Origin: Zoogloea oleivorans
GTDB taxonomy: Bacteria; Pseudomonadota; Gammaproteobacteria; Burkholderiales; Rhodocyclaceae
Assembly: GCF_008107625.1 (NCBI RefSeq)
Contig: NZ_SDKK01000036.1
Coordinates: 1-37,498, forward strand
Reading direction: 5' to 3'
DNA: 37,498 nt
The notes beneath the pieces are model-generated. The model had not been told where the DNA came from. It did not search any database and worked only from the letters and a program-made list of their open reading frames with translations. Below are positions 1 through 37,498 of the stretch, piece after piece. The stretch's first letter is position 1, and each line of letters begins with the position of its first letter. The translations under genes and the position numbers were made by a program.

Positions 1-13
1 TGCCGTTCCCCCT

Positions 14-79
14 GTGGGTCGGACTTCAGTCCGACAGCGCCTGGCTCAACGCGTGTTGTCGGACTGAAGTCCGACCCAC
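14..79. repeat. REPIN 1: inverted pair of 22-nt REP elements
   Basis: Two 22-nt arms (14-35 and 58-79) are perfect inverted copies. Each arm begins with a GTGG foot followed by a self-complementary hairpin, GTCGGACT-TC-AGTCCGAC (8-bp stem). A foot tetranucleotide plus hairpin is the architecture of REP elements handled by RAYT (TnpA_REP) transposases, and two inverted REPs make a REPIN. The spacer is 22 nt. It lies at the window edge, beyond the 3' end of the LysR gene. Confidence 0.85.
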
Positions 80-91
80 GGGGGCGGGCGT

Positions 92-343
92 GGGTTTTTG
101 CTTCGGTAGCGCCGCTTTCGGGTTCGGTGGCGAAGCTTGGCGGGTCGGTGGCGAGGGATTTTGTGTCGCTTGCGAGCCGATGGGCTTCGGTGTCGAACCG
201 GGGGACGTCGCTTGCGAAGCTTTTCGCGTCGGTTCCGAGCCAAACAGGTTCGGCACCGACGCTTTTTGCTTCGGTGTCGAGGCTCTTCGGGTCGCCATCG
301 ACACGCCGGGCGTCGCCATCGACACGTCGGGCGTCGCTGCCGG
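92..343. repeat. Degenerate 21-bp tandem array, about 12 units
   Basis: The stretch between REPIN 1 and the LysR stop codon is built from about 12 units of exactly 21 bp. Read on the minus strand in one frame, the units give a heptad series such as SMATPGV, SMATRRA, STPKQKA, SVPNLFG, SEPTRKA, SQATSPG. The two units nearest 320 are almost identical (GTCGCCATCGACAC followed by GCCGGGC or GTCGGGC); the rest have diverged. I see no ribosome binding site or convincing protein, so I treat it as non-coding minisatellite-like DNA. It explains the otherwise gene-free 1-362 stretch. Confidence 0.7.
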
Positions 344-362
344 GCCGGCGAGTGTCGCGCGC

Positions 363-1283
363 TCAGTGTGCAGGCCTGGCGCGCATCAGGGCGGCGGGCA
401 CGATGTCTTCCAGTTCGCCGCGCAGCCAGTTGTGGGCCGGGTCGTGGCGGTGGCGCAGGTGCCAGATCATGTACATGGGCATGGGCGGGCAGGGCAGCGG
501 GGCGGGGGCGCTGGCCAGATCGCGCAGCAGCTCGCCGGCCAGCAGGCTGGGCAGGGTGGCCAGCCGCCGGGTGCCGCGCAAAAAGGGGGCGATGCCGGCA
601 AAGCCCGGCACCAGCGCGACGAAGCGCCGCTCGATGCCCTGGGCGAGGAGGATCTGGTCGATATCGAGGCTGCGCCGCGGTTCGTAGAGCACGCTGACGT
701 GGTCGGCGGCGAGGTAGTCGGCCAGGCTTTCCGGGGCGCTGCGCTGGCTGGCATCGTAAAAGACCCGGTAGCTGTCGTCGAAGAGGCGCTTTTGCAGGAT
801 GTCGCTGCCTTCCGGCGGGCGTGGCGAGATGGCCAGCTGGCAGTGCTCGTCGCGCAGCATGTCGGCGGTGGGTACGTCGGAGGGGATGACGCGCAGGGTG
901 ATGCCCGGCGCCACTTCATGCAGGCGGGCCAGCAGCGGCGGCAGCAGCAGGTCGCGCTGCAGGTCGTTGGCGGCGATGGTGATGTGGCTGGCGAGCTGGC
1001 GCGGATCGAACTCGGCGCCGGTGGCAAAGCGACGCATTTCGTCGAGCAGCACACGGGCGTGCACGGCCAGCGCTTCGGCGCGGGCGGTGGGCACGATGCC
1101 GCGCCCCGACTTGACGAACAGCGGGTCGCCGACAATGCCGCGCAGCTTGTCGAGCAGGTGGCTGACCGCCGACTGGGTGACGCCCAGACGTTCGGCGGCG
1201 CGGGTGATCGAGCCTTCCTCGATGACGATGACGAGGAGCTGGAGGAGGCGGCCGTCGAGGCTCAAATGATCGAAATTACTCAT
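363..1283 (-). CDS. LysR-family transcriptional regulator, divergent from ligAB
   Basis: A 306-aa LysR-type regulator. The N-terminal winged helix-turn-helix (about residues 8-65) carries the typical GSITRAAERLGVTQSAVSHLLDKLR run followed, after a few residues, by DPLFVKSGRG; the remainder is a periplasmic-binding-protein-like effector domain. I chose the ATG at 1281-1283 (protein starting MSNFDHLSLDG) because it sits at the usual distance from the HTH; an upstream in-frame start at 1331 would overlap the ligA promoter. It is transcribed away from ligA with an 87-bp gap, the classic arrangement for a LysR activator of its neighbour. Its ligand is not visible from sequence; protocatechuate or a ring-cleavage product is an inference from position. 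Confidence 0.9.
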   Translation of the reverse strand: MSNFDHLSLDGRLLQLLVIVIEEGSITRAAERLGVTQSAVSHLLDKLRGIVGDPLFVKSGRGIVPTARAEALAVHARVLLDEMRRFATGAEFDPRQLASHITIAANDLQRDLLLPPLLARLHEVAPGITLRVIPSDVPTADMLRDEHCQLAISPRPPEGSDILQKRLFDDSYRVFYDASQRSAPESLADYLAADHVSVLYEPRRSLDIDQILLAQGIERRFVALVPGFAGIAPFLRGTRRLATLPSLLAGELLRDLASAPAPLPCPPMPMYMIWHLRHRHDPAHNWLRGELEDIVPAALMRARPAH

Positions 1284-1336
1284 GGCACGAATCGGTAAGG
1301 CGGGATTTATCCCTGTTTGGTGTAGGGGCAAACTGC

Positions 1337-1346
1337 ATCACGTGAT
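1337..1346. promoter_or_regulatory. Palindrome in the lysR-ligA intergenic region, possible operator
   Basis: ATCACGTGAT is a perfect 10-bp palindrome 24 bp before the ligA ATG. Its place between the divergent lysR and ligA genes makes a regulator site plausible. It is close to the ribosome binding site (AAAGGAG at about 1358-1364), so it might act as a repression site. No clear -35/-10 pair could be fixed. Confidence 0.3.
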
Positions 1347-1370
1347 CACATTCGAATAAAGGAGACACGC

Positions 1371-1724
1371 ATGACTGCAGCGAAACCGCGTCGGGAAATC
1401 CCCGGCACGCCGATGTTCGACGGGGCCGCGGCCCGCAAGGGCTACGCCCTCAACAAGATGTGCTTCACCTTCAATTCGGCCGACAACCGCGCCGAGTTTG
1501 TGAAGGACGAGGCCGCCTATTGTCGCAAGTATGGCCTGAACGCCGAGCAGGAAGCGGCGATTGCCAGGCGCAATGTGCTCGACCTGATTGCGGCGGGCGG
1601 CAATGCCTATTACCTCGCCAAGTTTGCCGGCATCCTCGGCCTCGACATGCAGGATATCGGCGCGCAGCAAACCGGGATGACCAAGGAAGCCTTCAAGGCG
1701 AAACTGCTGGAAGCGGGGAAATAA
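1371..1724 (+). CDS. ligA: Protocatechuate 4,5-dioxygenase alpha subunit
   Basis: A 117-aa small subunit of the extradiol dioxygenase that opens protocatechuate between C4 and C5 to 4-carboxy-2-hydroxymuconate semialdehyde. The protein has the LigA-type helical pattern (NKMCFTFN, DEAAYCRKYGL, LDLIAAGGNAYYLAKFAGI) and the usual length of this subunit. AAAGGAG lies 7 nt before the ATG. It is followed 3 nt later by ligB, so the two are translated from one message and form the alpha2-beta2 enzyme. The alpha subunit forms a lid over the active site carried by beta. Downstream 4,5-pathway genes (ligC, ligI, ligJ, ligK) are not in this window. Confidence 0.95.
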   Translation: MTAAKPRREIPGTPMFDGAAARKGYALNKMCFTFNSADNRAEFVKDEAAYCRKYGLNAEQEAAIARRNVLDLIAAGGNAYYLAKFAGILGLDMQDIGAQQTGMTKEAFKAKLLEAGK

Positions 1725-1727
1725 GAC

Positions 1728-2579
1728 ATGGCAAAGATTGTTGGCGGTATTGTGACTTCCCACGTTCCGGCGATCGGCCGGGCGATTGCCGGCGGCCTGC
1801 AGGAGGACGCGTACTGGAAGCCCTTCTTCGACGGCTTTCCGCCGGTACAGAAGTGGCTCGACGAAGTGAAGCCCGACGTGGCGGTGGTGATCTACAACGA
1901 CCACGGCCTCAACTTCTTCCTCGACAAGATGCCGACCTTCTCGGTGGGCGCCGCACCGGCCTACCAGAACGCCGACGAGGGCTGGGGCATCCCGACCCTG
2001 CCGTCCTTTCCGGGTGATCTGGACTTGTCCTGGCACCTGATCGAAGCGTTGGTGGAGAAGGAATTCGACATCACCACCTGCCAGGAAATGCTCGTCGATC
2101 ACGCCTTCACGCTGCCGATGAAGCTGCTGTGGCCGAAGGCCGGCGACAACTGGCCGGTGCGCACGGTGCCGGTGTGCATCAACACCGTGCAGCACCCGCT
2201 GCCCAGCGCCAAACGCTGCTTCAAGCTCGGCCAGGCCATCGGCGAGGCGGTGCGCTCGTGGGATGCCGACGCCCGCGTGGTGATCATCGGCACCGGCGGC
2301 CTGTCGCACCAGCTGGACGGCGAGCGGGCCGGTTTCATCAACAAGGAATTCGATCTGCAGTTCATGGACAGCCTGGTCACCGACCCGGCCTGGTCCACCC
2401 AGTACTCGATTGAGGATCTGGTCGAGAAGACCGGCACCCAGGGCATCGAGCTGCTGATGTGGATCGCCGCCCGCGCCTCGCTGGGGAGTGTTGAACAGGT
2501 GAAGATGCTGCATTCGAACTATCACATCCCGATTTCCAACACGGCCGCCGGCTTGATGGTCTTCGAGAACATCGACTGA
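1728..2579 (+). CDS. ligB: Protocatechuate 4,5-dioxygenase beta (catalytic) subunit
   Basis: The 283-aa catalytic subunit of the class III extradiol dioxygenase. By comparison with Sphingomonas LigB, the non-heme Fe(II) ligands are His12 (in VTSHVPA), His59 (in YNDHGLNFF) and Glu241 (in GIELLMW), and the acid-base His is His194 (in GGLSHQL). All are present, so the enzyme is predicted to be active. Length and ends match the family. The start is 3 nt after the ligA stop. A REPIN and then a strong terminator (2677-2715) follow, so ligAB appears to be a self-contained two-gene unit. Confidence 0.96.
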   Translation: MAKIVGGIVTSHVPAIGRAIAGGLQEDAYWKPFFDGFPPVQKWLDEVKPDVAVVIYNDHGLNFFLDKMPTFSVGAAPAYQNADEGWGIPTLPSFPGDLDLSWHLIEALVEKEFDITTCQEMLVDHAFTLPMKLLWPKAGDNWPVRTVPVCINTVQHPLPSAKRCFKLGQAIGEAVRSWDADARVVIIGTGGLSHQLDGERAGFINKEFDLQFMDSLVTDPAWSTQYSIEDLVEKTGTQGIELLMWIAARASLGSVEQVKMLHSNYHIPISNTAAGLMVFENID

Positions 2580-2591
2580 GAGGCAGCCCCC

Positions 2592-2656
2592 GTGGGTCGG
2601 ACTTCAGTCCGACAGCATGGGCTGAACGCGCGGCGTCGGACTGAAGTCCGACCCAC
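2592..2656. repeat. REPIN 2, in the ligB 3' untranslated region
   Basis: Perfect 22-nt arms at 2592-2613 and 2635-2656 flank a 21-nt spacer. Each arm has the GTGG foot plus the GTCGGACT/AGTCCGAC hairpin. It lies 12 nt after the ligB stop and before the ligB terminator, so it is transcribed. Confidence 0.85.
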
Positions 2657-2676
2657 AGGAGGTAGCGCTTTCCGGC

Positions 2677-2715
2677 GGCGCCAGGTGTCCCTTTTCGGGG
2701 TGCCTGGCGCCTTTT
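2677..2715 (+). terminator. Rho-independent terminator of ligAB
   Basis: GGCGCCAGG (2677-2685) pairs with CCTGGCGCC (2703-2711). The inner bases (TGTCCC/GGGGTG) extend the stem around a TTTTC loop, and TTTT follows. It separates ligAB from the VOC gene at 2819. Confidence 0.75.
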
Positions 2716-2818
2716 GCGCTTGGCATGAAGCGAGCCGGCACGCCGCTGGCGACGGCTTTCGTGTCAAAATCGGACACCGCATTACCCCGGGGCTTTGACC
2801 CGCCAAAGAGGAGAATCC

Positions 2819-3679
2819 ATGGAGTTCGAGAACGTCACCGGCGAGCCGGAAATCGAAGGCATCGAGTTCGTCGAATATGCGACGGCGCGTCCGAAGGAGT
2901 TCGGCGTGGCGCTGCAGGCCATGGGCTTCCGGCCGGTCGCCCGGCACCGCTCGCGGGACGTGCTGCTGTATCGCCAGGGCGACGTGAACGTGATCGTCAA
3001 TGCCGACCCGAAGGCGGTGGCCAGTGAGGATCTCGAGGCCGGCTCGGAAGTGATGCTGAAGGCGCTGGCGATTCGCGTGCCGGATGCGGGCGTGGCCTAC
3101 ACGCGGGCGCTGGCCTGTGGCGGCCAGCCGGTGCCGAGCCGGGCCGGGCCGATGGAACTCACGATTCCGGGTATCCAGGGGCCGGGCGGTGCGGTGCTGT
3201 TCCTGCTTGACCGACGCGCCGGGGTGTCTTTCTACGAGGTGGATTTTCTGCCCCTGGCGGATGCGCAGTTCGATGTGCCGGCGCTGTCCGGGCTGCATTT
3301 CTTCGGCATCGTCCAGTACATCCTGGCGGGCGAAACAGACCACTGGTGCAACTTCTACGAGCGGGTGCTGGGTTTTGCGCCGCTGCCGGAAGGCGTGCGC
3401 TTTGGCGTGCTGCCGCGCGGCGCGATCATCCGCAGTGCCTGTGGGCGCTTCTTCCTGCAGTTCATCGAGCCGCCGGCCGGCGCCGAGGACGCCCACTGGC
3501 GTGAAGGTTTCAACCGGGTCGGGCTGGGCGTGCCGGACGTCGAAAAGACGGTGGCTGAACTGGAATCCCGGGGCATTCATTTTGTCGATTCTTCCCTGCT
3601 CGGCAACCGCGAGCTGGGCGCGCTGACCCGCACGCTGGTGGGTGGCACCCAGTTCGAGCTGGTGCATCACCGGCCCTGA
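2819..3679 (+). CDS. VOC-superfamily protein related to the HPPD-like domain of QuiC
   Basis: A 286-aa protein of the vicinal-oxygen-chelate fold (4-hydroxyphenylpyruvate dioxygenase-like). It resembles the C-terminal half of the fused dehydratase at 13764: EFVEYA, ALQAMGF, YRQGDVNVIVN here match FIEFAV, ALQALGF, FQQGDVRLMVN there. Compared with the HPPD iron triad, His160 (GLHFFGIV, aligned to HVVGNV of HPPD) and Glu280 (TQFELVHH) are kept. The middle His, in HHIAL of the fused protein (residue 530), is replaced by Arg233 in FNRVGLGVPD. An intact iron centre is therefore doubtful. AGAGGAG lies 7 nt before the chosen ATG; an in-frame start at 2795 lacks such a site. It follows the ligAB terminator. 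Function unknown; a role in protocatechuate or hydroaromatic metabolism is inferred from context. Confidence 0.8.
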   Translation: MEFENVTGEPEIEGIEFVEYATARPKEFGVALQAMGFRPVARHRSRDVLLYRQGDVNVIVNADPKAVASEDLEAGSEVMLKALAIRVPDAGVAYTRALACGGQPVPSRAGPMELTIPGIQGPGGAVLFLLDRRAGVSFYEVDFLPLADAQFDVPALSGLHFFGIVQYILAGETDHWCNFYERVLGFAPLPEGVRFGVLPRGAIIRSACGRFFLQFIEPPAGAEDAHWREGFNRVGLGVPDVEKTVAELESRGIHFVDSSLLGNRELGALTRTLVGGTQFELVHHRP

Positions 3680-3683
3680 GCAT

Positions 3684-3716
3684 AAAAAAACGGGCATCCC
3701 TGGAGGGACGCCCGTA
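3684..3716 (-). terminator. Rho-independent terminator of the porin gene at 3851
   Basis: On the minus strand ACGGGCGTCCCT pairs with AGGGATGCCCGT, followed by a run of seven T (seen as A on the plus strand at 3684-3690). It lies beyond the porin stop and REPIN 3. Confidence 0.75.
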
Positions 3717-3761
3717 ACAACGCGGAGAACGAAGCGGTTTGCGGCGGTGCCAACAGCCCCT

Positions 3762-3826
3762 GTGGGTCGGACTTCAGTCCGACAACACGGGTGGACAGTG
3801 CGCAGTCGGACTGAAGTCCGACCCAC
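3762..3826. repeat. REPIN 3, between the porin stop and its terminator
   Basis: Perfect 22-nt REP arms at 3762-3783 and 3805-3826 with a 21-nt spacer. The element is inside the 3' untranslated region of the minus-strand porin message, 24 nt after the stop codon. Confidence 0.85.
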
Positions 3827-3850
3827 AGGGATGGGCGCCGGCCGTTTGAA

Positions 3851-5029
3851 TCAGAACTTGTAGACGAAGCCCAGCTGAATGCCGCGGATGCTTTCGCCAT
3901 TCACGTCGGCGGCTGCGGTGAAGTTCTTGGGCAGGCCGGCAGAACCGCCCGGGCGGAAGCCGGCGTTCTTGTCGTTGTCCATCACATCCACCAGTGCGTA
4001 CAGCATGGTGTCCTTGAATACGTCGTAGTAGCCACCGACCGACCAGCCATTGGCGTTCTTGCCGGTGTTGGAGGTGTCTTCGATGCGGCCGTACAGGGCG
4101 CCGAGGCGCAGCTTCGGGGTGATTTTGTAGTCAGCCGAGAGCTGGAAGATGTTGTAGTAGGTGTTGGCATCGACCAGCGTGCCGCCCACCAGGGTGCCGG
4201 TGTTGCCCAGCGGGGCGCCACCGTTGTTGAGCAGGCTGGCGGCCGGACACGGGCTGGTGCTGCTGGTGCAGGTGGTGGCGTTGTTGTTGGTCCGCACGTA
4301 GGCGGCGTAGATCTTGCCCTTGCCGTAGTCGTAGTTGGCGAACAGGTTGTTGTAGAAGACCGTCTTGTCGACCTTGGCGCCGTTCGGTGCCTTGCCGCCG
4401 ATGCCGGCGAAGCCGACCAGGTACGGGCCGTTCTGGTAGTCGGCGGCGAACTGGTAGACGCCCTGGTTGGTGGTCTCGTTTTCCTTGGCGCCGGCGAAGG
4501 AGTAGTGGGCTTCGAGCAGCAGGCCGTTGATGCGCGGGGAGATCCACGCCAGGTCGCTGTCGTAGCGGGAGGCGACGCCGAAGTTGTTGATCACCGAGCC
4601 CAGGGTGCGGGCGGTGTAGTCGATGTAGCCGCCGCGCACCAGCAGAACGGAGTTCTGGCGGCCGACGCGGAATTCACCGTAGGGGGTCTGGATGCCGGCC
4701 CAGGCCTGACGGTCGAACAGGCGGGTGCTGTCAGCCTGCGCACCGTTGGAGAGGTTGAGGCCCTGTTCGAGGTGGAACTTCATGATCAGCTCGGCATCGA
4801 CCGGCTTCTCGCCACGGACGCCGATGCGGCTGCGCAGGTAGCCGCCTTCTTCCAGTGCGTTCAGGCTCTTGCCCGAGCTGCTGCGCATGAAGTTCAGGTA
4901 CTGGTCCACATTGCCGTACAGCTTGAAGGTGGCGCCGCCCACTTCCAGCGGGGGCAACTCGGCCTGGGCCACGCCACCGCTCAGGGAAGCCAGAGCGGCC
5001 AGCACCACACTCATTGTCTTTGCATTCAT
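3851..5029 (-). CDS. Outer-membrane trimeric porin (Gram-negative porin family)
   Basis: A 392-aa general porin. It begins with a signal peptide (MNAKTMSVVLAALASLSGGVAQA, cut before ELPP) and ends GIQLGFVYKF, with the terminal Phe needed for BAM-dependent assembly. Between them are alternating beta strands with porin signatures such as LRSRIGVRGEK, RQAWAGIQTPYGEFRVGRQN and the girdle strands near the C terminus. The start at 5029 follows GAGGATGAGG; a longer frame to 5185 has no such site. The cysteine pair in ATTCTSSTSPCP probably sits in an extracellular loop. It diverges from the TRAP operon, and the shared intergenic region carries the motif also found at iclR-quiC, so it likely admits the same hydroaromatic or aromatic acids. 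Confidence 0.9.
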   Translation of the reverse strand: MNAKTMSVVLAALASLSGGVAQAELPPLEVGGATFKLYGNVDQYLNFMRSSSGKSLNALEEGGYLRSRIGVRGEKPVDAELIMKFHLEQGLNLSNGAQADSTRLFDRQAWAGIQTPYGEFRVGRQNSVLLVRGGYIDYTARTLGSVINNFGVASRYDSDLAWISPRINGLLLEAHYSFAGAKENETTNQGVYQFAADYQNGPYLVGFAGIGGKAPNGAKVDKTVFYNNLFANYDYGKGKIYAAYVRTNNNATTCTSSTSPCPAASLLNNGGAPLGNTGTLVGGTLVDANTYYNIFQLSADYKITPKLRLGALYGRIEDTSNTGKNANGWSVGGYYDVFKDTMLYALVDVMDNDKNAGFRPGGSAGLPKNFTAAADVNGESIRGIQLGFVYKF

Positions 5030-5185
5030 TGCCTCATCCTCTCTTTTTGTGTGTTCCGGCAGGGCTTGGCTGCGGTAGCTGCCCCGGTTTGCCCGGAATG
5101 TCTCCTGTCGCTGACCTCCACAGGTCAGCACGGAGCGGAGCTTACCGAGGTCGGGCCGGTCGACGCTCAGGGCAAAAGCAGGCAA

Positions 5186-5223
5186 TGCGCGATTGTTGAT
5201 CGCCGCTGGGCGATAAGCGCGCA
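5186..5223. promoter_or_regulatory. Putative IclR-type operator, porin side (two inverted copies)
   Basis: TGCGCGATTGTTG at 5186-5198 on the plus strand and TGCGCGCTTATCG at 5211-5223 on the minus strand face each other. They match the consensus TGCGCGMTTRTYG also found at 5361 and twice upstream of the iclR gene (13632, 13653). Confidence 0.5.
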
Positions 5224-5360
5224 GGAATCGGTGAGCGGGTGTGAGAGGGGATTTCTATGGCCAAAAGCCCCCGCAGCCAGCGCTCCGCCGACCCGGCGGG
5301 GCTGAGTGACGAGCCCCGCGTCTGAGGCGCTTTGGCCAGGCGATTCCGGAATGCAGAACC

Positions 5361-5373
5361 TGCGCGATTATCG
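5361..5373 (+). promoter_or_regulatory. Putative IclR-type operator, TRAP side
   Basis: TGCGCGATTATCG, one mismatch from the inverted copy at 5211-5223 and one from each of the two copies upstream of iclR (13632 and 13653). It is 165 bp upstream of the dctQ start. Confidence 0.5.
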
Positions 5374-5537
5374 GCCAGGCTTGTCCGTTTATCGCCCTTT
5401 GCCCGTGTTCTGCCCATTCTTCCGCAGGGGCCGCGTCGCTAAGCTTCGACCCATGCTGAATCGCCCGGACAGGGCAGTCGGCCAGTCAAGAGCCGATGTA
5501 TCGAATTGACGGAAGCAAAGCCCCTAAGGAGGAGCAA

Positions 5538-6095
5538 ATGAAAAAGATAGTCGATGGATATTTCCATCTGCTGAAGATGCTGATTGCCCTGTGCCTGGCC
5601 ATCATGGTGGTGCTGGTCTTCGGCAATGTGGTGCTGCGGTATGCCTTCAACAGCGGCATCACCGTCTCGGACGAAATCTCGCGCTGGCTCTTCGTGTGGC
5701 TGACCTTCCTGGGGGCCCTCGTGGGCATGAAGGAGCACGGTCACCTGGGGGTGGATTCCCTGGTTTCCCGGCTGCCGCCCTTCGGCAAGAAGTTCTGCCT
5801 GCTCGCCAGTCAGGTCCTCATCCTCGGCGTCCTGTGGCTGCTGTTCTCCGGCAGCCTTGAGCAGACCAAGATCAACATCGATGTGCAGGCCCCGGCTTCC
5901 GGCATTTCCATGGCCTATTTCTACGGCGTGGGCCTGATCTTCAGCGTCACTGCAGCCCTGATCGTGCTTCACGACATGTACCGCGTGCTGGCCGGCAAGC
6001 TGCAGGATCACGAACTCGTCATGGTCACCGAATCGGAAGAACTGGCCGAAGTGGCCCACCACCACGGGCAGATTAGCGCCCCCGGCAAGAAATAA
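5538..6095 (+). CDS. dctQ: TRAP transporter small membrane subunit (DctQ family)
   Basis: A 185-aa integral membrane protein with four predicted membrane segments (about residues 13-35, 48-68, 88-108, 128-150). The family pattern VSDEISRWLFVWLTFLGA followed by KEHGHLGVD is clear. It is the small subunit of a tripartite ATP-independent periplasmic transporter, working with DctM and DctP to import an organic anion with Na+ or H+. AAGGAGGAG is placed ideally for the ATG at 5538; the longer frame from 5496 is not needed. The last about 30 residues are a hydrophilic, His-rich tail (AEVAHHHGQ). dctM follows after 13 nt. Confidence 0.93.
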   Translation: MKKIVDGYFHLLKMLIALCLAIMVVLVFGNVVLRYAFNSGITVSDEISRWLFVWLTFLGALVGMKEHGHLGVDSLVSRLPPFGKKFCLLASQVLILGVLWLLFSGSLEQTKINIDVQAPASGISMAYFYGVGLIFSVTAALIVLHDMYRVLAGKLQDHELVMVTESEELAEVAHHHGQISAPGKK

Positions 6096-6108
6096 GAGGA
6101 GACCGAAA

Positions 6109-7386
6109 ATGACGATTGCCGTCTTCCTGGGTGCCCTGCTTGGCGCCATGGCGCTGGGCATGCCCATCGCCTTTGCACTGCTCGTCTGCGGCGCTGCCCT
6201 CATGTACCACATGGACATGATGGACGCGCAGATCATCGCCCAGAACCTGATCAACGGCGCCGACAGCTTCCCGCTGATGGCCGTTCCGTTCTTCATGCTG
6301 GCTGGCGAAATCATGAACACCGGCGGCCTTTCCAAGCGCATCGTCAATGTGGCGATGGCCATGGTTGGCCATGTGCGGGGCGGTCTGGGCTACGTGGCCA
6401 TTCTGGCGTCCTGCCTGCTCGCCGCGCTGTCCGGTTCGGCCGTGGCCGATGCCGCTGCGCTGTCGGCCCTGCTGGTGCCGATGATGGTCGGGGCCGGTCA
6501 CGACCGTGCCCGTTCCTGTGGCCTGATCGCTGCCGGCGGCATCATCGGCCCGATCATCCCGCCAAGTATCGGTTTCATCATCTTCGGCGTCGCCGCCAAC
6601 CTGTCGATCTCCAAGCTCTTCCTGGCCGGCATCTTTCCGGGCCTGCTGATCGGCTTGTCCCTGGTCTGCGCCTGGTGGTGGGCGGCCCGCAACGAAAACC
6701 TGACCCCGCCGCCGCGCAAGACGACTGCGGAAGTCCTGAAGACCCTGGCCGACGGCTTCTGGGCCCTGATGCTCCCGTTGATCATCATCTTTGGTCTGAA
6801 GTTCGGCATCTTCACGCCGACCGAAGCGGCGGTGGTGTGTGCGGTGTATTCGCTGTTCGTCGCGGTGTTCATCTACAAGGAACTCAAGCCGGCGCAGATC
6901 TACGGCGTGTTTGTCTCTGCGGCCCGAACGACCGCCATCGTGATGTTCCTGGTGGCTGCTGCGCTGGTGTCGGCCTGGCTGATTACCGTCGCCGACCTGC
7001 CGGGCCAGATCGTCGGTCTGCTCGAGCCCTTCATGGGCAACAAGATCCTGCTGATGTTCGCAATGATGGCGGTGGTGGTGATTGTCGGTACGGCCATGGA
7101 CATGACCCCGACCATCCTGATCCTCACCCCGGTGCTGATGCCCATCGTGATGAAGGCCGGCATCGATCCGATCTACTTCGGCGTGCTGTTCATCATCAAC
7201 AACGCCATCGGCCTGATTACCCCGCCGGTCGGCACGGTGCTCAACGTGGTGGCCGGGGTTGGCAAGATCAGCATGGACGACCTGATGAAGGGCGTGTGGC
7301 CCTTCATGGTGGCCGAACTGATCATGTTGTTGCTGATGATCCTGTTCCCCGCGCTGGTGATTGTGCCGGCCAGCTGGTTCAGCTGA
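6109..7386 (+). CDS. dctM: TRAP transporter large membrane subunit (DctM family)
   Basis: A 425-aa permease of the DctM/ion-transporter superfamily with about 12 hydrophobic segments. Family signatures include AVPFFMLAGEIMNTGGLSKR, LSGSAVADAAALSALLVPMM, GPIIPPSIGFIIFG and, near the C terminus, NNAIGLITPPVGTVLNVV. It forms the translocation channel of the TRAP system. Length is normal for the family. AGAGGAG precedes the ATG. The gene is between dctQ (13 nt upstream) and dctP (79 nt downstream, separated by a hairpin). Confidence 0.95.
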   Translation: MTIAVFLGALLGAMALGMPIAFALLVCGAALMYHMDMMDAQIIAQNLINGADSFPLMAVPFFMLAGEIMNTGGLSKRIVNVAMAMVGHVRGGLGYVAILASCLLAALSGSAVADAAALSALLVPMMVGAGHDRARSCGLIAAGGIIGPIIPPSIGFIIFGVAANLSISKLFLAGIFPGLLIGLSLVCAWWWAARNENLTPPPRKTTAEVLKTLADGFWALMLPLIIIFGLKFGIFTPTEAAVVCAVYSLFVAVFIYKELKPAQIYGVFVSAARTTAIVMFLVAAALVSAWLITVADLPGQIVGLLEPFMGNKILLMFAMMAVVVIVGTAMDMTPTILILTPVLMPIVMKAGIDPIYFGVLFIINNAIGLITPPVGTVLNVVAGVGKISMDDLMKGVWPFMVAELIMLLLMILFPALVIVPASWFS

Positions 7387-7404
7387 TCTGTCCTGTTGCA
7401 GTAA

Positions 7405-7432
7405 GGGCACCTCTACGGGGGTGTCCGGTTTT
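7405..7432 (+). terminator. Intercistronic hairpin between dctM and dctP (possible attenuator)
   Basis: GGGCACC (7405-7411) pairs with GGTGTCC (7420-7426), including one G-T pair, and is followed by GGTTTT. The short T-run suggests partial termination or 3'-end protection, which would let the binding protein be expressed at a level different from the membrane subunits. Confidence 0.45.
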
Positions 7433-7465
7433 AAACGCGTTTCACTATAAGACTGGAGACAAACC

Positions 7466-8476
7466 ATGACCCGTTTCACCCGTCGTACCTTCATCGTCGC
7501 CATGGCCGCGCTGTTGCCCCTCGCCACCGTCCAGGCCGCCGAAATCAGCGAGCGGACCATCAAGTTCGCCTTCCAGAACAACAAGGGCCACCCGCAGGAA
7601 ATGGGTGCCCAGAAGTTTGCCGAGCTGGTGGGGGCCAAGTCCGGCGGCAAGATCAAGGTCAAGCTCTTCCCGGGCGGCCAGTTGGGCGGCGACGTGCAGA
7701 CCATTTCGGCCGTGCAGGGCGGCACCATCGAGATGTCCGTGCTCAACTCCGGCATCCTGCAAAGCCTGTCCAGGGAATTCGCGGTATTCGACTTTCCCTT
7801 CCTGTTCGCCAATCCGGCCGAAGCGGATGCCGTCACCGATGGCGCTTTCGGCAAGGGCCTGCATGCCAAACTCGCCGAAAAGAACCTGATCGGCCTTGGC
7901 TTCTGGGATCTGGGTTTCCGCAACATCACCAACAGCAAGCACCCGATCACCAAGGTCGAGGACATCGCCGGCCTGAAGCTGCGCGTCATCCAGTCGCCGA
8001 TCTACGTGGACATGTTCAGCGCCCTGGGTGCCAACCCGACGCCGCTGGCCTGGCCAGAGGTGTACAGCGCGCTGGAACAGAAGGCGGTGGACGGGCAGGA
8101 AAACCCCAACACCACGATTCGTAGCGCCAAGCTCAACGAAGTGCAGAAGCACCTGGCCCAGACCCGCCACGTGTACAACCCGCAATCGCTGATCTTCAGC
8201 AAGAAGCTGTGGGACAAGCTGAGCGCCGACGAGAAGAAGATCATCGCCGACGCCGCCACCGAAGCCACCGCCTACGAGCGCCAGGTTTCCCGCCAGCAGG
8301 CCAGCGAAGCCATTGAAGAACTGAAGAAGTCCGGCATGCAGGTTACCGAGATCGCCCCGGCCGAACTCCAGCGCATGCGCGACAAGGTCAAGCCGGTGAT
8401 CGACAAGTACAGCGCCCAGGTCGGCCCCGATACGGTCAAGGCCCTGTACGCCGAGATCGCCAAGGTTCGCAAGTAA
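7466..8476 (+). CDS. dctP: TRAP transporter periplasmic binding protein (DctP family)
   Basis: A 336-aa extracytoplasmic solute receptor. The N terminus (TRFTRRTFIVAMAALLPLATVQAAE) is a signal peptide; the RRTF pair may indicate Tat export, but this is uncertain. The mature part has the DctP fold with AQKFAELVGAKSGGKIKVKLFPGGQLGGD, IEMSVLNSGIL and GLKLRVIQSPIY, where the Arg normally binds the substrate carboxylate, then GANPTPLAWPEVYSALEQKAVDGQENP. CTGGAGACAAACC precedes the ATG. The likely cargo is a carboxylate; neighbours point to quinate, shikimate or an aromatic acid, but the sequence alone does not settle it. Confidence 0.94.
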   Translation: MTRFTRRTFIVAMAALLPLATVQAAEISERTIKFAFQNNKGHPQEMGAQKFAELVGAKSGGKIKVKLFPGGQLGGDVQTISAVQGGTIEMSVLNSGILQSLSREFAVFDFPFLFANPAEADAVTDGAFGKGLHAKLAEKNLIGLGFWDLGFRNITNSKHPITKVEDIAGLKLRVIQSPIYVDMFSALGANPTPLAWPEVYSALEQKAVDGQENPNTTIRSAKLNEVQKHLAQTRHVYNPQSLIFSKKLWDKLSADEKKIIADAATEATAYERQVSRQQASEAIEELKKSGMQVTEIAPAELQRMRDKVKPVIDKYSAQVGPDTVKALYAEIAKVRK

Positions 8477-8500
8477 GCAGAGAAGGGCCAGGGAAAAACC

Positions 8501-9235
8501 ATGCAAGAACTGTTGTTCGATCAGGCCTTCTGGATCGCACTGATCCAGATCATCGGCATCGACATCGTGCTCTCCGGAGACAACGCTGTCGTCATCGCGC
8601 TGGCCGCGCGCTCATTGCCCGACGCCCAGCGCAAGCAGGCGGTGATGTGGGGCAGCAGCGCGGCGGTGGTCATGCGTGTCGTGCTTACCATCGTGGCGGC
8701 CGAGCTGTTGCAGTTGCCGCTCCTGAAGGTGGTCGGTGCCGTACTTCTGGTGTGGATCGCAGTTCAGTTGCTGGTTCCCGAGGACGAGGCGGAAGGCGAC
8801 GGAGCCCGCCTGGCAGGCGCCGGGCTGGCGGCCGCCATCAAGACCATCATGATCGCCGACCTGGTGATGAGCATGGACAACGTGGTGGCCATCGCCGGCG
8901 CCTCCAAGGGCAGTGTCGTGCTGCTCGTCATCGGCCTGGCCCTGAGCATTCCGCTGGTGGTGTTCTCGAGCACTTTCCTGATGAAGGTGATGGAACGCTT
9001 CCCGGTGGTCATCACCGGCGGGGCGGCACTGCTGGGCTTTGTGGCGGGTGAAATGGCGGTCAGCGACCTGTGGTTCGGGCCGTGGATCAACACCCATGCC
9101 GCGTGGCTGCACAGCGTGTTGCCGGTGGCCGGTGCGGTGCTTGTGGTGCTGGTTGGCAAGTTGCTGGCCGCGCGGGCCCATGCCCGCGAGGCTGGTCGTG
9201 AATCGGTCGAGCTTGATCTCGGCAAGGCCCGTTGA
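8501..9235 (+). CDS. TerC-family integral membrane protein
   Basis: A 244-aa protein of the TerC/YjbE family with about seven membrane segments. The two family motifs are present: GIDIVLSGDNAVVIALAARSLP near the N terminus and IADLVMSMDNVVAIAGASKG in the middle, whose acidic residues in membrane segments are thought to take part in metal-ion (Mn2+ type) transport. A charged C-terminal tail follows (ARAHAREAGRESVELDLGKAR). It starts 24 nt after dctP and is followed by a stress protein gene, so it is probably in the TRAP operon. Its role there is not obvious; metal homeostasis for Fe- or Mg-dependent catabolic enzymes is speculation. Confidence 0.88.
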   Translation: MQELLFDQAFWIALIQIIGIDIVLSGDNAVVIALAARSLPDAQRKQAVMWGSSAAVVMRVVLTIVAAELLQLPLLKVVGAVLLVWIAVQLLVPEDEAEGDGARLAGAGLAAAIKTIMIADLVMSMDNVVAIAGASKGSVVLLVIGLALSIPLVVFSSTFLMKVMERFPVVITGGAALLGFVAGEMAVSDLWFGPWINTHAAWLHSVLPVAGAVLVVLVGKLLAARAHAREAGRESVELDLGKAR

Positions 9236-9249
9236 GGGAAGGAAAAGTC

Positions 9250-9678
9250 ATGACCAGGATTCTGTTTCCCGTTGATGGTTCGGACCTCTCCGTGCAGGTC
9301 GCCGGGGCTTTGCCGGCCCGGCTGGCCGTGTATCAGGGGCCGGTGGAAATCCACCTGCTCAATGTCCAGCGTCCGGTGCATCGCGACGTGGGGCAGTTTC
9401 TGGCCCACGACGGTCTCCAGGCGCTGCACCGGGAGGAGGGGCTGAAGGCGCTGGCTGCCGAACAGGCCGCGCTGGAAGCCGCCGGGCTGCTGCCGCTGCT
9501 GCACGTCGTGGTCGATGACCAGCCGGCCGAGGCCATCGTCCGTTTTGCCCGCGAGCACGGTTTTGACCAGATCGTGATGGGCAGTCACGGGCGCGGTGCG
9601 CTGGCCAGCCTGCTGCTCGATTCCGTGTCGGCCGAGGTGATCCGCCTGGCGGATATCCCGGTCACGCTGATCAAATGA
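9250..9678 (+). CDS. Universal stress protein (UspA family)
   Basis: A 142-aa UspA-like protein. It opens with the beta strand ILFPVDGSDLS containing the conserved Asp and ends with the nucleotide-binding pattern MGSHGRGALASLLLDSVSAEVIRLADIPVTLIK, i.e. G-x2-G-x9-S, suggesting ATP binding. The start at 9250 follows GGGAAGGAAAAG; the frame open from 9232 overlaps the terC stop. It sits 14 nt after terC and 44 nt before the Bug-type binding protein, so it is likely co-transcribed with the transport genes. Confidence 0.9.
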   Translation: MTRILFPVDGSDLSVQVAGALPARLAVYQGPVEIHLLNVQRPVHRDVGQFLAHDGLQALHREEGLKALAAEQAALEAAGLLPLLHVVVDDQPAEAIVRFAREHGFDQIVMGSHGRGALASLLLDSVSAEVIRLADIPVTLIK

Positions 9679-9722
9679 AGCTGTTTGCCGGGCCTTTCAT
9701 CCCCTTGCCAGGAGTTCTCTCC

Positions 9723-10700
9723 ATGCGTTCCATTTCTGCCTGTCTTCTCGCCCTGACGGCGACCCTCGCGGCGCCGGCCCTGATGGCCGCCGAGGCGAAA
9801 CCCGCTCCGCTGGTGATGATCGTGCCCTTCACCCAGAACGGGCCCACCGACAACGTGGCCCGTCCGGTCGCCGAAGCCATGGGGCGCGTCCTCGGACGCA
9901 ACGTGGTCATCAAGAACATTGTCGGCGGTGGCGGCACCGTGGGGGCCCGGCAGGCCGCCCGTGCCAGGGCCGACGGTGACACCCTGATGCTCACCAACCT
10001 CAGCCAGGCCGCCGCGCCGGCGCTGTATGCGCAGCCGGGCTACGACCCGGTCAAGGACTTCGAACCGATCGGTCTGGTTGCCGACGTGCCGATGGTCCTG
10101 CTCGGCAAGAGCGGCCTCAAGGCGGACAGCTTCGACGGGCTGCGCCAGTACCTCGACAAGGGTTCGCGCAAGCTGGTGCTGGGCAACGCCGGCAAGGGCT
10201 CGGCCTCCCACCTGTGCGGCCTGCTGCTGTCGCATTCCCTGATAAAGGAATTCGACCAGCGCGCCTATCCGGGCACCGAGCAGGCGGTGGCCGATCTGGT
10301 CACCGAAGGCAACATCGACCTGCTGTGCGATCAGGTGAGCAACGTGCTGGTGCCGGTAAAGGCAAAGAGCGTCAAGGTGTATGGCGTGACTGCCGCGGCC
10401 CGGCTGGATGTGCTGCCCGACGTGCCGACCCTCGCCGAGCAAGGTCTGAAAGGTTTCGAGCTGCTCGCCTGGCACGGCCTGTATGCCCCGAAGGGCACGC
10501 CCCAGGTGACGCTCGACCGGCTCGGGAATGCCCTGCGCAGCGCCCTGCAGGACCCGAAGCTGAAGAAGGACCTGCTGGCCATCGGCGCCCGTGTGGCGGA
10601 GTCCGACAAGGCCACCGCCAAAGCCCTGCGCACGCGGCTCGAGTCCGACGTGAGCCGCTGGCAGGAAGTGGTCCGCGCCGAGCGCGCCCCGCCGCGCTGA
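9723..10700 (+). CDS. Bug/TctC-family periplasmic solute-binding protein (orphan)
   Basis: A 325-aa receptor of the tripartite tricarboxylate transporter family. It has a signal peptide (MRSISACLLALTATLAAPALMAAEA), then the family patterns IVPFTQNGPTDNVARPVAEAMG, VVIKNIVGGGGTVGARQAARA, YDPVKDFEPIGLV and DVLPDVPTLAEQG. A Cys in SHLCGLLLS and another in IDLLCDQVSN may form a disulfide. The ATG at 9723 has GGAG 8 nt upstream; a longer frame starts inside the usp gene. No TctA or TctB membrane partner is in the window. Such orphan receptors are abundant in betaproteobacteria; they may use distant membrane subunits or act as sensors. Confidence 0.92.
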   Translation: MRSISACLLALTATLAAPALMAAEAKPAPLVMIVPFTQNGPTDNVARPVAEAMGRVLGRNVVIKNIVGGGGTVGARQAARARADGDTLMLTNLSQAAAPALYAQPGYDPVKDFEPIGLVADVPMVLLGKSGLKADSFDGLRQYLDKGSRKLVLGNAGKGSASHLCGLLLSHSLIKEFDQRAYPGTEQAVADLVTEGNIDLLCDQVSNVLVPVKAKSVKVYGVTAAARLDVLPDVPTLAEQGLKGFELLAWHGLYAPKGTPQVTLDRLGNALRSALQDPKLKKDLLAIGARVAESDKATAKALRTRLESDVSRWQEVVRAERAPPR

Positions 10701-10749
10701 TCTGACCGGCCGCTGCCGGCCCGCCCCGCAAAGAACCCTGTTTTTGCAG

Positions 10750-10796
10750 TCTGCCCCTCCGGCTGAGACCGGAGGCGGGCCCCTGCACGCCGTTTT
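10750..10796 (+). terminator. GC-rich hairpin after the Bug-type receptor gene
   Basis: CCTCCGG (10756-10762) pairs with CCGGAGG (10769-10775) and the flanks extend the stem slightly. The nearest T-run (TTTTT at about 10793) is 17 nt away, so this may be an mRNA 3'-end stabiliser or weak terminator rather than a standard one. The intergenic gap is 125 bp. Confidence 0.3.
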
Positions 10797-10825
10797 TCAT
10801 CGCTGACGATTGAAAAGGACACGCC

Positions 10826-11248
10826 ATGTACAAGCACATCCTCCTCCCGACCGATGGGTCGGAACTGTCCCACAAGGCCGTTCTGCACGGCATCCAGCTG
10901 GCCAAGGTGCACCACGCAAAGGTCACCGGCCTGTCGGTGATCCTCCAGTCCCTCACCCCTCGCGGCCTCGGTGATTCGATGGTCGGCGACAAGCTGCACT
11001 CCGACAACGCCGAGATGTTCCTGGCCTTCGTCTCCGAAGAGGCGAAGAAAGCCGGCGTGGCCTTCGACTGCTTCTTCGTCAGCGGCGATTCTGTTGCCGA
11101 AGAAATCGTGCGCGCCGCCGAGTCCACCGGCTGCGATCTCGTCTGCATGTCGTCCCACGGCCGCATGGGCCTGCGCAGCCTGCTGATGGGCAGCGAAACG
11201 ACCAAGGTGCTGCATTACAGCAAGGTGCCCGTGCTGGTTGTGCGCTGA
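10826..11248 (+). CDS. Universal stress protein (UspA family), second copy
   Basis: A 140-aa UspA-like protein: YKHILLPTDGSELSHKAV at the N terminus and SSHGRMGLRSLLMGSETTKVLHYSKVPVLVVR at the C terminus, with the G-x2-G-x9-S ATP-binding pattern. It differs clearly from the first copy at 9250, so it is not a recent duplication. AAAAGGACACGCC precedes the ATG. It lies 36 nt before the shikimate dehydrogenase gene and may be the first gene of that message. Confidence 0.9.
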   Translation: MYKHILLPTDGSELSHKAVLHGIQLAKVHHAKVTGLSVILQSLTPRGLGDSMVGDKLHSDNAEMFLAFVSEEAKKAGVAFDCFFVSGDSVAEEIVRAAESTGCDLVCMSSHGRMGLRSLLMGSETTKVLHYSKVPVLVVR

Positions 11249-11284
11249 AGCGCCGCCCGTGCGAACTGTTGAAAGGAATTCAAA

Positions 11285-12118
11285 ATGATTAGCGGAAAGA
11301 CCATCCTCATCGCCCACCTCGGCTACCCGACCGAGAGCTTCAAGGCGCCGATGATCTACAACCCGTGGTTCGAGTCGAAGGGCATTGATGCCGTGGTGAT
11401 GCCGATGGGCGTGAAGCCGGAGGACTACCCGGCGGCCATCGAATCCCTGCGCAAGATGACCAACCTGCGCGGCGCGCTGGTGACCATGCCGCACAAGGTG
11501 AGCACCATGTCGCTGGTGGATGAAGTCACGCCGACGGCCAGCATTGCCGGCGCGGCCAACGCGATTTTGCTGCGTCCGGACGGCACCCTGCTGGCCGACC
11601 AGTTCGACGGCGCCGGCTTTGTGCGTGGCGTGCTGCGCAAGGGCCAGGCGCTGGAAGGCAAGCGCGTGCTGGTGTCCGGCAACGGCGGCGTCGGTTGCGC
11701 CATCGCCGCCTCGCTGGCCGCCGCCGGCGTGGCCGAGATGGCCCTCTTCGACAACTTCAGTGCCTCGTCGGAAGCCCTGGCCGGCCGCCTCAAGACCCAT
11801 TACCCGAACCTGCTGGTGAGCACCGGCTCGAACGATCCGGCCGGGTTCGATCTGATCGTCAATGCCACGCCGCTGGGCATGAAACCCGACGATCCGCTGC
11901 CCTTCGACATGGACCGGGTCAGCCCGAGCACCTTTGTGGGCGAAGTGGTGATGAAGCAGGCCATCACGCCGCTGCTCGCCGCCGCCCAGGCCAAGGGCTG
12001 CCCGATCCAGGTCGGCACCGACATGCTCTTCGAGATGATCCCGGCCTACCTGGAATTCTTCGGCTTCGGCACCACCACGCCGGACGAGCTGCGCGCCGTT
12101 GCGCAGATCAGCTACTGA
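11285..12118 (+). CDS. Shikimate/quinate dehydrogenase (AroE family), probably catabolic
   Basis: A 277-aa AroE-family oxidoreductase interconverting shikimate (or quinate) and the 3-dehydro acid with NAD(P). The catalytic Lys71 (VTMPHKVS) and Asp108 (DQFDGAGF) are present, as is the Rossmann loop VSGNGGVGCAIA (about 130-141) and NATPLGM. The N-terminal substrate loop departs from the biosynthetic AroE pattern: the usual paired serines (HSxSP) appear as TESFKAP. This and the dehydroquinase next door suggest a catabolic enzyme, perhaps with altered substrate preference. GAAAGGAATTC precedes the ATG. The dehydroquinase follows after 11 nt, indicating an operon. Confidence 0.88.
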   Translation: MISGKTILIAHLGYPTESFKAPMIYNPWFESKGIDAVVMPMGVKPEDYPAAIESLRKMTNLRGALVTMPHKVSTMSLVDEVTPTASIAGAANAILLRPDGTLLADQFDGAGFVRGVLRKGQALEGKRVLVSGNGGVGCAIAASLAAAGVAEMALFDNFSASSEALAGRLKTHYPNLLVSTGSNDPAGFDLIVNATPLGMKPDDPLPFDMDRVSPSTFVGEVVMKQAITPLLAAAQAKGCPIQVGTDMLFEMIPAYLEFFGFGTTTPDELRAVAQISY

Positions 12119-12129
12119 AAGGAATCGTC

Positions 12130-12567
12130 ATGAAGAAGATCGTGATGCTCCACGGCATCAACCACAACATGTTCGGCAAGCGCGATCCGGTTCAGTACGG
12201 CACGATCACGCTCGCCGAGATCGATGGCCAGCTGCAGGCGCTGGGCGCCGAGCTGGGTGTCGAGGTCGACAGCTACCAGACCAACCACGAAGGCGACATG
12301 TGCCTGCGCATCCACCAGGCCTTCACCGATGGCGTGGATGCGGTGCTGATCAACGCCGGTGCGTGGACCCACTACAGCTACGGCATCCGCGACGCGCTGG
12401 CGATCCTGACCTGCCCGATCGTCGAACTGCACATGTCCAACATCCACGCCCGCGAACCCTTCCGCCACGTCTCGGTGTTCGGTGACATCGTGAAGGGGCA
12501 GATCTGCGGTTTTGGCGTCGACAGCTATTTGCTGGCCTTGCGCGCCGCCGTGTCGGCCCTTCGCTGA
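12130..12567 (+). CDS. aroQ: Type II 3-dehydroquinate dehydratase
   Basis: A 145-aa type II dehydroquinase, a dodecameric flavodoxin-like enzyme that interconverts 3-dehydroquinate and 3-dehydroshikimate. The active-site residues are visible: Arg18 and Tyr23 in FGKRDPVQYG, Asn75 in LINAGAWTHYSYGIRDAL, His101 and Arg108 in ELHMSNIHAREPFRHVS. The N-terminal loop reads HGINHNMFG instead of the common GPNLNLLG, so the protein is a divergent member. GAAAGGAATCGTC precedes the ATG. The gene is 11 nt after the shikimate dehydrogenase, and the terminator at 12811 ends the unit after a cluster of repeats. A catabolic role (QuiB-like) is inferred from the neighbourhood. Confidence 0.93.
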   Translation: MKKIVMLHGINHNMFGKRDPVQYGTITLAEIDGQLQALGAELGVEVDSYQTNHEGDMCLRIHQAFTDGVDAVLINAGAWTHYSYGIRDALAILTCPIVELHMSNIHAREPFRHVSVFGDIVKGQICGFGVDSYLLALRAAVSALR

Positions 12568-12576
12568 GCCTGCGCT

Positions 12577-12598
12577 GTCGGACTGAAGTCCGACCCAC
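12577..12598 (-). repeat. Single REP element, start of a composite repeat cluster
   Basis: One intact 22-nt REP on the minus strand (foot at 12595-12598), 9 nt after the aroQ stop. It has no normal inverted partner to its left; instead it is the left border of the spacer/variant array that follows. Confidence 0.8.
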
Positions 12599-12730
12599 AA
12601 CGACGCTGCCCGGGTTTTCTGTGGGCCGGATGCCGAGCCGCCGGATCGCCCACAACGACGCTGTCCGGGTTTTCTGTGGGCCGGATGCCGAGCTGCCGGA
12701 TCGCCCACAACGACGATATCCAGGTTTTCT
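12599..12730. repeat. Spacer-variant array: three 22-nt spacers alternating with two 33-nt REP variants
   Basis: A 22-nt spacer (AACGACGCTG, Y, CCGGGTTTTCT) occurs at 12599-12620, 12654-12675 and, with four or five changes, 12709-12730. Between the spacers lie two 33-nt elements (12621-12653 and 12676-12708) that differ by one base, begin GTGGGC and end GCCCAC, and contain GCCGGAT twice. The result is a 55-bp tandem period. The array is bounded by a minus-strand REP on the left and a plus-strand REP on the right, as in a composite BIME. Confidence 0.75.
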
Positions 12731-12795
12731 GTGGGTCGGACTTCAGTCCGACAGCTCCGCTTCAGCGTGCGCTGCCCGACTGAATTCCAACCCGC
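12731..12795. repeat. Decayed REPIN: intact left REP, mutated right REP
   Basis: The left arm 12731-12752 is a perfect REP. The right arm 12774-12795 is recognisable but has five differences, and its foot reads CCGC instead of CCAC. It closes the composite cluster between aroQ and the terminator. Confidence 0.7.
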
Positions 12796-12810
12796 AAAAG
12801 CGCACGATGA

Positions 12811-12842
12811 CGCCGCTCCGCGACCCCGAGCGGCGTTTTTTT
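12811..12842 (+). terminator. Rho-independent terminator of the shikimate dehydrogenase-aroQ unit
   Basis: CGCCGCTC (12811-12818) pairs with GAGCGGCG (12828-12835), followed by TTTTTTT. It lies just before the convergent iclR stop codon. Confidence 0.85.
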
Positions 12843-13611
12843 ACAGCAGGGCGAGCAGGGCGTGCTCGGCTTCCCGCATTACCGGCAGGGCGCGGGTCAG
12901 GGCCTGCTGGGTGGTCTCGTTGCCGATTGGCAGGCTTACGCTGATGGCGCCCACCACGTCGCCGGCCCGGGTGCGGATCGGCACGGCGATGCCGCGCCGG
13001 TCCTGTTCCAGCTGTTGCTCCAGGATGCAGTAGCCCGACGTGCGGGCCTTGTCGATCACCACCCGGACGTCCTCTTCCCGCGTGTAGCTGTGCGGGGTGT
13101 AGGGCACGAACTTGCGCCCGGCGAGCCAGCGGTCTACCTCTTCAGGCGGCTTGCAGGCCAGCAGGACGACTCCCGCCGAGGCCAGGTTGGCGGCGATCCG
13201 TGCGCCCAGCACGAAACCCAGGCTCTGCACCCGGCCGATGCCGTTGCGGGCCACGAACACCACCTCGTCCTCGTCGAGTACCGCAAAGAAGGCCGAGCCG
13301 CCCAGCTCAAGACTGATGCGCTGCAGGAAGGGCTGGACGGCACGCGGCACCTTGGCCGAATCGAAGTAGGACCAGCCCAGGCGCAGGATGCGCGGCGTCA
13401 GCCAGAAGTGTGTTCCGTCGCTTTCCACATAGCCGAGGTGTTGCAGCGTGAGCAGGTAGCGGCGCGCGGCGGTGCGGGTGATGCCGGTGCGCCGGGCGGC
13501 GGTGGACGGGGTCAGGCGCGGGTGGGCGTCGTTGAAGGCCTCGATGATGCGCAGGCCCTTTTCGAGTCCGGCGATCCAGTCGCGCCGGTCCAGTTCCTGT
13601 TCTTCAGCCAT
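12841..13611 (-). CDS. IclR-family transcriptional regulator (PcaR/PobR/QuiR type)
   Basis: A 256-aa IclR-family regulator. Residues about 10-75 form the winged HTH (GLEKGLRIIEAF, LTPSTAARRTGITRTAARRYLLTLQHLGYV) and the rest is the GAF-like effector domain (VFVARNG, LASAGVVLLA, GYCILEQQLEQDRRGIAVPIR, GAISVSLP). Members of this subgroup control protocatechuate, p-hydroxybenzoate and quinate/shikimate pathways. I chose the ATG at 13611 because GGAGGAG lies 7 nt upstream; a longer frame to 13629 overlaps that site. It diverges from the quiC-type gene. Two copies of a 13-bp motif 21 bp apart (13632-13665) lie directly upstream and recur at the porin/TRAP promoters, so autoregulation and control of uptake are plausible. 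Confidence 0.9.
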   Translation of the reverse strand: MAEEQELDRRDWIAGLEKGLRIIEAFNDAHPRLTPSTAARRTGITRTAARRYLLTLQHLGYVESDGTHFWLTPRILRLGWSYFDSAKVPRAVQPFLQRISLELGGSAFFAVLDEDEVVFVARNGIGRVQSLGFVLGARIAANLASAGVVLLACKPPEEVDRWLAGRKFVPYTPHSYTREEDVRVVIDKARTSGYCILEQQLEQDRRGIAVPIRTRAGDVVGAISVSLPIGNETTQQALTRALPVMREAEHALLALL

Positions 13612-13631
13612 GGGGTGTCTCCTCCGCAATT

Positions 13632-13665
13632 TGCGCGATTATTGTTCTGGGGTGCGCGATTGTCG
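13632..13665 (+). promoter_or_regulatory. Putative IclR operator, two direct 13-bp copies
   Basis: TGCGCGATTATTG (13632-13644) and TGCGCGATTGTCG (13653-13665) are spaced 21 bp start to start, about two helical turns. The second copy also forms a palindrome, GCGCGA-TTG-TCGCGC (13654-13668). They lie 21-54 bp upstream of the iclR ATG and 99-132 bp upstream of the quiC ATG. Confidence 0.55.
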
Positions 13666-13763
13666 CGCGTAATGCGGTGCCGGGCAATGGCCCCTCCCTT
13701 TGCCGCTGCCTACCATGGAGACACTGATTCAGAACCCATAACTATTACAGGCGGAGACCCTTG

Positions 13764-15674
13764 ATGCGCCGATCGATTGCCACTGTCTGCATCAGTGGAA
13801 CCCTGGAAGAGAAGCTGGAATCCATCGCCCGTGCTCGTTTCGATGCGGTGGAAATCTTCGAGAACGACCTGATCTACAGCCGCCTGTCGCCGCGGGAAAT
13901 CCGCCAGCGCTGCGCCGACCTGGGCCTGGGCATCGATCTCTACCAGCCCTTCCGGGACATGGACGGCGTCGACGAGGCCCGCTTCAAGCGCAACCTCGAC
14001 CGTGCCGAACGCAAGTTCGACCTGATGGTCGAGCTGGGCGCGCCGATGCTGCTGGTGTGCTCCAACGTGCAGCCGGGCATGATCTGCGACGACGCGCTGC
14101 TGGCCGCGCAGATGCACGCCATGGCCGAAAAAGCCGCCGAGCGCGGTCTGCGCATCGCCTATGAGGCGCTGGCCTGGGGCCATCACGTCAATCGCTACGA
14201 ACATGCGTGGGAGATCGTCAGGAAGGCCGACCACCCGCACCTGGGCCTGTGCCTCGACAGCTTCCATATTCTGTCGCGGGGCGACGATCCGGCCGGTATC
14301 GAGCAGATTCCGGCAGAAAAACTGTTCTTCCTGCAACTGGCCGACGCGCCGCGCATGGTGATGGATGTGCTCCAGTGGAGTCGTCACTACCGCTGCTTTC
14401 CGGGGCAGGGCACCTTCGATCTGGTCGGCTTCATGGAGCACGTATTGAAGGCCGGTTACGCCGGGCCGCTGTCGCTGGAGGTGTTCAACGACATCTTTCG
14501 CGCCGCGCCGAACCGCCGCACCACGCTGGATGCCTTCGAGTCGCTGCTGTTCCTCGAAGAGCAGATCCGCCGCCGCCTCGAAAGCCGGATCCCCACCGAT
14601 CCGGCGGCCCGCCCGTTGACCGAACGCATTGAACTCTTCAACCCGCCGGCACCGCCGGAAGTGCGCGGCGTGTCCTTCATCGAGTTCGCGGTGGACGACG
14701 CTTCGGGCAAGGCCCTCGGCAAGGCCCTGCAGGCCCTGGGCTTCGACCATACCGGCACGCATCGCACCAAGAGCGTCCAGCTTTTCCAGCAGGGCGACGT
14801 GCGCCTGATGGTGAACAACGAACCCGGCTCGTTTGCCAGCGACTACTTCCAGCGTCGCGGGCCGTCTATCTGCGCCCTCGGCCTGGCCACCGACGACGGC
14901 CAGCGCGCGGTGAACCGCGGCGTGGCCTTCCATGTGCCGAGCTACGCCGGCCGCATCGGACCCAACGAAGCGCTGATTCCGGCCCTGCGGGCGGTGGACG
15001 ACAGCATCATCTACTTTGTGTCGCAGGCGCTGGAGGACAAGGGTTTTCTGGCTACCGACTTCGTCATGAAGGATGCCAAACCCGCGGCCAGCCGTGCCGG
15101 CATCGAGCGGGTGGATCACATTGCCCAGGGCTATCCCTTCGAGCAGTTCGACACCGGCGTGCTGTTCAACCGGGTCGTGCTCGGGCTGAAGCCCCAGGAA
15201 AGCATGGAGCTGGCCGACCCCAACGGGCTGGTGCGCAGCTGTGCGATGGTCAATGCCGACCAGTCTCTGCGTATCGCCCTCAACGTGTCGCATAGCCGCA
15301 GCACGGTCAGCGGGCGCAGTACCGAAGCGCTGCAGGGCGGCGGCGTGCATCACATCGCGCTCTCCAGCAGCGACATCTTTGCTTCCGCCGAATACCTGGC
15401 AAAGAGCGGCGTCGGCCTGCTGGACGTGCCGGACAACTATTACGACGATCTGCCGGCCCGCTTCGACATCGACGAGGCGCTGCTCAAGCGGATGCGCCGG
15501 CTTGGCGTGCTTTATGATCGCAACGATGAGGGCGCCTTCTTCCACTTCTACACGCAAATGTTTGTCGACCGTTTCTTCTTCGAGATCGTCCAGCGCAGCG
15601 ACGCCTATGCCGGTTTCGGCGCATCGAATGCGCCGGTGCGCATGTCTGCCCAGGCGGTGAGGGCGGCTGGATGA
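13764..15674 (+). CDS. quiC: 3-Dehydroshikimate dehydratase fused to an HPPD-like domain
   Basis: A 636-aa two-domain protein. Residues 1 to about 280 form a xylose-isomerase-like TIM barrel that dehydrates 3-dehydroshikimate to protocatechuate. Predicted metal ligands are Glu134 (IAYEALAW), Asp165 (LCLDSFH), Gln191 (FLQLAD) and Glu239 (SLEVFND), with His168 nearby, at the same positions as described for Pseudomonas QuiC1. Residues about 295-636 are a 4-hydroxyphenylpyruvate dioxygenase-like module with all three putative iron ligands: His452 (RVDHIAQ), His530 (GVHHIALSS), Glu607 (FFFEIVQR). The fused form is known in proteobacteria; what its second domain does is not clear. ATG 13764 has GGAG 8 nt upstream; TTG 13761 is a less likely start. 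An MFS gene follows 18 nt downstream. Its product is the substrate of LigAB. Confidence 0.93.
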   Translation: MRRSIATVCISGTLEEKLESIARARFDAVEIFENDLIYSRLSPREIRQRCADLGLGIDLYQPFRDMDGVDEARFKRNLDRAERKFDLMVELGAPMLLVCSNVQPGMICDDALLAAQMHAMAEKAAERGLRIAYEALAWGHHVNRYEHAWEIVRKADHPHLGLCLDSFHILSRGDDPAGIEQIPAEKLFFLQLADAPRMVMDVLQWSRHYRCFPGQGTFDLVGFMEHVLKAGYAGPLSLEVFNDIFRAAPNRRTTLDAFESLLFLEEQIRRRLESRIPTDPAARPLTERIELFNPPAPPEVRGVSFIEFAVDDASGKALGKALQALGFDHTGTHRTKSVQLFQQGDVRLMVNNEPGSFASDYFQRRGPSICALGLATDDGQRAVNRGVAFHVPSYAGRIGPNEALIPALRAVDDSIIYFVSQALEDKGFLATDFVMKDAKPAASRAGIERVDHIAQGYPFEQFDTGVLFNRVVLGLKPQESMELADPNGLVRSCAMVNADQSLRIALNVSHSRSTVSGRSTEALQGGGVHHIALSSSDIFASAEYLAKSGVGLLDVPDNYYDDLPARFDIDEALLKRMRRLGVLYDRNDEGAFFHFYTQMFVDRFFFEIVQRSDAYAGFGASNAPVRMSAQAVRAAG

Positions 15675-15692
15675 TGCTTGCTCAGGGCCTTG

Positions 15693-16922
15693 ATGGTGAG
15701 TGACTGGCGGGTACCGGAATACCTCCGCTCCCTGCGCGGGCGCAACTTCCGGCTGTACTTCTTCGGCCAGTCGGTGTCGCTGCTCGGTTCGTGGATCCAG
15801 CAGGTGGCGCTGGTGTGGCTGGTCTATCGGCTGACCGGATCGGCGGCGCTGCTCGGCGTGACGACCTTCGTGTCGCTCGCCCCGCAGCTCTTCCTCGGCC
15901 CGCTGGCCGGGGCGTGGATTGACCGCCAGGACAAGCGCCGCTGGCTGATCGGGGTGCAGGCGCTGCTGGCCGTTCAGGCTCTGGTGCTGGCCGTGCTGAC
16001 CGCCACCGGGCTGATCGGCCCGGTGATGATCATCGCCATGTCCTTCCTGCTCGGGGTGCTCGGCAGTTTTGACGCACCGCTGCGCCACACGCTGATCAGC
16101 GCCTATGTGGAAGACCGGGCCGATTTGCCCAACGCGCTGGCCCTCAATTCGATGCTGGTGAATGGCGGGCGCTTCTTCGGCCCGCCGATTGCCGGCCTGC
16201 TCCTCGGCCTGACTTCCGAGGCGGCCTGTTTTGCGCTCAACGCCCTGTCCTTTACCGCGCTGGTGTTTGCCGTGCTGCGCGCCGAAGGGAAGATGCCGGA
16301 ACCGGCCCGCGGTTCGGTCGGCCATGTCTTCAAGGAAGGCGCCCGCTATGTGTGGGACACCTGGTTCGTGCGCATCCTGATTGGCGTGGTGGCGGCGGTG
16401 AATATCACCGCGTCGAGTTACGCGACCCTGTTGCCGATCCTTGCCAAGGACATCTTCCTTGGCGATGCGCAAACTCTCGGCTGGCTGTGGGGGGCGGCGG
16501 GGGCGGGGGCTTTTCTGGGTACCGTCGTGCTCGTCGGCACCCGTTCGCTGCCGCGCCTGAGCCAGGGCGTGGTGGGGGCCGTGGCCCTGAGCGCGCTGGC
16601 GCTCGGCGTGGTGGCTTCATCGACGTCGCTGGCCCCGGCCTTTGCCGGGCTGGCCGTGTTGGGCTTCGGCATCACGGTGTGCAATGCCGGCATCAACATG
16701 CTGCTGCAGTCGTGCACGCCGGAAACCCTGCGTGGCCGCGTGGTGGCCTTTTTCATGGCGACGCGCTTTGGTTTCGACGCCATTGGCGGCCTCATCGGTG
16801 GCTTGCTGGCGGCCTTGCTGGGCGTCCAGGCAACGTTGTGGATCGAGGGCGCGGTGCTGTCGGTTTGCCTGGTGTTCCTGTTTCTCCACCGGCAGCGCCT
16901 GGGGGCGGCCATCGAACATTGA
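15693..16922 (+). CDS. MFS transporter (EntS/MFS_3-like)
   Basis: A 409-aa major facilitator with about 12 membrane segments. It resembles the MFS_3/EntS group: LRGRNFRLYFFGQSVSLLGSWIQQVALVWLVYRLTGSAALLG at the N terminus, GAWIDRQDKRRWL in the loop after segment 2, FDAPLRHTLISAYV and LALNSMLVNGGRFFGPPIAG in the middle. No strong ribosome binding site precedes the ATG at 15693, so translation is probably coupled to the dehydratase gene that ends 18 nt upstream; a TTG at 15678 is an alternative. Substrate is unknown. EntS relatives export catechol siderophores, and protocatechuate is a catechol, so either uptake of a hydroaromatic acid or export of a catecholic compound is possible. Confidence 0.88.
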   Translation: MVSDWRVPEYLRSLRGRNFRLYFFGQSVSLLGSWIQQVALVWLVYRLTGSAALLGVTTFVSLAPQLFLGPLAGAWIDRQDKRRWLIGVQALLAVQALVLAVLTATGLIGPVMIIAMSFLLGVLGSFDAPLRHTLISAYVEDRADLPNALALNSMLVNGGRFFGPPIAGLLLGLTSEAACFALNALSFTALVFAVLRAEGKMPEPARGSVGHVFKEGARYVWDTWFVRILIGVVAAVNITASSYATLLPILAKDIFLGDAQTLGWLWGAAGAGAFLGTVVLVGTRSLPRLSQGVVGAVALSALALGVVASSTSLAPAFAGLAVLGFGITVCNAGINMLLQSCTPETLRGRVVAFFMATRFGFDAIGGLIGGLLAALLGVQATLWIEGAVLSVCLVFLFLHRQRLGAAIEH

Positions 16923-16949
16923 CGTCCTTGCGGACACCTTTTTTCCCAC

Positions 16950-16991
16950 CCGGCGGGGCACCTCTCCTCCCGAAAACTCCCGCCGGTTTTT
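16950..16991 (+). terminator. Rho-independent terminator 1 after the MFS gene
   Basis: CCGGCGGG (16950-16957) pairs with CCCGCCGG (16979-16986) and is followed by TTTTT. Confidence 0.75.
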
Positions 16992-16993
16992 GC

Positions 16994-17030
16994 ATCCTGT
17001 CGCGCCCGATGGCCCGACAGGATTTTTTTT
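16994..17030 (+). terminator. Rho-independent terminator 2 after the MFS gene
   Basis: ATCCTGTCG (16994-17002) pairs with CGACAGGAT (17015-17023), followed by a run of T to 17030. It is in tandem with the preceding terminator and directly abuts REPIN 5. Confidence 0.85.
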
Positions 17031-17095
17031 GTGGGTCGGACTTCAGTCCGACAGCGCCGGTTCAGCCTTGGGAGTCGGACTGAAGTCCGACCCAC
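17031..17095. repeat. REPIN 5, between the MFS terminators and the thiG stop
   Basis: Perfect 22-nt REP arms at 17031-17052 and 17074-17095 with a 21-nt spacer. It begins at the last T of the upstream terminator and ends 6 nt before the convergent thiG stop codon. Confidence 0.85.
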
Positions 17096-17101
17096 GGGGG
17101 G

Positions 17102-17917
17102 TTAATCGATGAGTCCTTCCGTCGGCGAGCTGGCGCTGGCCTGATAGGGCTTCCTTGCCATGCGTCCGGCGAGGAAGGCGTTGCGCCCGGCGCTCACCGC
17201 CTGGCCCATCGCGGCGGCCATGCGCACCGGGTCGCCGGCCATGGCGATGGCGGTGTTCATCAGCACCCCGTCGCAGCCCAGCTCCATCGCAATCGCCGCG
17301 TCCGAGGCGGTGCCGACGCCGGCATCGACGATCACCGGCACCTGGGCCTCGTCGATGATGATGCGCAGGTTCCACGGGTTGAGGATGCCCATGCCCGAGC
17401 CGATCAGGCTGGCCAGCGGCATGATCGCCACGCAGCCGATGTCCTCCAGCATGCGTGCCTGCACCGGGTCGTCCGAGCAATACACCATCACCCGGAAACC
17501 GTCGGCCACCAGCTGCTTGGCGGCCATCAGGGTTTCGGGCATGTTGGGGAAGAGGGTGGCCTGGCTGCCCAGCACTTCGAGCTTGACCAGGTTGTGGCCG
17601 TCGAGCAGCTCGCGGGCCAGGCGCAGGGTGCGCACCGCCTCGAAGGCGCTGTAGCAGCCGGCGGTGTTGGGCAGGATGGTGTAGCGCTGCGGGTCGAGCA
17701 CGTCGAGCAGGCTGGGCTGGTCCGGGTCCTGGCCGATGTTGGTGCGGCGGATTGCCACGGTGACGATCTGCGCGCCGCTGGCCTCGATGGCATCGCGGGT
17801 CTGGGCAAAATCCCGGTACTTGCCGGTGCCCACCAGCAGGCGCGAGCGGAAGGTTTCGCCACCCATCGTGAAGGGGGTGTCCAGCGGTGCGGCGACGTGT
17901 GCTTCGATCTTTCCCAT
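17102..17917 (-). CDS. thiG: Thiazole synthase ThiG
   Basis: A 271-aa thiazole synthase that joins deoxyxylulose phosphate, dehydroglycine and sulfur from ThiS thiocarboxylate to build the thiazole of thiamine. The Schiff-base lysine is Lys112 in NLVKLEVLG. Other family patterns are [64 protein letters not shown] and [29 protein letters not shown]. It begins 5 nt after the thiS stop and is the last gene of the lipA-thiS-thiG block on the minus strand. The C-terminal 15 residues ([14 protein letters not shown]) are variable in the family. Confidence 0.96.
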
Positions 17918-17922
17918 TTTTA

Positions 17923-18129
17923 TTAGCCTCCTCCAACTGCAATCACAACTTCCACCCGGTCATCCACCGCGAGGCAGGTGCTCCCGTAGCGGCTCTTGGG
18001 GACGATTTCTCCGTTCACTTCGACGGCCACCCGCTTGCCGGTAAAGCCCAGGTCGGCCACCAGGTCGGCGATGTGCCAGGGGGCGGGCAGCTCCCGCGGC
18101 TGGCCGTTGAGGCTGATCGGCACTTTCAT
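17923..18129 (-). CDS. thiS: Sulfur-carrier protein ThiS
   Basis: A 68-aa ubiquitin-like sulfur carrier, starting [14 protein letters not shown] and ending AVGGG. The C-terminal Gly-Gly is the site of adenylation and thiocarboxylate formation needed by ThiG. Its ATG overlaps the lipA stop by 4 nt (ATGA), so the two are translationally coupled. It is a short gene that is easily missed because a longer frame reads through it from lipA. Confidence 0.93.
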
Positions 18130-19085
18130 GCGGCCTCTCCCGGCAGCAGGCCACTGCCGGCGGCCAGCTGGTCGGCCCGGTAGGACGAGCGCACCAGCGG
18201 CCCGGCGGCCACTTCGACAAAGCCCAGGCCGAGCGCCGTTTCGCGCCAGCGCGCGAACTCTTCGGGCGGCACGTAGCGCTCCACCGGCAGGTGCGAGGGC
18301 GAGGGGCGCAGGTACTGGCCGAGGGTCAGGATGTCGCAGTGGTGGGCGCGCAGGTCGCGCATGGCTTCGAGCAAGTCTTCGTCGGTTTCGCCCAGGCCGA
18401 GCATCAGACCGGACTTGGTGGGCACCGTCGGGTTGCGCGCCTTGAAGTCGGCGATCAGGCGCAGGGAGGCGGCGTAATTGCCGCCCGGCCGTACGGCCCG
18501 GTACAGGCGCGAGACGGTTTCGAGGTTGTGGTTGAAGACATCCGGCAGCGCGCCGCCGAGGATTTCCAGCGCGAGTTGTTCGCGGCCGCGAAAGTCGGGG
18601 GTCAGGACTTCGATCTGTACGGTCGGCGTTGCGCTGCGGATCGCCGCGATGCAGGCGGCGAAGTGGCCGGCGCCGCCGTCGCGCAGATCGTCCCGGTCCA
18701 CCGAGGTGACGACCACGTAACGCAGCTTCATGGCCTTGACGGTGCGGGCCAGGCGCGCCGGTTCGTCGGCGTCGAGTGCGGCGGGGCGGCCGTGGGCCAC
18801 GTCGCAGTAGGGGCAGCGGCGCGTACAGATGCTGCCCATGATCATGAAAGTGGCGGTGCCGCGGGCGAAGCACTCGCCGATGTTGGGGCAGTCGGCCTCT
18901 TCGCAGACGGTGTGCAGTTCCTGCTCGCGCAGCATCTGCTGCAGGGCCAGCACGGAGGCGGTGCCGGGGTCGCGGGCGCGCAGCCAGGATGGCTTGGGCG
19001 GCGAGGCCCGGCTGCTGTCCACTTTTACCGGAATGCGCGCCAGCTTGGACGCACCGCGCAGGCTGACGGGAGCGGCTTGGGACAT
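18126..19085 (-). CDS. lipA: Lipoyl synthase
   Basis: A 319-aa radical-SAM lipoyl synthase that inserts two sulfurs into protein-bound octanoyl groups. The auxiliary cluster cysteines are Cys61, Cys66, Cys72 ([12 protein letters not shown]) and the radical-SAM cysteines are Cys87, Cys91, Cys94 (CTRRCPYC). The C-terminal RSSYRAD supplies the conserved serine that ligates the auxiliary cluster. GGAG lies 6 nt upstream of the ATG. It overlaps thiS by 4 nt. The gene lies downstream of acoC, whose lipoyl domain is a substrate, so it seems to serve the acetoin dehydrogenase complex; most bacteria also keep a housekeeping lipA next to lipB, which is not seen here. Confidence 0.96.
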
Positions 19086-19113
19086 GGGAGTCTCCTTGGG
19101 GTTGGGGGCCTTT

Positions 19114-19179
19114 GTGGGTCGGACTTCAGTCCGACTGCACGCATTCAGCCAGGGGATGTCGGACTGAAGTCCGACCCAC
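19114..19179. repeat. REPIN 6, between acoC and lipA
   Basis: Perfect 22-nt REP arms at 19114-19135 and 19158-19179 with a 22-nt spacer. It sits between two genes of what otherwise looks like one operon on the minus strand. Confidence 0.85.
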
Positions 19180-19198
19180 AGGGGGGCGCCGTATTCCT

Positions 19199-19220
19199 GT
19201 AGGTCGGACTTCAGTCCGAC
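19199..19220 (+). repeat. Single REP element with GTAG foot
   Basis: The hairpin GTCGGACT-TC-AGTCCGAC minus its first G-for-A exchange is preceded by GTAG rather than GTGG, i.e. one base differs from the family consensus. GTAG is the foot most often reported for classical REPs. It lies 18 nt downstream of the acoC stop. Confidence 0.75.
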
Positions 19221-19238
19221 AATCCGGGGAGGCAGGCC

Positions 19239-20351
19239 TTAGCCGATAAATCGCGCGATGGCCCGGTTCACGTCGTTGGCGGCTTCCATCTGCACCATGT
19301 GCCCGCGATTGCCGAACACTTCCACCTGCACCTTGCCGGACACAGCGTGGGCGTGGGCGACCGGGATGATCCGGTCTTCCTCGCCCCAGATCACCAGCAC
19401 CGGCTTGCCGAGCTTGTTCAGCGACTCGGCCATCACGCTGTTCTGGCGGCCGTTGGCAAAGAGCTTGGACGACAGGGTGCCCAGCGCGGCGCCGACGCCT
19501 TCGAGGCGCTTGTACTTGAGCAGATCGTCCACCAGCTGGCGGGTGACCAGGCTGCTGTCGGCGAACAGGTCGGCCAGGAAGGGCTTGAGGGCATTGCGGC
19601 TGGCCGACGACACGAAGCCGTCGATGTAACCGGTGTTGATTTCCTCGCCCAGCCCGGCGCTACCGATCAGGCTCAGGGAGCGGACCTTGGCCGGGTGGCG
19701 GGTGGCCACCGTCAGCGAAACCGCGCCGCCCATCGAGTGGCCGACGAGGTGGGCGGATTCAACGCCGACCGCGTCCATGAAAGCCGCGACGGTGTCGGCC
19801 AGGGCGTCGAGCGTGCCTTCGCCCACATCCTTGGTCGATTCGCCGTGGCCGGGCAGGTCGAGGGCATACACCTCGCGGTCGGCGGCCAGGGCTTCGTGGT
19901 TGAACAGCCAGTTGTTCAGATCGCCACCAAAGCCGTGGATCAGCAGCATGGCTTCGCCGCCTTCGCCGCGCTTGAGATAGCGCAGCTTGTGGCCATTCAC
20001 CTCGATCTTCTGGGTGGTGGGGCCCTGGTCTTCGGCGTCGCCCTCGACGGGCTTGAAGTTGGCGAGGAAGTCGGCCACGAAGGCGTCGATGTCGGCGTCG
20101 GTCACGCTGGCGTCGGCAATGATGCCGAGCAGGCCGCCCACCGGCAGCACGTCCTCTTCGCTGGCGGCCTGGCGGCGCAGCACGCCGGAGACGGCCGCCT
20201 CGACGGCCCCGGCGATCTTCTCGCTTTCCACCTCGACGATTTCCTGGCCCTTCTCGATGGCGTCACCCACCTGCTTGAGCCAGCCGTTGACCTTCCCCTC
20301 CTGCATGGAAAGGCCCCACTTGGGCATGGTGATCGCGTGAATTTCAGACAT
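19239..20351 (-). CDS. acoC: Acetoin dehydrogenase E2 (dihydrolipoyl acetyltransferase)
   Basis: A 370-aa acetyltransferase component of the acetoin cleavage complex. Residues 1-80 are a lipoyl domain, with the attachment lysine Lys45 in VEVESEKIAGAV. Residues about 115-370 are an alpha/beta hydrolase-like catalytic domain with the nucleophile Ser206 (VGHSMGG), an acid in WGEEDRIIP and His in NRGHMVQ, as typical for AcoC rather than the pyruvate dehydrogenase E2. Its ATG overlaps the acoB stop by one base (TAATG), giving translational coupling. No E3 (acoL) gene is present in the window. Confidence 0.95.
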   Translation of the reverse strand: MSEIHAITMPKWGLSMQEGKVNGWLKQVGDAIEKGQEIVEVESEKIAGAVEAAVSGVLRRQAASEEDVLPVGGLLGIIADASVTDADIDAFVADFLANFKPVEGDAEDQGPTTQKIEVNGHKLRYLKRGEGGEAMLLIHGFGGDLNNWLFNHEALAADREVYALDLPGHGESTKDVGEGTLDALADTVAAFMDAVGVESAHLVGHSMGGAVSLTVATRHPAKVRSLSLIGSAGLGEEINTGYIDGFVSSASRNALKPFLADLFADSSLVTRQLVDDLLKYKRLEGVGAALGTLSSKLFANGRQNSVMAESLNKLGKPVLVIWGEEDRIIPVAHAHAVSGKVQVEVFGNRGHMVQMEAANDVNRAIARFIG

Positions 20352-21361
20352 TACTTGTACTCCTTGGTGCTCTGCACGGCGGCGATGATCTTTGCTGCGC
20401 TGGGGATGTAGAGCTCTTCCAGCGTGTCGCTGAAAGGCACGGGGGAATGGAAGCCGGTGACCTGGCGAATCGGCGCCTTGAGGCTGCCGAAGACCCGCTC
20501 GGCGGCCAGGCCGGCGATGTCGGAGGCCATGCTGCAGCGCGGGTGCGATTCATCGACGACGACCAGCCGGCCGGTCTTCTCGACGCTCTCCAGAATGGTG
20601 TCGGTGTCCAGCGGCGAGGTGGTGCGCGGGTCGATGATCTCGCAGTGGATGCCTTGCTTCTGCAGCTCGGCGGCGGCTTCCTGGGCCTTTTGCACCATGC
20701 GGCCGATGGCCACGATGGTCACGTCGTGGCCTTCGCGCACTACCGCGGCTTCGCCGAAGGGAATGGCGTAGCTCTCTTCGGGCACATCGCCTTCCATGGT
20801 GTACAGCGCCTTGTGCTCAAGGAAGATCACCGGGTCGTTGTCGCGGATCGACTGGATCAGCAGGCCCTTGGCGTCGTAGGGGTTGGACGGCACCACCACC
20901 TTGAGGCCCGGGATGTGGGTGAAGATGTTGTACAGGCACTGGGAGTGCTGGGCCGCGGCGCGGAAGCCGGCGCCGTACATGGCGCGGATCACCACCGGGG
21001 TTTCCGATTTGCCGCCGAACATGTAGCGGAACTTGGCGGCCTGGTTGAAGATCTGGTCGAAGCACACGCCCAGGAAATCCACGAACATCAGCTCGGCCAC
21101 CGGGCGCATGCCGACGCAGGCCGCGCCGATGGCGGCGCCGACGTAGCCGGATTCGGAGATCGGGGTGTCGATGACCCGCCCCGGGTGCTTGTGATAGAGG
21201 CCGCGGGTCACCCCGAGCACGCCGCCCCAGGCGTCCTGCTCGCCGGGCGAGCCTTCGCCGCCGGCCACGTCTTCACCCATCACGATCACGTTCTGATCGC
21301 GGCTCATTTCCTGGTCCAGGGCTTCGTTGATAGCCTGCTGGTAAGTGATCTTTCTTGCCAT
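20351..21361 (-). CDS. acoB: Acetoin dehydrogenase E1 beta subunit
   Basis: A 336-aa TPP-dependent E1 beta subunit (transketolase central and C-terminal folds). Family patterns include MARKITYQQAINEALDQEMSRD, VMGEDVAGGEGSPGEQDAWGGVLGVTRGL, DTPISESGYVGAAIGAACVGMRPVAE, RAMYGAGFRAAAQHSQ and DPRTTSPLDTDTILESVEKTGRLVVVDE. It pairs with AcoA to cleave acetoin into acetaldehyde and a hydroxyethyl-TPP unit that passes to AcoC. AGGAGACCGAC precedes the ATG. It lies 31 nt downstream of acoA. Confidence 0.96.
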   Translation of the reverse strand: MARKITYQQAINEALDQEMSRDQNVIVMGEDVAGGEGSPGEQDAWGGVLGVTRGLYHKHPGRVIDTPISESGYVGAAIGAACVGMRPVAELMFVDFLGVCFDQIFNQAAKFRYMFGGKSETPVVIRAMYGAGFRAAAQHSQCLYNIFTHIPGLKVVVPSNPYDAKGLLIQSIRDNDPVIFLEHKALYTMEGDVPEESYAIPFGEAAVVREGHDVTIVAIGRMVQKAQEAAAELQKQGIHCEIIDPRTTSPLDTDTILESVEKTGRLVVVDESHPRCSMASDIAGLAAERVFGSLKAPIRQVTGFHSPVPFSDTLEELYIPSAAKIIAAVQSTKEYK

Positions 21362-21392
21362 GTCGGTCTCCTCTTTTTTCTTGGGTGCGTGT

Positions 21393-22367
21393 TTAGTAGC
21401 TGACGTACACGTCGGTCAGCAGATCGGCTTCGGTGGGTTTCGGATCGGACTTGGCCTTGACGACCGAACCGTCGATGAGGGCCTTCACGTCGGCGTCGAT
21501 GGCGTCCAGTTCGGCCTGGGTGATTTCGCCGCTGCTGGTGACGCGGCGGGCGAACTGCAGCAGGCAGTCCTTGGTGTCGCGGATGGCCTGCACTTCACCG
21601 GGGGCGCGGTAGGTTTGCTGGTCGCCCTCGAAGTGGCCGTAGTAGCGCGACAGCTTCACTTCCACCAGGGACGGGCCGCCGCCTTTGCGGGCCCGGTCGA
21701 TGGCGGCGCCGGCGGCTTCATACACCGCGAAGAAGTCGAAGCCATCGACGGTGATGCCCGGCATGCCGAAGGCCGAGGCGCGGTCGGCGATGTTGTCGCA
21801 GGCCACCGAGAACTTGGACGAGGTGGCTTCGGCGTAGCCGTTGTTCTCGGCCAGGAAGATCACCGGCAGGTTCCACACCGAGGCCAGGTTCATGGCTTCG
21901 AAGATGGTGCCCTGGTTGGAGGCGCCGTCGCCGAAGAAGCACACGCTGACAAAGGGCTGGTTGCGCAGCTTGGCCGCCAGCGCGGTGCCGCACACCAGCG
22001 GGCCGCCGCCACCGACGATGCCGTTGGCGCCGAGCATGCCCACCGACAGGTCGGCAATGTGCATGGAGCCGCCCTTGCCCTTGCAGGTGCCGGTCTTCTT
22101 GCCCCAGATCTCGGCCATCATCCCCACCGGGTCGACGCCCTTGGCGATGCAGTGGCCGTGGCCCCGGTGGGTACTGGCAATGTGGTCGTCGGCGGTGAGG
22201 TTCATGCACACGCCGGTGGCCGAGGCTTCCTCACCGGCATAGAGGTGCACGAAGCCGGGGATTTCGCCGGTGGCGAAATCGGTGTGCAGGCGCTCTTCGA
22301 ATTCGCGGATGGTGCGCATGGTGCGATAGGCCTTCAGCAGGTCCTCGCGAGTCAGGGTCTTGGTCAC
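21393..22367 (-). CDS. acoA: Acetoin dehydrogenase E1 alpha subunit
   Basis: A 324-aa E1 alpha subunit. The TPP-binding motif is GDG at residues 146-148 through NN at 175-176 (FFGDGASNQG ... FLAENNGYAE). The substrate-side run THRGHGHCIAKG and GKGGSMHIADLSVGMLGANGIVGGG are typical of the AcoA/PDHA family. CTGGAGACAACC lies before the ATG. It follows acoX after 84 nt; the whole acoXABC block reads on the minus strand from a sigma-54 promoter at about 23536. Confidence 0.96.
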   Translation of the reverse strand: MTKTLTREDLLKAYRTMRTIREFEERLHTDFATGEIPGFVHLYAGEEASATGVCMNLTADDHIASTHRGHGHCIAKGVDPVGMMAEIWGKKTGTCKGKGGSMHIADLSVGMLGANGIVGGGGPLVCGTALAAKLRNQPFVSVCFFGDGASNQGTIFEAMNLASVWNLPVIFLAENNGYAEATSSKFSVACDNIADRASAFGMPGITVDGFDFFAVYEAAGAAIDRARKGGGPSLVEVKLSRYYGHFEGDQQTYRAPGEVQAIRDTKDCLLQFARRVTSSGEITQAELDAIDADVKALIDGSVVKAKSDPKPTEADLLTDVYVSY

Positions 22368-22451
22368 GGTTGTCTCCAGGTTGTTGGCTTTATGTGTTGC
22401 ATCCGGGGAAGGCGGGCGCGCCTGCTCCAGGATTCGGTGCGGGGTGCGCGC

Positions 22452-23495
22452 TCATGGCGCGGCACTCCGGATCAGGTCGCGGACCATGGCCCCCCGGCGC
22501 ACGGCGGCGGCGAGGGTGGCCGGCACGTCGAGGCTCAGGGGGCCGTCCAGTTCGAGGGTCACGCTGTAGGTCTGGTGGCCGTTCAGTTCGATTTCGCGCT
22601 CGCCGTCGAGGGCGATGCAGCCTTGTTCCGTGCGGATCTGCATCGACTGTCCGGGCGCCAGCAGGCCGTGTTCGTCAATGCCCACCGGCGTTACCAGGCC
22701 CGGCGCGATGGGGGCGAGGACGCCGAGGCCACTGGTGGCGCAGCGCACCCAGCTGCCGCGCGGCACGTCGCGGCCCACCGGTTCCAGCATGGCGGCGATG
22801 CTCGACAGACCGATGGCGTCGGGCTCGGCAAAGGTCACGAAGAGTTCGGCGATGGTGCTCGGGTCCCACACGGCGCGGGCCCCCAGGTGCATCTGGCGGG
22901 TGACGCAGACATCCACCAGGGCGATCTCGTCCACCTTGCTGCCGCGTACGCGGAGCAGCTTGTTGCGCCGGGCCGCTTCACTCACCGGCACTGCGCCGGT
23001 GGCCACCAGGCCGGCGGCAAGGCCGGTGAGGGTGGGTTCGCGCAAATCCGGAAAAGCGTTGTTGGTGCCCGACGACAGGGTGGCCAGCGGGATGTCGCCG
23101 CACTCGCCGGCAACGATGCGGTGGGTGCCGTCGCCGCCCAGTACGACGATCACCGCCACACCGGCGGCGCGCATCTGGCGTACGGCTTCCTGGGTGTCGC
23201 GGGGGCTGTCGGTCAGCGGCATGGGCACAAAGTCCACCACCGGCCAGGGCTGCAGGCCCTGCGCCCGATGGCCGTCGATGGCGCGGATCAGGCCGGCGGC
23301 AATGCCGACCATGTCCGGCATCATCAGCACGTGTTCCACCCCCACGGCCCCGAAGGCGCCGAGCAGGCGCTCGATCATGTTGATCTTTTCCACTGTCGGA
23401 AAGACCAGCGCCTTGCTGGTCAGCCGGCGAATGTCCCGCCCGGAGGCCGGATTGGCGACGATGCCGATGGAGGGGGTGGTGGCAATGTGTTTCAC
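22452..23495 (-). CDS. acoX: AcoX, NAD-kinase-like protein of the acetoin operon
   Basis: A 347-aa protein of the AcoX family, commonly encoded first in acetoin operons. It carries the ATP-NAD kinase signature GGDGT at residues 120-124 (VVLGGDGTHRIVAG), an N-terminal glycine loop (GIVANPASGRDIRRL) and SSGTNNAFP. The biochemical role of AcoX is not established; acetoin dehydrogenase is generally active without it. The start codon is GTG (23493-23495), with no strong ribosome binding site. The sigma-54 promoter lies about 40 bp upstream. Confidence 0.93.
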   Translation of the reverse strand: MKHIATTPSIGIVANPASGRDIRRLTSKALVFPTVEKINMIERLLGAFGAVGVEHVLMMPDMVGIAAGLIRAIDGHRAQGLQPWPVVDFVPMPLTDSPRDTQEAVRQMRAAGVAVIVVLGGDGTHRIVAGECGDIPLATLSSGTNNAFPDLREPTLTGLAAGLVATGAVPVSEAARRNKLLRVRGSKVDEIALVDVCVTRQMHLGARAVWDPSTIAELFVTFAEPDAIGLSSIAAMLEPVGRDVPRGSWVRCATSGLGVLAPIAPGLVTPVGIDEHGLLAPGQSMQIRTEQGCIALDGEREIELNGHQTYSVTLELDGPLSLDVPATLAAAVRRGAMVRDLIRSAAP

Positions 23496-23535
23496 AATTG
23501 GACGCTAATCGGTTTGTGTAATTGACTCCCCATTC

Positions 23536-23551
23536 AGCACGTGGCGTGCCA
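23536..23551 (-). promoter_or_regulatory. Sigma-54 (-24/-12) promoter of acoXABC
   Basis: On the minus strand the sequence reads TGGCACGCCACGTGCT. GG and GC are separated by exactly 10 nt, as required for sigma-54, and the -24 half is a perfect TGGCAC. The predicted transcription start is near 23525, giving a leader of about 30 nt. The divergent activator gene (acoR) encodes a sigma-54 AAA+ protein with an intact GAFTGA loop. Confidence 0.75.
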
Positions 23552-23705
23552 AATTCAGATTGAATTCCGTTTTGCTGCGCTGCGGAAGCTCGCCGGGCCT
23601 TTTGTATAAAGGGTTTTTGCGGCGTTTTTATTTTTTCATGGTGTGGAGCGGTATTTCTTTCCGGTCGATCCGTATCAATTGGCCTGAGTCATGAAATCGA
23701 GAAAA

Positions 23706-23743
23706 TGAGACACCTGTCTCAATTCTCAGAGACAAACGTCAGC
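23706..23743. promoter_or_regulatory. Putative AcoR enhancer sites at aco
   Basis: Site 1 is TGAGACACCTGTCTCA (23706-23721), a near-perfect palindrome. Site 2 is AGAGACAAACGTCAGC (23728-23743). They start 22 bp apart (two helical turns), about 155-190 bp behind the acoX sigma-54 promoter and about 90-125 bp before the acoR ATG. Matching sites occur at 36421-36469. The rest of the 336-bp acoX-acoR gap shows nothing else I can name. Confidence 0.6.
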
Positions 23744-23831
23744 ATTGATTTAATTGCCGTAGCGGAATAGGCTTCGCCCCACCAAAGGATGGTTTTCCTT
23801 AAAACACTCCCGTATATAAGGGGGAATTAAA

Positions 23832-25850
23832 ATGATTCGGAGACAAGGCGAAATCGCCCGCCACGTGGAACGCGTGGTCGAGGTGGTGGAGCGTGGTGTT
23901 TGCCTGCAGAGAAACCCGGGGCAGGATCGACTGACCCGGTCGTGGCAACGCTCATTGAGCAAATACCAGGTGGACCCTTCCCTGGCCACCACACCCCAGG
24001 TGGTGACCGCCATGGAATTGCGCGAGCACCGGGACCGGATGGACGCCTTCATGCGCATTGCCCGCGAAGGCCTGGACCGCCTGCACCAGCAACTGCGTCC
24101 CTCCAGCTATTGCGTGCTGCTGACCGACGCCACTGGTGTAACGGTGGATTTCCGCACCGTGCCCGAGCAGGATAAGGAGTTTCGCGCCCAGGGTTTTCGC
24201 AACGGCACCCGCTGGTCGGAGATGGAAGAGGGCACCTGCGGTGTCGGCACCAGCCTGGTGGACGGCCAGCCCATCCTGGTGCACCGGGGCGAGCATTTCC
24301 GCTCCCACAACATCGGCTTCACCTGTAGCTCGGCTCCCATCCTCGGCATCGACGATCAGCCGCTGGCGGTGCTCGACGCATCGGCGCTGTATTCCCCGGA
24401 AGGGCGCGACAGCCAGATGCTGGTGTTCCAGATGGTCATCGAGAAGGCGCGCCTGATCGAGGACGCCTTCGCCTTCCACAGCCTGCGCCAGCACTGGATC
24501 CTGCAGCTCGGCTGCACGCCGGAACTGCTCAATGTACAAACCGACTACCTGCTGGCTTTCGACGACGCCGGCCTGTTTGTCGGCGGCAACCGCAAGGCCC
24601 GCAAGGAATTGATGCAGCGCCCGGGGCGCACTGCCCAGTGCGTCTCCGATCTGTTCGAGTGCTCGGCCACCGACCTGCTGGCCGCCGCCCACGCCCGTCC
24701 GGGGCAGGCGATCCCGCTGCGTCTGCTCGACAGCGGCGAGCGCATCTTTGCGCTGCTGCGCGTCCCCGACGCCCGCCGCCAGACGCCCACCACCCAGTCC
24801 AGCGGCGTGTCGGACACCAACGGCTGCAACGAGGCGCGCGGCTTCGGCCACCTGGCCACCGAAGACGCGCGGGTACGTACCAATGTCGACCGCGCCCTCA
24901 AGGTGGCCAACCGCGACATCCCGATCATGCTGATGGGCGAAACCGGCACTGGCAAGGAAGCCTTCGCCAAGGCCATCCACGATTGCAGCAGCCGCTACAA
25001 GCAGCCCTTCGTGGCCCTCAACTGTGCGGCGATTCCCGAAAGCCTGATCGAGAGCGAACTGTTCGGCTACCGGGATGGCGCCTTCACCGGCGCCCGCAGC
25101 AAGGGCGCCCGCGGCAAGATCATCCAGTCGGACGGCGGCACGCTCTTCCTCGATGAAATCGGCGATATGCCGCTGGTGCTGCAAAGCCGGCTGCTGCGCG
25201 TGCTGGCCGAAGGCGAGGTGCTGCCCCTCGGCGCCGAGGAGCCGATTCCGGTGAAGCTGCACATCGTCTGTGCCACCCACCAGAACCTGCCGACCCTCGT
25301 CGAAGAAGGGCGCTTCCGCGAAGACCTGTATTACCGCCTCAACGGCGCCGTGTTCATCCTGCCACCCCTGCGCGAGCGGGACGACATCGGCGTGGTGATC
25401 GACCGGGTGCTGGTGGAAGAAGCCCGCGCCATGGGCCGCGAGGCGATCCGCCTGGCGCCGGAAACCCGCGACGCGCTGCTGCGCCACGGCTGGCCGGGCA
25501 ACATCCGCCAGCTCCGCTATGCCATGCGCTACGCCTGTGCGATCTGCGAAAGCAATCTGCTGCACACGGCGCACTTTCCGCCGGATCTGTTCATCGGGCC
25601 ACGCATTGCCGCGCCGCGCGCCCTGCGCGAAGAGGTGAGCCGGGCGGCCCCGGTGCTGGCGGCGCCGGAGCCCGATCTGCCGCCGCTCAAGGAGAAAGAC
25701 CTGGTGCTGCGCCGGCGCATGCTGGAGGTGCTGTCTCGCAACCAGTGGCAGGTGACGGTGTCGGCGAAGGAACTCGGGCTGTCGCGGGCCACCTTTTACC
25801 GCAAGCTGTCACGGCTCAACATCGTGGCGCCGAATCGGCGGGAGGGATAA
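23832..25850 (+). CDS. acoR: AcoR, sigma-54-dependent activator of acetoin catabolism
   Basis: A 672-aa enhancer-binding protein. Order: N-terminal region with DRLTRSWQRSL, a GAF sensor domain (about 90-215), AAA+ domain (about 340-570) and a Fis-type HTH (about 630-665, QVTVSAKELGLSRATFYRKLSRL). The AAA+ core has Walker A GETGTGKE (369-376), the sigma-54 contact loop GAFTGA (416-421) and Walker B LFLDE (438-442), so it should activate transcription. There is no receiver domain, as in AcoR. GGGGGAATTAAA precedes the ATG. Upstream palindromes at 23706-23743 may serve both acoXABC and autoregulation. Position and architecture support acoR; the inducer in this strain could be acetoin, butanediol or acetaldehyde. 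Confidence 0.93.
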   Translation: MIRRQGEIARHVERVVEVVERGVCLQRNPGQDRLTRSWQRSLSKYQVDPSLATTPQVVTAMELREHRDRMDAFMRIAREGLDRLHQQLRPSSYCVLLTDATGVTVDFRTVPEQDKEFRAQGFRNGTRWSEMEEGTCGVGTSLVDGQPILVHRGEHFRSHNIGFTCSSAPILGIDDQPLAVLDASALYSPEGRDSQMLVFQMVIEKARLIEDAFAFHSLRQHWILQLGCTPELLNVQTDYLLAFDDAGLFVGGNRKARKELMQRPGRTAQCVSDLFECSATDLLAAAHARPGQAIPLRLLDSGERIFALLRVPDARRQTPTTQSSGVSDTNGCNEARGFGHLATEDARVRTNVDRALKVANRDIPIMLMGETGTGKEAFAKAIHDCSSRYKQPFVALNCAAIPESLIESELFGYRDGAFTGARSKGARGKIIQSDGGTLFLDEIGDMPLVLQSRLLRVLAEGEVLPLGAEEPIPVKLHIVCATHQNLPTLVEEGRFREDLYYRLNGAVFILPPLRERDDIGVVIDRVLVEEARAMGREAIRLAPETRDALLRHGWPGNIRQLRYAMRYACAICESNLLHTAHFPPDLFIGPRIAAPRALREEVSRAAPVLAAPEPDLPPLKEKDLVLRRRMLEVLSRNQWQVTVSAKELGLSRATFYRKLSRLNIVAPNRREG

Positions 25851-25879
25851 AGGGTAGGGGCGACCTGTAGGGGCATGCC

Positions 25880-25919
25880 GAGGCTGAAATGCACAAATGC
25901 AAGCCTCTCCGATACTTTT
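25880..25919 (+). terminator. Possible terminator after acoR
   Basis: GAGGCT (25880-25885) pairs with AGCCTC (25902-25907), with inner ATGCA/TGCA pairing, and ACTTTTA follows after a few bases. It is weak, but it lies where an acoR terminator would be expected, before the convergent regulator gene. Confidence 0.35.
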
Positions 25920-25998
25920 AAGTGCCTGGAAGTCCCTGAGGAAGGGGGCGACAAGTAGCCGTGCCCGGACGGGATGGTTGGAGAGGAAATCCTGCTAT

Positions 25999-27495
25999 TT
26001 AGTTCTTTATGGTTTCGGCGAGACGCAACATTGCCGTTTCAATTTCATGTTCCGTCAAGGATGCGTAGCCCAGTACCCAACCGAACTGCTTTTCCGGCCC
26101 CAGATACAGCCGACTCAGTCCAGGCAACTGCACGCCTGCACCCGCTGCTTGCCGAATGGTCTTCGCCTCGGACCATCCTTGCTTCAAGACGCACGGTATC
26201 TGCATTCCCCCCTCCGGTCGCAGGGGCGTGACTATCCTTCCAAGATATTTGTCGATAGCTTCGAGCATTGCCTGCCTGCGACCAGCGTATAGCTTGCGCA
26301 TGGCTCGAACATGGGAATTGTAGTGTCCCTCTTCCATGAAGCGCGCCAAGGTCAATTGAAGAATCTGCGGCGTGTGTCCATCCAGGATGCTTCGTGCGTT
26401 GGTAAATGCACCAACGAGTTGATGGGGCAGCGCCATGTACCCCATTCGCAGACCTGGATAGAGGGTCTTGCCGAAGGTGCCGACATAAAGCGTTCTTTGG
26501 TATTTGTCCAAGCCTTGAACGCACGTTGTTGGCAGGCCGTCGTAATGAAACTCGCTGTCGTAGTCGTCTTCGATAATCCATTTGCCGGTTTCGGCAGCCC
26601 AGTTAATCAAGTCGAGTCTGCGCTCCAGTGACAAGGTGGCTCCCGTGGGGTACTGGTGAGAAGGCGTCACGTAGACGCAACTGGCGCCGCTGCGGTCCGC
26701 CCGCAGGAGGTCCGTGCGTATGCCTTGTGTATCAACGTCGACAGGGACAACCCTGGCCTCGGCGGATTCGAAGGCCTTCTTTGCACCAAAGTAGCCGGGG
26801 TTCTCCATCAGGATCGGCTTGCCGGCATCGACCAGTAATTGTGCGCACAGGAACAGTGCTTGCCTGGTGCTGCTGAGCACCAATATCTGTTCGGGGGAAA
26901 CCTTGGCGCCACGCTGGAGATTCAGGTAGGTGGCAATCTCCTCGCGCAGCGGCTCTGCGCCTTGAGGGTCGCCGTGCAGTAGGACCTGAGCGCGATAGTC
27001 CTTTGATACCTGGCGCTGGAGGCGCTCCCACACATCCGTGGGAAATGTGCGGGTTTCAGGCAAACCTGTGGCAAAGGCTTTGATGGCTTGCTGATCGGAA
27101 ATTCCGCCACTGTCGAGGATCATCCGGCCACGCCTGCTCAGGCCTGCGCCGGGTGCGGTCTCATTGCACTTCGGGGTTTCAGGCCTCTGGTGCCGACGTT
27201 CGGCACCTCGCAGTTCGGTGCCCATCGTCTCTGGTACATAACTGCCAGAACCCTTTCGTCGGATGACGAAGCCATCGCGCTGAAGCTGCACGTAGGCGTT
27301 TTCAACGGTGTCACGGGCAACCCCCAGTGACCTGGCCAGCGCGCGCGTGGCAGGCAGCTTCACGCCAGGCCCCAGTGCGCCGTCGAGTATCAGGGCACGC
27401 AGGGCACGCTGGATGCGTTGATGTAGATCCAGGCGTTGAAGGTCCGCGTCATTCAACCGCATCTTCAGCGTTTCAAGCTCAAGTGTGCTTTTCAT
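25999..27495 (-). CDS. MocR/PdxR-like GntR-family regulator with aminotransferase domain
   Basis: A 498-aa regulator. Residues about 20-88 are a GntR winged HTH (LHQRIQRALRALILDGAL, KLPATRALARSLGVARDTVENAYVQL, GSGSYV). Residues about 135-495 are a fold-type I aminotransferase domain. The PLP-binding lysine is Lys343 (GTFGKTLYPGLRMGY) and the PLP-ring Asp lies in IIEDDYDSEFHYDG, so PLP binding is predicted. MocR proteins sense PLP or amino compounds and usually control a neighbouring gene. This one diverges from the BenE-type permease with a 151-bp gap holding repeated GTGGTCTGC boxes. The ATG at 27495 lacks a clear ribosome site; Met12 is an alternative start. The segment 26000-27650 looks less GC-rich than its surroundings, perhaps a sign of acquisition. 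Confidence 0.92.
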   Translation of the reverse strand: MKSTLELETLKMRLNDADLQRLDLHQRIQRALRALILDGALGPGVKLPATRALARSLGVARDTVENAYVQLQRDGFVIRRKGSGSYVPETMGTELRGAERRHQRPETPKCNETAPGAGLSRRGRMILDSGGISDQQAIKAFATGLPETRTFPTDVWERLQRQVSKDYRAQVLLHGDPQGAEPLREEIATYLNLQRGAKVSPEQILVLSSTRQALFLCAQLLVDAGKPILMENPGYFGAKKAFESAEARVVPVDVDTQGIRTDLLRADRSGASCVYVTPSHQYPTGATLSLERRLDLINWAAETGKWIIEDDYDSEFHYDGLPTTCVQGLDKYQRTLYVGTFGKTLYPGLRMGYMALPHQLVGAFTNARSILDGHTPQILQLTLARFMEEGHYNSHVRAMRKLYAGRRQAMLEAIDKYLGRIVTPLRPEGGMQIPCVLKQGWSEAKTIRQAAGAGVQLPGLSRLYLGPEKQFGWVLGYASLTEHEIETAMLRLAETIKN

Positions 27496-27604
27496 GTGGT
27501 CTGCTCATCTGTCGAGGTTCTGGTCGAGTTGATCAAAAGTGGTCTGCAAGTAATCGATAAAGTGTCATGTCGTGGCAGTCCATTGTGGCGGTATAAAACC
27601 ACTT
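27496..27604. promoter_or_regulatory. Putative MocR operator repeats
   Basis: GTGGTCTGC occurs as a direct repeat at 27496-27504 and 27539-27547. The core AGTGGT recurs inverted as ACCACT at 27598-27603. MocR-type regulators usually bind direct repeats between themselves and the divergent target. TATAAA at about 27592 could be a -10 box for the permease gene. Confidence 0.35.
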
Positions 27605-27646
27605 TCGACACCAGGCGTCTCACACTTCAGAGGGAATCATCAAGTC

Positions 27647-28906
27647 ATGCCCACTTCAAGCTCTCCACCATCTGTTCAATTTCGCGACCTCGTTCACCCG
27701 ATTGTGGCTGGCCTCATCTCGGTCATCGTCAACTACGGCGGCACCTTCATCCTGGTCTTTCAGGCCGCCAAGGTGGCAGGTCTCAACCCGGAACTGACGG
27801 CGTCATGGGTATGGTCGATTTCGATTGGCGTAGGGGTGACGGGACTTGTCCTCAGCTGGATAACACGTGAACCGATCATCACGGCTTGGTCCACGCCGGC
27901 GGCGGCGTTCCTGGCTACCGCACTGGCCACGACGCCCTATGCCGAGGCGGTGGGCGCATACCTGATCTCGGCCGCTGCTTTCGTGGCGCTGGGTCTATCG
28001 GGCTACTTCGAGAGGCTCATCCGCCTCATTCCGCCCGGTGTGGCCGCCGGGCTGTTGGCGGGCATTCTGTTGCAGTTCGGTATCGGAGCCTTCGGCGGGG
28101 TGAGCATCGACCCGCTGCTGGCGGGCTTGCTGATCGTGGCCTATGTCGTGCTCAAGCGGTTCAGCGCACGCTATGCCGTGATCGGCATTCTGATTCTGGG
28201 GCTGGCGTTTCTGCTCACCCAGGGGCGTGTTGATCTGTCGGGTCTGCAATTGCAGTTCGCCGCGCCGGTCTTCACCATGCCGGTGTTTACACTCAATGCC
28301 TTGCTCAGTGTGGCGTTGCCGCTGTTCCTGATTACCCTGACCGGACAATACATGCCCGGCATGCTGGTGCTGCGCAACGATGGTTTCAAGACCAGCGCCA
28401 ATCCCATCGTGACCCTTACCGGGCTGGGCTCGCTGCTGATGGCGCCGTTTGGCTCCCATGCGTTCAACATCGCCGCGATAACGGCGGCTATCTGTACCGG
28501 CAAGGAAGCGCACGAAGATCCCTCCAAACGCTGGGTCGCGGGCATGGCGGCCGGCATCTTCTATATTCTCGTCGGGGTGTTTGGCGTGACGCTCGCAGCG
28601 GTCTTCATGGCCTTTCCGGCGGCCTTTATCACCACGCTGGCTGGCCTTGCGCTGTTGGGCACGATCGGCAGCAGTCTCGCCAGCGCCATGGCTGACCCGA
28701 AGTCCCGCGAAGCCGCCCTGATCACCTTCCTGGCCGCCGCGGCCAATATCAAACTGTTTGGTATTGGCGGGGCATTCTGGGGACTGGTGATCGGCCTCGT
28801 GGCTTACGCGGTGCTTCTTGGCCGTTTGCCGCGCCACGAACCGGCACACAAGGCGGGCCTCACTGCCATCTCCGGCCCGGTGACCGGCAAAGGGGCGATC
28901 GCTTGA
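27647..28906 (+). CDS. BenE-family benzoate/H+ symporter-like permease
   Basis: A 419-aa membrane protein with about 11-12 hydrophobic segments. It matches the BenE group: HPIVAGLISVIVNYGGTFILVFQAAKVAGLNPELTASWVWSISIGVGVTGL, WSTPAAAFLA, YFERLIRLIPPGVAAGLLAGILLQFG, GSHAFNIAAITAAICTGKEAH, DPSKRWVAGMAAGIFYILVG. AGAGGGA stands upstream of the ATG at 27647; the open frame from 27572 is an artefact. BenE is named for benzoate uptake, but here no benzoate gene is near; neighbours are a PLP-sensing regulator, a YggS remnant and glyA, so an amino-acid-like or vitamin-related substrate is possible. Confidence 0.88.
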   Translation: MPTSSSPPSVQFRDLVHPIVAGLISVIVNYGGTFILVFQAAKVAGLNPELTASWVWSISIGVGVTGLVLSWITREPIITAWSTPAAAFLATALATTPYAEAVGAYLISAAAFVALGLSGYFERLIRLIPPGVAAGLLAGILLQFGIGAFGGVSIDPLLAGLLIVAYVVLKRFSARYAVIGILILGLAFLLTQGRVDLSGLQLQFAAPVFTMPVFTLNALLSVALPLFLITLTGQYMPGMLVLRNDGFKTSANPIVTLTGLGSLLMAPFGSHAFNIAAITAAICTGKEAHEDPSKRWVAGMAAGIFYILVGVFGVTLAAVFMAFPAAFITTLAGLALLGTIGSSLASAMADPKSREAALITFLAAAANIKLFGIGGAFWGLVIGLVAYAVLLGRLPRHEPAHKAGLTAISGPVTGKGAIA

Positions 28907-29085
28907 TGTGTTCCTGCAAGTCAACACCTCTGGCGAAACCAGCAAGTACGGTCTGCCTCCCGCTGACGTACCGGCCTTTCTCCAGGCTTTGCCGGCATTT
29001 CCGGTGCTACGCACACTGCGTGACCGGCTTCGCCAAGGCGCACCTGCCTGAACGAACTGTCCATGGGCATGTCTGGCCCACCAAA
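28902..29085 (+). pseudogene. Remnant of a YggS/PLPBP (pyridoxal phosphate homeostasis) gene
   Basis: Frame 28902-29051 encodes LDVFLQVNTSGETSKYGLPP, then ADVPAFLQALPAFPVLR, then TLRDRLRQGAPA and a stop. The first block is the central VQVNTSGE-xSKxGL signature of YggS/PROSC proteins. The last block is the LRDRL stretch that in intact proteins lies tens of residues further on, so an internal deletion is likely. After a frameshift, ELSMGMSG (from 29054) gives the next conserved YggS motif (LSMGMS). The N-terminal half, with the PLP lysine, is missing because the permease gene occupies that position; its stop codon overlaps the remnant. Non-functional; it marks a rearrangement between permease and glyA. 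Confidence 0.75.
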
Positions 29086-29234
29086 CCCGATACCGAGGAG
29101 CCCCGTTCATGAAAGTCACCGTTGCCATCCGGCCGCGCCCGCCACGGGTGTGTGATGAGGCACAGAGCGACGACATCGTCGCGCGTGGCTCGTCCTTTTT
29201 TTCCGGCTCATCCAGATCACAGGACCACAGCATC

Positions 29235-30500
29235 ATGCACGCCCCATCGGTAACCCTTGCCGAATTCGACGCCGAGCTTTCCGAGGCTATCCGTAACGAA
29301 GAGCGCCGTCAGGAAGACCACATCGAACTGATCGCATCCGAGAACTACGCCAGCCCGCTGGTGATGGCAATCCAGAACTCGGTCTTTACCAACAAGTATG
29401 CCGAGGGCTATCCGGGCAAACGCTACTACAGTGGCTGCGAGTATGTTGACGTTGCCGAACGCCTCGCCATCGAGCGCGCCAAGGCGCTTTTCGACTGCGA
29501 CTACGTCAATGTCCAACCGCACGCCGGTGCCCAGGCCAACGCCGCGGTCTTTCTGGCGCTGGTCAAACCCGGCGACACCGTGATGGGGATGAACCTGGCC
29601 CACGGGGGGCACCTCACCCACGGCAATCCGTCCAACTTTTCCGGCCGGCATTACAGGATTGTTCCCTACGGCCTTGATCCGGAGACTGGACTGATCGATT
29701 TCGACGAGATGGAGCGCATTGCCCTGGAGGCCCGGCCCGGGATGCTCATCGGTGGCTTCTCCGCTTATTCCCGGCATAAGGACTGGGCGCGCATGCGTGC
29801 CATCGCCGACAAGGTGGGGGCCATCTTGTGGGTGGACATGGCCCACGTGGCCGGTCTGGTGGCGGCCGGCGAGTATCCGGATCCGTTGCCTCATGCCCAC
29901 GTGGTAACCAGCACCACCCACAAAACCCTGCGGGGGCCACGTGGCGGCATCATCCTGTCCAAGGGCCAGGGCGAAGACTTCTACAAGAAGCTCGACTCTG
30001 CGGTATTCCCTGGCGTCCAGGGCGGCCCGCTGATGCACATCATTGCCGCCAAGGCGCTTGCGTTCAAGGAGGCTCTGTCGCCCGAGTTCAAGACCTACCA
30101 GCGGCAGGTAGTGACCAATGCCCGTGCCATCGCCGCCGTGCTCCAGCAACGCGGCTACAAGATCGTCTCCGGGGGGACTGACAACCACATGATGCTGATC
30201 GACCTCTCCGACAAGCCCTACACCGGCAAGGATGCGGATGCAGCCCTGAGCGATGCCTGCATTACGGCGAACAAGAACTCGGTACCGAATGATCCGCGCT
30301 CGCCCTTTGTGACGTCAGGGCTGCGTATCGGCACTCCGGCCGTCACGACCCGTGGCTTCGGTGTGGCGGAATGCGAGCAGTTGGCAGGCTGGTTGTGTGA
30401 CGTGCTGGACGCGCTGGAGTCGGGCTCCAGTCACCAGGTGGCGTGCCATGTTCGGGAGCAGGTGGCGGCCTTGTGCCGTCGTTATCCTGTGTATCGATAA
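29235..30500 (+). CDS. glyA: Serine hydroxymethyltransferase
   Basis: A 421-aa PLP enzyme interconverting serine and glycine with tetrahydrofolate. Clear motifs are [63 protein letters not shown], the PLP lysine Lys230 in [15 protein letters not shown], and [15 protein letters not shown] prefer the ATG at 29235 ([15 protein letters not shown]), which aligns with family N termini. A start at 29109 has a good GGAG but would add 42 residues of non-family sequence ([15 protein letters not shown]), probably decayed DNA. Placement with a PLP-type regulator and a YggS remnant suggests an accessory copy rather than the housekeeping gene, though this cannot be proven here. Confidence 0.94.
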
Positions 30501-30743
30501 GCCGTTGGAGCGTGTGAAGCCCGGTCTGCACTGGCCGGGCCGGTATGGCCAGTGTTGCGGGGATACCTGCAGTTTGCTTTTGCCACGGAATTCAAGTGTG
30601 GGCGAATAACAAGCAACAAGATTCCCTAATCCGGTTATTGCTGATTATGCAGTCGGTGAAAAAACACGCAGACGATGAGCATCCGGCTCAAGAGCCACAA
30701 ACGTGTAGCCGAAGTCCATCCGGCCGGAAATATCAAAATCCAT

Positions 30744-30973
30744 CGAATTTTCGATCTCTGGCGTTGATCTTTCGATCCCGGCGGTCGATTAATCGGATCC
30801 AGAGATCGATTAATCGATGGGTTTCGTTATTTTTCGGACGGAATCGTCCGAATTTTCAATCCGAAAGATTGAATTTTCGATGCCGGAGGTGAATTAATCG
30901 ATCCGGGGGGTGAGTTTTCGGTCGTGGAGGTCGATTAATCGGGCTCGGGGGGAGAAATTTCAGCGAATGACCT
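30744..30973. repeat. AT-rich tandem array, 11 units with a period of about 21 bp
   Basis: Units start at 30744, 30766, 30786, 30807, 30825, 30849, 30870, 30890, 30911, 30932 and 30953 (mean spacing 20.9 bp). The common core is YGAWTTWTCGAT followed by a G-rich half such as CCGGAGGT. Several units carry the palindrome CGATTAATCG. The alternation of an AT block and a G-rich block every two helical turns suggests a bent or protein-covered segment. Confidence 0.7.
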
Positions 30974-31022
30974 GGAAAATCCTCTCGTGGCCGGCGATGT
31001 TTTGCTCAGGAGCGGTGTTTCG

Positions 31023-31044
31023 GTGGGTCGGACTTCAGTCCGAC
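31023..31044 (+). repeat. Single REP element upstream of the PEP-CTERM gene
   Basis: One perfect 22-nt REP (GTGG foot plus hairpin) with no inverted partner nearby. It lies about 185 bp before the PEP-CTERM protein start and 50 bp after the 21-bp array. Confidence 0.8.
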
Positions 31045-31228
31045 GATGGCAAAACACCCCAAATTCGCCTCGAACACAAGATATCTGAGGCTCCCGTGAA
31101 AAAGCGCACTGTTTGAATGGCGGCTTAGCCGCTGACGGGATGTCGCCGCGTGGGCGGCTGTTATGATCAAAGCGGTAACGAATTTTACGGTTTTTGAAAA
31201 ATTAAAACTTCTTGATGGGATGGCTTGC

Positions 31229-31861
31229 ATGAAAAAAAGACCGGGCTTGATTCGCCGCACACTCACCACAATGCTTATTGCAACGGCGGGTATTGCCGGC
31301 AGCGCGCAAGCATCGATCGTCAATCTTGAAGGTGTGACGTCTTGCTACGATTTGGACTGCAATAATGTCCAAGGCTTCGATTTTTCATTTTTTGCTGCGG
31401 GCTGGGGCGTCAGCGACGACGGCAACAATTACTTCAACCGTAATGGCCGCAGCGCCAGTGAAGGGTTGGTTGGGGCCCGTGGCGCCCGCGATGCGACATC
31501 TACGCTCTATGTTTCGATGACGCAGTCTGGTGGCGGCGCATTTGATCTTGGCCAACTTGATATGGCGACTGGGTACTCGGGCTTCGCCGGCAATGCGATG
31601 ATTGAGGTTATCGGTAGCTTGTCAGGGGGCGGGCAGATTTCGGAGCTGATCGAAGTGTCTTCGGCATGGAATACTTTTTTTCTGACGGGCTTCACGGGAG
31701 TGACCGAAGTCACGTTCCTCACGCGTAATGCGGTGGCCGGTGTCAGCATCGACAATCTGAATAGCGAAGGTCGCGGGACCGTGCCTGAGCCTGGTTCTCT
31801 GGCCCTCATTGGCTTGGGACTTGCCGGCCTGATCGAGCGACGTCGCCGCAAATCGGCCTGA
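31229..31861 (+). CDS. PEP-CTERM sorting domain protein, secreted
   Basis: A 210-aa exported protein. It has a signal peptide (MKKRPGLIRRTLTTMLIATAGIAGSAQA) and a C-terminal PEP-CTERM sorting signal: VPEPGSLALIGLGLAG, then a basic ERRRRKSA tail. This tripartite signal is processed by exosortase A in exopolysaccharide-producing Gram-negatives. The middle region (two Cys in CYDLDC, rich in Gly, Asn, Ser) has no domain I recognise; it is probably a surface or matrix protein. GATGGGA lies 7 nt before the ATG at 31229; ATG 31220 is an alternative start. No exosortase or EPS genes are in the window. Confidence 0.88.
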   Translation: MKKRPGLIRRTLTTMLIATAGIAGSAQASIVNLEGVTSCYDLDCNNVQGFDFSFFAAGWGVSDDGNNYFNRNGRSASEGLVGARGARDATSTLYVSMTQSGGGAFDLGQLDMATGYSGFAGNAMIEVIGSLSGGGQISELIEVSSAWNTFFLTGFTGVTEVTFLTRNAVAGVSIDNLNSEGRGTVPEPGSLALIGLGLAGLIERRRRKSA

Positions 31862-31931
31862 TGACGCATGGCAAAGAACAGGGCCCCTTCGGGGGGCAGG
31901 TCCGCAGTCTGAAGGTGGCGCATTAGAGGCC

Positions 31932-32014
31932 GTGGGTCGGACTTCAGTCCGACAACGCCGGTTCAGCTGGCGGTGCGGGTTCCGCCGACTGAGTCGGACT
32001 GAAGTCCGACCCAC
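31932..32014. repeat. REPIN 8 with extended spacer
   Basis: REP arms at 31932-31953 and 31993-32014 are perfect, but the spacer is 39 nt instead of 21-22. The spacer includes CGGTTCAGCTGGCGGTGCGG, which also occurs in the spacer of the element at 32518, showing common descent. Confidence 0.8.
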
Positions 32015-32071
32015 GGGGGCGATCCCGGTCAGCGGCACATCGTCTGCACCGCCCGCCGGGATGGATGGCTT

Positions 32072-32419
32072 TTACGCTTTCGTGGACGGGTCCGCGTCGT
32101 CCTTTTTGGCCGTTTTCTGATCCGGCTCGCGGGCGCCGAAGGCCTGGAACATGGAAAAGAACGAATGCGTGAAGGCGTCGTGCATTTTTTCCATGTCGGT
32201 GACCATGTGTTCCCACGCGTCCACGCCGGAGGCCTTCATTTCATCCAGCTTTACGGTGGCAACTTTGGATTGCTCACGCAGCTTGACCATCTCGTCCTTG
32301 TATTTCTGACGGGCTTCTTCCTTGGCTTCCTTGGCCGTGGCCTCCAGGTCGTGCATTTTCTTGTTCAGCTTGTCGAGTTGAACTTCCATCTTGTCGATGT
32401 ATTCGGCGCGTTTTGACAT
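32072..32419 (-). CDS. Small coiled-coil protein, sll1863-like stress response family
   Basis: A 115-aa, highly charged protein starting MSKRAEYIDKMEVQLDKLNKK. Residues 5-65 are a long heptad-rich coiled coil (KLNKKMHDLEATAKEAKEEARQKYKDEMVKLREQ), followed by a helical region with Trp and Met (GVDAWEHMVTDMEKMHDAFTHSFFSMFQAF) and an acidic, Lys-rich tail. The pattern agrees with the sll1863 stress family, found near genes for stress or membrane protection; its function is unknown. Phasin-like proteins look similar, so the family call is moderate. The longer frame to 32533 is unlikely because it runs into REPIN 9. Confidence 0.7.
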   Translation of the reverse strand: MSKRAEYIDKMEVQLDKLNKKMHDLEATAKEAKEEARQKYKDEMVKLREQSKVATVKLDEMKASGVDAWEHMVTDMEKMHDAFTHSFFSMFQAFGAREPDQKTAKKDDADPSTKA

Positions 32420-32517
32420 TGTGATAAGCCCTTGCTGTTGAAAGTGATGGTCGGGAAACAAGGGCAGAATGTTCATAAAGCGGGGGAGGGTCTGTACGGT
32501 CTCGCACAAAAGGGGCC

Positions 32518-32618
32518 GTGGGTCGGACTTCACTCCGACAGCGCAGGTTCAGCCGACAGCCCCGGTTCAGCTGGCGGTGCGGGTTTAGCTGGTTGAGTCG
32601 GACTGAAGTCCGACCCAC
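32518..32618. repeat. REPIN 9, long-spacer variant at the cytochrome c 3' end
   Basis: Left arm 32518-32539 has one mismatch (TTCACTCC for TTCAGTCC); the right arm 32597-32618 is perfect. The 57-nt spacer contains a duplicated GGTTCAGC block and shares about 20 nt with REPIN 8. It ends 15 nt from the stop codon of the cytochrome gene. Confidence 0.75.
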
Positions 32619-32633
32619 AGAGGATGCTTGTCT

Positions 32634-33305
32634 TCAGGGTTGCTGTTTGCCGAGGTATTGCAGGTAGGCGACCAGTTCCCAGATCTGTTCTTCGGTAAAG
32701 GCGGCGCCCCACGGCGGCATCACGTCGGCGCCCTGGCGGCCTTTGTAGATGGTTTCGTAGGCCATTTCGGCGGGCAGATCGGTGCGGCCCTTGAAGTCGG
32801 GGGCGCGGCCGCCGATGCCTTCGAAGCCGTGGCAGTAGCCGGCACAGGTCTTGGCGAAGCGGCGTTTGCCGGCGTTGATGCGGGTTTCGTCGTTGAGATC
32901 GAAAGGCGCCAGCGGGCCGGTGCTCTGGCCGCCGGGGGTGGCGGCGAGGCGCTTCACGTAGGCCACCAGTTGTTCGATCTCGGTGCTTTCGAGCACGGTG
33001 CCCCACGGCGGCATGGCCTTGTCGCCGTGCTTGCCGTGGATGATGCGGTCGCGGATCTTGTCTTCGGCGAGGTCGCTGCGCGCGGTGAGTTTCGGCCCGT
33101 AGCTGGCGCCGCTGCCGCTGCCGGCCACGCCGGCGCCGTGCTCGCCGTGGCAGCTCACGCACAGCTGGTCGAAACGGGCCCGGCCGGCGGCGATGCGGGC
33201 CTTGCCTTCATCGGCGGGAGGCGCCACGGCGCCAAGGTCGGCGATCAGGGCGAGGAGCAGGGCGGCGGGGGCGAGGCGTTGCAGGATTACGCGGATGGGG
33301 TTCAT
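32634..33305 (-). CDS. Periplasmic di-heme cytochrome c with one CX3CH site
   Basis: A 223-aa exported protein. The signal peptide covers about residues 1-26 (MNPIRVILQRLAPAALLLALIADLGAVA). Two class I cytochrome c domains follow. The first has a standard heme site, Cys49-Val-Ser-Cys52-His53, with Met98 (AMPPW) as the likely sixth ligand. The second reads Cys154-Ala-Gly-Tyr-Cys158-His159, a CX3CH motif with one extra residue, with Met196 (VMPPW). It follows the PQQ dehydrogenase gene after 121 nt on the same strand and is the probable electron acceptor of that enzyme. The start is fixed by the signal peptide, with GAGAG upstream. Confidence 0.9.
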   Translation of the reverse strand: MNPIRVILQRLAPAALLLALIADLGAVAPPADEGKARIAAGRARFDQLCVSCHGEHGAGVAGSGSGASYGPKLTARSDLAEDKIRDRIIHGKHGDKAMPPWGTVLESTEIEQLVAYVKRLAATPGGQSTGPLAPFDLNDETRINAGKRRFAKTCAGYCHGFEGIGGRAPDFKGRTDLPAEMAYETIYKGRQGADVMPPWGAAFTEEQIWELVAYLQYLGKQQP

Positions 33306-33375
33306 TTTTTTCTCTCTGTCCGTATAAGGAAAAAGGGGTGCGGCGTCCGGAGGCAGGCGCCACACCCTATAAACA

Positions 33376-33407
33376 GCACGACTGGCCGCGTCCGGCCCGG
33401 GTCGTGC
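33376..33407 (-). other. Hairpin between PQQ dehydrogenase and cytochrome c genes
   Basis: GCACGAC (33376-33382) pairs with GTCGTGC (33401-33407), with GGCC/GGCC pairing inside. No T-run follows on the minus strand. It probably protects the upstream message or sets relative expression rather than ending transcription. Confidence 0.4.
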
Positions 33408-33426
33408 CGCGGAGCAAAAACGGTGC

Positions 33427-35094
33427 TTACTCGAGGGTGAAGCCGATCAGGGCAGCGCCGCCCGGCAGGTCCTTGATCTGCGGGAAGGCGCCGGCCAGGA
33501 AGCCCGGGGCGTGGGAGCCGAGGCCGGTCGGGATGACGATGTATTGCTTGCCCTTGACCGCGTAGCTCACCGGGCCGCCGCGGGCGCCGGAGCCGGCGTT
33601 GAAGCGCCACAGCTCCTTGCCGTTGTCGGCGTCGTAGGCGTACAGGCGGCCTTCCATGTCGCCGGTGAAGACCAGCCCGCCGGCGGTGGTCAGCACGCTG
33701 GACAGGGGCGGCAGCTCGTAGCGGATGCTCCACTTGAGCTTGCCGGTCAGCGGGTCGCGGGCATCCAGGCGGCCGTCAGGCTTCTTGCCGTTGGGCGGCG
33801 GCACCAGCTTGATCTCGTCGATGCCCAGCGACAGCGAGGAGATGGCGGTCAGATTGGACGGGTCGTCCTTGCCGGAGACCACTTCGTTGCACACCTCCAT
33901 GGCGTGGGAGTACCACAGGCCGGTGCCCGGGTTGTAGGCGCCATGGTTCCAGCTGCGCGCGCCGAGCAGGTTGGGGCACAGCAGTTCGCGCTTGCCCGGC
34001 TGGGGACGGCGCGGTTCGATGAGGGCGCCGGTCTTGGGGTCGATGCCCTTGGCCCAGTTCATGTTCTCGGCAAACTGCCAGACGTTTTCGAGGGAGCCGT
34101 CGGTCTTGTCCATGACGAACACGAAGCCGCTCTTGTTGAGGTGGACGATCACGTCCTTGCCGTCTTTCTTGACCAGCAGGGCCTCGTAGGCGGAGTCGAA
34201 GTCCCAGGTGTCGTGGGGGATTTCCTGGCGGTGCCACTTGAGCTTGCCGGTCTTGGGGTCGATGGCGAGCAGGGTGGCGGTGTACTTGTTGTCGCCCTCG
34301 CGGCCGGGGGTGTAGTAGTCGGGGGCGGCATTGGAGGTGCCGATGTAGATGGTGTCGGTGCTCTCGTCGTAGGTGCCGGGCATCCACGCCGAGCCGCCGC
34401 CCACCTTGCCGCTGTCGCCGGGCCAGCTGGCCGGGTCGTTCTTGATGACTTCAAAGTTCCACACCGGCTTGCCGGTGTCGGCATTTACCGCGTAGATCTT
34501 GCCGGCGATGGGCTGATCGCCCCCGGTGGTGCCACCGAAGAGCACGTCACCGGCCAGCTGCGGCGGGGCCGAGAACAGCGCGCCGTACTGGCTCTTGGGG
34601 TCGGTCAGCTGGGTGCTCCACACTTCCTTGCCGGTCTTCTGGTCGAGGGCGATGAAGCGCCCGTCGAGGCTGCCGATGAAGACCTTGCCGCGGCCCACCG
34701 TCACGCCGCGGCTGGCCGAGGCGTAGAAGGCCTGCTTGGCGATCGGGTTGAGCTTGGCGGTGTAGTGCCACAGGGTCTTGCCGGTGGCGGCATCCACCGC
34801 CCAGGCGTTGTTGTCGGCCGAGATGTAGTACAGCACCCCGTCGAGCACGATGGGGGTGGCCTGCAGGCCGTGGGTGATGTTGCCTGGCTGGTGGATCCAC
34901 GCCACCTTGAGCTTCTTGACGTTGTTCTTGTTGATCTGGGTGAGCGGGCTGTAGCGCCACGCGTTGTAGCTGCGGTGGTATTGCGGCCAGTTGTCCGGGT
35001 CGGCATAGCCGGGGCGGGTTTCGGCGGCACAGGCGGCGCCAGCGATCAGCAGCGCGCCGGCACAGGCGGCCAGGCGGAATTGGGGTTTTTTCAT
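33427..35094 (-). CDS. PQQ-dependent alcohol dehydrogenase (quinoprotein), periplasmic
   Basis: A 555-aa eight-bladed propeller quinoprotein with a signal peptide (about 1-23, ending AACA). Propeller motifs repeat as DAATGKTLWHY, DQKTGKEVWS, NADTGKPVWNF, DPKTGKLKWH and DADNGKELWRF. By alignment with methanol/ethanol dehydrogenases, Asn255 (IGTSNAAPD) and Asp298 (HDTWDFD) are the metal ligand and catalytic base. Asp300, two residues on, is the extra Asp associated with lanthanide-using enzymes. The usual metal-ligand Glu is replaced by Asp193 (GGDQPIAG), and the vicinal Cys-Cys near PQQ is absent (YASASRG). AAGGAA favours the ATG at 35094. Probable electron acceptor: the cytochrome downstream. 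Substrate unknown; the shared regulatory sites with aco suggest a small alcohol such as 2,3-butanediol or ethanol. Confidence 0.9.
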   Translation of the reverse strand: MKKPQFRLAACAGALLIAGAACAAETRPGYADPDNWPQYHRSYNAWRYSPLTQINKNNVKKLKVAWIHQPGNITHGLQATPIVLDGVLYYISADNNAWAVDAATGKTLWHYTAKLNPIAKQAFYASASRGVTVGRGKVFIGSLDGRFIALDQKTGKEVWSTQLTDPKSQYGALFSAPPQLAGDVLFGGTTGGDQPIAGKIYAVNADTGKPVWNFEVIKNDPASWPGDSGKVGGGSAWMPGTYDESTDTIYIGTSNAAPDYYTPGREGDNKYTATLLAIDPKTGKLKWHRQEIPHDTWDFDSAYEALLVKKDGKDVIVHLNKSGFVFVMDKTDGSLENVWQFAENMNWAKGIDPKTGALIEPRRPQPGKRELLCPNLLGARSWNHGAYNPGTGLWYSHAMEVCNEVVSGKDDPSNLTAISSLSLGIDEIKLVPPPNGKKPDGRLDARDPLTGKLKWSIRYELPPLSSVLTTAGGLVFTGDMEGRLYAYDADNGKELWRFNAGSGARGGPVSYAVKGKQYIVIPTGLGSHAPGFLAGAFPQIKDLPGGAALIGFTLE

Positions 35095-35122
35095 GGTCAT
35101 ATTCCTTTTTATTCCGCAGGGC

Positions 35123-36259
35123 TCAGAACGTGAAGTTGATACCGGCATTCACCAGCGTGGCGGTATTGCCGACACTCGGCACTCCGGCGGCAACGATGCT
35201 GGTCTTGATCGTCGCCGCGCTGTCTGCATCCACGATGGCCATCTGCACATAAATCGTGGTGTCGGCGCGCAGGGCAAAGTCGTTGCTCAGCACGATGTTG
35301 CGGGTGTGGTCCTTGCTGTTGCGCTTGTCCTTGTTGTCGTAATAGGCAAGGGTCGCGGTGTTTTGCGGATGCCATTTCCAGTCCACGCCGACGCCCATCG
35401 CATTGACGTTGGAGACATTGGCGCCGGTACTCAACTGGTTCTTGGCGTTGAGGTAATTGGCCTTGAAGGTGAAATCGCCAAAGGGCACCGCGATGCCGAG
35501 CCCGCCGTGCTTGACGTTGTCGTTGGCGGTGGCTTCGTCCTTGATGACCTGATAGGAGGCTGACAGGATGACCGGGCCGGTATAGGAGGCGCCGGCCGCC
35601 AGCACGGTGTTCTTGTCCATGCTGCCGGCCTTGCCGCCGGGCGACCACAGCACGCCGAAATTGACCGGGCCAATCGTGTTGCGATACTGGATCGCATTGC
35701 TGAAGAAAATACCGACGTCGTTATTGGTATTGCGCTCGGTGCCCGGGGCGCCGGCGGTGGCCGCGTACTGGTTGTAGGCCCAGGCGTAAAGATTGGAGAA
35801 TTGCTCCTTGAAGGCACGCGGTTCGGTGGCGATATGGGCCAGCAGGGCGGGGCCATATTGGCGGCCAAACGTCACACTGCCCCAGTCGCCCCGCAGGCCC
35901 AGGTTGGCCTGACGACGGAAGAAGGGGGTGCCAGTGCCGTCTGCATCACCCGTGCCGTGAAACTTGCCGTTATTGGTATCGAAATGGGCTTCCAGATTGA
36001 AGAAGCCTTCCAGACCCTTGCCGAGATCCCGGTCGCCCTTGAAACCCAGTACGGTCTGGCGCAAGCCGCTGGTTTCCATGGAGGTCTTGCTCTGGCCGGT
36101 CGGGTCGGCCTTGCTCTGATACAGCAAGCCGGCATCGATGATGCCGTATATCGAGACGTTGTTTTCCGCCATTACCGGTACCGATGCAGTCAATAGCAGC
36201 AGCGCGGCGGAGATGTTCTTCCTTTTCAGGCGGCGCGAAACGGGTGTGTGCTGAAGCAT
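35123..36259 (-). CDS. Outer-membrane porin, first gene of the PQQ dehydrogenase operon
   Basis: A 378-aa porin of the Gram-negative porin (Porin_4/OmpC-like) family. It has an N-terminal signal peptide (cut after VMA before ENNVSIYG), the motif NNVSIYGIIDAGLLY, GLRQTVLGFKGDRDLGKGLEGFFNLEAHFD, RRQANLGLRGDWGSVTFGRQYGP, and the C-terminal strand ATLVNAGINFTF ending in Phe. AGGAGACATTC precedes the ATG at 36259. The PQQ dehydrogenase starts 28 nt downstream, so porin, dehydrogenase and cytochrome are one unit for uptake and periplasmic oxidation of an alcohol. A sigma-54 promoter lies about 95 bp upstream. It is only distantly similar to the porin at 3851. Confidence 0.92.
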   Translation of the reverse strand: MLQHTPVSRRLKRKNISAALLLLTASVPVMAENNVSIYGIIDAGLLYQSKADPTGQSKTSMETSGLRQTVLGFKGDRDLGKGLEGFFNLEAHFDTNNGKFHGTGDADGTGTPFFRRQANLGLRGDWGSVTFGRQYGPALLAHIATEPRAFKEQFSNLYAWAYNQYAATAGAPGTERNTNNDVGIFFSNAIQYRNTIGPVNFGVLWSPGGKAGSMDKNTVLAAGASYTGPVILSASYQVIKDEATANDNVKHGGLGIAVPFGDFTFKANYLNAKNQLSTGANVSNVNAMGVGVDWKWHPQNTATLAYYDNKDKRNSKDHTRNIVLSNDFALRADTTIYVQMAIVDADSAATIKTSIVAAGVPSVGNTATLVNAGINFTF

Positions 36260-36351
36260 GAATGTCTCCTCTTGTTTTTTTCGTCCCGGAATACCAGTCC
36301 GGAACGCTGGAACTCCACCGGCCTGAAATAGCCGACGGGCAAGAGGGGAAT

Positions 36352-36367
36352 TGCAACTTCCTTGCCA
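36352..36367 (-). promoter_or_regulatory. Sigma-54 (-24/-12) promoter of the porin-PQQ dehydrogenase operon
   Basis: On the minus strand the sequence reads TGGCAAGGAAGTTGCA: GG and GC are 10 nt apart, and the -12 element TTGCA is a perfect match. Predicted start near 36341, leader about 80 nt. Confidence 0.75.
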
Positions 36368-36420
36368 GAAATGAAATTCCGCTTTCAATCAGGAAAAAGA
36401 CCCGGGTCGCAGGGAAATAA

Positions 36421-36469
36421 AGAGACAGGTGTCTCAATTGGGCTTGCGACGCGAGAGACAAACGTCTCT
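36421..36469. promoter_or_regulatory. Putative AcoR-type enhancer sites at the porin-PQQ operon
   Basis: Site 1 AGAGACAGGTGTCTCA (36421-36436) is the reverse complement of the core of the site at 23706. Site 2 AGAGACAAACGTCTCT (36454-36469) matches 23728-23743 at 14 of 16 bases and has perfect 6-bp arms. The starts are 33 bp apart, three helical turns. They lie 55-105 bp behind the sigma-54 promoter at 36352. Confidence 0.6.
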
Positions 36470-36490
36470 TTGTCGCGCACAGCTATTCCC

Positions 36491-36522
36491 GTGGGGCGGT
36501 CACAGTCCGGCAAAGCCGCCCC
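36491..36522. repeat. Possible strongly diverged REP with a GC hairpin
   Basis: GTGGGGCGGTCACAGTCCGG (36491-36510) keeps the GTGG foot and CAGTCCG of the REP family. GGGGCGG (36493-36499) can pair with CCGCCCC (36516-36522). It lies between the divergent porin and thiC genes. The rest of the 340-bp gap beyond the sigma-54 elements shows nothing else I can name. Confidence 0.4.
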
Positions 36523-36548
36523 GGGGGGCATGGCCTGATATTTGCTGA

Positions 36549-37498
<950 letters not shown>

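Follow-up and report, generated by a model that had tools for sequence, protein, structure and literature searches.

An AcoR-linked palindromic box and sigma-54 promoters suggest joint control of acetoin cleavage and a periplasmic PQQ dehydrogenase operon in Zoogloea oleivorans

Do two operons of Zoogloea oleivorans, one for acetoin cleavage and one for periplasmic alcohol oxidation, answer to a single regulator? The window, the whole stretch of DNA analyzed here, comprises 37,498 nucleotides (37.5 kb) of contig NZ_SDKK01000036.1 (RefSeq assembly GCF_008107625.1; genome size, 5.68 Mb). Its minus strand carries acoX (22452 to 23495; NAD-kinase-like, Pfam PF01513, named from its conserved position), acoA, encoding acetoin dehydrogenase E1 alpha (21393 to 22367; PF00676, named from conserved order), and acoB and acoC, encoding E1 beta (20351 to 21361) and a lipoyl/hydrolase-like E2 (19239 to 20351); the last two names come from reading the open reading frames without a library scan and from conserved order. 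The second operon, on the same strand, encodes an outer-membrane porin (Porin_4, PF13609; 35123 to 36259), a PQQ-dependent dehydrogenase of a distinct subfamily (33427 to 35148) and a cytochrome c with two haem-domain stretches, both matching PF13442 (32634 to 33365), the presumed electron acceptor of the dehydrogenase. The mechanical open reading frame of the porin begins at a TTG at 36388; we infer that translation starts at an ATG downstream of the promoter. The 6.5 kb between the two halves (25999 to 32533) hold other genes that are absent from this position in compact relatives: mocR-like, benE, glyA-like, a PEP-CTERM-like protein and sll1863-like (the glyA and PEP-CTERM names come from reading the open reading frames).

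In Cupriavidus, Pseudomonas and Bacillus, acoR stands beside acoX-acoABC and encodes a GAF-AAA-HTH activator that works with a -24/-12 promoter. The Zoogloea locus has the same layout. Domain matches and motif reading identify acoR (23832 to 25850, plus strand), which adjoins acoXABC, as encoding a GAF domain, a sigma-54 AAA+ domain and a Fis-type HTH, and the GAFTGA loop is intact in the protein sequence, as an earlier sequence-only reading of this DNA had proposed. That reading had also placed a -24/-12 promoter with exact GG-N10-GC spacing at each operon. These elements, TGGCACGCCACGTGCT for acoXABC (23536 to 23551) and TGGCAAGGAAGTTGCA for the porin operon (36352 to 36367), both on the minus strand and both conserved in relatives, proved to be the two best matches in the window. 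Scored against TGGCA...TTGC with GG-N10-GC, which we take to be the sigma-54 consensus, each reaches 11 of 12 positions, a score found nowhere else in the 37.5 kb, and none reaches 12. Both rpoN and pqqC were found in the genome.

Each promoter is accompanied by a pair of palindromic sites. Putative AcoR box 1 is an exact GAGACA-N2-TGTCTC on both sides: GAGACACCTGTCTC in the acoR-acoX intergenic region (23707 to 23720), where it is kept in relatives, and GAGACAGGTGTCTC upstream of the porin operon (36422 to 36435). Once one copy is reverse complemented, the two agree over 16 bp except for a single terminal base (TGAGACACCTGTCTCA versus TGAGACACCTGTCTCT). Calling them reverse-complement twins is correct and adds little, because the site is itself palindromic. 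Site 2, AGAGACAAACGTC, starts at 23728 and at 36454. On the aco side it is followed by a degenerate half and forms a weaker promoter-distal partner (23728 to 23743; three mismatches from the box), and on the porin side it belongs to a nearly full putative box 2, GAGACAAACGTCTC (36455 to 36468; one mismatch). The core-to-core spacing is 22 bp at aco and 33 bp at the porin operon. Re-reading the sequence confirmed both sites and their coordinates at both loci.

Shared boxes could reflect coincidence or a dispersed repeat. With two mismatches allowed, the box is no commoner in the genome than the reversed control pattern (41 versus 54), and shuffled versions of the window reach the observed counts in 8 of 100 cases for site 1 and 12 of 100 for site 2, neither of which is significant. 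The exact box occurs twice in the genome, both times within the window, and the control does not occur at all; at one mismatch or fewer there are four boxes, three of them inside the window. Among perfect 6-2-6 palindromes in the window, the only recurring arms are GAGACA and those of a dispersed CGGACT repeat. Against coincidence, exact sites, spacing, promoters and neighborhood are kept across genera, and given these comparative data that explanation, scarcely credible to us, is very unlikely. The fourth near-box, at position 150980 of contig C40, was dismissed as a chance match, with no evident -24/-12 element nearby on reading the sequence. A near-box with two mismatches lies upstream of a PQQ dehydrogenase on contig C35.

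The motif scan was extended to 150 genomes of the family. The exact palindrome was found at 12 places and the reversed control at 4. Of the 12 places, 5 lie upstream of acoX, 3 upstream of the porin-PQQ dehydrogenase operon and 3 upstream of a second PQQ dehydrogenase, 11 in all, so that the exact box is nearly exclusive to these promoters. We compared 43 upstream regions, hand-picked for a readable acoR/acoX or porin neighborhood and counting at least two genomes twice (L022/L052 and L023/L046). All 43 contain a GG-N10-GC element scoring at least 9 of 12. A partner site with up to three mismatches is found at 21 to 23 bp in 18 of 20 aco regions and at 32 to 33 bp in 20 of 23 PQQ regions, spacings that fit the claim that both sites face the same side of the helix. 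The PQQ side of this set was chosen by eye and omits the upstream regions of L027 (first operon), L028, L037 to L044, L053, L055 and L057 to L073. At one mismatch or fewer, a match precedes the PQQ dehydrogenase in six of these loci (L042, L043, L044, L057, L058 and L059), L053 has one on the acoR-acoA side only, and in L027 and L028 the sole matches are the pair belonging to a second operon; L037 to L041, L055 and L060 to L073 have no match at this threshold.

The 13-kb separation is not general among relatives. Methyloversatilis and some Zoogloea have the compact order thiC / porin-PQQ dehydrogenase-cytochrome c / acoR / acoXAB, metagenome-assembled genomes also have a compact locus, Aromatoleum has one without an acoX match, and in L061 and L201 the genes are arrayed in one direction. 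Two Zoogloea loci (L026 and L030) have neither acoR nor an aco gene in the flanks examined, and two others (L034 and L035) have only weaker acoR homologues (43 to 51%). Beyond the family, a search of 150 genomes of the order (5 matching, including Z. oleivorans) returned no AcoR relative above 50%. A pattern scan of the order matched in 34 of 250 genomes; among 30 loci from it, acoR-like matches were present in L127, which is Z. oleivorans itself, and in L101, L108 and L122 (36 to 47%).

If AcoR acts on the PQQ operon, the box should follow the regulator. The PQQ dehydrogenase has an orthologue in 21 of the 150 family genomes, among them all 11 that have an AcoR orthologue, and in 10 of these 11 the two genes share a contig within about 13 kb. 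For the best dehydrogenase copy per genome, the upstream region contains the box at one mismatch or fewer in 9 of 11 AcoR genomes and in none of the 10 others (P = 2e-4 by Fisher's test, with relatedness disregarded), as expected of a member of the AcoR regulon; in the two exceptions, G070 and G005, the best boxes are two mismatches off. Second copies in the AcoR genomes G060 and G104 (54 to 56%; L204 and L205), left out of this comparison, have no box at one mismatch or fewer. When two mismatches are allowed, the difference is no longer significant (11 of 11 versus 7 of 10, P = 0.09, related genomes treated as independent); it weakens because seven AcoR-less genomes carry GCGACA-N2-TGTCGC. 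Near-exclusivity of the exact box, gene neighborhood and tracking at the stricter threshold together support the earlier claim, and judged from these sequence comparisons AcoR is highly likely to co-control acoXABC and the porin-PQQ dehydrogenase-cytochrome c operon.

The sequence-only reading had left room for a paralogue as the shared regulator. Five more full-length AcoR-like proteins (35 to 50%) are encoded in the genome. The genes of four lie close to other PQQ dehydrogenases, and cross-talk from any of the five could occur. The closest, on contig C38 (50%), resembles AcoR enough to be considered, but it adjoins its own PQQ dehydrogenase, the genome-wide scan found no box at its locus with fewer than two mismatches, and its recognition helix reads SRSTLYRR versus SRATFYRK in AcoR. 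Among AcoR orthologues the helix is constant: 12 of the 13 examined have SRATFYRK, and L053 has PRATFYRK. Moreover, in 7 of the 11 genomes with AcoR, no further AcoR-like match reached E ≤ 1e-150 among the top seven candidates scored per genome. Control by such a paralogue therefore appears improbable, and of the two regulators first named AcoR is the one retained. We also considered co-variation of helix and box, pairing SRATFYRK with GAGACA and CRAT[VI]YR with GCGACA. It was only partly borne out: no activator was found in G049, G067, G110 and G115, and G028 and G032 have the second helix type without the second box.

Because the two operons share the site pair and adjoin each other in many relatives, acetoin cleavage and periplasmic alcohol oxidation very probably form one pathway under one regulator in Zoogloea-type bacteria. 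AcoR would use the palindrome pairs as upstream activator sites. This GAF-domain enhancer-binding protein, activated by an inducer that is presumably acetoin, would bind as two dimers on the same side of the DNA and, by looping, contact the sigma-54 RNA polymerase positioned at the -24/-12 elements, switching on both operons together. An alcohol would then pass the porin and be oxidized in the periplasm by the PQQ enzyme, with electrons passing to the cytochrome, and AcoABC would split the ketol into acetyl-CoA and acetaldehyde. The boxes thus offer a candidate operator for a proteobacterial AcoR, with a regulon predicted from sequence alone. Unlike the AcoR systems of Cupriavidus, Pseudomonas and Bacillus, this one would also take in the periplasmic module. 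The palindromic AcoR operator of Bacillus subtilis, of about 30 bp with two pairs of sub-sites (PMC10018347), is alike in layout and comes from a different phylum. BmoR-Pbmo of Thauera butanivorans (PMC8899819), compared here by description, is similar in that its sigma-54 activator responds to alcohols and that an inverted repeat lies a long way upstream of a -24/-12 promoter, but it drives an alkane monooxygenase promoter; there, activation was like that of the wild type after the upstream hairpin was removed, and a palindrome therefore need not be essential.

The PQQ dehydrogenase scores 451 bits against TIGR03075 (methanol/ethanol family), below the curated cutoff of 480, and on its sequence is a relative outside that subfamily. 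It has FYASASRG where 1kv9, 1kb0 and 6zcv have the ring Cys-Cys pair, and the pair is absent from all 42 relatives that share 59% identity or more (L026 to L067; L064 covered in part). Its WDFD aligns with the WDFD of 6zcv, presumably PedH, versus WDFT in 1kv9, placing a lanthanide-type Asp two residues past the catalytic Asp. All 42 relatives have this D-x-D motif; six below 59% (L068 to L073), outside that count, have it likewise. A further Asp occupies the position of the Glu that is a metal ligand in PQQ dehydrogenases. We found no characterized member of this subfamily.

Which alcohol the enzyme oxidizes bears on the pathway. The gene clustering makes the earlier proposal, a route from 2,3-butanediol or ethanol through acetoin or acetaldehyde, plausible, and 2,3-butanediol, which would be oxidized to acetoin, is the substrate that we favor, at a little under an even chance. 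The P. putida operon contains a butanediol dehydrogenase gene, pp0552, whereas none was seen adjoining aco within the Zoogloea window. PedE and PedH of P. putida belong to the same enzyme family, with the metal-site Asp in PedH, and convert (2S,3S)-2,3-butanediol to acetoin (PMC8427195, PMC5487730). Their genes lie in the ped cluster, not with aco, under AgmR and PedS2/PedR2 (PMC12997753), and the Zoogloea enzyme differs in lacking the ring Cys pair and in having Asp in place of the ligand Glu. Alternatively, AcoR would co-control both operons while the substrate is ethanol or another short alcohol and not 2,3-butanediol, the common thread being acetaldehyde as a product of acetoin cleavage and of ethanol oxidation alike. 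The activities of PedE and PedH on 2,3-butanediol are less than a tenth of those on ethanol (0.39 versus 6.7 and 0.78 versus 11.0 U/mg; PMC5487730). In some relatives the gene for the PQQ enzyme of the porin operon lies next to other E1/E2 genes and one for a GMC-like oxidoreductase (names from sequence reading), and a wider range of substrates is therefore conceivable. Yet the enzyme clusters repeatedly with acetoin-cleaving enzymes, including in the one-direction arrays, and no aldehyde dehydrogenase was seen among the named genes of the window. We regard the ethanol reading as possible rather than probable.

Returning to 2,3-butanediol, we suggest, with considerable doubt, that the lanthanide-type subfamily is a dedicated periplasmic dehydrogenase for this or a related ketol-forming substrate, replacing the cytosolic NAD enzyme in the family's acetoin catabolism under the AcoR box; a sister lineage would use the same enzyme with another E1 operon and a box changed by one base per half-site. 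This would give an orphan PQQ dehydrogenase subfamily a place in acetoin metabolism and, if the lanthanide reading holds, connect the use of acetoin and butanediol by bacteria such as Zoogloea with periplasmic oxidation that depends on rare earths. In 7 of the 10 AcoR-less genomes, the PQQ operon has a -24/-12-like element and adjoins a different E1 operon (41 to 53% identity), and acetoin is therefore not the sole possible partner.

The genome that holds the window (5.68 Mb, Zoogloea group) carries acoX-acoA-acoB-acoC and lipA on the minus strand at 18-24 kb, with acoR diverging from 23832. Also on the minus strand, at 32.6-36.3 kb, lies an operon, divergent to thiC, whose products are a porin, a PQQ dehydrogenase and a two-heme-domain cytochrome c; acoB, acoC, lipA and thiC were named from sequence and conserved order. 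The sequence-only reading had proposed that AcoR or a paralogue co-induces both operons through shared palindromes and sigma-54 promoters. The window contains the two palindrome pairs and the two -24/-12 elements (minus strand, 23536-23551 and 36352-36367) at the positions it gave. Each pair comprises a box, GAGACA-N2-TGTCTC (23707-23720 at aco, 36422-36435 at the porin operon), and a weaker partner site. Conservation of the box, spacing and gene neighborhood, together with the tracking of the box with AcoR, supports co-control of both operons as a prediction from sequence. The predicted AcoR-sigma-54 regulon is conserved and would unite acetoin cleavage with the periplasmic PQQ module.

The exact box occurs only twice in the genome, both times in the window, and its reversed control is absent. 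With up to one mismatch, four copies were found genome-wide, three of them in the window. At two mismatches, the genome contained 41 copies as opposed to 54 for the control, and weak sites are therefore credible by position only. Within the window alone, the two-mismatch counts for the patterns of site 1 and site 2 of the pair were reached by 8 and 12 of 100 shuffles, respectively. Scores of 11/12 for the -24/-12 element were confined there to the two promoters.

In a sample of 150 family genomes, the exact box was found at 12 places spread over 7 genomes. Five of these precede acoX, 3 precede the porin-PQQ dehydrogenase operon and 3 precede a second PQQ dehydrogenase (~34% identity); the remaining one (locus L016) has none of the reference genes nearby. 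The reversed control was found at 4 places in the same genomes. Spacing was surveyed in 43 upstream rows hand-picked among relatives, at least two genomes entering twice, with partner sites accepted at up to 3 mismatches. The sites were 21-23 bp apart in 18 of 20 aco rows (L036 and L056 had no partner) and 32-33 bp apart in 20 of 23 PQQ rows, the exceptions being L056 (52 bp), L045 (44 bp) and L046 (a single site). Spacings of 22 and 32-33 bp amount to roughly two and three turns of the helix, in line with the earlier suggestion. A GG-N10-GC element scoring at least 9/12 was present in each of the 43 rows.

Some Zoogloea loci (L027, L031 and L032) have a second porin-PQQ dehydrogenase operon after the first; it is preceded by a separate box pair, spaced 32 bp, and a separate -24/-12 element. 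The exact box also precedes another PQQ dehydrogenase of 33-34% identity in G094, G118 and G070 (L207, L208 and L209), a possible third member of the predicted regulon.

The order thiC, porin, PQQ dehydrogenase, cytochrome c, acoR, acoX, acoA, acoB was found in L033, L045-L052, L054 and L056; L042, L044 and L053 showed no match to acoX in the interval from acoR to acoA. In L061, the dehydrogenase-cytochrome genes and acoXABC are co-directional behind an acoR homologue of 41% identity, and in L201 the porin operon, an acoR homologue (40%) and acoXABC are all co-directional. Zoogloea loci L026 and L030 had neither an acoR nor an aco match within the flank examined, and L034 and L035 had only weaker acoR homologues in the flank; the split arrangement is thus common to some near kin. 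The PQQ dehydrogenase was found in 21 of the 150 genomes (E<=1e-180, 65-100% identity). These included all 11 genomes whose AcoR orthologue reached 63% identity or more and all 11 whose AcoA reached 80% or more; AcoA matches at E<=1e-100 numbered 13. AcoR and the dehydrogenase share one contig, within about 13 kb, in 10 of 11 genomes and occupy two contigs in G094. The G005 match (L147) is interrupted by one TGA and one TAG, so this copy may be decayed or wrongly assembled.

In each of these 21 genomes, we compared the 1.6-1.9 kb that precede the best dehydrogenase copy. With up to one mismatch, the box was present in 9 of 11 AcoR genomes versus 0 of 10 others (p=2e-4, relatedness ignored), a result matched by 0-2 of 200 shuffles per region. 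Kinship does not enter this test, but genera g49 and g60 each include genomes with and without AcoR. Second dehydrogenase copies in G060 and G104 (54-56%) had no box at up to one mismatch. At two mismatches, the box was present in 11 of 11 AcoR genomes versus 7 of 10 others (p=0.09, relatedness ignored).

Each of these seven AcoR-less matches is a perfect palindrome, GCGACA-N2-TGTCGC, accompanied by a -24/-12-like element, and the PQQ operon there diverges from a different operon for E1 alpha/beta (41-53% identity). An AcoR-like protein lies some 8 kb from the PQQ operon in G026 and G086 (44-45%) and on another contig in G145 (43%), each with the helix CRAT[VI]YR; no AcoR-like activator was found in the remaining four genomes. 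Given these palindromes, E1 operons and AcoR-like proteins, the PQQ module in both lineages seems to be coupled to an activator of the AcoR type together with a TPP-dependent E1 enzyme, the operator being changed by a single letter. In this sister lineage (L186-L191 and L193), the GCGACA-N2-TGTCGC palindrome separates the PQQ dehydrogenase operon from an E1/E2 cluster that diverges from it and contains GMC-oxidoreductase-like genes. In AcoR-like proteins of L168-L172, GxFTGG replaces GAFTGA.

A prior description may exist, for example in work on Azoarcus alcohol dehydrogenases. Among open-license titles and abstract beginnings, a set with subscription journals mostly outside it, none brings AcoR and acetoin dehydrogenase together with an operon for a PQQ dehydrogenase except PMC8427195, in which both occur in P. 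putida at separate loci.

The closest relative of the window's PQQ dehydrogenase (98% identity) is from a MAG named Zoogloea oleivorans. The enzyme scored 451 bits against TIGR03075, under the 480-bit cutoff. Its metal site, HDTWDFD, was aligned with 6zcv, which has WDFD there, and with 1kv9, which has WDFT; the extra Asp is the residue tied to lanthanides in PedH (PMC5487730). Among the 42 relatives with 59% identity or more, all conserve D-x-D and all have GGDQP at the expected place of the metal-ligand Glu, whereas the ring Cys pair is absent throughout, with partial coverage of L064.

With the coupling to acetoin cleavage, oxidation of 2,3-butanediol to acetoin is the simplest putative reaction for this enzyme, and P. 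putida PedE/PedH oxidize (2S,3S)-2,3-butanediol to acetoin (PMC8427195). Ethanol remains a live rival substrate, since PedE/PedH had less than one-tenth of their ethanol activity on 2,3-butanediol and growth of P. putida on it was independent of them in an earlier study (both PMC5487730). No butanediol dehydrogenase was seen adjoining aco among the window's open reading frames.

The genome also contains pqqC and five other PQQ dehydrogenase loci. Four further AcoR-like activators adjoin other PQQ dehydrogenase genes (L094, L095 and L096, on contigs C38, C46 and C45), and activators of the AcoR type may commonly regulate PQQ alcohol oxidation in the Zoogloea group. The loci on these three contigs had no box at up to one mismatch.

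A perfect 6-2-6 palindrome with CGGACT arms occurs in 17 dispersed copies in the window, from 20 to 32599, and is a REP-like or terminator-like repeat family. Its copies are frequently closely paired, as at 19120/19160 and 31938/31995.
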